Source of the DNA: Cordylochernes scorpioides
Lineage: Eukaryota > Arthropoda > Arachnida > Pseudoscorpiones > Chernetidae
Assembly (NCBI GenBank): GCA_030710605.1
Contig: CP092877.1
Location: forward strand, 70,763,662-70,827,661
DNA length: 64,000 nt
Direction: 5' to 3'
In this document: piece after piece, positions 1 to 64,000 of the stretch
How positions within the stretch are numbered: the stretch's first letter is position 1
Layout of the letters: every line of letters begins with the position of its first letter
Position numbers and translations under genes: made by a program
Notes under the pieces: model-generated
Seen by the model: the letters and a program-made list of their open reading frames with translations, nothing else
Told to the model about the DNA's origin: nothing
Databases searched by the model: none

Positions 1-3000
1 CCCAGAAACCTGGCAAATGACGTCACAATGACGTAAAAACTCAAGCCGTTTCACATACATGTTCTCCCTCCCACTCGAGAGAATTACAGTCTTCTGCGGT
101 GACCATCTTCAAACTAAGTACTAGATAGATGTCGGCTATACATTTCGTTCTCTTAAACAGTGCGGATAAAGCAGTCTAAAAATAAAATAAAGGTAAAAAT
201 CCATATGTAAAATAAACTGTTTTGATTTATTCCTTAACACGGTAGCTTGTGGTAGCGCACACAAGAATGTAAAGCGGCTCCATTGTAGAGCACACATTCC
301 AGATGGGTCAAACGGTGGACTCCCAACAGTGAGATAGGGGGAGGGGTTCCTGGATAAATGTTTCCCTGGGTTGGTTCTATACCAAGGTAAGTACTGGTAA
401 ATACGCGACACCCAGGTGTCGATAGCGAAGTAGGGCTTCTAACTTATAGGTGGTTATTTGTAAGCCCAATAGGTTTTTATTTAGAAGTACATGCTATAGA
501 CATTTATAAAATTATTTCACAAAGAAGTTTTTAATCGGAAGGATGCAAGCGCCAAAAGTGGCGTGGTTCACAACACACGCATATTTTTCTTTATAAAAAT
601 AATTCTTAATATTTAACATGGCTGAGATGTGTCTTAGATATAAATTTGTACAACCTCAATCCTTTCTCCGCCAGTCTATATAGCGCTGTGTTGTACAGCG
701 TAATTACCCAATTAGAGTAATCACTCTCCAAGTCCAATTAGTGATCGATCAGGTTGGAGTGTACCAATAACATCACGTCACAATGTGTATGTGCCCAATT
801 ATCCGTTTTATTGATTCTCCCCCCACATATCACATGCATGTCAATACTCTCTCTCTCCATCCGCATTACACTGTGAGAAACAACTGGCAATTTTGTTATC
901 TGACGTGTTTCTTGCTCTTCCACACAATGCTCACTTTACAATCTTCCTTCGAAACTTTACCGAGAATAATTGAAAAAAAAAACGTATATAGGATGGGATG
1001 GACTTTAACATCAAGAGTAAAACCTCCCATGAGCGACTATTTGATGAATGACCACCTTTCCGAGAGGCCACCTTTATAAATCAAAAGAAGACCCAATATA
1101 ACCTAAACCTCCAATAAGATGCCACCTTCTCAGGAGCAACTAGGGTTTTAAGGAAGTAGCCTCTCATGCGTTACTTGTAAATAGTCGCTTTTAATTTAAA
1201 CTGGGCAAAATCTAAACGAATTACCTGTGTGGTGGTTCGAATATCACTTTAGTATATGTATTTGGTCTTATTATTCCTTCTGACCGACAATTATACTATT
1301 GATTGATATGATGATCTCTCATTTAATTAATAAAGGAAAAAAACTTCCAGCACACGACCGGCCATATAAAGGATTCCATTGGAAGGCATTCTTCCTCAAG
1401 ATCTCAACTAGGAGTTCCTATGTACGAGGTGTAGTATGGAACCCATATTAATCAGTGATCCATACCTTACATATATCTTCCATGGTATTGTATCCATGTG
1501 TGACAAAGAAATGCTTAGTTGCCATCTTGATTTATGTTTGTGGCCCACCGAGGCCTAATTAATATTTATGATTTGTGTGCAATAATTGGTTTCGCTCCTC
1601 TCCTGTGTAAATGGCTTGGTTTCGTGATGGGAACCTTCGTGGCAAGCTATTCCCTTTTGGTTAGTTCCATAATTTATGTATTATGAGAGTTTATAGGAGA
1701 TGGTTGTTATGTCAGGTCTGTAGGACGCGTGTGGGTAATTACTTATCAGCTATTTGGAGATTATTTGGTGTCTTGGGATATAGAGTTAACGCTGATAGAC
1801 ACTTCACCACACTATTGTATCAAGGTTATAGCAAGGAAAACTTGGTATGTGCCATATTTCAGTGGAAGTTAACATCCTACAAGAGTTCCCCTAATAATAA
1901 ACACAGATTTTATTATTCAGATCTCTCTATGGGGTTCAGATGCTCAGTCTCTCACTTAAAAGAGATTCCATGTTAAACTTCAGTCGTTGTTTATAAAACT
2001 TCTTTCTCTGGAATACTTATATTTTAGTAAAATTAACTGGATACTTCAAATATAAGATAAAGATTTCGTTTTAAACCTGCTTGAATCTCTTTGTGACGGA
2101 CTAAAATATTCTAAATAAAAATTTATTTTATCTATTTATTTATCGATTTTAGAAAAATCCTGAATTATTTTAAATGATATTTTATCGTTGATTTCCTTCC
2201 GAAAAATTCCAAATTATGATTTTTGCCATAGAATTTTTTTCCCCCTGCTCGAAATTTTCTCTATATAAATGTAAATATGCCTCACATCTTCCGTTGCCAA
2301 AATAACAATTCCTATCTTGGAAATGGTGCAGACAGAAAGAATAGCGACTTCCTGCCAATTTGAACCGCCGCTCCTATCTTAAATCAAACCATTTGGGCTG
2401 CCTTAGGAAGCCTAAATTTTCCTCCCTTATCATCAACAACGTTGGTACAGCACGTACGTTGCAACCCCATTTATCAAACTATGCTCTACAAATTGCATAT
2501 AGAAGCTATTCGAAGATATAATCCTTTAAAAGGAATCTGTCTCAGACAATATCGCCCTAATTTGTCACAACTCTAATTATCCAATTATCTTTCTCGACAT
2601 TTATGTAAATGTATTTCAAGTTGGTTATTGGAATTTCATCTCTTAATATATACGTATTGTATGTGAATACACACTTTTATTGAAGTTAATATTTTAAATA
2701 TGCACATTTAATTGAGCGATCATATAATATTTTCAAGATACATACGAGATAAGATGAAACTTATTGTCCAAATATATTGCAATTTTAGATAGAGTTTCTT
2801 TTGAGTGTAATTTTTAGTGCTTCTTTATTTCGATTAGTGCGTTTGACGTTCGAGTTCGATTTTATTTACTAAAATATGAACGAAAGTTAATTAACAGAAT
2901 ATGGTATATCAAAGTCAATGTGTTCAAGTGTCCATAAAAATGTAATTTTTATTAGAAGTCTCCATTGGCATATAGAGTCTTGGGGAACTTGCCGTCCCTG

Positions 3001-3574
3001 AAAAATGGCTTCGGTTGGTGCCTGAATCATTCAAGGATTTTACTAGATCCTCTCACTGGAATTTACGCCATATTAGAGATTTTTGAGCCTACACAACAAA
3101 TAAGAGGGGCATTGTGACATACCATGGCTCTAGGCTAGATAGACAATTACTTCCCACTTGTCTCGTATTCTGGGGCACTTATTTTTTATTTGCTTTATTC
3201 AGTTTGTCCAGGGAATGTTTTCAGCGCGTTGAGCATTGGTTATACTCACAGGAATTTTAAACTCCAGCAAAAAAGGTCCTTTATAGTCAAAGAAAGAGAT
3301 TTTTCATACCGGCGGAAAGTTGGGTTTTAAATTTTCTACTTACCGCAATACACACATTGTACAGGCTATGATAATCACAGTGGGTAGTTATCTACTAATT
3401 TTGTTGTAAGTGTACCATAGGTTCACATATTTAGAAATCATTTTGGATGGCTAGGTGCTGGTGTGATGAGAGATACTTACATTGCCTACTGGCTACCTCG
3501 GTAGACCGCTCAAAGTGATGGCACTATAATTCGACATCGGCCACGATTCGATAAAAAGAAGTCATAGCGCTATG
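1..3574. other. AT-rich non-coding DNA, no supportable gene
   Basis: No stretch here has convincing coding character. ORFs are at most about 100 codons, of low complexity, and lack recognisable motifs. A CRE-like palindrome TGACGTCA lies at about 18-26. I see no RNA gene, transposon ORF or clear inverted-repeat element, so unrecognised decayed repeats are the likeliest content. Confidence 0.6.
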
Positions 3575-4593
3575 ATTCGTAACACATCAAGTTGCACAAA
3601 TCCTTACATTCCTTCTCTTCCTTTTGTTTGTTGTCTCTCAACATCTAAGGTATCCACTGGATATCCATCTCCCTGTACTTTTTACACTAACTTTTGCACA
3701 ATATCATAGGACATTTTTCAAATTTCACTAGCGAACGCAGGCTTTTTCTATGGTGTAGCTTTATTGCCCAATCAATTTTGGCTATGACGTCGTCCGTTTT
3801 AACAATATGGGCTTGACCCGGACGTAATAAATCTCTTGTTACATCACATCCTTCCTTAAACCTTCAGGTTCAATCTCCAACATTGTTTTAGAGAAACACG
3901 TCTTGTGCTATACATCTTATGGATCCTTTGACACATTTCAATTACTAGTAGTTCACCCACTTCGGCCGTTTAAACATAAAAGCCCTCTCTATCATATAGT
4001 GTTTGTTCAATCATCGAAGTAAATATAGTATACAGAAGGAGTTTTGATTTACATCATTTGAAACATAAATTTCCAAAATATATCGATAGATGGCATTCTA
4101 TAATTTAATTGAAATATATATGCTTGGAATATATCCTTAATATAAAATAATATTTGCAGTAGAGAGCGTTGCTCGATGCGTACCTGTAATTATGCACTGC
4201 TGTAGACCTGCTATATGAAAATCAGTACAATACAAAATAATTTGGTGAAACTACTGAAAGGGTTTACCGCTGATGATCGAAGTCCTCTCATATAATATTT
4301 ACATCATCGCAGTAAGACCTGCATATGTATTTTGAATATTTATATTGTAAGAAAACATAAATTCCTAAAATTACCACAATTCATTTATAAATGAATAGCT
4401 GCTCATTCGTAATCTTTGAATGGATTCTGAATTACTACAGCCAAACAATCACAACAACACGCCAAAACAAGCAATAGCACACAGACACATGTTTACAGAG
4501 GTTTGAAACTTACAAAAATCAGCCTAACGTAACCCCAAAATGATTTCTGGAATGATATTAGAATGCCACATAACACTGTCTAATGATTCAGAA

Positions 4594-4993
4594 ATATATA
4601 TATATATATTGGAAAGTAGTCGATCCTGTAGGATGACTGTAGTGTGTTGGTTAAATGCAGTCGTTGTGGCCTCAAGTGGGTTCAGGCGTGAATGTATTGC
4701 ACCAAAGAACGAGACATGGTAGATGTCACCACGGAGATGGCGAGAGAGTAAGTGAAGCCGACACCGTTCGGAGAGAGATCTGTCTAGAGGGGTCTGTCAA
4801 TCCTCGTGTCTCCAAGCGGACTAATCTGTTTGAGTAAGAAAGGGGCACAACTGGGAACCCGACTTGTTTTTCGGACCTCCTTCCTCTGCAGGCGCTGACT
4901 GTCACTCACTCGAAATTTTATTTCTGTCACATCGGCAATTACACTAAACTATATAACACATGGGGGATATAGGTATATATTGGAATATATTAC
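4594..4993. mobile_element. About 400-bp segment present in copy A only, possibly a SINE
   Basis: Copy A reads through TA-rich DNA into this segment and back into shared sequence at ATAGCCACATTCCCC, whereas copy B passes straight from GATTCAGAAATA to ATATAGCC. The segment is flanked by near-repeats of TATATATTGGA. It has a weak tRNA-like pair of boxes (TTGGTTAAATGC at about 4,650 and GGGTTCAGGCG at about 4,679), so a tRNA-derived SINE is possible. The box matches are imperfect, and a deletion in copy B is the alternative. Confidence 0.5.
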
Positions 4994-6049
4994 AACATAT
5001 ATATAGCCACATTCCCCTGAGGAGAGTGACAGCAGATCACTGAAACGTCTAGAGTTAAATAAACCATTGGTTGATGTGGTTATATGTTTCCCAACTTTCA
5101 ACCAACAAATGATCTTCAGAACCGTATCATGATATGATCCATGGTAATGCACATGGGAAAATATGACGTAGGCAAAAGGGTTTCATTTGATTGCGCCTGA
5201 AACAAACGTTTTTTACTGCGGTTTTTTAACAAAATAATCCAATTTCCTATAATCCTTCTCACACATTCCCAAGGAGGTTCAGTAAAAGTTGAGAAGTTCT
5301 ACGGTATTATTGAAATTGCTGTTCACAATGTTTCAAACAACCCGTGAAGTTTATCATGTCTGGGATTACTAGCAATTTTATCGTCCATTCTACATCATCG
5401 TCTTTATGCCTTCAAGCAAATGGCCAAACATCCATTCTGATTTATTTTGAAAGCTTTGACTTCAAACAAAAGCTAGTCTAATATAAACAAGAATCTATAA
5501 CAACGCCCAGCAAAAGAAATAACGAGGAGAATATACGAGGGGACAATCTATGGTGGTGGCGTACCTATTTGTATGGGCGCTGCTCTGCCAGTAATAGGAT
5601 TGTCCCTCTTCATTATTTACACCATCATGTACCTACCTTACATTGACTAGCATTCATTAATAATTCATATATGGAAATATAGATAGGATGTGACAATTAC
5701 AATTAATGTACAGCTATATATATTAAAACCAAATTTGCATTAATAGTAGAATATATTCGCTGAATATTCTTCAAATATTTCTCTATTCCTGGCTGCATTA
5801 GTAGCTTCGATCTAAAGTTGCAGTACCGCGATAGAGAAAGCACATTACCTGGGTATCAGCTTGAAGGGATTCTCTCCTTGCTTAGATGGACTAGTTCCTT
5901 AAATAATAAATTGAAATGTTCATCTTATACCTGTATTATTGATCTAGGGCAAATATCGAAGGATTCCTGTTTTTGGTGGGCGATTTGATAATTGCTTCCT
6001 TCCTTCTAATCGAAGTTTATAGTAAGAAGTTGTTTCACTATCTCAGATA

Positions 6050-6260
6050 CACTTATGGGCAAAACTTAAGGAAGTTGTACCTTTTAGCATGTATATCGGT
6101 ATTCAGACAATAACTCTGAAATATATTTTATACACCGTGACCTTTATTTAAGACTCAAAAGATAACCAAGTGTGAATAACCTCTGTCTCCTTCCAAAAAA
6201 AATAAAAAACAGATGGCTGGCGACAATACTTTCCACTTCCTTAAGTTTTGCCCATTAGTG
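6050..6260 (+). mobile_element. MITE family 1, copy 1 (complete)
   Basis: A 211-bp element begins CACTTATGGGCAAAACTTAA and ends with the inverse complement, TTAAGTTTTGCCCATTAGTG. It is flanked by TA on both sides. It has no coding capacity. The short TIRs and TA target suggest mobilisation by a Tc1/mariner-type transposase. The internal sequence (CAGACAATAACTCTGAAA, then TGACCTTTATTTAAGAC) identifies seven further copies in this window. It lies inside duplicated copy A. Confidence 0.9.
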
Positions 6261-7110
6261 TACACATGAGAATTATAATAATGGTAGTTAGAGGAATCTG
6301 ACTACTTATTCTGTAGGTACATCACGTATATACATGTAAAAGCAATTCAAATTTTGCACTTAAAAGATGACACAGCTTTCTGTGAAACTGAGGAAATTTA
6401 TTATTTTTGAAAGGACCCTCAAGTTGTCGTTTTGACGACCATCCACGACAGAGAGTTGTTAAACTTAACACCAGCCACATCGACAAAGTGATTATTTAAC
6501 GAAGAAATAGATGAATTCGTCCAAGCAAGAAGGAGGGAAGCAGAATGTAATCCTGGAGGAGCGTGAAGGATGACCGAGGATTATTGAGGATGGCTGAGAA
6601 GGATTTGTCTTCCTGCGACTGGAGATTTGTCTCCCGCACATGTCGTTCACAAACACCGCCTTGCTGAGGTTAATTGAACATGGCAATATTCACACGAGTC
6701 TTGTCAAAATAAATAATATTAGCTTTGGCAAAATACATCAAAACGATTTTAAACGAAGGCTCAACAACCACGTCAGGTCTAGTCACAACCTCTCAGAAGC
6801 TCCAAGTCTTTTTATTTAAAATAATGATCTAAATAGCAACCACACCTCCAATCCGACCATCGACCATTAAAACTGGTCCTCAAATATCTATTTCTGTTAT
6901 ATATAAATCTGAAAAAAAATCGATCATTTTTAATTAGTAAAACAAGTGAAAACTTATCGAAATAAATAGTCAGATGATAATGCTCATTGTAAGTTATGAT
7001 GACATTATTAAATCCGACTTCTGAATACCACTTCTTTGTATTCCAGTAACTATCTTTAAAGAGGAAAATGTTTACACTGTAAATAAATTTGAATGTATTA
7101 AAAGGATTTT

Positions 7111-7263
7111 ACCATTTGACGCGACAAGTACGGCAGGCAGGGTGGTGCATGCGAACAAACAGCTGGTGAGTTGACAGTCACTTGCCGTGAATAAACCATA
7201 GCACGCTCCCCTGGCACACGCAGTGAAATCAACAGTAGAGCGGCGGTATTCCACTCAGAGATA
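7111..7263. other. GC-richer patch, identical in both duplicated copies
   Basis: About 153 bp from TACCATTTGACGCGAC to CACTCAGAGATA is unchanged between copy A and copy B (11,382-11,535), although the flanks differ. It is GC-richer than its surroundings. The minus strand is open for 60 codons from ATGGAATACCGC, and the two versions differ only near the C-terminus, beyond a possible splice donor at AATG|GTAAAA. No protein family is recognised. It could be a small exon, a regulatory element or chance. Confidence 0.3.
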
Positions 7264-8129
7264 TTCCAAATCTTTCTCTCAACACTCCTTGATATGGCTA
7301 GAATCTTCCAACACAGACAATGTGTTATTAAAATTGAAAGATGAGAACGCAGTTAAAGAATATATTTCTTGATAAAACAATCCCGAACACAACCTGTGTT
7401 AGCTGCAAGTTATATTTCTAGATGCTCCTGTTGAAGAGCATGTTATCCCGAAAGCTAGAGAAATGAAAATGGTACAAGAAACTTGTACTTGGATTGCTTG
7501 TTGATATTATTAAACAATCTGTTATTTTAAATTGGCTGCGAATGAAAACTAGAAACAATATTTATTTGAAAAGAGGGTAAGAGGTGCTTGTGTGTTTGTG
7601 AGATATTTCTTAAAGATTTTAATAAGATTGAGGTGATCTATTCTACAGTACATACAGTAGTGCAAGTCCATCGGTACAAGCGTTGATAGTCCTGGAGAAC
7701 AAACCCTTCGCATAACTGTGACGATCCATATATGATTGACAGAGTTTATAGAAAATTCTTCATGCTTCAATGATGGTTACCCTTCTCAAGGAAGTATACT
7801 TATTCTCATGCAATGGCAATTATGGCGAGACAGGATTATGACTCTACACAACTGTTTTTCCAATAGATACCATTTAAAAATAAGTAAACACACACTGCAG
7901 CCTTTTCTTAATAAAATGAAGTAATATTTTGAGATTAATTCGTCAAATACAGGTAGAAAAATGCCATGCCAATCCTGGTAAAGAAAGCAATACGACTGTT
8001 TTTTTTATGCAAAGAGAGTATCCCATATAGAAATCAGTTCGACTTTTCGTTTCTTTAGCGTTAGAAACTCGCTTGGACGTCTTCCGACTGAGTAGGGCTT
8101 GCTCTGAAATCAATCCGTGCTGGGTGAAG

Positions 8130-8229
8130 NNNNNNNNNNNNNNNNNNNNNNNNNNNNNNNNNNNNNNNNNNNNNNNNNNNNNNNNNNNNNNNNNNNNNNN
8201 NNNNNNNNNNNNNNNNNNNNNNNNNNNNN
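8130..8229. other. Assembly gap, exactly 100 N
   Basis: Exactly one hundred Ns, the conventional placeholder for a scaffold join of unknown size. ORFs read through it are meaningless. The sequences on both sides belong to the same duplicated block, so the true distance could be negative, meaning an overlap. Confidence 1.
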
Positions 8230-11200
8230 ATTCGTAACACATCAAGTTGTACAAATCCTTACATTCCTTCTCTTCCTTTTGTTTGTTGTCTCGCTACATC
8301 TAAGGTATCCACTGTAAATCCTTCTTTCTGTACTATTTAACTAACCTTTGTACAATATCATAGGACATTTTTCAAATTTCACTAGCGAACGCAGGCTTTT
8401 TCTATGGTGTAGCTTTATTGCCCAATCAATTTTGGCTATGACGTCGTCCGTTTTAACAATATGGGCTTGACCCGGACGTGATAAATCTCTTGTTACATCA
8501 CATCCTTCCTTAAACCTTCAGGTTCAATCTCCAACATTGTTTTAGAGAAACACGTCTTGTGCTATACATCTTACGGATCCTTTGACACATTTCAATTACT
8601 AGTAGTTCATCCACTTCGGCCGTTAAAACATGAGCGCCCTCTCTATCATATAGTGTTTGTTCAATCATCGAAGTAAATATAGTATACAGAAGGAGTTTTT
8701 ATTTACATCATTTGAAACATAAATTCCCAAAATATATCGATAGATGGCATTCTATAATTTAATTGAAATATATATGCTTGGAATATATCCTTAATATAAA
8801 ATAATATTTGCAGTAGAGAGCGTTGTTCGATGCGTACCTGTAATTATGCACTGCTGTAGACCTGCTATATGAAAATCAGTACAATACAAAATAATTTGGT
8901 GAAACTACTGAAAGGGTTTACCGCTGATGATCGAAGTCCTCTCATCTAATAATTTACATCATCGCAGTAAGACCTGCATATGTATTTTGAATATTTATAT
9001 CGTAAGAAAACATAAATTCCTAAATTTACCACAATTCATTTATAAATGAATAGCTGCTCACTCGTAAACTTTGAATGGATTCTGGGATTACTACAGCCAA
9101 ACAATCACAACAACAAGCCAAAACAAGCAATAGCACACAGACACATGTTTACAGAGGTTTGAAACTTACAAAAAATCAGCCTAACGTAACCCCAAAATGA
9201 TTTCTGGAATGATGTTAGAATGTCACATAACATTGTATAATGATTCAGAAATAAATATATAGCCACATTCCCCTGAGGCAGCAATTCACTGAAACATCGG
9301 GAGTTAAATAGATCATTGGTTGATGAGGGTGTGTTTACCAACTTTCAACCAACAAATGTTCTTCGGAACCGTATAATGATGTGATCCATGGTAATGCACA
9401 TGGGAAAATATGACGTGGGAAAACATGGTTACATTTGATTGCGCCTGAAACAAACGTTTTTACTGCGGGTTTTTAACAAAATAATCCAATTTCCTATCAT
9501 CCTTCTCAAACATTCCCCAGGAAGTTCAGTAAAAATTGAGAAGTTCCACGGTATTATTGAAATTGCTCTCAACATTGTTTCAAACAATCTGTGACGTTTA
9601 TCATGTCTGGGATTACTTGCAATTTTATCGTCCATTCTATAGCATCGTCTTTATGCCTTCAAGCAAATGGCCAAACATCCATTCTGATTTATTTTGAAAG
9701 CTTTGACTTCAAACCAAAGCTAGTCTAATATAAACAGGAATCTATAACAACACCCAGCAAAAGAAATAACGAGGAGAATATTCAAGGGGACAATCTATGG
9801 TGGTGGCGTACCTATTTGTATGGGCGCTGCTCTGCCAGTAATAGGATTGTCCCTCTTCATTATTTACACCATCATGTACCTACCTTACATTGACTAGCAT
9901 TCATTAATAATTCATATATGGAAATATAGATAGGATGTGACAATTACAATTAATGTACAGCTATATATATTAAAACCAAATTTGCATTAATAGTAGAATA
10001 TATTCGCTGAATATTCTTCAAATATTTCCCTATTCCTGAATTTACAAGTAGCTTTGATCTAAAGTTGCGAGATGCAGTACCGCGACAGAGAAAGCACCCG
10101 AATATCAGTTTTGAAGGCATTCTCTCCTTGCTTAGATGGACTAGTTCGTTAAATGATAAATTGAAATGTTCATCTCATACATGTATTATTGATCTAGGGC
10201 AAATATCGAAGGATTCCTCTTTTTGGTGGGCGATTTGATAATTTCTTCCTTCCTTCTAACCGAAATTTATAGTAAGAAGTTGTTTTACTATCTCAGATAC
10301 ACTTATGGACAAAACTTAAGGAAGTTGTACCTTTTAGCATGTATATCGGGATTCTGACAATAACTCTTAGAGATATTACAGTGACACACACACACACACA
10401 CACCTTTATTTAAGACTCAAGAGATAACCAAGTGTGAATAACCTCTGTCTCGTTCCCCAAAAAAAAAAAAAAAAGACCGGCGACAATACTTTCCCCTCCC
10501 TAAGTTTTGGCCATAAGTATACACATGAGAATTAAAATGATGGTAGTTAGAGGCATCTGTATATACTCTAGGTACATCATCACGTATATACATGTAAAAG
10601 CAATTCAAAATTTGCACTTAAAAGATGACACAGCTTTCTGTGAAACTGAGGAAATTTATTATTTTTGAAAGGACCCTCAAGTTGTCGTTTTGACGACCAT
10701 CCACGACAGAGAGTTGTTAAACTAAGCCGTAACACCAGCCACATCGACAAAGTGATTATTTAACGAAGAAATAGATGAATTCGTCCAAGCAAGAAGGAGG
10801 GAAGCAGAATGTAATCCTGGAGGAGCGTGAAGGATGACCGAGGATTATTGAGGATGGCTGAGAAGGATTTGTCTTCCTGCGACTGGAGATTTGTCTCCCG
10901 CACATGTCGTTCACACACACACCGCCTTGCTGAGGTTAATTGAACACGGCAATATTTACATGAGTCTGTCAATATATATAATATTACCCCTGTCAAAATA
11001 CATCAAAACGCTTCATTGCGAAGACCCAACAACCATGTCAGATTAGCCACAACCTCTCAGAAGCTCCAAGTTTAAAATTATTTCAAGTTTAAAATAATGA
11101 TCTGAATGGCGACCTCACCTCCAATCTGACCATCGACCATTAAAACTGGTCTTCAAATATCTATTTTCTGTTATATATAAATCTGAAAAAAAAATCGATC

Positions 11201-12408
11201 ATTTTTAATTAGTAAAACAAGTGAAAACTTATCGAAATAAATAGTCAGATGATAATGCTCATTGTAAGTTGTGATGACATTATTAAATCCGACTTCTGAA
11301 TACCATTTCTTTGTATTCCAGTAACTATCTTTAAAGAGAAAAATGTTTACACTGTAAATAAATTTGAATGTATTAAAAAGAATTTACCATTTGACGCGAC
11401 AAGTACGGCAGGCAGGGTGGTGCATGCGAACAAACAGCTGGTGAGTTGACAGTCACTTGCCGTGAATAAACCATAGCACGCTCCCCTGGCACACGCAGTG
11501 AAATCAACAGTAGAGCGGCGGTATTCCACTCAGAGATATACAGAATCTTTCTCTCAACACTCCTTGATATGGCCAGAATCTTCCAACACAGACAATGTGT
11601 TATTAAAATTGAAAGGTGAGAACGCAGTTAAAGAATATATTTCTTGATAAACCAGTCCCGAACACAACCTGTGTTAGCTGGAAGTCATACTTCTAGATGC
11701 TTCTGCTGAAGAGCATGTTATCCCGAAAGCTAGAAAAATAAAAATGGTACAAGAAACTTGTACTTGGATTGCTTGTTGATATTATTAAACAACCTGTTAT
11801 TTTAAATTGGCTGCGAATGAAACTCAGAACAATATTTATTTGAAAAGAGGGTAAGAGGTACTTGTGTGTGTGAGATATCCCTTAAGGATTTTTATAAGAT
11901 TGAGGTAGTTTGTTCTACAGTAATGCAGGTCCATCGGTACAAACTTTAAGAGTCCTGGAGAACAAACACTTCGCAGAACTGTGACGATCCATATATGATT
12001 GACACACGTATAGAGAATATTTTTTTATCATGCTTCAAGGATTGTTGCCCTTCCCAAAGAGGTATACATAATCTCATGAAATGGCAATTATGGCGAGACA
12101 GGAATATAATGTATACACTTTAACCGATTTTTTTTCTATAGATACCATTTAAAATTTATATAAACACGCTGCGGCCTTCTCCTTAATAAAATGAAGTAAT
12201 ATTTTGCAACTAATTCGTCAAATACAGGTAGGAAAATACCAAGTTGATCCTCGGAAGAAAGCAATATGATTGCTCTTTAGGCAAAGAGAGAATCCCATGT
12301 AGAAATTAGTTCGTCTTTTCGTTTCTTAAGCGTTAGAAACTCGCTTTGGCAGTTGTCGCCTTCCGATTGAGTAGGGCTTGCTCTGAAATCAATCCGTGCT
12401 GGGTGAAG
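8230..12408. repeat. Duplicated block, copy B (right of the gap)
   Basis: Collinear counterpart of 3,575-8,129, beginning at the first base after the Ns and ending where copy A meets the gap (GCTGGGTGAAG). It lacks the 400-bp segment near 4,594 and differs by small indels, for example a (CA)n expansion at about 10,383-10,403 and an A-tract at about 10,459 inside its MITE. It contains MITE copy 2 and the counterpart of the GC-rich patch. No gene is supported. Confidence 0.95.
10310..10519 (+). mobile_element. MITE family 1, copy 2
   Basis: The counterpart of copy 1 in the duplicated block, starting CACTTATGGACAAAAC and ending CTAAGTTTTGGCCATAAGTA. TA flanks are retained. It has acquired a CA dinucleotide run and a long A-tract. 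Confidence 0.85.
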
Positions 12409-13302
12409 ATAGGAATGTTGACGGTTTTAGAACAAGTCAAACAGGAAACATTGGTAAAGTAACAACATTATAGAGAGAAACCATCTAGGCTGGATAGCAA
12501 TATAACGACGTCCCGCAGGAATCCTCCCACTAGATGAGAGATATAAGAAGCAATTAATCTTCCCCCAATCTTCATCTCCCCCTCATCTCTCATCACCCTA
12601 ATCCAATTGTTGAGACGATTGCATCAATTCAATTCAGTAAATCAACTTCCATATCAACTTTTCATACCAAATTCCATCCCCATATATGTAACACACACAA
12701 TATATAGATATGATATACAATATTATAACCTTACTAATGACATTTATCACTTAATAGCTTCATTTCACAATGTGAATATCAACCGAGAATGGCACTTTTT
12801 ACAAAATCTTCTCGTTCTATCAAAAAAACAAATAAATAAAACAACGTATAAATATCCTTTATTATTGTTTATAGAAATCTTAAATGCGCACGCTAGAGAA
12901 TTTCTCGTGTCTTATTCAATATAATAATGTTATTTAATGACACAAGGCAAGGGAAACTGTATATACGAGATATTCTATAATGGGAGAATATATGTTGTTC
13001 TATTCACAAATTAAAAAAATCGTCAATGTTTGGTGTTATATAATTACTAGAGAGCATTAAGCCGTCGTATATGTGATTGAAATTTCACAACACTAACTAA
13101 ACCTAAAAATGTGTCGGAGAAATATAACCGATATATTATTACGCCCTTTAAAAATGTACTCTTACAGAATAAAGATATCAAGATCCGTTAAAAAATATAT
13201 CGAACTAAAAAATAACCTATTATTTATGATACCAACCTGAAGTAATATTTATTCTTAAAATGACGACTGAATGACGAACATATCAGTAGGATACAACAAC
13301 AA
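12409..13302. other. Unique AT-rich DNA, no gene seen
   Basis: First sequence beyond the duplicated block. The longest ORF (about 105 codons from 12,607) is rich in Ile, Asn and Tyr, as expected from AT-rich non-coding DNA, and has no motif. Confidence 0.5.
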
Positions 13303-13380
13303 GGAAATGCCGAGATTCGAACCCCCGGCTGATTGATCAACACCTCTATCCATGTGTGTGAACACTAGGGCGGTATGTTC
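13303..13380 (-). repeat. tRNA-derived SINE or tRNA pseudogene fragment
   Basis: The minus strand contains a very good RNA polymerase III B box (GGGGGTTCGAATCTCGG), preceded about 30 nt earlier by an A-box-like GGATAGAGG and followed by a TTG-repeat tail (CCTTGTTGTTGTATCC). The cloverleaf is not intact, so it is not a functional tRNA. A tRNA-headed SINE with a simple-repeat tail fits best. Confidence 0.45.
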
Positions 13381-13457
13381 GTATTTCTATCGCTGAATGA
13401 CTGCTTAAGATCATGTAGAGAACCAATCAACTGTCAGATAAAATTGAACTATACATA

Positions 13458-13660
13458 CACTCATGGACAAAACATAAGGAACTGAAAAGTATTTGATGTC
13501 TCTGGTCATCTTTTTTTTTGGAGACAGAGGTTGTTTACACTTGGTTACCTCGTGTGTCTTCAATAAAGGTCACCGTGTTTCAAATATATTGCAGAGGTAT
13601 TATCTAAATCCCGATATACATGCTAAAAGGTACAACTTCCTTAAGTTTTGTCTATGAGTG
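13458..13660 (-). mobile_element. MITE family 1, copy 3 (inverted)
   Basis: A complete copy in the opposite internal orientation: the diagnostic internal sequence reads on the minus strand. It starts CACTCATGGACAAAACATAA, ends TTAAGTTTTGTCTATGAGTG and is flanked by TA. It lies 40 bp from the Tigger-like element without overlapping it. Confidence 0.9.
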
Positions 13661-13859
13661 TAAATATATTTATAGTTAAAAGGATTCAAATTGCAACTAC
13701 AGTGTACTCCGCTTATAACGAAGTCGCATTATCCATGACAATCACTTTGTTATATCCGAAGTTTGTTATATCCGCAGTTGGAAAAAAAAATGTTTTGTAC
13801 CAATAATTTTATTTACTATTCAACTCAAAAGAGCAACACAAAGATCAATAACAACCTCA

Positions 13860-14207
13860 TCAGGTGTTTTTGGAGAAGTAGTTTGTGATTTTCTTTTGAC
13901 ATTTAGAAGTCAGTAACAAGTGCTGAACACTCTTTTCGATGTTGTCCAAGTCTGACAGATGCCTATGAAGAGACTTGGACTCATCCTGACATTGAAGAAA
14001 CAATCGCAGAGTTTGAATGCTCTCCAAGACCTCTTTTGGATGCGGAATGTGGACAATTGGGTCTACTTCTTCATCAACTTGGTCCGTTTCTTCTTCTTCT
14101 TTTGCTTGAAGAATGCTCTCGACAATTTCTACATCGGATAACATGGCATTTGTAACGACGTCATTGTCAGCGTCAGCATAAGAATCGAAATCCATCTCTA
14201 ACATCAC
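13860..14207 (-). pseudogene. Tigger-like transposase, C-terminal acidic tail with PIP box
   Basis: A second minus-strand frame overlaps the first and encodes the typical pogo/Tigger C-terminus: a very acidic stretch (DVVTNAMLSDVEIVESIL, followed by many Glu and Asp) and, at the extreme end, QKKITNYF just before the stop at 13,860. That octamer fits the PCNA-interacting consensus Q-x-x-I/L/M-x-x-Y/F-Y/F. PCNA binding is known for the Drosophila pogo transposase. Removal of the DDE core put this tail out of frame with the N-terminal fragment, so no fused protein is predicted without recoding. Confidence 0.85.
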
Positions 14208-14565
14208 TCCCAGTAAAATCCTTTAATCCAAATTCAAGAGCCAGGGTCTTCGCCTTTTCGGAAAGCAATGGACCATTAACTGGAAGCGCTGCACTTCTTG
14301 CCTGCTTGAACCACTGCAGCAGAGCCTCATCAACATCAGCATATGTAGATCCACGTGCTCGTTTCCGACTGCTTTCTCCCGCATGCAGAGCTTGTTGGTG
14401 GATCTTCTCAGAGTTCTTTATTATGGTGCTGAGCGACGACTGTGGGATATTATGTTTCTGGGCAACATCTGTCTTTTTCTTCTTCTCCACTTCAATCTCT
14501 CTTAGGATTTGCAGCTTGACTGACAGAGATAGTGAGTTTCTTGTTTGTTTTCGTTCTCCTGCCAT
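14190..14565 (-). pseudogene. Tigger-like transposase, N-terminal DNA-binding fragment
   Basis: The ATG at 14,565 opens a reading frame starting MAGERKQTRNSLSLSVKLQI. Residues about 10-60 resemble the Psq/CENP-B N-terminal helix-turn-helix (DVAQKHNIPQSSLSTIIKN). Residues about 80-125 resemble the start of the second, Tc5/CENP-B-type helix-turn-helix (DVDEALLQWFKQAR, then LLSEKAKTLALEFG). Homology stops at about LKDFTGS, where full-length relatives continue into the rest of the HTH and the DDE domain. The frame then runs a few codons into the C-terminal segment in the wrong phase and stops at 14,173. The fragment could still bind the element's ends but cannot catalyse transposition. Confidence 0.88.
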
Positions 14566-15283
14566 GGTAAACGTTAATGAAATATAAGCGTTTATTAAAC
14601 AATTTAATTTTGTTTAAATAATGTAAAAAAATACTTATAATATGTTTGCATATTTTAAAATTGTATATTATTAACTTATTTGTTGTGTATCATTAAATTT
14701 GTGTCATTCACACGTTGTAATTTGATATATATTATGCATAATATATTAGTCAATTATAATGATAAATGAGAAAACTTCGTTATAAACGGATAAAATAAAA
14801 ATTTATACATGAAAATCACTTCGTTATAAGCGAAAATTCTTTATATCCGACTTCGCAATATCCAGAGTTCTTTTAATGGTTTAAGCCCTTCTTTTCTTTC
14901 GTGCAGACAATTTCATTCGCTATATGCGGAATTTCGCTATAACCGACTTTGTTATAAGCGGAGTATACTGTATATTTATGAGAAATATTAAAGGGCATAG
15001 GTTTCTTTATTTTTATTAATGGTGTTGATCTTTTGACTCTTCTGAACATAAAATAAAACAACTCGAGGAAAACGGATATTTTCCCAAACTAAAGGGTCGA
15101 ATAGAATCGAGATAAGAAATCTCGCCACCAGGAGAATAGGTGTTAACCGTCATATATTTATGTATCTTCATTCAGCCCGAGAGAAAATCTCCTACAAGCA
15201 GCTCGTTAAGAGCGAGTAGCAAGAAGGAAAAGAGAGGGGGAAAAATGTAGACATCAACATTACCATAACTATATTATAATATT

Positions 15284-15458
15284 ATAAAGTCAAAAGGAGC
15301 TTCTTCTATAAAATATGTTTATTTCGCTAGATTTCGAACGACATCGTTCTTCAACGGGCGTAAAAACTTTACTTGTCTTCACGCCCGTTGAAGAACGATG
15401 CCGTTCGAAAGATAGAGAAATAAACAAGTTCTATAGAAGACGCTTCTTTTGACTTTAT
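15284..15458. repeat. Foldback repeat with 78-bp arms and a 19-nt loop
   Basis: The left arm (15,284-15,361) is repeated as its reverse complement at 15,381-15,458 with only a few mismatches. The loop is AAAAACTTTACTTGTCTTC. Both arms contain TTGAAGAACGAT...CGTTCGAAA, which resembles a hammerhead ribozyme core and may mark Penelope-like long-terminal repeats in head-to-head arrangement. Transcription through it would give a long double-stranded hairpin. There is no ORF. Confidence 0.85.
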
Positions 15459-16003
15459 TATCTTACAATATAGGAATAAAAAATAACTCCGAAAAACATT
15501 TTAAAACATTTCGGAGGATATTTCTCCTTCAGCACCAAATAAGAGATATGATGATAAAACTACAATCAGTTTTATGGCCCACAGAGTGAACCAATATGTA
15601 AATATGTCAACCACGTGCCTATATGACAGTATATGAATATTTCAGTTCTGTGAGTTCAGTATATATTTATGTTCACAATCAGGAGGTTTGTAACATTTGG
15701 GAAAGTTAAGGTGCTCCGCTGACTTTTGTCATATGGCTTTGGGAATTTTGGCACTCCATATTATAGTAAAGCATGAGCCTTCATATATATGGTATCATTG
15801 AAGTTATATGTAAGCTGTATTATAAGATAGCTGATATAATTTAACCAATATTTTTGTGTTTGAGGGTTGATAAATAATGGTGTGCGTTGTAAATTTTCTC
15901 TTGAACTTCCAGACAAATATAAACTTGAAGTAAATCCCCACAATATAAGCATGCAATGTACACCGAGAGTAGACAACAATAGAAAACGTAACAACAATTA
16001 GAT

Positions 16004-17379
16004 TTGTGCACGGTCGACGTAAGCTCCTCTACCGGAAGCTTACGGACTGCTTCATCCCCGGCTGCAGTCAGTCCCTCAAGTTGCATAGTGGATATGGAGA
16101 TAAGATGTGTGGGCCAATCAGGAAAAGACTTAATTTGGAAGTGCGGCGGGATAAACAAGACATTCAACCGGGGGATGGTCGATAGGAAGTGACGTCAGAG
16201 GAGTAACCATGGCGACGCGCCTGACCCCTGCTGCGCTCGATGTAGGCCTCAGAATGGGACACCCTAACCTAACCTAACTTAGTCTTGTTGACTCGTGCGG
16301 TCCCCATTAGAAGGTGTGGGAATGGTTTTATTATGCAAATTCAGAGAGAGCGGGCACTTGGCAGTTTTTTTATCCTATGCTTCTTTTGTGCTGACTCCGG
16401 GTGCGGCAACACTGCGCCGTATGCAACTAGGGGATCGCTAAGCAGACGGGATTTGTATGCACTAGGTATAATACTGATAAAGAAAGCAATCCGAAAGCTC
16501 AAGTATTATTTTTGTTTATAAACTCAGTTTTCAGATAGTTGAGTTAAATATTTTAATTTTAAAAAGGACAGGAGCATTGACAATAATAGGCTTTCAAATA
16601 GTAATTTTTAATAAGGACATTTTCTAGTAGATTTTATTTGAAAAATATTCTAAAAAAATGTTATTAATGAACAAAATCGCAAAATTCAATTCCCTCTCTT
16701 TCTATTTATTGAACTTTATAACACAGTTCGACTTCCTAGTAAACCCAACCTCTCTCAATAAATTTACCTTTTTCCTCCACTTGTTTTAATAAATAAAATA
16801 ACTTGAAATTCCAACGATATCATCTAATGATAATTATTTGTTTATATAAACCAATATATTTCTCCTTATTCCAATTTTAAAATTGTAAATATATAAGCAT
16901 GACTTTTTTCAATAAAAAAAATTCACTACTATTTGCATATAGTCAAATTCTCTCTACATTTATATTTTAATCTATTCATTTTAAAGTTCCCAAGAGATAG
17001 TTTCACATGTAAATTATAAGTATTTTAAACGCTACTTTCCCCGTTTCAAATATATAAAATGTATTTCAACACGCACACAAACTTATATTTAATTATATTT
17101 ATTTGAAAAGAAAAGTATATTTAAAAATATAATTTAATTCCATAGATGGCGCTAGGTGTTGGTGATGATATTAAGATGCTCATGTAAGACCTCAGTGTCT
17201 AACTACTGGCGTTGTATGTAGACACCCGCCTCAGATGTCCACAACTGAAGATATGTCAACAGAACTCTTGCCGCTATCCTCTGTCTATATATACTATCAC
17301 AGGTCACATGTCGAGTCACCTGATATATAACCCTCTCGGGATATTTATTTTATACAATATACATTTATTTCATATTTTA
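16004..17379. other. Non-coding stretch with one GC-richer island
   Basis: 16,000-16,460 is GC-richer than its flanks and open in more than one frame. On the minus strand a peptide beginning MQLEGLTAAGDEAVRKLPVE (ATG at about 16,087) has a plausible composition, but no family was recognised and splice sites are ambiguous. 16,500-17,379 is strongly AT-rich with nothing recognisable apart from a TAGATGGCGCT motif at 17,143. Confidence 0.3.
16263..16280. repeat. Short interstitial (CCTAA) telomere-type repeat
   Basis: CCCTAACCTAACCTAACTTA contains three consecutive CCTAA units, the complement of the TTAGG arthropod telomere repeat. It is too short to be a telomere and could be chance or a repair scar. 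It is one of the weak hints to an arthropod origin. Confidence 0.4.
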
Positions 17380-17600
17380 CACTCATGGACAAAACTTAAG
17401 GAATTTGTACCTTTTGCATGTATATCGGAATTCTGACAATAACTCTGAAAGATATTACAGTGACCTTTATTGAAGACAACATCATATAACCAAGTGTGAA
17501 AAAATGCCTCTGCCTTCTTAAAATTTTTAAAATATATATTTCGATATATATAGACGACCGGTGACATAAAAACTTGAGAAGTGGAAAGTCTTTGATCAAT
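17380..17600 (+). mobile_element. MITE family 1, copy 4, with a rearranged 3' end
   Basis: The left end (CACTCATGGACAAAACTTAA, preceded by TA) and the internal CTGAAAGATATTACAGTGACC are typical. After GGTGACAT the sequence becomes AAAACTTGAGAAGTGGAAAG, which is the family's own terminal segment in inverted orientation. No normal right terminus follows. This suggests inversion of the last 30 bp or a template switch during repair. Confidence 0.75.
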
Positions 17601-18931
17601 GAATGTAAATTGAAGAAATAGAAAATGTATTGTGCACTGAACCGCCAGTTCAAATATTTAGCATAACTTTAGATACTGGAGCATGCACACATTCGGGATA
17701 AAGATTATAGATTAACGTGGGGAAATATCTCCGACCCTGGAGCCAAGCTCTCCATTACCAATATCGATGATACCGAGGACAATATTGATTTGCGATTGGA
17801 CACCGCACGTTTAACTTGGGCCAACCTACAAGAGTAGCTATATTCCAGGCCATTGATGTATATAAATGGTTATTTCTATTGAATCCTCACTTGTCTTTTA
17901 AACAATTCGATAAAATCTATATGCGTGCTTCTTCAATTTGGAAAAGCTTTTTCAATAGCATTATTGTCAATGATATATAATATGTGACACGCTAATTTTT
18001 TCTTACACTTTGTCCAATTTTCTGTTTTCCTCATCAACCAAGCTATACTGGACACGTTCTGGCCACAGAGGCAACCTGATATAGGAAGAAAAGACTTCAT
18101 TGTTAGCGGGTGTATCGCCAGTCTTAAATTCTACTCCACAACCCACTAATTGACTAGATAGAAAAAGGAACTGAAGGATTAAAAAGGGTCTACATTTATC
18201 AAAGGTAATGTTTCAATTGTAAGAATGGGTGTGGTGGTGACTCTATAATTATCAAAGCTATCATTATAGAATTATTAGATTGACCGATAGAATGCAGAGG
18301 ATTTAGCAGCGGTCCAACAAAGTTACTTGGGGACAGGTTAAGAGTCTGTAAGCTTTGCAGATTATGAATTTGTAAATTTATACAAGGAAAGAAGAAAAGT
18401 TAGTTAACGGGTGTTTGTCCCGTATATAGAGGCTTACACAATATTAGACATAGCTCAATCAAAATTGGGTAACATGTAGAATTAGGTATGGAAGGAGTTG
18501 TTATCATAGTTTCATCCCCGGAATATGCAAATTAAACCGATAACGGGATAATTATCCTATTTCGCATATTCCGCAAATGTTTACACGATTTTTTCCTATC
18601 TTAATAGAATTTTGACACGAAAAAAAATATTTAGGTCACAAAAAGAAGGAGACATTGTCCTTAATTTCAACTCAGGAAAATACAGATCTTGGCGATAATG
18701 GACTGATTTATTTTTATAATGGTTTTGTCTACAATACGTATTTATCTTGGAGGATATATAGAATTAGGCCTGAATAAAATGCCATTTCAAACAGCATTAT
18801 AGGTAGATCGTTCAGGATGAAGGAAACTGAGTTACATTTATCTGCATTCATTCGATACCTACCTTAGGTTGGTAACACAAGTTTTGCATGATGCATTAGC
18901 GCGCCATCTGTTATCAAAATTCGTAACTATT

Positions 18932-19260
18932 GTTACGTGTAAGGCCTCTAAACGGTTTCAACCTCCGCCTATAGATGGCGCTTTCGCCGGATTCCCTTGC
19001 TGGCCGATGTGGGAGTCGCCGACTGCTGTGGTCCCGTTTCCTGGGGAGTTTGGATGTAAATATGCTTTTGTGTTGGCCCCAGGATGTAGGATAATGTAAA
19101 TACACGTTGTCTGTTGTTTTGTTTAGATTTAATGTTAGTAAGAGATGACAATAAAAGAAGTGTGCTTCAAGTCTGTGTGCCGTCTCCTGTCGTTACTATC
19201 GCCACTGCCATCGTCACCGGGCTACTACTACTGCTGCTGCTACAACTCTTCTGGTAAGTC
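18932..19260 (+). repeat. LTR-like sequence (possible solo or truncated LTR)
   Basis: A GC-richer island beginning TGTTACGTGTAAGG contains a poly(A) signal (AATAAA near 19,150), followed by a GT-rich stretch and a C/T-rich, CTG-repeat region ending about TACAACTCTTCTGG. The order resembles U3-R-U5 of a retroviral-type LTR. The GC-rich, purine-rich sequence to 19,460 could be the start of an internal region. No second LTR, target duplication or pol ORF was found. Confidence 0.3.
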
Positions 19261-19462
19261 TCTCGTGTCCCCCCACCAGTGGTAAGGCCGAGAGATACTG
19301 CCAGAGGAAAGGGAGTTTCCACAGGAGAAAGAGGTGGAACTCCGGGCGTCATTGGGTGGCCTGCGGGGAGAAGCCGCAGGGAAGAGCAACCGGAGCCCGG
19401 GTAGGTGAACCACGAAGTAGAAGAAGCGTGTGTCGCAAAGAACCAGAGGGGAAACACGCGGC

Positions 19463-19595
19463 ACTATTATAGACGCGTATGATTCTTTTTAAAAATAAAC
19501 AATTTCTGCTGCCCTTACTGTATTAATTTTTCCATTGCAGTAAGGACAGTAGAAATTGTTTATTTTTAAAAAGAATCATACGCGTCTATAATAGT
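19463..19595. repeat. Foldback element with 58-bp arms
   Basis: The left arm starts ACTATTATAGACGCGTATGA and the right arm ends with its complement, TCATACGCGTCTATAATAGT. The arms match nearly throughout and enclose about 16 nt (19,521-19,536). The inner part CTTACTG/CAGTAAGGACAGTAGAAA is shared with foldbacks near 57,299-57,480 and 57,925, defining a family. It is non-coding and its copy number suggests a mobile element. Confidence 0.85.
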
Positions 19596-20108
19596 TTCGA
19601 ATTTTGACAAGTTTTTATGTTTAAAAGAATAGAAAGAGTTATTATTATTACTCTTAGCAAAACCATTGCATAGAAATGTCACTAATATATGGAATGACGA
19701 AAGAAGAGAAAACTAATCCACTGGAGAGATTAGACAAAGTAAAGGATTATAAGAAATCACAAAGATTAAAATGTCCGAGGATAAAAAGTTCAATGTGTTC
19801 CCGATACGTGAAAGAAAGATTACACGGGGACTGATATCTCCTAACTGGCCATTTGGCCGGAGATAGGGAGTTGGAGAGCTGCCAGTATCTGCCCACCACG
19901 TACCATATATAACGGCGAACATTACTCGAGATCTTTTTACATGCAAAGTATAAAATATATTTATCTTTTGCGCACCCGCGGCTGCCAACTGTTTTAAATA
20001 TGAATTATATGGAGAATCCGCATAGGGAAAACTAGAACTTTTTTTTTACATAGTAAAATATAGCCGGTGGTAGTTATTCTGCTGAAGGATATTTTATAAC
20101 ATATGAAG

Positions 20109-20113
20109 AGGAT
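20109..20113. repeat. BEL target-site duplication, left copy
   Basis: AGGAT immediately precedes the 5' LTR and is repeated at 38,535-38,539 immediately after the 3' LTR. A 5-bp duplication is typical of BEL/Pao integration. The empty site would join the sequence before 20,114 to 38,540. Confidence 0.93.
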
Positions 20114-20906
20114 TGTTAAAACTATTTTACCGTTCTTTTACTTTGTACATAGAATGAAGATCTTAGGTGAAGGGAGACAACGAGCAAGACATCTATATCT
20201 ATAGATAGCCCCAGCTTGGACCGACCGAGGGCAAAGGTCGGCGTGGGCGGAGACGACGGAGCGTCATGTTACATTCTTTTTTTGGTCAGTTGGCAGGATT
20301 CCCTTGTTAGAAGCAGAGGGGAAAGTTGAGTTCCCTTGCCAGACGGAGAGACGTCTAAAAGCTATCCTGCAAGCAGCGTCTTGTGGAAGGAAAGACGTCA
20401 AGCTATCCTGCAAGCAGCGTCTTGTGGAAGGAAAGACGTCAAGCTATCCTGCAAGCAGCGTCTTGTGGACGGAGAGAACGCATTGGAGTATCCCTCAAGC
20501 AGCAACTTGAGAGCGGAAAAGACACTTAGACAACCAACGAGTCGCGACAATTGGACATCGCACAAGACAAGCCAAGCCAAGCCTGCGACGGTGCTGCCAC
20601 GAGGTACTGTGTAAACAAACGCTCGACACCCCCCCGCCATTTATTTTTGTCTTCCTTCCCTAAGACTACTTTAATTTTACTTTACTTTTTTGCTTAACCT
20701 TTTTTATCTAGTTTTTTAGCTCTGTTTTAATCTTTAAATACAACCATAATTCTATATATATATAAGTGTAATAATTTTTATCCCTTTTGTTTTTAATTTT
20801 TTAAAATAAATCCTTTTATTATACTGTGTTTCTGTGCATTTATTCCCCCCATTGTTTTTCCTTTCAGTCGATCACCATTTATTTTTTTTTTAAACGAACA
20901 CGAACA
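20114..20906 (+). repeat. BEL 5' LTR with 41-bp tandem repeats
   Basis: The LTR begins TGTTAAAACTATTTTACC and ends CACGAACA (793 bp). It contains three tandem 41-bp units from 20,360, each reading AGCTATCCTGCAAGCAGCG followed by CTTGTGGAAGGAAAGACGTC or a variant. GACGTC recurs at their joints and in the sequence just upstream, so the array may be a promoter or enhancer module. ORFs across the repeats are artefacts. The sequence after the LTR, TTTTGGTGAGCCGGACGTG, is the expected position of the tRNA primer-binding site. Confidence 0.95.
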
Positions 20907-20942
20907 TTTTGGTGAGCCGGACGTGATCGATTTAAAGGAAAT

Positions 20943-23900
20943 ATGGAGGAGATGGATGCACTTAAAAAGCGCAGAAAAGCCATAAGAGGTACTTTCACTA
21001 GAATTATTAATGAAATAAATGGGGAATTTGAAAAGTCTCAAATTGATAGGAATGATATTTATTCTAAGTTTAATAGACTAGAGTCTTATTACACGAAACT
21101 TGTAGATCTAAACGAAAAATATCAGGCTTTATTGGTAGTGAAAGAAGGGATTACAGAGGAAAGTATTGATAGGGAATGGCAAGAATGCGATAAATATGAA
21201 GAGGAAAAGTTTGATATTCAACAGAAAGTCAGTGTATTACGGAATCCCGATAAAGAGGAAACAATCCCGATTGCTAGCGAGGACACTGTAATAAATGTGA
21301 AATTACCAGAGTTAGCCCTAAAAAGCTATGATGGCTCTCTGGAATGTTGGTTGTCTTGGTGGGCGCAGTTTTCGAAAATTCACGAAAATAAGAATTTATC
21401 CGATAGCGACCGGTTTTTATATTTGCGTCAAGCAATTGTACCAAATTCAGAAGCCTATCGTGTTGTAGCAAGCTATCCCGTTACAGGCGCCAACTATGTT
21501 TTGGCAGTACAAGCCCTACAGGAGCGATTCGGTGACCCGAATATACTGACAGAACTATATGTCAGACGTCTATTGAATTCGGTTATATCTAATGTAAAGA
21601 AAGAAAATAGAAATTTAAGCAGTCTGTACGACGAACTGAGCAGTCACCTCCGGTCGTTAGAGACATTGGGCATTGATCCCCAGTTGTCGGGTATTTTTTT
21701 ATATCCTCTTGTCGAGTCTTCATTACCTTCGGATATTTTGAAAATATGGCACAGGCATCCTTCTTCGGGTTATGGTATGGAGTTAGCAAAACGGGAAGAG
21801 TCAGATAAAGGGGTTGGAGGAGCTCAAGAAAGGCTAAGGTTATTATTGGACTTTCTAAAAGCCGAAGTAAGGAGTGCTCAACGGCTGAAATTTGTGGAAA
21901 AAGGCTTTAGGCAGGAGGAACCCTATAAAAGGTCTTACAATGATGGGACCAGAACAAGGAGCAATTTCAGACCCGCCACTGTGTCTAGTCTGTTCGGAGG
22001 GCGAACTAATATAAAATGCTTCTTTTGTGAAAGAACAAATCATGCGAGTCATCAATGCCGCTCCATAATGAAAATGTCTCCGGGAGAGAGAAATGATAAA
22101 ATACGTAGTGCCCATCTATGTTTCAAATGCTTAAGAAAGGGACACATACAGAGTCAGTGCCGAGAACAATTGGAGTGCAAAAACTGTGGGAGAAACCACT
22201 TGGACGTTTTATGTGAAGGAAATTCTTCTAACCGGCTAACGAAACCAGGAAGAGAAAATCTAAAAGAAAATGCACCTGAACCCATTGCATCGCTTTCTAG
22301 TCAAGCCTGCACAGGTCAAGTCTTGCTGATGACCACGGTAGCACTGTTAAGAGGCCCAAATGCCTCTAGAAGGGTTAGAATTCTCCTCGACAGTGGAAGT
22401 CAGTTTTCGTATATCAAACAGTCGTTAGTCTGGAGTATAGGATTAGAAAGAAAAGGCGAAATAACTATAGCTAAAAGTCTTTTTGGAGGTAATAAGATTG
22501 GTGAAGAAAAGCACGGTAAATTTATGTTAGAATTAGAGAATTTAGGTAATAAAAGAGATGTGATCCATATTGAGGCGCTGGATCAACGTAAAATTTGCGA
22601 CGCCATACCACCTTTGCCAAAAGGAGACTGGTTAGAAAAATTGAAGATTAAGGGCATAATATTGTCTCAGGACAATTTTAAAGGACAAGAGATTGACATA
22701 TTGATTGGTGCTAACTATCTAGGTATGATTTTGACAGGAAAAATAGTTCAAGTTGAAGCAGATTTAACTGCGGTGGAAACGAAATTAGGTTGGACACTAA
22801 TGGGCAATTCGCCAATTATTGATAGCAATGACAATGTGCAGCAGACTTTGAATCTGCTAACAACGCGAGGCGATTTAAAGGATTTGTGGGATCTAGAAGT
22901 ACTAGGCATTAGGGATCCTGTTGAAACTTGCTCCAAAGAGACCAGATACCAGGAAATAAAAGAAAAGTTTATAACAAAAATTCAAAGACAAAGTGATCAG
23001 AGATATTCTGTAGGTCTACCTTGGAAGGTAGAAAAGGAGTCAATCCCCAGCAATCTTGACATAGCGATAAAAAGGTTAGATATAAGCACTAAGAAAATGA
23101 CCTCTCAGAATAAGTTGACCGAATATAGTCAGATCTTTAGAGACTGGCTGACTGAAGGACTCATTGAAAGAGTCGAGGAAAATCCTCTCGAGAGAAGAGG
23201 CTACTATTTACCTCACCGCCCTGTGTACAAGATGGAATCTAAAACGACGCCCATACGTCCGGTTTTCGATGCTTCTTGTCTAGGCCATAATGGACTATCT
23301 TTGAATCAATGTTTAGAAAAGGGACCGAATTTATTGGAAAGAATCCCTGAAATGATGATAAGATTTCGGGAAAATAAATTTGGAGTCACGGCAGATATAA
23401 GAAAAGCATTCCAGATGGTGGCGATTGAAGAATCTGAACGGAACTACCTTAGATTCCTTTGGTGGGAAAAGGAGAGCGATAGAGAACTAATAGCTTACAG
23501 GCATAAGAGACTTGTATTTGGCTTAAACTGCAGTCCTTTTGTGCTGAACGCCGTAATAGAATACCACCTTCAATCAATAAGAGGCCCACTTGTTCAATGG
23601 GCAAAGATTTTAGCTCAATCCTTCTACATGGACAATTGTATTACCTCGCTGGAAACCAAGCAGGAAGTGCAGGAATTTCAAAAGGCCGCAATTGAAATTA
23701 TGGACAGGGCTAAAATGGACTTATGAGAGTGGGAATATTCTCTGGAGGAAAACCCTGAAGAGGGGACTTGTACAAAAATATTGGGTGTTGTTTGGAATAA
23801 AATGGAAGATTCATTAAAATGCGAACTCCCTGACAATTTGAGTCTTCAAACCAAATTAACGAAAAGGCTGGTACTGTCCATGGTTCAGCGGATATTTGAT

Positions 23901-26713
23901 CCACTTGGATTTTGCGCTCCAGTATTCTTGCCACCAAAGTTGTTACTGCAGCGATCATGGGGGCTGAAACTAGGTTGGGATACACCTCTACCCGAAAGTA
24001 TGGCCCAGGAATTTCGAACCTGGTTGGATCAAATAAAATTAATAGAGTTAATAAAGATACCGAGATATATGTGGAATGATCTCATTTTCCCTACAGAAGT
24101 TCATATCTTTTGTGACGCTAGTCAAAGAGGCTATGGAGCTGTAGCCTATTTAAGGAGCGAAACGGGACGAGAAAATACTCTAACTTTGATTTGGAGCAAA
24201 GTCAGATTAGCTCCTATGAAGAGTATTACGATCCCTCGCTTGGAATTAATGGCCATGGTACTAGGAGCTAGACTAGCCAATGCAATCCAAGCTGCCTTGA
24301 AGAGAAAATGTGAAACAACTCTTTGGTCTGACTCTACTACCGCGCTAAGTTGGATAAAGAAAGAAATTGAGTGGAGAGTTTTCGTGAGAAACCGAGTCAG
24401 AGAAATACAGGCCACTACCAATTTGAACGATTGGAGGTTCGTTCCTAGTCAGTTGAACCCGGCCGATCTTCTGTCTCGAGGTTGCCCTCCAAGCCAGTTT
24501 GTGCAAAGCAGATGGTGGGAGGGCCCCGAATGGTTGAAAAAACCTAAAGAATTCTGGCCCAATTCAGAGTTCTCGATAAATCCAAAAGAAATAAAGGTTG
24601 AAGAAAACATTATGAAAACCAACATTAATTTGAACATCGATTATAAAGACTGGTTACTGACAAGGAGGTCTAATTACTCTCTCAATATCAGGGTAATGTC
24701 CTATGTTTTAAGATTTTTAGGGAAACTTAAAAAACAGTCAACTGAAACAGGACCTTTGAAAGTTTCAGAATTAGACTTGGCAGAAAAAAAGCGTATCCGA
24801 ATGATTCAGGAGAAAGTCTCCATAGAGAAATCGAATGCAACCAAGAGTTTAAAAATATTAAAAAACACTGACGGACTTTGGTGTGTAGAAAGCAAACTTT
24901 TACATGGACAGGTCCCAGAAGAATTTAAAACTCCTATCATTCTACCAGGCGACCATCCCTTCGTAGAGCAACTTATATGGGAAGTGCACCTGAAGAATGG
25001 ACATGTAGGCGTGCAATTCATTTTATCAAAGCTGAGAGAGAAATTTTGGATAATCAGGGGAAGGAAAACGATAAGGAAAATTATCAGTAAGTGCATTGTT
25101 TGCAAGAGACTTAAAGAAAAGTCTCTGCAAAGACCAATGGCAGCTTTGCCAGAAAACAGAATTGGACTGGGCAAACCCTTCCAAGTTACAGGAGTTGATT
25201 TATTAGGCCCTCTTCATTTGAAAGAAGGTGGGAAAGTGTGGGTAGCCGCCTTTACTTGCGCCGTCTATCGCGCTATTCATCTGGAGTTCATGGTAATCAT
25301 GGTAAACGGTTTGCGGATTTCGACAAATTAGAAAGAAGGAATCATATATCGCCGCAACTCTTTTTATTATTATAGCGGTTAAGGAAGCTTTCGGGCAAGC
25401 CCTTCTTCAGCTAATTATATTGTACAATTAAAGAGAGATTATATATCGTTTTTAATATAAATCAAAATAAACGAAAAGAAATTTACCACGCCCCTATCGC
25501 CCTCGTTTCAATAGCACCGCGTGGCCACGTTATGTCTGATCCTAACTTCAAATGTAATATGGTACAAAAATATCTTAAAAGAAAGTTATGTAATTGAATA
25601 AATATAAAGAATCAACTATAAACAGTTCAAAGGATTTAGTGGAGATTTTTAGGATAGAAGGGGAACGTACTGTGATGGCAACTGTATACTTTTGTTTAAT
25701 GGTTTAGGGTGCTTCATGGTTTCTATTGCTTCAAGAATGAGTCTTTGGGTTTTAGTTTTGGCATTTGTATGGAGGATTCTGGTATTATTGAAGTTGTTCA
25801 TCTGGAGTTGTTGAAGAGTTTAGAGACAGGAGTCTTCATGATGGCCCTCCATAGATTTATTTGTCGGAGAGGGCGCCCCGAGAAAATATATAGCGACAAT
25901 GGCACCAATTTCGCAAAACTTAATAGAATATTCAAGAGATTGGATTGGACTAGAATTGAAAGGGAAACCTCAATTAAAAGGATACAATGGATTTTTATCC
26001 CTCCTTCTGCTCCTTGGTGGGGAGGATTTTGGGAAAGAATGGTTAGGACAATAAAGGAAATGTTGATAAAGATGCTAGGTCACAGGAAGCTGAAATATGT
26101 ACAACTGCAGACTGCCCTTTGTGAAATCGAATCTATCATTAATAATCGACCCCTCACTTATGTCTCTGAAGACGACAATGATCTAAAACCGTTAACTCCT
26201 AATGAGTTTTTACAAAATGGTCCAGAGTCTAGCTTTCCTGAATTTGAAAATTTAAAGCCAGAAATGTTGCACACTAGATACAGAGAGTTAGGTCAACTGA
26301 AGAGAGAATTGAAGCAGAGATTCTTAAAGGAATATTTAGGCGCGCTGATTCAGAAATCCGAAAATATTGATAGAAGACAGTTGAAAGTAGGAGACGTTGT
26401 ACTGATCGGGCAAGAAAATCTTAAAAGAATGTTTTGGCCTAAAGGGCGAATAGTAAATCTCATACCAGGAAAAGATGGAATAGTGAGAGTGGCCCATGTT
26501 AAAACATCCACAGGAACCTTGATCAGGGCTCTACAACGCTTACACCCTCTTGAAATATCCTCGAATGTTAAGACGATTCAAAAGGACAATTCAAATACCG
26601 AACCCCAATCTGAAGCATTTTTAGGAAATAGGCCCAATATTGAATCCAGGGACTCTAGAAATAGATATGGTAGGGTAATCAGAAAGCCTGCTAGGTATGA
26701 CTCGAAGGACTAG
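20943..26713 (+). pseudogene. BEL/Pao gag-pol polyprotein, one nonsense codon and one insertion
   Basis: The frame starts with the ATG at 20,943, 36 bp past the LTR. Visible domains: a gag region (residues about 1-350, with the DUF1759-like LPELALKSYDGSLECW near 118); three zinc knuckles at about 359-424 (CFFCERTNHASHQC, CFKCLRKGHIQSQC, CKNCGRNHLDVLC); an aspartic protease with LLDSGS near 481; reverse transcriptase with RPVFDASC and the active-site variant YMDN near 895; RNase H (FCDAS, PRLELMAM, WSDST, 24,110-24,350); and integrase with an HHCC finger (24,990-25,110) and D-D-E residues in VTGVDLLG, YSDNGTNF and FWERM. TGA at 23,724-23,726 sits where an ordinary codon is expected (CGA to TGA would explain it). 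A 521-bp insertion at 25,289 splits integrase. Removing it restores phase exactly, giving about 1,749 codons. Confidence 0.96.
25289..25796. mobile_element. Insertion in BEL integrase flanked by 13-bp repeats
   Basis: TTCATCTGGAGTT occurs at 25,276-25,288 and again at 25,797-25,809, and the integrase frame continues perfectly from one copy to the other. The net insertion is therefore 521 bp with a 13-bp target duplication. The insert has no ORF and no clear poly(A) tail. Its minus strand carries CTGAAGA (25,410-25,404), a GGGC/GCCC stem and CGAAA (25,393-25,389), the order of a hammerhead ribozyme core as known from Penelope-like elements. A truncated retroelement or SINE is likely; the class is unresolved. 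Confidence 0.85.
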
Positions 26714-26875
26714 TGAAAGTACCTGTAGAAAAAAAAGGTGTAATATGTGTATTATTTTATGTGTATTTTATGTAATGTAATAGGCATATCTACTCTTGTG
26801 TGTATTGTGTATATATATGCTCTTTTGTCTTATACTTAATTTTGACTTCTTTCGGAGCAAAATTATGTGGGAGAA

Positions 26876-27521
26876 TGTTAAAACTATTTTACCGTTCTTT
26901 TACTTTGTACATAGAATGAAGATCTTAGGTGAAGGGAGACAACGAGCAAGACATCTATATCTATAGATAGCCCCAGCTTGGACCGACCGAGGGCAAAGGT
27001 CGGCGTGGGCGGAGACGACGGAGCGTCATGTTACATTCTTTTTTTGGTCAGTTGGCAGGATTCCCTTGTTAGAAGCGGAGGGGAAAGTTGAGTTCCCTTG
27101 CCAGACGGAGAGACGTCTAAAAGCTATCCTGCAAGCAGCGTCTTGTGGAAGGAAAGACGTCAAGCTATCCTGCAAGCAGCGTCTTGTGGAAGGAAAGACG
27201 TCAACTATCCTGCAAGCAGCGTCTTGTGGACGGAGAGAACGCATTGGAGTATCCCTCAAGCAGCAACTTGAGAGCGGAAAAGACACTTAGACAACCAACG
27301 AGTCGCGACAATTGGACATCGCACAAGACAAGCCAAGCCAAGCCAAGCCTGCGACGGTGCTGCCACGAGGTACTGTGTAAACAAACGCTCGACACCCCCC
27401 CGCCATTTATTTTTGTCTTCCTTCCCTAAGACTACTTTAATTTTACTTTACTTTTTTTGCTTAACCTTTTTTATCTAGTTTTTTAGCTCTGTTTTAATCT
27501 TTAAATACAACCATAATTCTA
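26876..27521 (+). repeat. BEL 3' LTR, left part
   Basis: The first 646 bp of the 3' LTR, from TGTTAAAACTATTTTACC to CATAATTCTA, where the DNA transposon enters at a TA. Differences from the 5' LTR in this part are one A/G substitution, a 1-bp deletion, an extra AGCCA unit and one extra T. Confidence 0.96.
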
Positions 27522-27939
27522 CAGGGTGATCCAAAAGTCCCGCACAACTTTAAAAATTAATAACTCCGCGAATAATTGCGCTAGAGAAATGCGGTAAACA
27601 CCATTGTGTTCAGGATGCAATGGGATTTTTTATGGCAAATAATGAAAAATTCGAAATTGATTTTAGTTACAACTTTATTCACTAGATGGCGCTCTACCAG
27701 AATCAGAGATTCAGCGGCCAAATTGTTTGATAAATTGAAAAATATAACTGAACGACACGTATTTTTCCTTTTTGAATACCAGGAAAGAACCCTAATAATA
27801 TCAAATGATAAATTAATAAAACACCATTTCGCCAAAAGTTAGAAGAATTGGTTGACGATTTTTAAATACAATCTGAGATATGTAAAATAGGTATATGCAA
27901 ATTAAAACATGTAGCAAAAAATATTTATATTTTAGATGG
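27522..27939 (+). repeat. Left terminal inverted repeat, about 418 bp
   Basis: Matches the inverse of 37,961-38,380 with roughly 13 mismatches, fading out after TGTAGCAAAAA and TTTTAGATG. It contains TAGATGGCGCT (27,683) and a 78-codon ORF from the ATG at 27,606 that is also open in the other TIR. Confidence 0.95.
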
Positions 27940-28629
27940 AGTTTTGTGAAATAAATTGAATGTTTGAAAATAACTACTGATATCAATACACGATTTTTGA
28001 AATGTTAATATAGTACCAAAATTTATGATGGCACTACTAATAGGATTTCGTGCTATAAGGAATGTATAGTTTCTTGACTAAAATTGTCGACACTTGACTA
28101 TTTAACTGGATATTTGTCATGATCCAAATATGAAATATAGAGGGGAGTGACAAAATATATTTGTCGTACTTTATTCCATATATCCTATGGGTTTGTCAAA
28201 TGTTATCATTGTTTATTATACTGTATATAATTTTGAAAATGTATCCCCTCAAAAAAAAATCATTTTTAAATCGACCTTTTTACGTTGAAAAACGTGGTAG
28301 TAAAATCATTTTGTATTATTTTTTTGCGCAAAACATCTAAAGTTGGGGGGGGGGGGATACAGAGATTATTCCTTATGCTATTTCTTCGAAAAGCGATAAA
28401 CTAAACATAAGGGGTAAAATTGTGTATACCAGTGTTATTCGAGAAGTTATAACACTTTGGCCTGCACGACATAATATAAAATGTGGGCCAATGACAAACA
28501 AAAAAAAATACTGTTTACAGAAAAAAAAAAGAGTCAAGATGTGAGGACAGCATTTATTATTCCCATAACCCAAAACAAAGAGCTGCAAAATATAACACAT
28601 GAGGTAACTGCCTTCTCTCTTGTATTAGG

Positions 28630-29713
28630 TCACAATCCTTGCTCAATGTGGCGCCCTTCATTCTCAAACACCGCCTGCAGACGATAGATGACAGAATGGT
28701 CACAATTAAATAGTTGAAATTTATAGAAGCATTCAACATGGCCAATGTGGTAGGCCGGCATCGATAAAAACGCGACTTAATGTACCCCATAACCGAAATT
28801 GTAAGGCGTCAAGTCTGGTGATATTGGGGGCCACTGGTATATAAAGTGGCGACTTATCAACGAATTTCACCGAACGTATCCTTCAGCAATTGTTTGGAAC
28901 CGCGGGAGATATGAGGAGGTCCTCCATCTTGCATGAATGTTATTTCGCTTAGAGCTTGTCTGCCCTGCAATATGGGAATACCCTTTTCTCTCAAAAGTTG
29001 AACATAACGTTCACCAGTTACAAAAACGGTTTTAAAAGTTCTTCCATTGATTTTTTCAAAGAAAAATGGCCCAATAATAAAAGAAGAAATGAACCCACAC
29101 AAAACTGTAACTCTGTGCTGATGAAGTGGTATTTCTGTAAAAATCATAGGGTTTTCTGTTGCCAAAATGAGGCAGTTTTGAATGTTAAATTCTCCCTTTA
29201 GATAAAAGTGAGCATCATCTGTTCTTAGAACATTTGGCAGCCAGTTTTCATCAATATCAATTTGCCGGAAAACCCATGCAGCGAATTCTTGACGCTTCTC
29301 AAAATCGCTGACTTTCAACTCGTGGAAACTTTGAATTTTGTTAGGATATTTTTATAGAAAAATTCTAAATGTGTGTTCTCTCCAAACTGTTCCATACGAA
29401 ATCCTCGTTTGTCGAGAATCTTATCTAGCACTTACTTCTCCATACGTGAATAACGTTTCAATAGCTTCAGCATTCTGCAAAACCGTAACAGCCACTGACT
29501 TGCATGTCGATGGTCTTCCACTCCGAGGTTTTGCTTCCAGAGATCCAGTTTCCTCAAAACTTTTAATCAATCGCTTTAGAGAGTAGCAACTCATTGGTCC
29601 TTTACCGCTTCGAATATCTTTAAAGAACGAAACGCTCGTAAAGCTTCAGTGGCAGATTCTGAATCACAATTAAAACAATTCACCAAGAGTGCTCTATCCT
29701 GTAGTGACGGCAT
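28630..29713 (-). pseudogene. Tc1/mariner-superfamily transposase, decayed
   Basis: The start codon at 29,713 opens MPSLQDRALLVNCF. Next come a DUF4817-type helix-turn-helix (ALRAFRSL, FEETGSLEAKPRSGRPS) and an IS630-like catalytic domain with LRTDDAHFYLKGEFN (first Asp), FMQDGGPPHI (second Asp) and WPPISPDLTPYNFG (third Asp). The frame ends near HIEQGL at 28,630. Spacing between the second and third Asp is about 36 residues here, against about 41 in relatives I recall, so a few residues may be lost. At least two consecutive stops (29 kb end of the catalytic domain, near 28,855) and several frameshifts inactivate it. The longest open part is 28,857-29,318. A LINE insertion separates the gene from its own upstream TIR. 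Confidence 0.92.
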
Positions 29714-29718
29714 TCCAG

Positions 29719-31787
29719 GGGGAAGGGGAGAAGTTCGACCACACCTCCTTGCGGTCCCCCCTGCTAATGCTACCGCGTCCGGGGTAACCGCCGCGTCAGG
29801 AGCTGCAGCTCGAGCTCATGATGAGAAATCTACTACGAGGACACAAATCAATCTACTACAACTCAATATAAATGGTACCCAGAGGAAAATAAAGAGCTGA
29901 CTTGTCTTTTCTGTGACAACAATGTACATATTAATTGTCCTCAGGAGACAAAATTGAATCAGAATCTGAGATTCAATATCAAAGATTATACAACACTACG
30001 AAAGGACAGACCGGGAAAATTCGGAGGACGACTTTCCGTTTTGATTAAAACTCTAGAAATCAAATTTAAGGAAATCGCCTATAATCAGAGTAAGCCTAGA
30101 GAAGGCACGACAGAAGCTCAGGCAATAGAAATCTATCTTACAGATAAAACAATTCCAATCATAAATGTTTATCACCACGATAATACTAGCATCAATATAG
30201 GGCTGATAGAGACATTAAGTGAAGCGTCTTCGGATATCGCAATCATACTTGGTGATTTTAACGCCGAAAGCCCAACTTGGGGATCACCTGTCCAGGATAA
30301 CAAAGGTCAGCAGGTTGAGGACATGCTAACCGACCTCGACCTTACGCCGTTAAATAACGACAAGAACACCTATATATCCAAGTCCACAGGCACATAATCC
30401 GCAATAGACATCACAGCGATAAATTACAACATCGCACCCACATCACAATGGAAAATTCTGAAAAGTGCAATCAGTGACCACAGACCAATTTTAACAACCC
30501 TAAAATTCAAAATTGAGAAGTTTCAACAGAATAAAAGAACACTGGAAAAATATTTACAGAAAAGCTTGAAGAACTGTGCAACGAACTGTGCAATCACAGA
30601 ACGATTGACAAAAACTCGGTAAAAATCTCTTTGAACATATCCAAAGCTGCAAAAGTATCGATACCTAGAGGTAGACGTAAAGACCTGTGAATACTTTACT
30701 GGAAGGACCACAATATCGAGGCAATGATTGCAGAGAGAGACAATAAAAATGAACTTCTTAAAACAAATAAAACAGAAGAAATCATAAAGGAACTCATTGA
30801 AATTAGTCACAAAATAGAACAAGAAATTTGGATATTCAAACAAGAAAAATGGGCAGAATTCTGCAAAGAAAATGAATCCAAAAAAGGAAAGCTATCACTG
30901 GAATATAATTAGTGTTATAAAACTCAAAACCAACACTAATTCTCCAATACTCTAACCGATATGAACAGCGAGAACGAACAAACAGATGGCTGACATAATT
31001 TCTGAATATCTTTCAAGCACTTCCAGACTCAGCTATACGAATGAAGGCAGGACTCTAAAAAATAATATAAACAAGTTAGTTAAACAAGCAAGAAATTACC
31101 ATCAACAAGATATTTACTCGAGAGACTTCACACTGAATGAGCTAAATTCATCAATAGGAAAGTTAAATCCAAGATGTCACCTGGAGATGCTCTAATCTTT
31201 GGTCAAATGATTAAACACTTTGGAGACGAAGCTAAAAATCAACTCCTACGAATACTGAAGATTTCATGGCAAACTGGTAAACTAACAAAGAATTGGAAGA
31301 TATCAATTATAGTGCCAATACTGAAACCAAACAAAGATGCTAAGGAATGCAAGAACTATTGGCCAATTGCTCTTACAAGCATACTTTGTAAAATAACAGA
31401 ATGAATTATCCACTCTAGGCTCATAGTCTGGCTCACTAACAATAATAAAATAAACTTCTACCAAACTGCCTAAAGATCCAGACACTGTACAACTGATAAA
31501 CTGTTCTACTTCTGTCACTCAATAATAGATTTCTAGGAAAAACCGCCAAAGGAAACAACGGCAGTATTCCTGGATATGACCTCAGCTTTTGTTCGAGTGT
31601 AGAAATTATTTGAAAGGATGCACAACATCGGAGTAAGAGGAAAAATTCAATCTGGATTGCAGACTTCTTAAGGGGAAGAAGGATAAAGGTTCGGGTCAAT
31701 GGAACATTTTCCAAGGACCGAAGAACATGGGCTGTTATACCTCAGGGATCTGTGCTCAGTCCTCTACTCTTCTCGCTATATATTAAC
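29719..31787 (+). pseudogene. Jockey-like ORF2, 5' part: endonuclease and start of RT
   Basis: The region begins GC-rich (an Ala-rich leader), then TQINLLQLNINGTQRKI, the usual start of an AP endonuclease domain (about 29,845). The endonuclease shows the ILGDFNAESPTWGS signature at about 30,250 and SDHRPIL at about 30,472. The reverse transcriptase starts at about 31,130 (NELNSSIGKLN, then SPGDALIFGQM, then YWPIALTSILCK at about 31,360). Many stops and frameshifts interrupt it, and the coding sequence breaks off at the gypsy target site in what was an LYIN-type motif just before the YADD box. Confidence 0.88.
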
Positions 31788-31926
31788 TGTTGTTTATGTA
31801 AATAGATGAATATTATTTGTATTATTTAAAGCCTCATTTTATAAAAATATATGTATATATAAATTGGACATTTGTTGTTTGCCATGGTCAATTTTGAGCT
31901 CTTGTACGTCTAATTACGACACAACA
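31788..31926 (+). repeat. Gypsy 5' LTR (139 bp)
   Basis: It differs from the 3' LTR at roughly 16-18 of 139 aligned positions by eye and lacks about 32 bp (a GGCCAAACGAAAAGAATAAG-containing stretch) present in the 3' LTR. LTRs are identical at insertion, so this implies considerable age. Confidence 0.93.
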
Positions 31927-32121
31927 AAAGTGGCGACGAGGATGCGCGATCTACAGAGCCAGTAAAAAGCTGAGGAAAACGGCGTCTATGCAAGTATAAC
32001 AACTACATCTTTTAAACAAATCTGACTCTCGGATTATGGAGAGGAAAAATAAGAAAATGGGTTAAGATTACATATTTTAAACTATCTGAATCAAGAAAAC
32101 AAAGGAGTAGAAAAGATCAGC

Positions 32122-32762
32122 ATGACAAGTTCAAAGTTAATAATACCTTTTAGATGCTATAGCCCAGTGGAGGATACCTTCGATCTTTTTGTACAAAAAT
32201 TCGAGGCTTTCTTTTTGGCATCTGAAAGAGGAGATTAAAGTGCTGATTTTTACCTTGCTACCAGATTATGAAACTTTGAAACTGGGAAACGACATTTTCT
32301 TCCTGGTCTAATGAAAGATCAACACTATGATACTATCATTCAAAGAATTAAGCTGCATATAAATCCAAGTGATGCAGATTTCTAAAGAGAATTCAACAGG
32401 AAGGAGAATCAATTCCGGAATATCTTAGAGAATTGAAACGTTTAGCAATAAATTGTAAGTTCGGCGATATGCTGGGAACCATGATGCGAGACCGTTTTGT
32501 GGCTGGAATCAAGTTGGAAAGCCTTGCAGTGGCGATCTCTTCGAACTGGCGGAGATATAAATACAAGAGAATTACAAGATAAATTAGTGGCCAAGATATC
32601 CCCTGTGAATGGAAAGGATAAAAAGGGCGAGTACAATAATAGTACGGCGCAGTATAGGCCTTTCAGGCAAAGGGGAGAAATAATGTGTTATAGATGTGGT
32701 GAAAGACATTCACACGTGGCCTCTGTTTGCCCTCGTAGAACAAAGACTTGTTTTAAAATGTA
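32122..32762 (+). pseudogene. Gypsy gag remnant with zinc knuckle
   Basis: From the ATG at 32,122 the trace runs through a capsid-like region with several frame changes. ESIPEYLRELKRLAINC at about 32,405 and FGDMLGTMMRDRFVAGI at about 32,463 are characteristic of gypsy gag proteins. A CCHC-type knuckle, CYRCGERHSHVASVC (about 32,686-32,730), follows, with one extra residue before the His. A second knuckle is decayed. Confidence 0.8.
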
Positions 32763-32805
32763 AAAAACTGGGTCATTTAAGTAGGGTCTGGAAAGCTAGT
32801 AAAAA

Positions 32806-35762
32806 ATGTGGAGATGTAAATTTGTACAAAAGGACTCTATATATTCTATACAGGGCGAAACTGATGACACAATAAATTTAACAGTAGATGAATATTCTTT
32901 GTGCTTTACAATAGATACAGGAAGTCCAGTTACGTTAATACCTAAATATATTTATAAGATTTATTGGCAAGGTAAAAAATTATTTCCAACAAATTTGAGA
33001 TTAAAATCCTTTTGTGGTAAACCAATAGAGATCATAGGTCAAATAAATGTTTTTGAAAAAGAAGCCTACCAATATTTACGATTAATAGTTGTAAATGAAA
33101 AATCCAGGTGATTTTGTTAGAAAGAGAATGTCTTAAACAGTTAAAAAAACTTGATTATTCTAGACTGAATATACTGAATCTAATAGAAATAGTTTGATTG
33201 ATAGATATGCAGATTTGTTTAACAAAGATTTGGGCTGTCTAAAGGATGTTAAAATAAATTTTAATTTAAAAAAGGATGTGACTCCTGAGTTTTGTAAGGC
33301 CAGAAGTTTACCTTTCTCTCTAAAAAACAAAGTAGAGAATGAAATTGATCGCTTAGTGAATTCTTGCATTTTATAACCCGTAGTTCATGCATATTGGACC
33401 GTCCAATAGTACCGGTATTAAAAAAGGATGGTAGTGTAAGTATATGTGGTGATTTCAGATGTACAGCTAATAAAGCAATAGAATTAGATAAATATCCCAT
33501 TCCATCGATCGATGAGATCTTTTCAAAATTATCTACAAGCACCGTACTTTCGAACCTAGACCTATCACAGGCTTACTTACAAGTAATGTTAGCGGAAGAA
33601 GCCAAAGCTGTTGTTGATATAAACACAACAAAGAGGTTGTTTTCTTATAAAAGACGACCATATGACGTAGCGGTAGCACCAAATAAATTTCAGAGGATTA
33701 TGGAAGGTCCATTTGCTGATTTGCCAGGTGTGGCCTGCTACATAGATAATATATCGGTTGCAGGAAAAGACTTTGAAGATCATGAACAAAAGTTGGATCT
33801 ATTGTTTAGATGATTGCTAGAAAAAGGTTTAAAGTTAAACAGATATAAATGTAAATTTAAAAAGAAATCGGTGAAATATTTAGGATTTAAAATGGATAAA
33901 TATGGACTGCATCCCTTATAAAATAAAATCAAAGCAGTGATAGAGGCGCCTGAATCTAAAGAATGTTTCGCAATTAAGATCTTTCATAGGACTCTTAATT
34001 TATTATCATAGATTCAAAAAGAATATAGCAAACATTTTAGCGCTATTCTATCAACTTTTGAATAAAAATTGTAGATGGAATTTTGGACGAAAGAATATTA
34101 ATTGTTATTTTTAAAATATCAATTGTTATTTTAAAAATGTAAATCATTATTAATGGACTATGGACTAGGCGTAATTCTGATTCATAGAAATGATAGAAAC
34201 GAAGAATGCCCTATAGCTTTTGCTTCTAGAACATTAACTGAAGCGGAAAAAGGTTTCTCTCAACTAGAAAATAAAGCGTCGAGCATAACTTTTGGCGTTG
34301 GGAAATTCAGACAATACTTACTGGTACGAAAATTTGTATTGGTCACAGACAAGCGACCCTTAATTCATATATTTTCACCTCATAAACCAATTCCCATATG
34401 TGCATCATCCAGAATTAAAAGATGGTCCTTATAATTAGCTGCATTTAATTATTTTGTGGAATTTCGAAAAACTAGTGATAATTCCAATGTTGATGCATTG
34501 TCACGTCTTCCCTTAGAATCGAGTGTCAGGGAGTCTCTTGATGAAGACCAGGTACTTCTTCTCAGGAAGTTGAATAAGGTACCGTTCTCTTTTATGGAGG
34601 TGGTATATGAGACGCCCCAAGATAAAATACTGTCTATAGTATTAAGGAATGTTAGAGAAGGCAACTGTGTGTGTGGAAATTCACAAGGGTACCGAGAGAA
34701 AACCCACTAGCTCCTCATTATAAGATCAATGAGGAACTAAGTTTGGAGTTTGGTTGTCTTCAATGGCGTGAAAGAGTGGTAATTCCCCAAAAATTAAGAT
34801 CTTTAATTTTAAATGACTTGCATGAAATACACATGGAAATTGTTAAAATGAAGATGATTGCCATAAGGTATTTTCTGGTGGCCAGGCATAGAGAGTAACA
34901 TCGAGGAGTTAACTAGAGAATGTAGAGTATGCCAAGAATCGGCAACCATGCCCCCGGCTACCATCTCGGAATGGACTTGGCCCGAAAAACCGTGGCATCG
35001 ACTTCAGCTTGATCTAGCGGGTCCGTTCATGGGAAGAATGTTTTTGGTTCTCGTGGACGCATACTCAAAGTGGATATAAATTTGTATAATTAAAGATATT
35101 ACCAGCAAAACGATTATAAATCATCTTAGAGAAATATTTGCCAGATTTGGAATGCCCTAATATTTGGTTACAGATAACGGAAGACAGTTTGTCTCCGGTG
35201 AATTCGAACAATTTACCAAAATGAATGGTATACGGCACACTAAGACCAGTCCGTATAATCCTAGTACAAATGGTTTAGCTGAGAGATATGTAAGAGAGCT
35301 TAAAAACCTTTTGAGAAAGAATAATGGGAAGGATGATTTAGAGACGAATCTACAAAGATTCCTATTTGCTCATAGAGCATTCCCCTTAACTGTAATAAAG
35401 GAATTCCCCCGCGGAACTGCTAATGAAGAGAGGTTTAAGATCAAAATTCTCGAATTTAATACCAAGATGGGAAATCCGCGAGAGGTATTTCATGAGGCCG
35501 TGAGAAGGCAGGAGCAGTTTACTACAGGTTGCGAGGTTTATTTCCGCAACTATGCAACTGGACCTAAACGGTAAAAAGGTACCATTTTGAAATTATTGAG
35601 CTACCGTCACTACCTTATAAGTTGCGAGGGCGTCGTGTATAAGAGGCATATCAATCAATTGCGACCTGCGAGAAAGAAACAAGTGGAGACAAGAAATTTG
35701 ATACTTCCTCGAACATCAGGAGAGAAGCCTGTAGGTGGAAGTCAGAAATAAAGTGAAGAGGA
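32806..35762 (+). pseudogene. Gypsy pol remnant: PR, RT, RNase H, integrase
   Basis: The protease has FTIDTGSPVTLIP at about 32,910. The reverse transcriptase (33,190-33,815) shows PVLKKDGSVSICGDFR, YPIPSIDEIFSKL, LDLSQAYLQV and the catalytic box as YIDN at 33,739. RNase H remnants lie at 34,153-34,434 (DYGLGVILIH, TEAEKGFSQLE). Integrase is in pieces: a damaged HHCC finger at about 34,790-34,950 and the core with MVTDNGRQFVSGEF at 35,164 and NPSTNGLAERYVRELK at 35,258. Stops at about 33,376, 33,811, 34,432, 34,898 and 35,158, together with frameshifts, inactivate it. Confidence 0.9.
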
Positions 35763-35789
35763 GGTTCCAGAGGTTACATCAGGAAACAA

Positions 35790-35940
35790 GGAGGAGACTG
35801 CTTCTGTGCACGTACTCTCTTGCACTCCTAGACCAGGGCCTGTTGCTGTGCACGTGCCCTCTTGCACTCCTAAACCGGGGGCTGTCGCTGTGCAAGTGCC
35901 CGTCCGCAGTCCTGGACTTCAGAGAGCCAGGAAACCCCCA
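35790..35940 (+). repeat. Short tandem repeats in the gypsy pol C-terminus
   Basis: Two and a half units of about 42 bp (CTGTGCACGTACTCTCTTGC, then CTGTGCACGTGCCCTCTTGC, then CTGTGCAAGTGCCC) encode a 14-residue repeat of the type VHVLSCTPRPGPVA. It is followed by RKPPDRLEYY and a stop, the usual end of a gypsy polyprotein. The repeat is a local expansion. Confidence 0.7.
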
Positions 35941-35971
35941 GACCGACTGGAGTATTATTAAGGGGGAGATG

Positions 35972-36142
35972 TGTTGTGTATGTGAATAGATGAAGATTAT
36001 TTGCATTCTTTAAAGTCTCATTATGTAAGAATATATGTGTATATAAATTGGACATTTTTTGTTGGCCAAACGAAAAGAATAAGAGCTAAAAAAAGAGTCA
36101 TGGTCAAGTTTGAGTTGTTGTACATCTAATTACGACACAACC
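35972..36142 (+). repeat. Gypsy 3' LTR (171 bp)
   Basis: Begins TGTTGTGTATGTG straight after the polypurine tract and ends ACGACACAACC, followed by the TTAAC duplication. The last base differs from the 5' LTR. Confidence 0.93.
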
Positions 36143-36147
36143 TTAAC

Positions 36148-37796
36148 AACATCCATCCTCACTGAAGACACAAAAGTTGCCTGTTATGCATATTATATAG
36201 CCATATGGCACACAAGTAGCAGTATAGAAATATCAGAAAATACTGAACACATCAATGAGAGGACTGGAGAAGTGGGCAATGAAACTCAAAATGACAATAA
36301 ACCCAATAAACACAAACCTATAGGTCTCCTTCACGGACAGGAAAAAAGGCATGAATATAACTCCAAAATAAGCATAAACAACCATATAATTGATAAAATT
36401 TGATCTCCAAATTACCTAGGTGTGATACCAGAAACCTAAACATTCTGAGAAGGCTATGTGGAACAAATTGGGGAGCAAAACCCAAAATTCTCAGAACAAC
36501 ATATATCACCTTAATAAGGCCAATAATGGCATATGCAACAACTGTTTAGGCTCCCTCAAGTTCATCACTAAAAAGAATACTAGACAGTGTTCAAGCAAAA
36601 CGGCCAAATTAATCACTGGTTCTGTTTCAAATACCAACAATTAGAAAATTCAGAGAATGTGGTCTAGACCTACTTGAAAGCAGAAGACAATTAAAAACCA
36701 TAAAATTCACCAATAGCTTAAAAACTAAATAAACCTTGCACATATCCCATAGAACCTATTTAAACTGGACACAAAAAGAAAGGCTCAAAAAATCTTCAAC
36801 ACTTCAGTACGACAACATTAGAAAGAGCATAAATATGAAACATAATGAATTTCAAATTCGAAAATAACCAATATTTCCTACCCCATTGCCATCAAATGTA
36901 ATCATCAATCTTAACCTGAATTAACCCTGCAATAAAAAAGAGAACAAAAACATACTTGAAAAGAAAGGACTTGACACAATCGTTTTAGGCGATCAGATAA
37001 ATTATTTAACAGCATATACAGACGGATCATCAGACCTTACCATAAGTAATGGAGGGGCTGGAATAAACATAATACTGCAAGATGGAACATACATCAAAAT
37101 CAAAAAAGGAGCAAGAAAGATTTCGTCAAACTTCACTTGTGAACTGACAGCTATCTGGAAAGCTCTTGATGTATGCCTTAACCAACCCTCCCTGCATCAA
37201 GCAGAAGGAATTATAATATACCGTACAACGACTTCATATCCTATCTAGAAGCAATTCAGAAGGGCAATACTATAATCACACAGAAAATACATTCGTTACT
37301 TACTCAACTGATATCATTGGAGAATAGCTGCATTCTAAAATGGATTCCTGCCAGTGTTTGGATCGGGGGTAATGAAATGGCAGTTGAATTTGCAATGGAA
37401 TCCAGAAAGTTGAGCCAAAGGAAAGAACAAATGACATTATTTGACGCTAATGCTTTTTCAAAATACAAGATAATTAAACAAAAAATAAGAAAAGATCAAA
37501 ATGTGAAATAAACTCCGAGAGAAAAATGACAAAACTATAACAAGATTTAGAAAAAAAACATTATAAAGGATGACAATACATCCAGATGGCACAAGAACCT
37601 ATAGAACATGCAACAACTGACCTGGTGTGGAACTAACACCTACCCACATATTCTCATGCCCGCAGCTTTGCAGAAAATTTACATAGATCCAGAGCAGCTG
37701 CTTTACACACCCAAGATAGGGGACAATGCTGCTGCTGCTGTGATAGAGATGCATGGAGACATCTGAGGCTCTTTATTGGACACGACAAAAACAACA
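36148..37796 (+). pseudogene. Jockey-like ORF2, 3' part: RT active site and RNase H
   Basis: Directly after the gypsy element the coding trace resumes with ILTEDTKVACYAYYIAIW at about 36,155; the YADD catalytic box has decayed to YAYY. The thumb and connection region (36,240-36,950) is fragmented. An RNase H1-type domain follows, with AYTDGSSD at 37,014 and CELTAIWKALD at about 37,138. A Cys-rich C-terminal trace (TCNN-type remnant and TPTHIFSCP, 37,610-37,670) ends the ORF. Numerous stop codons mark it as old. Confidence 0.85.
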
Positions 37797-37960
37797 ACGG
37801 CATTCCAGAGTAAAATAAATCATAAGAGATATCATCAGATAAATATTTTTCAAATGAATTAAAATAAATATAATCGATACTGAGAGAGAGTTGAATTTAA
37901 AAAAATATAGAAAATCATTATTTTCGAAATTTAAATAGCTGAGAGGATTCCAGCAAACCG

Positions 37961-38380
37961 CATCTAAAATATCAAATTTTTTTTTTGCTACATGTTTTAA
38001 CTTGCATATACCTATTTTGCATATCTCAGATTGTATTTAAAAATCGTTAACCATTTCTTCTAACTTTTGGTGAAATGGTGTTTTATTAATTTATCATTTG
38101 ATATTATTAGGGTTCTTTCCTGGTATTCAAAAAGGAACAATACGTGTCGTTCAGTTATATTTTTCCATTTATCAAACAATTTGGCCGCTGAATCTCTGAT
38201 TCTGGTACAGCGCCATCTAGCGAATAAAGTTGTAACTAAAATGAATTTCGAATTTTTCATTATTTGCCATAAAAAATCCCATTGCATCCTGAACACAATG
38301 GTGTTTACCGCATTGCTCTAGCGCAAATATTCGCGGAGTTATTAATTTTTAAAGTTGTGCGGGACTTTTGGATCACCCTG
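37961..38380 (-). repeat. Right terminal inverted repeat, about 420 bp
   Basis: Inverse complement of the left TIR. The outermost 50 bp are identical to those of the other end, as expected for intact transposase-binding termini. The equivalent of the TIR ORF lies at 38,060-38,296 on the minus strand. Confidence 0.95.
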
Positions 38381-38382
38381 TA

Positions 38383-38534
38383 TATATATATAAGTGTAAT
38401 AATTTTTATCCCTTTTGTTTTTAATTTTTTAAAATAAATCCTTTTATTATACTGTGTTTCTGTGCATTTATTTCCCCCATTGTTTTTCCTTTCAGTCGAT
38501 CACCATTTATTTTTTTTTTAAACGAACACGAACA
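38383..38534 (+). repeat. BEL 3' LTR, right part
   Basis: Continuation of the 3' LTR after the inserted transposon. The LTR sequence at the insertion point is (TA)6 in the uninterrupted 5' copy and (TA)1 plus (TA)6 around the insert here, so one TA was duplicated. It ends CACGAACA at 38,534, followed by AGGAT. Confidence 0.95.
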
Positions 38535-40797
38535 AGGATAATTGACTCTGTAGAGATCTATGCAACAATCCTGTGTTTGGAAGTACCCTTTAATAATTTG
38601 AATGTTGAAATCTTTATTACTGGTAAAATGTATGGAGAAAATGTAGATTTTTAAGGTTGAAATTCTCTCTTTTTTTTTTTTCTTGATTTACCCTGAAAAC
38701 GAATAGGCCAAATATTATGGAACAAGCCTAAATCAATGTTTAGTTGACTTTCGTTCCACTAGATGGCGGTTTGCTATCTAAAAATGCTCATGTGAGCAGT
38801 CAAGAAAGACCTTTTTTTATATTTTTATTTGTGAATTACTTCTTTTGTTAGCTTATATTTTCTGACTAAAGTCGTACATAATAGATTTATTATATTCAAG
38901 TTTAAAAGGGCGAGTTATCGAGGCAAAAAAAGGGCTTATTTCTTAATACAAACGCTAGGAAATATAACCTGTGGAGTATTGGATCGAAAACCCGCCCATT
39001 TAAATTGTAATAGAAGAAGAAAGGTATCGCCGGTTAATTTCTGAATTTCACATTTTAACCTGGAAAACTTGTTTAAAACACGAACCTCAAAGAGCGTTAC
39101 ATATTCTGACCGAGAAGATGGTTAAACTACGCTGCCTCATTCTTACCATATGACATTAAATGTTTTTCTTTGGTTTAAGAAGTAGAATTCTATCGAAAGT
39201 CGATTGGCTAGCACAGTATTGAATAGATTTTAAAAATGAGATTCAATATTTTAGAATACAGTTTTTTTTTTAATTTTAATAACACGTATAGTGTTTGAAT
39301 TTTATGCTGCTGTTATATACTTGATTGCATGCTGAATTCCTATTATAGGAAAGGATCTTATTTGAAACTTGCTGAATTCATTCGAAAAACAAGATTTGAC
39401 AGATGAGTTTCTTACAGGAGGCATTAAGATTCATATATGGATTTAAAACTAAATTTTTGAGGCCTATCAAACTTGGCGTGTAAAAATAAGGCTGAGGTAA
39501 AAACTTCCAATTATTCATTGATCCAGCCAACAGCTTGGAATTCCTCCATCACAGTTCAGTTAGATTCGGTGTAAACTTTCCGAGACTTCAGCCTGTTGCA
39601 CGTGCGGTCATGAAATTTGATGATATTTAAACAAAAATTATAAATTAGAATTCTCTCTAACGTTTGAAATAAAATTTCTGTTTCAAACTGCTTTAAGCGA
39701 TGAGGTTTATTGAATTTTATGTGTATGTATGACATGCCGAAATGAAGTGGCTTCGCGCATGCGTCGAACTGAATGGTTGTCACCGTTGGCATTGGGAGGT
39801 AGTCACATTCAATTTTAAACATAAGGTATTAGAGCTTTATCTGTATGGAAGAATTCAAACTATTTAGTGCTTTTTTCAAATCAAAATAATGTCCAATTAT
39901 ATATACTTTAATGAGAAAATAATAGGAGAGCCATCATTGGCAAACCCTTCCAGAGGTTTCGCCAGTTGAATCTACCATACAACTTTACCACTGACAAACC
40001 AAGCCTGCCCAATATTTTCTCAGTATGAATTTGTTTAGATTTGAAAACACTAGTTTGTATACTTCCTCACATCTAATATTCACTTTATGCCATTTCAACC
40101 ATATCTGTGAACGATTTCCTTAGTCAATCTCTACAAAGCACAAACTAACAATATTTTCTATGGTCACTTGACGGTGGAAAAAAACTGAAGTGAAGTGAAT
40201 TCTATCTCTTGAGAAATTGCTAGCATTCATCAGTTCAAGGTATACGTGGTGTACACTTTGTAAATCCATTTTATATTTGTTCTCTAGATTACGTTGGCTG
40301 AGGTTTACGAACTTCCGCGGTTTATTGTAGGATTCACCAAGCCATTTGTCATTTTGGAATAAATGTTTGTTTGGCTGTTTTCAATTTTCCGTGAAAAAAT
40401 AATGTCTTCTAAAAAAAAAATTAAAACATTCATTATACGTTCGGTGACGGGGTGGTATTTAAAAAAAAAAACAGATTGTGAGTGGATTATCCAAAATAGA
40501 ATGCTAGCAGAAACAAGAGAGGCCCAACTCTCATATCAACTGATGCGCCAGTCTGATTCTTCTAGGCTTATCTCTACTTATTGTACACTTCTAGCTCACT
40601 TAACGCATTATTTTAAATATTACTTATGAGATACACGCTTATCTTGGATCAAAATTCTCTATTGACAGGATATAGTTCCTAGCAGAGATCTTGTAGAAGA
40701 GGACGGACGATCAGTCACGTCAAAATATTAGAAGATTTTTTTTTAAAAATGTTTTCGAGAAAAGCGTAATTGATGTATCTCATATGGATTGATTTAC

Positions 40798-40835
40798 ACT
40801 CATGGACAAACTTAAGAAGGTTTTACCTTCAAACA
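40798..40835 (+). mobile_element. MITE family 1, copy 5 (one end only)
   Basis: TACACTCATGGACAAACTTA matches the left terminus, but homology fades after about 35 bp and no right end is found. A truncated remnant. Confidence 0.6.
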
Positions 40836-41727
40836 GGATTACCTATGTCTCACATAGTTTTTCTCTAAAATATTTTGGGAAAGAATTCAAGTAACGTAAA
40901 CGAATTTAAATAGAATGTTTTGACAGAGATCTCTTCCCTATCTCTATAAATACCGTATGTCAACCCGCTGTGTTAGTTTATACTGTCAGGAAGTATGTCC
41001 CGGAACCTTGGAAAGTCCCACGTGACCAGCCCCGGGCAAGATGGCCAATCAAATTACAGCCACCTAATTGGGCACGTTCTCCAATTGGACCATTCCTGAG
41101 TAGTCTATTGTCCTCTGAATTTGTATGTACATCATATAGAGCTCACAAGATGGCCTTCTTAAATAGAATCGACGCTGGCTCTTATAAACACCCGATTTTA
41201 CATATAAATGGTATGTAGTTTGTTTTTGTATGTATACATATATATTTGACTTCTTAAATATAAAAATAATTATGCTCTAAAGTATATGGAGTTGGTTTAG
41301 AACAACTTTTCTTCTATCCTTTATAAAGATAACTGTGTTGTTGGAAATGAGGTTATATTTCTCCTGTAGAAGGACTTCGTTCCCGAAAGCCAGAGAGAGA
41401 TTTGTGAATTAAAAATTAACGAAAAACTTTTCTCTGGGGGGGGGGGGGGGGAAGCCTGTTATTTTCAAATTATTGATACAAGGGATTATTTTGTTGAATT
41501 GTGTTAGAAATGTAATTCCAAAGTTGATACAATCTCCGGAAAATCATTTATAAATTATTGTGTGAAGATTATTAAAAAGTGATATATTTAAATTTAATTT
41601 ACACAATATCTCAGGATTTAACTAGGAATTTAAAAAAAAGTTTTATTAAATGATTATTTTTAATAGTTTCTCCAACAAGAAGTGATAACAAAAAATTTAG
41701 GAGTCGGATTTTTAACCATCTCATATA

Positions 41728-41900
41728 TATTCATGGACAGAACTTTATGAAGTTTCACCTTATAGTATGTATATCGGGATTCAGACAATAACTCTGAAAG
41801 ATATTTAATACACAGTGACTTTTATTGAAGACACACGAGATACCCAAGTGTGAACAAATTAACTCTATATAAAAACAACTCTCATGTTTTGTCCTCAGTG
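41728..41900 (+). mobile_element. MITE family 1, copy 6 (diverged)
   Basis: Left end ATTCATGGACAGAACTTTAT, internal CAGACAATAACTCTGAAAGA, right end ATGTTTTGTCCTCAGTG followed by TA. It is shorter (173 bp) through internal deletion. Confidence 0.85.
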
Positions 41901-43340
41901 TATATAGATAATAAACTTCACATTAACTGGAATATGTGTCTCTCTTAAAATCTAAACTATATTTTTACTTTCAAATAGAAACCTATATTTTCATTAGTTT
42001 TATATGAAGAAGTGGATGTAGAGATTATAGAATTTCACGAAGGTAACTGCTCTAATCGAGGGGATCCATAAAACAAATTACTACCAACCACTATGATTGA
42101 GGTAAGCTATTATTATTATTAATAAAATATCGCCCTCCAATGATACAGTAATTGATGGCCAACACCTGCCTCAACATGCCGGGATATTAGATGGCGTTAA
42201 GTTATGAGACGCCGCCCTATGAGGGAAAAGAGAAATTCCGGAAAATTAAAAATAGAGAGCAGTGGGGGAAAAAGTCTTTGGTTGAGCTCCCTCGATAAAA
42301 AGACAATTTATCACAGCTTTATGCTCTTAAATAAATCATAGGTCCTCGAAATCATTAATTCCAAGCGGAAACTACTTCACGGACGGAAATTGGCTCAGTG
42401 TACAGGACGTCTTTACCTGGGGGATCGAAGCCATGGTTACTCGACAAATTGTATGTATTCCATTCCATTTTGTTTCATTCAGGTTCATTCTTAGTCTCAA
42501 ATCTAGTATGCAAATACGGAAATATGATGTAAACGACATATAAGGCATCAGTACAATTGACTGCGTCAAAGACCCATCTATTGGATTTATTATAAACTAA
42601 AGGTTAATTTTATTCTATAATAATGGTTAAAATATTTATTTTTTGGTTTGTTTAGAATAAAGAAAAACATGTACGTATTCAGTCTGTGTTGGCTATCTTC
42701 GGCGTGAGGCAGACTGTACTCCTTTGACCAACCAAATTGTCGACTTCTTGATACATATATACATATCCAGGTATATTCAATATATAATTAGAGGTGTAAT
42801 TTTTTTTTATTTTTGAAAGAATAGCAAAAAAATATTAATTAAAAAATGGATGTAGCTCTATTTGTCAGCCTAAATATTATTTCTTCAACAAAGATAGGAT
42901 ACGCTAATGATGGAAAAAATTTCTAAGGACAAAAAATAAATATAAATAACACTATTTTTCCTCATATTTTATGTATGTAATGTACTTCATGTAACAACAT
43001 GACGTCACTTATTCCGTACGAAGTGACGGAGGAAGATGCATTTAGATTAGCTTTATAAATACAAATTTTGTACAGGATAGTTATGTACGCCCACACATCC
43101 AGTATATGTTTTTTTTTAAATCTCAATTTATTAAAGTATCCGCTCCATGTGGCACCGCCCCAAAACTATATCCGAGGTACATGTAAAAAAAAACCCTATT
43201 TACTCCAAATTTAAATCTTGCCAACGTTGATTAAATTTTAAAATGCGGCGACGTAAATCGAATCAAGGATGGAAAATGGGTTTTAAAAACTCCACGTATA
43301 TAAGTAGTAGGATAGAGGAAATCAGTTTCTCTCTCCAATA

Positions 43341-44659
43341 CGAGGTGTGTTCAAAAGGTATCGCGACTTTTGTGTTTTTTCAAAAATTATTTATTTATTC
43401 ATGAATACCTATTTTGTCCCCTTCAAAGTAATCCCCATGAGATATTATACACTTGTGCCAACGGTTTTTCCAATCTTCGAAGCACTTCAAAAAATCATTT
43501 TTAAAATCTTTTTCAGCTCCTTCTTCGATGCCGTCTTTATCTCGTCAAGCGTAGCGTAACGTCGTCCTTTCATGGGCCTCTTCAGTTTAGGGAACAAGAA
43601 AAAGTCACAGGGGGCCAGATCTGGTGAATACGGTGGCTGCGGCATCATTAGTGTGTTGTTTTTGGCCAAAAAGTCGCTCACAAGCAACGATGTGTGAGCA
43701 GGGGCGTTATCGTGGTGCAAAAGCCAATTTTTGTTCTTCCACAAATCCGGGCGTTTCTGGCGGATTGCTTCGCGCAAATTGCGCATAACTTGCAGGTAAT
43801 ATTCCTTATTGACCGTTCTACCCTGTGGCAAGAACTCATGATGCACCACGCCCCTGCAATCGAAGAAAACTGTCAGCAAAACTTTCACATTCGACCGTAC
43901 TTGGCGCGCTTTTTTCGGTCTTGGTTCGTGCGGCAGCTTCCATTGTGATGATTGAGCTTTGGTTTCCACGTCATAACCATAAACCCACGCTTCGTCACCA
44001 GTTACCCTCTGGAGCAAATTTGGGTCGTCGCGGACAGAGTCCAACATCTCATTAGCAATGTTCATGCGATGCTGTTTTTGGTCGCAATTGAGCAATTTTG
44101 GTACGAATTTCGCGGCGACCCGTCTCATGCCCAAATCATTGATAAAAATCGAATGGCACGAGCCAATCGATATGTTTAGGTCCTCAGCAACTTCTCTAAC
44201 GGTGATTCGACGATTGGCCAATATCATTTTCTCCACTTCATTAATTTTTTCGTCTGTTGTTGAAGTGCTCGGGCGTCCGGCACGCTCTTCGTCGTTCACA
44301 TCTTCTCGGCCTTCTGAGAACATTTTGTACCACCGATAAACGTTGCTTCGGTCCAAGGTAGCTTCTCCGTATGCCACAGTCAACATTCGGAATGCATCCG
44401 CGCACTTAATTTCGTTTTTCACACAAAATTTGATACAGGTTCTTTGATCCATTTTTTTTTAATAGGTAAAAATCGAAGACGATCCAAAACACCTGCAAGC
44501 AAAGCAGCTGTCAACAATTAAGTGAACATTCAAAATGGCCGAGCTTGTCGGCATAAGTGAGAGACATGAGTACCAACATAAAGCCACAAAAAGATCGAAA
44601 TTCGAATATACGTAACCCGCGAAAATTCAAAATTCGCGATACTTTTTGAACACACCTCG
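43341..44659 (-). mobile_element. Mariner transposon, nearly intact
   Basis: A 1,319-bp element flanked by duplicated TA. Its 27-bp inverted repeats read CGAGGTGTGTTCAAAAGGTA and TCGCGA at one end and the complement with one mismatch at the other. Size, TIR length and a single intronless ORF on the minus strand are typical of mariner. Nothing is nested inside it. It looks much younger than the composite at 27.5 kb. Confidence 0.97.
43487..44452 (-). CDS. Mariner transposase (DD34D), C-terminus frameshifted
   Basis: 321 codons from the ATG at 44,452 (MDQRTCIKFCVKNEIKCADA), about 120 bp inside the TIR. Residues 1-110 form the paired helix-turn-helix DNA-binding region (YRWYKMFSEGREDV, AGRPSTSTTDEKI). 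The catalytic triad is Asp153 (TGDEAW), Asp248 (LLHHDNAPAHTS) and Asp283 (SPDLAPCDFFLF); 34 residues between the last two give the mariner DD34D signature. The WVPHEL-type linker is present as WKLPHEP. The frame ends at KKILKMIF, but another frame continues at once with the family C-terminus (CFEDWKNRWHKCIISHGDYF) to about 43,400. A one-base change in an A/T run therefore removed about the last 25-30 residues. Activity is doubtful but the rest is intact. Confidence 0.95.
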   Translation of the reverse strand: MDQRTCIKFCVKNEIKCADAFRMLTVAYGEATLDRSNVYRWYKMFSEGREDVNDEERAGRPSTSTTDEKINEVEKMILANRRITVREVAEDLNISIGSCHSIFINDLGMRRVAAKFVPKLLNCDQKQHRMNIANEMLDSVRDDPNLLQRVTGDEAWVYGYDVETKAQSSQWKLPHEPRPKKARQVRSNVKVLLTVFFDCRGVVHHEFLPQGRTVNKEYYLQVMRNLREAIRQKRPDLWKNKNWLLHHDNAPAHTSLLVSDFLAKNNTLMMPQPPYSPDLAPCDFFLFPKLKRPMKGRRYATLDEIKTASKKELKKILKMIF

Positions 44660-44661
44660 TA

Positions 44662-45433
44662 TATAGTCGGGGATAATATTCATCAATTAGGTTGACTAAC
44701 TTCTATATTATACTAAGTTAGCATAACTTGAGATATTTTAAACATATATGAGCATTGTATGTCGTTTTCAAATACTCGTGTTGTTAATCTAAAAAATATT
44801 TAGGGCCATGTGACTGGTTTTACATGCAAGGGCTCCACGAACCGTCTTTGGCCGTAGGAAAAAAATCAATAAGACTTTCCAGTAATATTCGTTTTAGAAT
44901 TCGATCAGTTGTTTATCAAGTTCATTTTGTATCATCATGAAGAGAGAAAAACCGAGTTGATGGGGATCTAGGCGAGTTGAGCAGAAGATAACTGAAGTAA
45001 AACCAATTGCTTTAAACGAGGACTTATAGATGCTGAGATTTCAAACCTGATGTCTCCTCAACAATCATGGGGTTGTTACTAACGTCCTGTGACCTCCCAA
45101 AATTATTTTTCAAAATATATTATTAGATCGTAGAGAGGGGGGATTAAAACCTAAGCCAAACATTACTTGAAACTGATGGAAATTTAAAGGCTGGACGCTC
45201 GCTCTGAATCCTTAGAGAAAATTTGAAAACCCACCGAAATTGTTAAGCAAGAAATCAACTCTTCTAAACCATCCACGAATCCTTAACAAATATGTCGGTT
45301 AAGGAACATTGCTAACCCTCATGTTATATTTATACAAAAGTCTGTGTATTGTAAAATAAAATGCACTCGAATTATTTCAATGTAGTAAGAGGTATCCTGA
45401 GAAAACCTGTAATTGAAATATCTTCTTCAAACA
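44662..45433. other. Non-coding DNA upstream of the Gln/Pro-rich ORF
   Basis: No ORF or element recognised. TTGAAATATCTTCTTCAAACAG ending at about 45,433 is a plausible 3' splice site, which would make 45,434-45,474 a short 5' untranslated stretch of the exon that follows. Confidence 0.35.
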
Positions 45434-45474
45434 GTAACAATTAGTATTCATTAATCTGTATTGAGAAGAACAGG

Positions 45475-46857
45475 ATGGATAAACATCCCAGCTTCAGTAC
45501 TTCCCAAGGTATGCCGTCGCATTGTCAAGTTTCGTCTGACGAGAAAGAAGAAGCGCAATCCCGGTCTTTACCTTCCCAAGCCTTACTTTCAGCCCAACCC
45601 GGAATGTTAGAGCGAAACAAGCTACTAAGACAACAGCCTACCTTCCAACAGTTCCAACAAGAACAGGAACAGTTCCGCTTTCTGGCTGCCAACCAAAATG
45701 TTCCAATCCAATTTCCCGAACAATTCACACCAGCATACCCATTCATTCAACAACACCCCATATCCCCACCACAGTTCTTTACCCAGCAGCCCGTCCACGC
45801 CGTTCTACACCCGAAAGAACCCACAGTTCAATACCCTAAGCGACAGCCGCCTGTATTCACAGGACGCGAACAAATAGCACATCAAGGTTACGCCCAAATA
45901 ATTACATCGCCAGATGCTGCATCCTACAAAAGAAATCAGAGAGCCAAGATAACCAAAAGTTTCATACCGGCTCAAAGAGAACCTCAAGTACAGGTAGACC
46001 AAACAAAGGACACTTCCCGTTGGATTCGCGAACAGCCGACGATAAACCGGAATGTCACTGCGACACCTCAGCAGTTCCTTGTAGTAAAAGATGAAGCGCC
46101 AAAGATGCGGCAAATGATTCCTGACCAAGTTCAAAAGGTTCAAAGGTCTAAGGTATACCCCCAGGGATTTTCTGCCTCTCAAAAATCTACCCCAGAGGCA
46201 TCCAACTTTCCTTCACTCCAAAGAGTACCCACCGCATATTTGACAGACAAAAAAGAAGCGGCATCGTATCCTACAACTTCATACCAAGACTTCACCGCCA
46301 TCAATCCAAATCAACTAGCATTCGCACCCCAGGCAGCTCTACAAGAGCCCTATATAACCCCTCAAGATCCTCAGAAATTATTCGCTAAGCCTCACTCATC
46401 ACAAGTAGTACAGAATTTTTCCGTCGTCGGCCCTCCTCTTATCCAGTCAGGACACCTCAAAGTAGAGCCCTGCTTCCAACCACAGATGATGCCTTTGCAG
46501 GCGCCACCTTCGAAAAGTTTTTCTCAGAGTCAGATTGAATATCCCTGCCCAGCTCAGACGTTCATGCCACAGAATTTCCCCGCCACGGTTTGCGTACAGC
46601 GGGAAGACAAAACGCCACAGTGCTACGTGGGGCAGGTCAGTATTTACCCGCAGGGGATGCTCCTGCCCACCATGACCCCTCAGGCCTCCCATCATCAGCC
46701 TTCCCTCCACCAGCCCTCCTACCCTCAGTCATCTCATCACCAACCTTCCTTTAACCAACAAGTCAATCAACAGTCAACCTCTGAAGAGCCTCTAGAAAGC
46801 GTCTGCTCATTTCCCAACAGGAACTTCGACCGACAATCCACAAACAGGAATAAATAG
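45475..46857 (+). CDS. Gln/Pro-rich hypothetical protein (460 aa)
   Basis: The longest ORF in the window that is not transposon-derived. The ATG at 45,475 (ACAGGATGG context) follows an in-frame stop about 25 bases earlier, so the start is credible. The product begins MDKHPSFSTSQGMPSHCQVS. It is low in hydrophobic segments and rich in Gln, Pro, Ser and His, with clusters such as QQFQQEQEQFR near residue 60 and a degenerate HHQPS/LHQPS/YPQSS repeat near 420-440. No signal peptide, membrane segment or globular domain is visible. This composition suits an intrinsically disordered nuclear or transcription-coactivator region, but that is inference. Codon use and GC are clearly higher than in the flanks. 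An AATAAA lies 49 bp after the stop, so this is probably a last coding exon or a single-exon gene. Confidence 0.6.
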   Translation: MDKHPSFSTSQGMPSHCQVSSDEKEEAQSRSLPSQALLSAQPGMLERNKLLRQQPTFQQFQQEQEQFRFLAANQNVPIQFPEQFTPAYPFIQQHPISPPQFFTQQPVHAVLHPKEPTVQYPKRQPPVFTGREQIAHQGYAQIITSPDAASYKRNQRAKITKSFIPAQREPQVQVDQTKDTSRWIREQPTINRNVTATPQQFLVVKDEAPKMRQMIPDQVQKVQRSKVYPQGFSASQKSTPEASNFPSLQRVPTAYLTDKKEAASYPTTSYQDFTAINPNQLAFAPQAALQEPYITPQDPQKLFAKPHSSQVVQNFSVVGPPLIQSGHLKVEPCFQPQMMPLQAPPSKSFSQSQIEYPCPAQTFMPQNFPATVCVQREDKTPQCYVGQVSIYPQGMLLPTMTPQASHHQPSLHQPSYPQSSHHQPSFNQQVNQQSTSEEPLESVCSFPNRNFDRQSTNRNK

Positions 46858-46905
46858 CTCATCCAAAATTTGGTTCTAAAATTCTACAGAAGATTATTTG
46901 AGCAA

Positions 46906-46911
46906 AATAAA
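46906..46911 (+). promoter_or_regulatory. Poly(A) signal AATAAA
   Basis: AATAAA in GCAAAATAAAAACGG, 49 bp downstream of the stop of the Gln/Pro-rich ORF. Further copies at about 46,954 and 46,994 could serve as alternatives. Confidence 0.5.
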
Positions 46912-48822
46912 AACGGAATATCATGCAGGTCATCTTTCTACTCGAATTTTATCAATAAAATTTCTTTTATTGATTGTTCTCAAATCTTACCAATAAAAAG
47001 AGTAATTATCCATTTTCCACATCAAGTATACATTCAATGAGGTTTCAAAGAGAATGTCTTTAATGGCAACAATTTCTATAATGATATTCTTGAGTCACTA
47101 TCCATGTTGACCTTTCTTTCTTGAAATTTATTTAGCATCTTCTTTACAAATTATTCTGTGTAGCAAGATGAATAGCAAGCGAATCGATTATATAAGTTAT
47201 AAAGGGATAAAACACATTGAAAAATTCATGTTACAATGGAGATTTGACTTGTGTCGAGGGGAAGTGAAAGGAAATTTCGGAGAGGGAGACCACGAGGAAC
47301 TTATCGACCAATTAATTGCCATTGTGAGCCTAGAAGAATGCTAAGATATATGAGTAGCATAGGGTTGATTTTGAATGAAAGGGATCTGAATGGCAAGCGA
47401 AGAAAGCGTTATATGTGAGAATTGGAAAAGCACCTGAGTCGCAAGTTCCTAGAATTTATCTTGTGAATGCTAAAATCGGGATGATCTGTGAAGATATTCT
47501 CGGATATATAGAAAAACGTATTGTCTGTTCTGTATGTCAGTTGGGAAAAGGATGAGAAACCTACATATATTAGAAGGAGTTGTGTTAATATCTTGTGTCA
47601 GAGATAAAGTATTTAAGAATCTATTACCTGATCTACATCCAAATTATTAAATGGGTAACGGATATTTTAAGCTATCTTTAAATTTCCAAGCCGAAGTCAA
47701 CAAGAATATAAAGAATTGTTATAAAATGTAACCACAAATGAAAAAATGATGTCAGAAGTCTTCAATCCAAATCCTTCTATCGCTACATTAAACAATCATC
47801 AATATTTGACCACTTCAATCTTTACAGCTAGGTACAGCAGTTTGGATAGACAGGGGGGGGGGGGGGGGGGAAATGGAAGCAGTTTGATCTTGTCTTGTGC
47901 TGTTAAATATTGGTATAAACTCTTTCATTTATCATCATTATATCTAAGAGATTCTTAAACTTGCTTTCTGAGCTTATGCTTATATTGTATGGTCAGTCAA
48001 GATACAAGATAAATACAATTGCAGCTAAATTTGTCTAAATTATATTGAGGTCTAAATTGCCTGAAGCTCTCGCAAGACAATAAATAAATATTTTGTCAAG
48101 TTCTCTAGACCAGTTACTAAATTCAATATAAAGTTTTATTTACAGAAAATCCGAGATCTTTGTTATTGGTTCAAAACTGAAAGTACTCCTGTTGCATTTA
48201 CAAAATATTCAAGCGTTTTCACTTTTTAACAGGTCCTGTTACAGAGAGTAAATACAAGAATGAAGATACCCTAGTCGGCTATGAGATCGTTGCTTTTATT
48301 TGTATTACGTGTGTGGTCATGCATAAATTTGCAATCGGGATTAATAATTTTTAGAAAAAAAGGGGTGGAGGGGGAAACGAGATCTCATGTTAGATTCCTG
48401 CTTCTAAGAATTTCAATTATATATTATATATCGATTATATAAAGATGACAGGAAACATGTAAATTGATCACAGATTGAATTATTACAATTTTGCCAAATG
48501 GAATATTTAATTTTTATCATGTGACTGGTACAATAAGTCTAAACACACCAAACTCATAACAATGCCAAATGTACTTTTGTTGCTAATCAACATTTTTTAA
48601 AATGTAATTTAATTTATCAAAAATGTCAAAATTTATTTAGAGAATAGACTACGAATATAATCGTACGCAAAATTAAAAAAAAATTAATGGGATAATAAAA
48701 TTCTGATCAGTAAACTATTTGTTTTAAAAGATAGTGTTGAAATTTGAGTGAGGAACAATATTAGAAATCACGCTGGATAGAAGACTTTTCCCATTCTGAA
48801 TCTCTCTTCTGAAAAGCTTCAG
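46912..48822. other. Non-coding stretch between the two coding candidates
   Basis: AT-rich with no convincing ORF. It contains a long G-run at 47,853-47,870. A slightly GC-richer patch at 47,250-47,460 has a short open trace rich in charged residues but no recognisable motif. It may be intergenic or an intron. Confidence 0.45.
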
Positions 48823-49569
48823 AAGCCGCGGTCTGATCATCAGCAGGATCATTACTATTGGAGAGAATGCGAGTGGGCGTGGTCTCCGAAGAGTCGCATC
48901 CTGCCATTGGTCAGCTTGCCGAGCTCTATGAATCCAGTCTCAATTGTGAGGTCCTACCGACAGGTGAGTACTGTCGGAGGTCCAGGCCGGTGTTCCTGCC
49001 CGCCAGGACTCCAGAATTGGAGGCAATCCACACAGACTGGAGCCACTACAGACTACGGCCTCTATGGAACCTGGTGTCCTCCTCCACAATCCATTTCTCC
49101 GGCGCCATTATTAGAGCCCAAAGTATCGCAATCTGCGCTCTTTGGGACAAACCTCTTTTTGCATAATGATTTACCCCAGGAAACCTCCATGAACAGAGAC
49201 AAGGCATCGCCTGATTTCACTTACCACCGCCAAGATATTCCCTACGCCATAGCTTGTAAATCACCAGGACGGACTCTGTTCAAGAAACTTCCCCCTCCAA
49301 CTTCCACAGATCGACAGGAGAACGCACCAGGTATTTGCTGGGAATGCGAGAAAGCGCAATGTTTCTTCAAGAAATCCCCGGAGCAAGAAAGTTATCTGCC
49401 TTTGGGACTTCTTTCTACTGGCTACCGCGGCCCTACAGAAGTCATCAACAGCCCTGATGATTATATCATGTCATTGGAGACTTTGTCACGAGACGCATTT
49501 CACCACTCCGATATATCAACATGTAAAATCTGTATCTTTGAAGATGATTCCTTATTAAAGCCATCCTAA
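48823..49569 (+). CDS. Probable terminal exon of an unidentified host gene
   Basis: The frame ending at the TAA at 49,567-49,569 is open back to 48,781. The pyrimidine-rich CTCTCTTCTGAAAAGCTTCAG ending at 48,822 is a good 3' splice site (a second CAG pair lies at 48,841-48,846). From there it encodes about 245 residues, including HYYWRECEWAWSPKSR, a Cys-containing GICWECEKAQCFF near residue 175 and a Pro-rich middle (CPPPQSISPAPLL). There is no signal peptide or membrane segment. The paired C-x2-C and C-x4-C spacing could bind metal but matches no family I know. A second frame is open from 48,858 to 49,166, but the longer frame has the better composition. CAG|GTGAGT at 48,969 is a perfect splice-donor match inside the exon and could permit alternative splicing. 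Confidence 0.5.
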   Translation, partial: KPRSDHQQDHYYWRECEWAWSPKSRILPLVSLPSSMNPVSIVRSYRQVSTVGGPGRCSCPPGLQNWRQSTQTGATTDYGLYGTWCPPPQSISPAPLLEPKVSQSALFGTNLFLHNDLPQETSMNRDKASPDFTYHRQDIPYAIACKSPGRTLFKKLPPPTSTDRQENAPGICWECEKAQCFFKKSPEQESYLPLGLLSTGYRGPTEVINSPDDYIMSLETLSRDAFHHSDISTCKICIFEDDSLLKPS

Positions 49570-49734
49570 TTGAGCATTCAGAGTTCTTCTACCTTTTCGT
49601 GAGTTGGCATGAGGCCGTAAGTGTAATTTACATCAGTAGGCACTCTAGCTCTTAGAATGCTCTGTGTGTTTTCAGTTGTAGCATTATACATACGTTACTA
49701 TTTAGGTTATTTAATACCGGAGAAATAGCAATAG

Positions 49735-50158
49735 TCTATATGTATTATTATATATACAGTTACGAGCGTCATGCGTTCTTAATAATTCTTCATCTCTGTC
49801 ACCGTTTGCTTTTTTTTTTTGGAATGGCGCTCTCCTATTGGTTGGCTACGATCACGCCACCTTTGCCCCCCCCCCCCCCACTCGCTTTTTGGTTTTTGTA
49901 ACTATTGTGTTGGAGCGGGTCGCTCCTTAAATAAATGCATATATTAGTTAATAACTAAATGGAATCCTCTCTTTCTTTTTCCCAGTAAGAGACGCCTACG
50001 GAAGCCAACAGTACATAGACAGATAAAGCACATAGGCTACAGTTATTAACTAATATATGCATTTATTTAAGGCGCCAATTTATAATTGTAACAAATAGTA
50101 TTTGAATCTAAACATTCAATCGGGTAAAACACGGGCGTTGCCCGGGTCATTCGGCTAG
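49735..50158 (+). mobile_element. Short non-autonomous Helitron
   Basis: The right end has the full Helitron signature: a GC hairpin (CGGGC-GTT-GCCCG, 50,132-50,144), ten nucleotides, then CTAG followed by T. A left end beginning TCTATATGTATTATT at 49,735 is the best match to the TC start, though it is preceded by G rather than the usual A, so the 5' boundary is tentative. No TIR or target duplication is expected or seen. Inside is a palindrome with 32-bp arms (CCTTAAATAAATGCATATAT at about 49,925 and its complement near 50,040-50,072). It probably lies in the 3' untranslated region of the preceding exon. Confidence 0.6.
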
Positions 50159-51151
50159 TTGAAGCATAATTATCAGAGAAAACATTCTAAAATAAACTTA
50201 CAATTCATTTCTTACGAATAATCGAGATATTAAACTGTAGAGATAGAAAAATAAAAGTCGCCTCTCCTGATACACTAGACGCCTTCTGTTGACAGTTGCC
50301 GCACACTAGTGGCCTAGGTTCAGTGGTAAATCCAAAACACCAAATTTGGCAGGAAGCTAGTTTGTGGAGCCGGTCAATGGGTGCCGTCTAGTTTTAACGT
50401 CTATTTTGATGGAAGAGGTGACCTTTATTTTTATAGTCATTATCTCTTCCCGCGGCAAAATGTTCATATATGTAAATAGAAATTTATTTGACCTACACCT
50501 ACCACCAGATCTCGCTTTCTCATTACAATATACTCGGTTGCTTTAATGGTTCAAGTCACGTCCGACACGGACTCGAGCCGCACGGAAACAACTTTTAAAT
50601 CAAATTCCTCATAACTTCATATCTTTGTTAGATGTATTTACTTGTAATTATATGTATAAACCTTTTCATACCTATACACTTGTATCCATAGATTCCCTAA
50701 ATACCCTTAATATGCTTTCCAATTGAATGATAAACTATATAACAAAACAATCTAATACAACAATAATGCGGTCTGGAAATCAATTTGGCTAAACAGCTGA
50801 GAGAGTTTATTTCTGATGGGTTAAGCAATTTCATCATATATTTTCTATTATCCCAATAAGATCTGCAGAGAGGTATAGTTTTTATATTATTTTAATAATA
50901 AAAATCATAAAATTGCGCGCCAAAAAAATGTGGGAAATTTATTTTGGAATATGCAATGGAGAGAGAGAATACGGAATGGCGCCATTCAGATTTAAAGTTG
51001 CATAGCTTCTATATGCCTAAATAAAAAGTATTCAGTCAAATAGTGCAGTACAAGATGGCGCAACTCTCATTTGTCAACACAATTATATCTGCTTGGGTGT
51101 ATACCACGTATACTATACTTTAATAATACAATATAATGCGGCGCTTATGAT
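50159..51151. other. Non-coding DNA, nothing recognised
   Basis: No ORF of note. AATAAA at about 50,191 could serve the upstream exon. 50,560-50,590 has GGTTCAAGTCACG, which recalls a polymerase III B box, but no A box lies at the right distance. Confidence 0.4.
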
Positions 51152-51443
51152 TGTAGAACGACAATTGAAAATTATCACGCATGTGTTTCTTTTGAACTAA
51201 AAATCTAAATTTATTTAAGGAGAAATGACGATTATTTCTTACCTTAGGGATGAGGTATGAAAGGATGAATTGTGAATTCCCATCCCTGGAAACTTTATTT
51301 TTCCGTTTATCATTACTCTTCACAATTCATCCTTTCATACCTCATCCCTAAGGTTAGAAATGATCGTTATTTCTCCTTAAAATAAATTTCGATTTTTCAT
51401 TCAAAAGAAACACATGCGGGATAATTTTCAAATGTCGTTCTAC
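51152..51443. repeat. Large foldback with 124-bp arms
   Basis: 51,152-51,275 and 51,320-51,443 are inverted copies with about 10 mismatches, joined by a 44-nt loop. The outer ends are TGTAGAACGAC and GTCGTTCTAC. There is no coding capacity. A transcript would form a near-perfect 120-bp duplex. It shares no sequence with the other foldback family and is probably a MITE or foldback transposon. Confidence 0.9.
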
Positions 51444-54400
51444 TATACTTTTTATTTATCTAAAAAAATCACAAAAAAATGTCCATTTGACAAACATAAT
51501 TATCTCGAAGCAACAAACGTTCAAGAAGATACCCATCAATTCCTACGATCCATTTAAATAAATTGTGTGTTAAAAAAGCAGTTTTCTCGGCCACTTGGTT
51601 TCAACAACTTTTAGCTATAAGCTGTTAAAAACAAAAGCTCTTTATCAGAAAACCATTTGAAAGGCTTGGCTATTGGAAAACCGTCTATCGAGTGTTGCCA
51701 GCCAACCCACGACATCCTTCTTGCTCTTTTAGAAAGACCATCTTCTATATATCTCTCGTAATTATTGAAAATTATAGAAATAATTCTTCTTCTTTCTTAT
51801 CTCCAATAAATCATATAGAAATTATTATAGTAAATAAATACACAATATATTTTGTTCTTTAATATAATTGGCACCTTTAATAATTCTCGAGGATTTGTTA
51901 AGAGAAAGGTTTTTCGAATAATTTTGAATACGTCATGTTTATTATCGCTAATTTGTTTTTAAAGATATATAGCGTTTTATCAACACTATTCTGTGTAAAA
52001 ATTAGTAATACCGATATATTCATCAAAATAATTTGTGATTCAGATATGCCACTAAGTGTTTTTATGAATTGATCTAGAGATTTTTTAAAATGTCAAAAAT
52101 GCATCGTTACAGATTTTATCGATATATGGCAATTAAATTTATAAATGAATTGGTTTTACATGAAAGTAAACTGAAAAATTAGAACTGAAAATAATCACAA
52201 TATTTGTTAAAAAGCCTTTTTCTAATAAAAATGGCATGTTGTTATTGTTCATTTTTAGGAATAGTTTTATATTTAATAAAATTGGTATCACATTATAATA
52301 TACGCCTAATTAAGTTTATATGTAAATATGGTATTCCTTTTTTTGTATTCTCCGATCGATTTTTATTCTCGTCACCTGACCTTGATCGGCCAATCTGCGT
52401 GCAATTTTTTCTTAGAACAGTGGTTACATAGGTCTGTGGGTTTGAATCACGTTTCTTTTGTTGATTTTTCACTTCATTATCATATTTTACTTGAACTTAT
52501 AAAATCAATTTCTATTTCAAGGTGGTTTTTATGAATCGTATTTATGTCAGATTTATCTTTATCTCGTACTTTTTCGATATATTTTTTAATCCGCGAAAGA
52601 TGATATTTTGACAGTTCAATTATTCATTGAATTCTGTTGTAGCATGTTTAACAGGCCATAATGTTCAAGAAAATTATATTTCCCGTTTATAATATATGTA
52701 TGTGGGCTATATAAATTTATTTACCTGTGTCAATACAAGAGTATTTTTCCAGTCGTAAACCTTTTTGAAAAAAATACAATGAAAACCTTTTAGATCATCA
52801 TTTGCTCTAAATGAGGTGATATAATTTTATATAAAACAGATTAATATTAAGGATTTGAAAAATATTGAAAATAAATCACATTTCGTTTTTTAAAACATAA
52901 AATAATTTGATACAGAAATACAGCTGATTTGAGGCGTGGTGAGGAAAGAAAATAAAAACTTTATCACCTATTTACATATTTACAAAAAGTTTTGTGCCGG
53001 CCAAAAGAAAACAACAACAATATATTTTTTATAGTGCAAAGCCGGGCCATCGGGCGGTCGACTTCAGAGAGTGTTTGTTCTAGAAAGTATAAAATTCAAA
53101 ATAAAATTTAAAAAAATATATAACAAGAATATAAAAGAAGTTTTAGAAGGAAGGTTGTTTCAGCAATAGGCTGTTGAGGAATCAGAACTGTCAACCTTTA
53201 TGGCCATAATCCCATTGCAAATACAACATTTGGGCACGTACACTACCAAAGAATGACGTCTTGTAACACAATAATTCGGTCTACTTTGGTATTACATAAA
53301 GGATTGCCCTAGTAATCCTTATTTCGTGTTAATCCAATGTGTGTGTGGTCTTAATACAGATTTTATCCAGACGATGCGTGGAAATAGAATTTCCTAACAA
53401 CGCTCATTGTTAGGAACATCGCTTCCCTCTCTCTCGCCAAATCTCCTTCAATCAATATTTCATTTTCTCAAAACGGTTTAAAATTAGTTTTAAAATCAAT
53501 TGAGATTTTTTCACGGCCTGGTCTAGACATGGATTGGATGTTCTAAATTGTGTTTGTTTTTTGTCTTTGATACCATAATTGCGGATGTTTGAATGAAAGT
53601 TTGAACAAAATAGAACAAAAAAACTCCCGTTGATGCTTCTCCCGAAAAACTTCAAGAAGATTCGAAAAGCTTCAAATATAATGATCGCGCCTTTAAGCAA
53701 AGATCAAGAACTCTTACGTGAGTAGCAGCCCTTCCTATGTAGCACACTTGTAGTCAGCCAATATGTAAAAAGGTGTATTTATGTGCATATACCTCTTACA
53801 ATTATTCACTGCCTCATTTATATAAGTTTTATATACAATTTACGACCTCTTCCTTTAGGGTGCAACAAATCGAATTGATTTAGTAATACTTTTCTGACAT
53901 TTTAAACTTTTAAAATTTCATATAATAGTTGTAACTGTGTATGTTGTCTAATATTTTTCCATTTCCTTTTTATTTAAATCGTATACAATAGTTTTTCCTG
54001 AGTGAAATTATATCCGTCGAACGCTACTTTTATGAGATCTTCCATCAAAATATTTCCATTAGACTGAAACCAAATAGATTTACCATTTTGAATATTTTGG
54101 CTGAAACCTTTATAAATATTCAATAGATGTTACAATTTGTCTTCATTTGAGACTCTAACGTCCTGTAAAATGAAAGCTACTACATTTAGGAGCTGATAAA
54201 TAAAAACTCTGGCGTTTTCAGAAAAACGGAGAAACAATTTTATATATTCGCTAATGAAAAGTAATCCGAGAATCTGGCTCGTTTCACCTCGAGAGACCAT
54301 CAATCTCTGCTTATGTTCTCAGCACTTCAAGTTTTGTTTTCAAAGTGAAATACGACCTATTAACTGATTGCATAAATTCTTCATAACATTTTGTCAGAGA

Positions 54401-55900
54401 TATTTTTGCCTCTTTTGTTTTTTAAATTAAAGAAAATACATTACATACACACACACACGTATTATATAAGTGTGTGTGTGTAATGTATATATATTGTATA
54501 TATAAAAACATTTTTTTTTCTATATTATTTCAATTTTAAAGTTGTTTATTCGTACTTCTTCAAAGTCTCTCTCGCAAAGTATTTTCTTATTTACATATGT
54601 TATTTGTGTGCAATACGGATACCTTTCCCTTTTAAACGCATTAAATAATGCATTTACTCGATCAAATGATCGCAAAATATAGAAAGAATCAGATTAGTGA
54701 ATATTCCACAACACTCTTTGGCTAAACTCAGACAGAAGACAACAACGTATATACCGTGGTTTCAAGCTATGGCCCTCATCATTACAGGGGCGGCTTCGAT
54801 TCCACAGGACCTTATAATAGGAGTTAGGTACCAGTCAAATCTGCCAAAGTGGTGCATCACCTGGAGAAGTCGTGGAAACAGACGTCAGACCAGAATACGA
54901 TGCCTTTTTTCGGTAGTATGATGTTCATGTGTAATAAGGAGCATTTTTTAAAACAATGATTTTTTTTAAAGGAAGAAGAATCCCATATTTTATATAAAAA
55001 CATCACCATCCCGCAAAATTACATCTCTATGGAATACATTCCCAAATAAACTTCATTCCAGTAATATAGGCTAATATAAGCTTAAATCTTGTTCGGGGGT
55101 GAAAATGCGCCATATTTAATGTAGCAGATTTGAAGAGAAGCGAGTTATCTGGGTAGGGAGGATAAGAAAAACCAACAAGAAAGAAAAACCAAGTCAATAT
55201 TTTAAAAGGATTTTCCCCAAGGTAATGTAATAAAGTTGATTGCCGGAAATGGCCTCATGTAAACACCGGCATCCCTAAATTGAAGTCGGTAGCTGCGCGC
55301 GCATGCGGTATTTATTTACCTTTCTAATTCAACTTGTGTTACTTTCTGTGATAACAAAAATATATATGAAGAGAGAGGGAATACTTTACAGAAATAGCGA
55401 AGTTGTTAACCTACCAACGTGACCTGATAGCTGAAGTGTCTGTGTGTGCTCGGATACCTAAAACTTATTTACACAACCCAGTGTCGATGTGTATTTCTCA
55501 ACTATTTTATTTCAACTTTGGGACAAAAATATAGATTTATTAGAACTTGACTAACGTTATTACACGTCCTGTCGGATATATGATGCTAATAGAGCATTAT
55601 TTCGTCGCATATGTGGCGGAAAATATTAAGAAAATAATTAAAACTATAAATATGTGTTGGTATAAAAAACTATATATCCTAAAAAAGCCGCTTCCATTTT
55701 ACCACATCAAAATCTACTGTTGAATCAATCGTTGAAAATATTTTAAAAGGCCTCTAATAATATAATAGGATTTATATAATTCATACTCGGTGTGAAAAAA
55801 AGTTTAAGTACTAATAAAATGATTTAAAAAATGAAAATATTTTGTGTGCAAAAAATAACAAAAAAAGTTGGAGATTCTTATATTCGAAACCCCGGCAGTA
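51444..55900. other. AT-rich gene-poor stretch
   Basis: Several kilobases of very AT-rich DNA. ORFs reach only 60-82 codons, are rich in Phe, Ile, Leu and Lys, and have no motifs. The only structured item is a CA/TG palindrome at about 54,449-54,485. A GC-richer patch at 54,700-54,920 is open on the plus strand for 74 codons but carries nothing recognisable. Confidence 0.5.
54440..54490. repeat. Microsatellite palindrome (CA)n/(TG)n
   Basis: ACATTACATACACACACACA and TGTGTGTGTGTAATGTA are complementary arms around CGTATTATATAAG. It probably arose by inverted duplication of a simple repeat and could extrude as a cruciform. Confidence 0.7.
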
Positions 55901-55919
55901 AAATCATGCTGCGCTTTAC

Positions 55920-55985
55920 TATCTCAACGCTGATTGGCTGAATAAAGTCATGTGACCGCAGAGACCCAATCAGAGGGAGACTAAA
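55920..55985. promoter_or_regulatory. Promoter-like cluster: CCAAT boxes and an E-box
   Basis: Within 65 bp lie GATTGGCTG and CCCAATCAG, an inverted and a direct CCAAT box 30-40 bp apart, around GTCATGTGAC, a full palindromic E-box that is one base from the GTCACGTGAC site bound by USF/MiT-family factors. ACTATATATCG follows 10 bp later and might act as a TATA element. No ORF of good quality starts within the next few hundred bases on either strand, so the gene served is unknown. Confidence 0.35.
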
Positions 55986-56858
55986 CTATATATCGCATTA
56001 TTAAGATTTAACAAATAATAGAATTCTTAGAGCCCGTCGCACATGTGACAAGAAATTTGAGAATTTTGGAACCGGGAGAAATGCTGATGTGAAGTCTTCT
56101 CTACATTATTTTTTAATGTAAATATGTTTTTAAAGTAGATAGTGATTTGAAGAAATATGTAAATAGAATCTACGCCCTCCATATAAGCAGAAATCAAGGC
56201 GGCTAAATATGTGTGAGGTTGGACCAGTGCTCGGACCACCTGCCGAAGTAAAGGGAACGTAGAAGAATAAAACAATATCGAACTTTGATTTGACGTCCCT
56301 ACCAAACACTCCAATTCTGAGAAATAATAAAATAATCAAACAGATATTTCCATCAATATTAATTAAAATCTTAGACACACTGTGTGTGTGTGTGTGTGTA
56401 TCCATGATCCAACAATACCCTGGAAAACTATTAGAAGCCAATTTTTCAACACCTTACCCTAAGGTAGTCTGTGGGAGATGGTTTCTATAATGATTATCCA
56501 CATCTTGACAAGCTTGCGTGCTGAAATAGATGTTGAACGAAACATAAAGGATGTCCACCAAATAGGCTATATATATAAGTTGTGTGAGCATGATATTCGT
56601 GTATTTAAAGAGGCATCTCTCCCTTTAATTATACACCATATGTTGTAGATCATTCTTCATTACCTCCTTTGTACTGAGATGATGATGTACAAAGTGCGCT
56701 ATTTTAATGCATATTTAAAGGAAGAGGTGTCGTATATCATCATCATTATTATTATAAACGAACAAGAGTGTTATTCCACGAGGTAATGTACAATGGAAGG
56801 ATGACAAGTAGAACTCTACTCCACCAACCATACATATTTTCACCGCCTCCAATTCAAA

Positions 56859-57002
56859 TTAAACTCTAGAATTCCGGGTCAAGTATTGGGGATGGCGGTC
56901 ATAAAGGATATTGGGGGCGGAACTTCCATTAGGCCTAACGTTTAATTTGGGGGATTCCAGCAGCGGAGCTCTCTCTAATTGATAGGTCAGCTTGGACGCC
57001 AT
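56859..57002 (-). CDS. Small ORF with good start context, uncertain
   Basis: The ATG at 57,002 (AAAGATGGCG, a strong initiation context) opens 47 codons starting MASKLTYQLERAPLLESP and ending LTRNSRV. It is GC-richer than the flanks and has a balanced composition, in contrast to the surrounding AT-rich DNA. An upstream in-frame extension to 57,068 exists. No family is recognised. It could be the first exon of a gene running to the left, a micropeptide, or chance. Confidence 0.22.
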   Translation of the reverse strand: MASKLTYQLERAPLLESPKLNVRPNGSSAPNILYDRHPQYLTRNSRV

Positions 57003-57298
57003 CTTTATTTTATTGGCATTAACACCATAGGGACCTTTGTGGAATGTTTGTGTCCCTTGGTGTGACATATGGTGACGACAGCATAATGAGGTCTCCCTTC
57101 CGACTTGTGTGTGCCATTCGACATGTGCCCGCAGTCAACTGTGGACACAATGCGCACATAGCTTCTAAAATCTATCACCAAACACACCCTAGAAATGTTT
57201 AATAGATTTTTTAAGAGACGCACTTGGCTTATTTGTCAGATCTCATAAGAAAGCGTTTGCTATTCTTTTTGACGAGTATCATGATTATTTTTTTAATT

Positions 57299-57480
57299 AA
57301 AACATTTTGTACTGCCCTTAATGCAATTATGAATTAATGGGAGGGTCTGACTCATCAGTGGTGAACCCTCCCAGAGGTTTCGCCAGTTTAATCTACCATC
57401 TACCAAACCGTTGGTAGAGTTCACCACTGATGAGCCAGACCCTCCCATTAATTGCAGTAAGGGAAGTAGAAAATTGTTTT
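57299..57480. repeat. Foldback element with about 65-bp arms (TGCAGTAAGG family)
   Basis: The left arm 57,299-57,365 and right arm 57,418-57,480 are inverse complements (GGGAGGGTCTGACTCATCAG against CTGATGAGCCAGACCCTCCC). The spacer includes CCCTCCCAGAGGTTTCGCCAG, which also occurs as a lone fragment near 39,945. The terminal AGTAAGGGAAGTAGAAAATT matches the foldback at 19,463 and a single arm at about 57,925-57,955. Confidence 0.88.
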
Positions 57481-58703
57481 AAACCAAGCCATTTTATCTA
57501 AATTTCCTACCATATATCGCATTAAGCTTTTTGGAAATATTTTCTGGTGAATAATTAGAAAAAGAAGCATTGATGTTTTAAAAAGTATAAAACTTGTGTA
57601 AGAACGGTGTTAAATCACAACGTGCCGCTTCACTCGAGTATTTGAGCTAGGTATTCTAGAGTTGGCGACATTTCCATCTTGTAAAGATTTGTTGGGAGGA
57701 GCAGATGTACCTCTGGGACGCCATAAAGTTTTACCGTCCCCAGGTAATGACGGGACTTTACGTCCTGAGTGAAGGAAGAAGGAACACCTAGAAAGGTTAA
57801 CATCACATTTTGGACCATCGATAAAACTTGTATCTAAGGCTTTATCCGTAGTATTGATGCCTTAAGACGGTGTCCACATTGTGCGATATATTCAATTATT
57901 TAAATATATATTATTTTCATCATTGCAGTGTGTAAGGGCAGTAGAAAATTGTTTTATCTGAAAAAAAAAACAAACGCGTCAAAAGTAGTTTAAAATTATG
58001 ATTAAGGATTGCGCGTTAATGCATCTTATTTATATATAAATGTGATTAAATTATTCTGATGGATATTGCACTAAGTTGTAGATAAAAGGACAGGGACACA
58101 GTTCACTTAATTGGATTTACGAATATGATTAAAATCAGAAATATCAATAGTTAAAATAATTTGCTACAATAATATTGTTATGTTTTGTTCATTATCTTCC
58201 CCCTTCTCCTTCTGAATATGTTCAAATATAATTCTCCTGATGTCTGCCTAGCTAAGAATTGCTAACAAGACTTCAGTGATACGCTACAGCTCAACTCCGG
58301 AGGTTCACGCAAAGACTAGTTAGAACACGATAAAAAGACAAACCGGATCCTGGAGCGCCAACAACCTGGCAAGCTAAACGTTAAAAGAATTGATAAGGTA
58401 GCGAATGGAAGCAGGCATGTGGAGAATGAATGGTTACTAAAAAAGCCAATCTCTGCGACATATAGCTTCTCAATAAGTTAAATACAACTATAAATAAATG
58501 TAAAAATTTTCAAATGAATCAGAAATGTCAACAGTATACTTTATTTACCTGTCCTCTCTAACCTCACTAGAGCAACAGCTAAAAACAAAGCCGACCAAAC
58601 ACACGCACCTCAATAGATTTTCGGTTTATATGATAATTATTTTGTGTTTTTATTTAATGGGTGAGTTGTATACAAACAACTAGTCATTCAAGGAAAAAAA
58701 ATG
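57481..58703. other. Non-coding stretch with a single foldback arm
   Basis: Apart from the lone arm GTAAGGGCAGTAGAAAATTG at about 57,932, nothing is certain. A 62-codon minus-strand ORF at 57,630-57,818 has a protein-like composition (VKLYGVPEVHLLLPTNLYK) but no recognisable family and no clear splice sites. Confidence 0.4.
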
Positions 58704-58905
58704 CACTCATTGACAAAACTTAAGGAAGTTCACCTTTTAGCATTTTTTTCGGGATTCAGACAATAACTCTGAAAGATATCACAGTGACCTTTATTGAAGA
58801 TACACGAGATAACCAAGTGTGAACAAAATTGTCTCTGTCTCCTTCAAAAAACAGACGACCGGCGACATCAAAGACTTTCACTTCCTTAAGTTTTGTCCAT
58901 AAGTG
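58704..58905 (+). mobile_element. MITE family 1, copy 7 (complete)
   Basis: Starts CACTCATTGACAAAACTTAA and ends TTAAGTTTTGTCCATAAGTG. The internal family sequence is well preserved (CAGTGACCTTTATTGAAGAT). The flanks are not TA here (TG/CA), so either the target has mutated or the outermost bases differ. Confidence 0.9.
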
Positions 58906-59684
58906 CAGCCCACACATTACACGACGGAGTATTGGTGGCGGCACGGGGACTCCCTCCAGTACCTGGGGACGACAATAAAGCACTTACCTGCATCACCAAC
59001 TCTGCACATAGAAATACATGTGTGTGTGTACTTAGCGTGTGAGGATTTCTACTTGTTTACATATCCGCAGTCTTTGTAGCCCAGGTAGTCCGGTTAATCC
59101 AATAGCCTACATTTACATATAGCCAGCCCCGTGTATACTTATTTAATGTATCACCAAATTCTATAGATTTGGCACAGCATGTTGCAGCACCTATACATAA
59201 TGGGCATACTTGATATATCATGAATGATTTTTGTATGTTTTCACAATCATGGTTTGGCTTGGAAAATTCAATTTCTTGACTGGTTAGCACCTTTGATGAT
59301 GATCTTCCCTATCTATCTCTTTAGATTCGAATCATCATCTTCAAATGTGTACTTATCACTGGGGCGAAACAGTCATGTGTGCTAGTTGTGAACATACAGA
59401 TTCGCCACATGTACAACTACAAATACCTAGATATTTCTTAAGAAACATGAATGCCGACAGAACATCTTCAATAAAAATTTTGTATGTTAGATATTAAAGC
59501 TCTCTATTTATCTGTGATTTTTGTTTAAGAGACTTGAATCTGTTTTATAATTTCAATGTTATTTCCGCATTCATTTGTTTCTCTTTCTCTAGACATACAT
59601 TCGTATTATGTCAATATTGAAATATCCTATGTTCATATTTTGGTATTTTCCAGAGCTTGTGAGAGAGCTGAAATATATTGTAAT

Positions 59685-59967
59685 ATATATAGAATATGTA
59701 TGATATATGATGTATGCAAATATGTATTGTGGAATATATATGGAATATATAAGTGCATATTGAGTCTATAATTATGTAATTAACCCCAGAGGGTATTCTT
59801 ACGTTGTGTTAGTGGCTAAAATATTTTAAAATTTATATAGAACGTATATGGTATATGATATATGTAAATATATATGGAATATATAAGTGTATTTAAATAT
59901 TCAATGTGTATATTGAGAGAGACACTATAATTATGTAACTAACCCCAGAGGGTATCCTCACGTTGTG
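59685..59967 (+). repeat. Imperfect tandem duplication, about 130-bp unit
   Basis: Two successive units share ATGGAATATATAAGTG, ATAATTATGTAA and TAACCCCAGAGGGTAT, ending in ACGTTGTG at about 59,805 and 59,967. The second unit has an insertion around AAATATTCAATGTG. It is TA-rich and non-coding. Confidence 0.8.
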
Positions 59968-60879
59968 GCTGAAGTTTAGTAGACTCGAGAACTACAGGCC
60001 GATAACTTTGAATATTCCCAAACAAACCCCCCGATGAACGTTAGAAATTAATTAGTGAGTTAAGTACGGTGAAGCGGAACGTTCAGACATCTGAGAGAAC
60101 CATCTAATTGAAAGCTTCAAAGGATTAGTACGTACGTTTGGAAACTTTCAGCGCCGATAAATACTGTCTTCCAGTCTGTATAATTGTAGAAAACTTTTAT
60201 CATATTTGCTTGATTCACTCTCAGTTTACGTCTCTTTCTCTCTTCATCGTAGAAAGTAGGTTCGTCCTATATATAGGTTGAATGTAGAATATTTTGAGCG
60301 TTATACCATTGAAGATAACTGAAGAGATTTATGTACAATTCTGTTGAAACATATTCAATAGATGTGGATAACACAGGCAGGTTACAAAATATTTAGAAAA
60401 TGGACATGTATTCATCTCTCTTTAAGATACATTTTCCTTCAGACCTAATTAGACGAATTTGAAATGCCTACTGTTAGGACATAGTTTAGGTCCATTTTGT
60501 AATAATAAATAGAGGGTAATATTTTCTGAAAACTTATACTATTATTTTAGTCAGGATTTGACACAATTTGTATGCTTACTATAAAACTACTTCTCATTTT
60601 TCTTGAAGACATTTTTCGGCATTCACTGAATGGAAAATTAAAAATATTGGGAGAGTTTGGCTCATCAATGGTAAATTAATACCCGAAGATACTAAAAAGT
60701 GTTTATTAAATTAGATATCTCTACGCCCTTTAAAGATACATTTTTAAAAAATAATAAATCATTTGACAGATTTGATTAAATGAACGTGATTTCTAAAAAA
60801 AAAGGTTATCTCTTTATTTAAAAAAAATCATCAAAAATAATCTGTGCCAATTTGTAAAAACAGTCGATAGATGGTTCAT

Positions 60880-61130
60880 CTCTTTTGCGTCTATTCTGAC
60901 GAGAAAATGGTCTATTTAATAGGCCAATATTTGTGGGGAAGGTCCATTCTCTCCTGTCGAGAAAGTGGTCCAAGCGGCCATTTGATTCCACCCGAGCTGT
61001 GTAAACACGCCCGAGATGTCCTAATCTAATTCCCTCCAGCGATATTTGCATAATTGCTGGAGAGAGAAACATGCAAGATTTCTCCAAATTGGAAATTCGA
61101 CAGCCTCTAACGCTCCACATTTAAATTATA
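60880..61130. promoter_or_regulatory. Candidate cis-regulatory cluster
   Basis: In otherwise AT-rich DNA this GC-moderate stretch carries an octamer/POU site (ATTTGCAT at about 61,044) inside a small inverted repeat (CCTCCAGC...GCTGGAGAG), a forkhead-type site (TGTAAACACG at about 61,000) and TATTTGTGG/GGCCAATA motifs near 60,925. The minus strand is open for 100 codons across it but lacks family features. An enhancer reading is inference from motif clustering only. Confidence 0.25.
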
Positions 61131-61699
61131 TTACACAACGCTCACATCAACAATTACATTTTACATATAGGTTGTTGTTGTTGTGTGGAGGCCTGGAGTC
61201 AATTTTCGTATATTCCCAGATACTTCCAACTATTCTATTGCAACTAAACTATAATAATATATATTGAATATATTATATCTGCCATGTTTGAATTATCACT
61301 CCAGTACTCTTACAATTCCAGCACAACCTGTCTTAAGCACAAATCTGTTATATGCGTCAAAAGACTATTTTTCTCAATCCATAGATTGTAGACAGTAGTA
61401 GTACAGTCCTTTCTCAGAAGTCCATTCCCACTAGTGAGTGCAAGTAACCGAACGTGGCTCTGGCACACTTGTAAGTGAAAATTTTGAACGGCTTTAAATA
61501 TGTATAGACATTTGATGCACTTACAGTAAAAGTTTCGCTAACTACCCACCATGATTATCGTGGCCTGTACCACGTGTAGACTTGGGGATTTGTACTACGA
61601 CCACTGACATATGTCGTATATTATATGTTGTATATAGAAACAACAAGCCCAGGTATAACTACAAAATGACCCCAATAAAATGGATACTCGGAAGAGAAA
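61131..61699. other. Non-coding, nothing recognised
   Basis: No ORF, repeat unit or RNA gene could be supported here. Confidence 0.4.
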
Positions 61700-62242
61700 G
61701 GGTCGGTGAACTGGGAAGGATATTATAACAGGTCGTTGACATTGTCAAAGCAACCAAGGGAGGATGTAAACATATTGGCCGTGTCAGTCCTTGATTGGAC
61801 GCTGTCGCACAACACAGTTCGCTCTCTCTATCGTCACCATTAGAATATAAGCTGGGGTTTTTATGAGCCCAAGGCAGCATCAGGGAAGAAAGAGAGAATA
61901 ATCAGGAGTCAGGAAGTTAGATTGTCATGCTACCCGATTGTCCAGTGGTCCTAGGACTCCCCCTTAGTCCGTCTCACCATTCCGGGTACCACCCCTAAAC
62001 CGAGGTTACCATACTCCTATGAGTGTGGTCTTCTTTGTCTTCAGGCTGGTGTGCTCCCACTTCCGGCCATGGCTGCTTTTGGATGAGGTGGCTGCGGCAT
62101 TGAGACGGCTCCATACAATTACAACAGTGGAGTCGACAGGATAACCTGCCGAAGACAATCTCGCAAGAGATGTAAATCTAGGCGAGGAGTGGTACCAGCC
62201 CGGTGAGAAGTTCCCCACCTTGACAACGAGATAATCCTCCGG
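61700..62242 (+). repeat. Possible LTR plus leader of a gypsy-type element
   Basis: A GC-rich island has a CCAAT-type box (GATTGGACG, about 61,794), a TATA-like AATATAAG (about 61,845) and ends TACAATTACAACAGTGGAGTCGACAGG at about 62,114-62,140. The ACAACA|GTGG junction resembles the LTR/primer-site junction of the gypsy element at 31,921. No partner LTR or pol sequence is present, so if it is an LTR it is solo or truncated. The right side is cut by a MITE. Confidence 0.3.
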
Positions 62243-62419
62243 GATTCAGACATATTCGGGATATATCGGGATACAGACAATAACTCTGAAAGATATTACA
62301 GTGATCTTTATTGAAGATACACGACTAACCAAGTGTGAACAAAATTATCTGTCTCCTTCAAAACGCAGATAACCGGCAACATCCAAGATTTTATACTTCC
62401 ATAGGTTTGTCAATAAGTG
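62243..62419 (+). mobile_element. MITE family 1, copy 8 (5' truncated)
   Basis: The left terminus is missing. Homology starts in the TCGGGATACAGACAATAACT segment and runs to the right end TTGTCAATAAGTG, followed by TA. About 175 bp. Confidence 0.8.
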
Positions 62420-63356
62420 TATATAAAATTACATAAAATATAATCAATGAGATATTGTAGTATATGCTTGATATATACTCTAGTAAAAATGTAACGACAG
62501 CCATAGTCTTACGGAAGGTCAGTATGGACATCTATCTGATCATTTACTTTGTCTCTATAGCTCGGATTATTAGTATAATCTCGATGGTATTTGTTTGAAG
62601 AGAGTTTACCCCAACATACACTCTGGGGGAAGAGAGAGAGAGAGACAGTAAAAATCTATACAACTTGTATATGGTAAAAGTTACATCTCACGCGGGGACT
62701 ATGTAAAAAAATCTCATTAACAATTTTTTACCTACTAAATTACATTCTATTAATAAAATTTAATTAAAGGAACGATAAATACTTAGCGATATTTACATCG
62801 CTCAAGGAGTTTTGATTAAAATGGCTAAGATTATAATATTGAAAGAAAAAAACACATTTGATAGCTAAAAAATAAAATATTAATATCTGAATATTTTGTC
62901 GAGTTTTTTTTTAAATAAATAATATTTTTCACAAATATTTAATTTAAAACGTGAAATCTCGTTTAAAAGTTTTTCTCCTTTAAAACTATTTTCCCTTTGA
63001 TGTCGTTATTGAACAGTTATTAAAAATATGGGAGCCGCCTTATACAAACAATGTCTCTCGGTAACTATGCAAAATTAGTTTGATACTTTGGTTTCCCGCA
63101 ATGCTAATCAATTGTTGTTTTTTCCTTTCCACCTATATATATATATTATATAATCTAAATATAAAAATATTCTATATATAATTTTAAAAAATATTTTTTT
63201 ATTTTCATTCATTGATAATTCTACTTGTGTTTTGACCATAGTTTTAGAATACGCCGATTTTTAATACTTGTTGTAAATACGTATGTAGTTAACTAACCTA
63301 TTTTTGAAATTCACTAATATAAAATTCATTTCATAAATTCTATATAACTGCGAAAA
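62420..63356. other. AT-rich DNA upstream of the signal-peptide exon
   Basis: No ORF. A GA-run lies at 62,630-62,645. A TATA-like TATATAAC sits 10-15 bp before the ATG at 63,357, too close to be that exon's TATA box if the ATG is used. Confidence 0.4.
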
Positions 63357-63545
63357 ATGTCTGTTCATGGAACTTTCCTACTACAGCTGTGTCTCTTCGT
63401 TTTGTGTGTGTGGACTTTCCCAAGCTTTCCGCTCTGCCTCGACCACGACTGCCTCTACTCTGTGAAAACTGTTAAAGGTCTTCCAAAGTGCAGAGAGGTA
63501 CTGGAAAACTCTCCACGCCCTGACTGTCCCTCTCGGCTACTACAG
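63357..63545 (+). CDS. Probable first coding exon of a secreted protein
   Basis: The ATG at 63,357 (GAAAAATGTC) opens MSVHGTFLLQLCLFVLCVWT, a textbook signal peptide: short N-region, a Leu/Val/Cys-rich core of about 15 residues, and a likely cleavage before LDHDCLY (around residue 27). The mature part has Cys residues in DHDCLY, LPKCREV and RPDCPS and runs 36 codons to CTACTACAG|GTTTGA, where an intron donor coincides with the end of the open frame (the in-frame TGA lies three bases into the putative intron). An earlier donor, GAG|GTACTG at 63,497, is possible. I do not recognise the family; a Cys-rich secreted or extracellular-matrix protein is all that can be said. The rest would lie beyond the window. 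Confidence 0.45.
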
Positions 63546-63551
63546 GTTTGA

Positions 63552-64000
63552 CCACCGGTTACCACAGCTTATAGCGAGAGTCGACAGGATCTCATCACAG
63601 ATAAGTCGACAGCAACTCATTATCACATCTAAGTCGACAGGATTCTACAAGGCTTACCAGACCTCATCACTTTATCACATATATATATATATACTCACTT
63701 TCCTTTTGTATAAAACTACACTATAGAAGTGGTATAGCGTTAACATTTATTGGGCTTTGTTTTTAAAACGCTAGAAAACTTTTTTTTATTTTAGTATTCA
63801 ATTTCAATTATTTTATTTCCAAAGCGCTATATCCCGCAAGGGATACTTACGCCAAACAAGGAGAAAAGTTTATTTACATAAGTTATTTACATTATTCAAC
63901 GCATGAAAACATTAGAGATCCAGATTTTGTAGAAAGTTTAGAATGTATTTACAAAATGAATTGAACTTTAAATATGATTTTTATCAGAAATCAAATCGTT
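63552..64000. other. Putative intron start, window end
   Basis: Three spaced copies of AGTCGACAG (63,580, 63,602 and 63,631) lie just after the exon and give a loosely repetitive, non-coding stretch. The rest is AT-rich without features. Confidence 0.35.

Follow-up and report, generated by a model that had tools for sequence, protein, structure and literature searches.

A 10.9-kb Tc1/mariner-type transposon of Cordylochernes scorpioides that appears to have jumped recently with two long-dead retroelements on board

The window analysed here, a stretch of 64,000 nucleotides from contig CP092877.1 of the pseudoscorpion Cordylochernes scorpioides, contains a nest of transposable elements whose outermost member is a BEL/Pao retrotransposon (Table 1). 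This element has LTRs with a 5-bp duplication, a Pao peptidase, a reverse transcriptase and an integrase, which place it in the BEL/Pao group; its Pfam matches are PF05380, PF00078, PF17921, PF18701 and PF03564, with rve_3 scoring below its cutoff. The coding region is open from 20943 to 23723, is interrupted by a single in-frame stop at 23724-23726 and a 510-bp insertion (25287-25796), and retains two long uninterrupted frames, one of 927 codons and one of 516.

Table 1. Positions of the nested elements and their parts within the window
Feature	Coordinates	Strand	Remarks
BEL/Pao element, entire	20114-38534	+	LTRs, AGGAT duplication, Pao-type domains
AGGAT target duplication of BEL	left 20109-20113, right 38535-38539	.	
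BEL/Pao 5' LTR, 793 bp	20114-20906	+	uninterrupted empty site for DNA transposon
BEL/Pao coding region	20943-26713	+	DUF1759, RVT_1, Peptidase_A17, Integrase_H2C2, DUF5641
BEL 3' LTR upstream of DNA transposon	26876-27521	+	
TA target duplication, left copy	27520-27521	.	right copy: first bases of 38381-38534
Composite Tc1/mariner-type element, 10,859 bp	27522-38380	-	transposase on minus strand
Left TIR	27522-27941	+	
Broken transposase	28630-29713	-	frameshifts, in-frame stops, third catalytic D to N
LINE target duplication ACGGCATTCCAG	left 29707-29718, right 37797-37808	.	left copy overlaps transposase start codon
LINE, outer limits	29719-37796	+	12-bp duplication; interrupted by gypsy
LINE 5' half	29719-31787	+	endonuclease PF14529; many stops; RT via similarity to P0092
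Gypsy target duplication TTAAC	left 31783-31787, right 36143-36147	.	
Gypsy, whole	31788-36142	+	nested in LINE
Gypsy 5' LTR, 139 bp	31788-31926	+	
Gypsy internal region	31927-35971	+	RVT_1, weak rve remnants, many lesions
Gypsy 3' LTR, 171 bp	35972-36142	+	
LINE 3' half	36148-37796	+	RT end, RNase H
Right TIR	37958-38380	-	
BEL 3' LTR downstream of DNA transposon	38381-38534	+	starts with right TA copy

The 3' LTR of the BEL element is split by a DNA transposon. The original prediction described complete TIRs of about 420 bp and a TA duplication at this place, and both alignment and comparison with the empty site bear it out: TA stands on either side of the element, and the other BEL LTR presents the same site uninterrupted, so that one extra TA is the sole difference between filled and empty LTR at the insertion point. 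The outermost 53 bp of the two TIRs are identical, a single 3-bp gap separates them, and substitutions number 13/401 up to column 401, 14/417 up to the inner edge and 16/420 when the last two columns are included. Sub-repeats within the TIR did not exceed shuffled controls, and the exact pattern of the TIR tip had no match among viral contigs, a collection from which records of the window's own genome were possibly left out. TA duplication, TIRs and a DDE/D transposase related to mariner/Tc1 together identify the element as a member of the IS630-Tc1-mariner group. Target duplications of hAT (Ac/Ds) elements are 8 bp long, and the TA duplication argues against membership in that group.

Inside the transposon lie a LINE and, within it, a gypsy element, with the 12-bp and 5-bp duplications that had been predicted for them. 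The LINE is a non-LTR retrotransposon with RNase H, as judged from its target duplication and from an APE-like endonuclease, reverse transcriptase and RNase H found in the window pieces and in the relative P0092; the putative gypsy guest has LTRs, TTAAC and RVT_1, with rve and rve_3 below the Pfam cutoffs on the piece tested. The frames of LINE, gypsy and transposase are each broken many times, in keeping with the many stops that the prediction had read in both retroelements.

The transposase gene is as defective as the prediction claimed. Its start codon falls within the LINE target duplication, its frame -3 runs on at about 29430-29330 with two in-frame stops, and its two pieces in the window had no Pfam match at E 0.01, although relatives of full length do align with the mariner transposase encoded at 43505-44449 of the window (P0011, for example, with E = 6.5e-11). 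P0010, P0011, P0013 and P0014 have the catalytic positions, which we take to be those marked by the mariner motifs. The third catalytic residue of the window copy is N, within a YNFGYG that replaces xDFWLWG or a similar motif, and P0001 and P0077 have the same motif. Among 34 instances of this motif in 98 proteins, 31 have D and three have N (P0001, P0077 and P0069); P0069 keeps FWLW and lacks the FGYG change, and thus N alone can arise separately.

A protein search with the transposase returned 90 proteins, 56 from C. scorpioides, 31 from Trichonephila clavipes and three others, and the 34 from outside C. scorpioides served as the outgroup. Of 136 columns in which the outgroup and the intact-type C. 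scorpioides copies agree, 21 are changed in the window copy; P0001 shares nine of the 12 changed columns that it covers and P0003 six of 11, compared with private changes of 6/88 and 5/74, respectively. The L in VTVLCGF (18/56) and the D in TDD (14/56) are widespread among the C. scorpioides proteins and are no markers of the composite subtype. The prediction said that an intact autonomous copy should be looked for; a near-intact relative is P0002, which has the three catalytic residues and stays open across most of the transposase, although its gene model is fused to a Tc1 and ends early. Since the element's own transposase is dead and this near-intact relative exists, movement in trans is likely, and a helper transposase acting in trans is plausible from these protein sequences.

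The divergences within the nest run against its order. The BEL LTRs differ by two substitutions in 793 aligned positions (0.25%; 95% interval 0.03-0.91%), with indels of 1, 5 and 1 bp that all fall in repeats, and the gypsy LTRs differ at 17 of 139 positions (12.2%; 95% interval 7.3-18.9%), made up of 16 mismatches in 138 aligned columns and the terminal base, with a 32-bp indel in addition (Fisher p = 4.9e-13 for gypsy vs BEL). These counts agree with the predicted values of about two substitutions in some 790 bp and about 16-18 in 139. Since the guests predate the BEL insertion, they either arrived inside the transposon or were copied in later. The TIRs, at 3.4% (14/417; 95% interval 1.9-5.6%), stand between the two, below the gypsy LTRs (p = 3.4e-4) and above the BEL LTRs (p = 1.6e-5); each of the three TIR counts differs significantly both from 17/139, which is higher (p 3e-4 to 7e-4), and from 2/793, which is lower. 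The transposon cannot be younger than its guest, yet its TIRs have diverged less than the gypsy LTRs, which disfavours simple decay; their low divergence is most likely due to homogenisation of the two TIRs or to repair that drew on other copies.

We propose that the locus probably records the trans-mobilisation of a decayed composite, with LINE and then gypsy inside, as a 10.9-kb whole into a TA of a young BEL LTR. On this model a DUF4817-type element of the Tc1/mariner superfamily, about 2.8 kb when empty, would have been hit by the LINE near its transposase start codon, and the gypsy would have entered the LINE later. The composite would then have decayed while keeping its TIRs of about 420 bp, until the transposase of a better-preserved relative cut it out and pasted the full 10.9 kb into the recently inserted BEL LTR. 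The 10.9-kb package thus seems to have made a recent jump as a single unit with two long-dead retroelements in it, as originally predicted. The structure, the exact TA footprint, the age inversion, the dead transposase and the LINE edges that annotated proteins of other loci share are observed; we infer the trans helper, a direct jump of all 10.9 kb and gypsy cargo in any other copy.

An alternative in which the guests were copied in later would have a young, shorter transposon enter the BEL LTR and, with the TIRs priming gap repair or gene conversion, exchange its interior afterwards for that of an old composite elsewhere. The lower divergence of the TIRs compared with the gypsy LTRs is the main support for such a history, and the identity of their outer 53 bp and the existence of a relative whose transposase frame is open speak for it as well. 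However, the TIRs are more diverged than the BEL LTRs, so the shell is not fresh, and an additional 10-kb conversion step is needed; we consider this alternative unlikely.

Movement of a composite as one unit is also consistent with what appear, from annotated protein sequences, to be sister packages with the same internal LINE join elsewhere in the genome. These other copies are known from proteins and not from DNA. The join between the LINE 5' edge and the transposase is continuous in P0041, P0078, P0090 and P0097, on four C. scorpioides contigs that differ in length, and the LINE 3' edge is crossed by P0091, on a fifth; P0094 and P0095 (LINE 3' end) and P0096 (a distant RT) were excluded from these counts. 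The residues of the sister loci differ from those of the window, which makes them distinct from it. Antisense LINE is also joined to transposase in P0001, which starts in TIR sequence, and in P0073, presumably by splicing; since chimeric gene models occur in the annotation (P0006, and P0060 of Trichonephila), these joined models are weaker evidence. Elsewhere in the window, a Tigger-like gene at 14206-14556 is matched by P0066 at 116 of 117 residues; such matches agree with C. scorpioides as the source of the window.

The prediction that other copies would share the internal junctions is supported by annotated proteins for the LINE edges but not for the gypsy edges: two protein searches gave seven proteins each, and none of these crosses a gypsy edge. 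All three LINE proteins that span the gypsy site (P0092, P0093 and P0098) are without gypsy, and as annotated they have no transposase part. As no other gypsy edge was found, the case for a gypsy on board comes solely from the age argument in the window copy. The proteins P0041, P0055, P0078, P0090 and P0097 begin with nearly identical stretches of about 22 residues, probably an exon, which in P0055 is followed by transposase without a LINE edge. This start has no match above shuffles in the window (tblastn and ungapped scan) or in the element (local alignment); thus, these five sisters are not identical to the window copy, and the shared start may represent other cargo.

The identical LINE 5' edge at four loci would also be expected if the LINE were site-specific for the transposon and the shared edges were parallel insertions instead of copies of one composite. 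Against this, P0041 and P0097, the two that cover the diagnostic VTVLQNAEA residues, belong with the window copy to one subtype (P0078 is in another frame at this point, and P0090 does not cover it). Parallel insertion is in our judgement improbable, slightly more so than interior replacement, and even if right it would leave the age inversion of the window copy intact.

A third possibility would remove the inversion itself: the BEL element might be old, its LTRs homogenised by gene conversion, and the guests inserted after it in the ordinary order. Gene conversion between LTRs is known in principle. At the age of the gypsy, however, the BEL coding region should have gathered about 15.5 in-frame stops, a figure calculated for three open BEL pieces totalling 1,730 codons with half the divergence of the gypsy LTRs, and one is seen; the long open frames also count against great age, and both halves of the 3' LTR match the 5' LTR in spite of the insert that splits them. 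Because the coding region is young as well, LTR conversion fails as an explanation, and this possibility is very improbable. The predicted age inversion, with guests older than their host, is thus real and withstands the conversion test. That the nest is an assembly chimera or a product of collapsed haplotypes is the least credible reading, since, although a 100-N gap at 8130-8229 lies between near-duplicates, that run is the sole one in the window, 20111-38534 holds no N run, and four nested duplications match (AGGAT, TA, ACGGCATTCCAG and TTAAC).

Returning to the recently mobilised composite, we tentatively suggest that it belongs to a lineage of transposase-dead carriers with long, mutually homogenised TIRs, which has been spreading the LINE composite through the genome for so long that its passengers have become fossils, and which has split into sub-lineages whose additional passengers differ, being the gypsy in the window copy and the shared sequence at the five sister loci. 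This wider picture is somewhat less probable than not.

Elements of such a system have precedents. Maize Ds elements contain LTR retrotransposons, and a Ds/Ac macrotransposon moved up to 100 kb, mostly nested retrotransposons (PMC3260210). Like Ds, the present element is a non-autonomous cut-and-paste transposon with retroelement cargo and, probably, transposase supplied in trans; unlike Ds, a plant hAT element, it has a TA target and TIRs of about 420 bp, resides in an animal and carries a LINE and a gypsy that are nested one in the other. MER6/MER6A, a V-SINE within a mariner-derived MITE of 865 bp with 24-bp TIRs (PMC6887750), likewise combines a Tc1/mariner-type carrier, which amplified its passenger, with a retroelement. 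In contrast to that SINE-bearing element, ours measures 10.9 kb, its transposase gene has decayed and its cargo is two retroelements of several kb each. Sleeping Beauty vectors, also of Tc1/mariner type, move 10-18 kb of cargo with falling efficiency (PMC4229213), but they are engineered and use a hyperactive transposase. DD41D/Visitor elements, of which complete VS elements of bees are reported to measure 1024-2258 bp (PMC8472432), resemble the relatives studied here in the distance between their last two catalytic residues. In eight of the nine relatives tried here, the ninth being unmatched, that spacing is 42, off by one from 41, and judged by this spacing we do not adopt DD41D/Visitor as a firm family name. 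Titles and abstract openings listed by searches of the open-licence PMC literature yielded no Tc1/mariner element with LINE and LTR cargo, a result that holds for those listings and not for all published work. The principle of retroelement cargo is thus known, and the carrier type, the size and the double cargo are new within the literature searched.

The locus provides a natural case in which the order of nesting is not the order of age, a rule used for dating transposon insertions. A further suggestion is that about 8 kb of dead retroelement DNA, unrelated to its carrier, can be moved by an animal element of Tc1/mariner type. The family has many annotated copies, and comparison of the sister copies makes both trans-mobilisation and TIR homogenisation directly testable.

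Five annotated C. scorpioides proteins, P0041, P0055, P0078, P0090 and P0097, each from a different contig, share their first ~22 residues, ahead of the LINE/transposase region; neither tblastn nor an ungapped scan of the window found a counterpart of this start there. Other transposase sequences in the window are an open mariner gene (321 aa; domains Transposase_1 and HTH_48) that is matched by 92-98% identical stretches in the C. scorpioides proteins P0006, P0073, P0078 and P0079 (main matches), and remnants of a Tigger/CENP-B-type gene that are 97-99% identical to P0066 and lack its middle part.

Two near-copies, with blocks 96% and 90% identical, adjoin an assembly gap and probably represent an uncollapsed haplotype or a false assembly duplication. 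Four self-reverse-complement stretches are palindromic or fold-back elements, and a short repeat is scattered across seven sites; ARAGORN found no tRNA genes in the whole 64,000-nt window.

Positions of additional features in the window
Feature	Position	Length
Near-copies	3575-12408	
Assembly gap	8130-8229	100 N
Tigger/CENP-B-type remnants	13863-14565	
Self-reverse-complement stretches	15269-15473, 19463-19595, 51150-51446, 57297-57482	
Insertion in BEL	25287-25796	510 bp
Repeats flanking insertion	25276-25286, 25797-25807	11 bp
Mariner transposase	43487-44452	321 aa
Short repeat	6048, 10298, 13662, 17378, 41731, 58704, 62262	~100-220 bp

The integrase region of the young BEL element is itself interrupted by an insertion, flanked on both sides by the direct repeat TTCATCTGGAG, and this insertion is another guest of that element.
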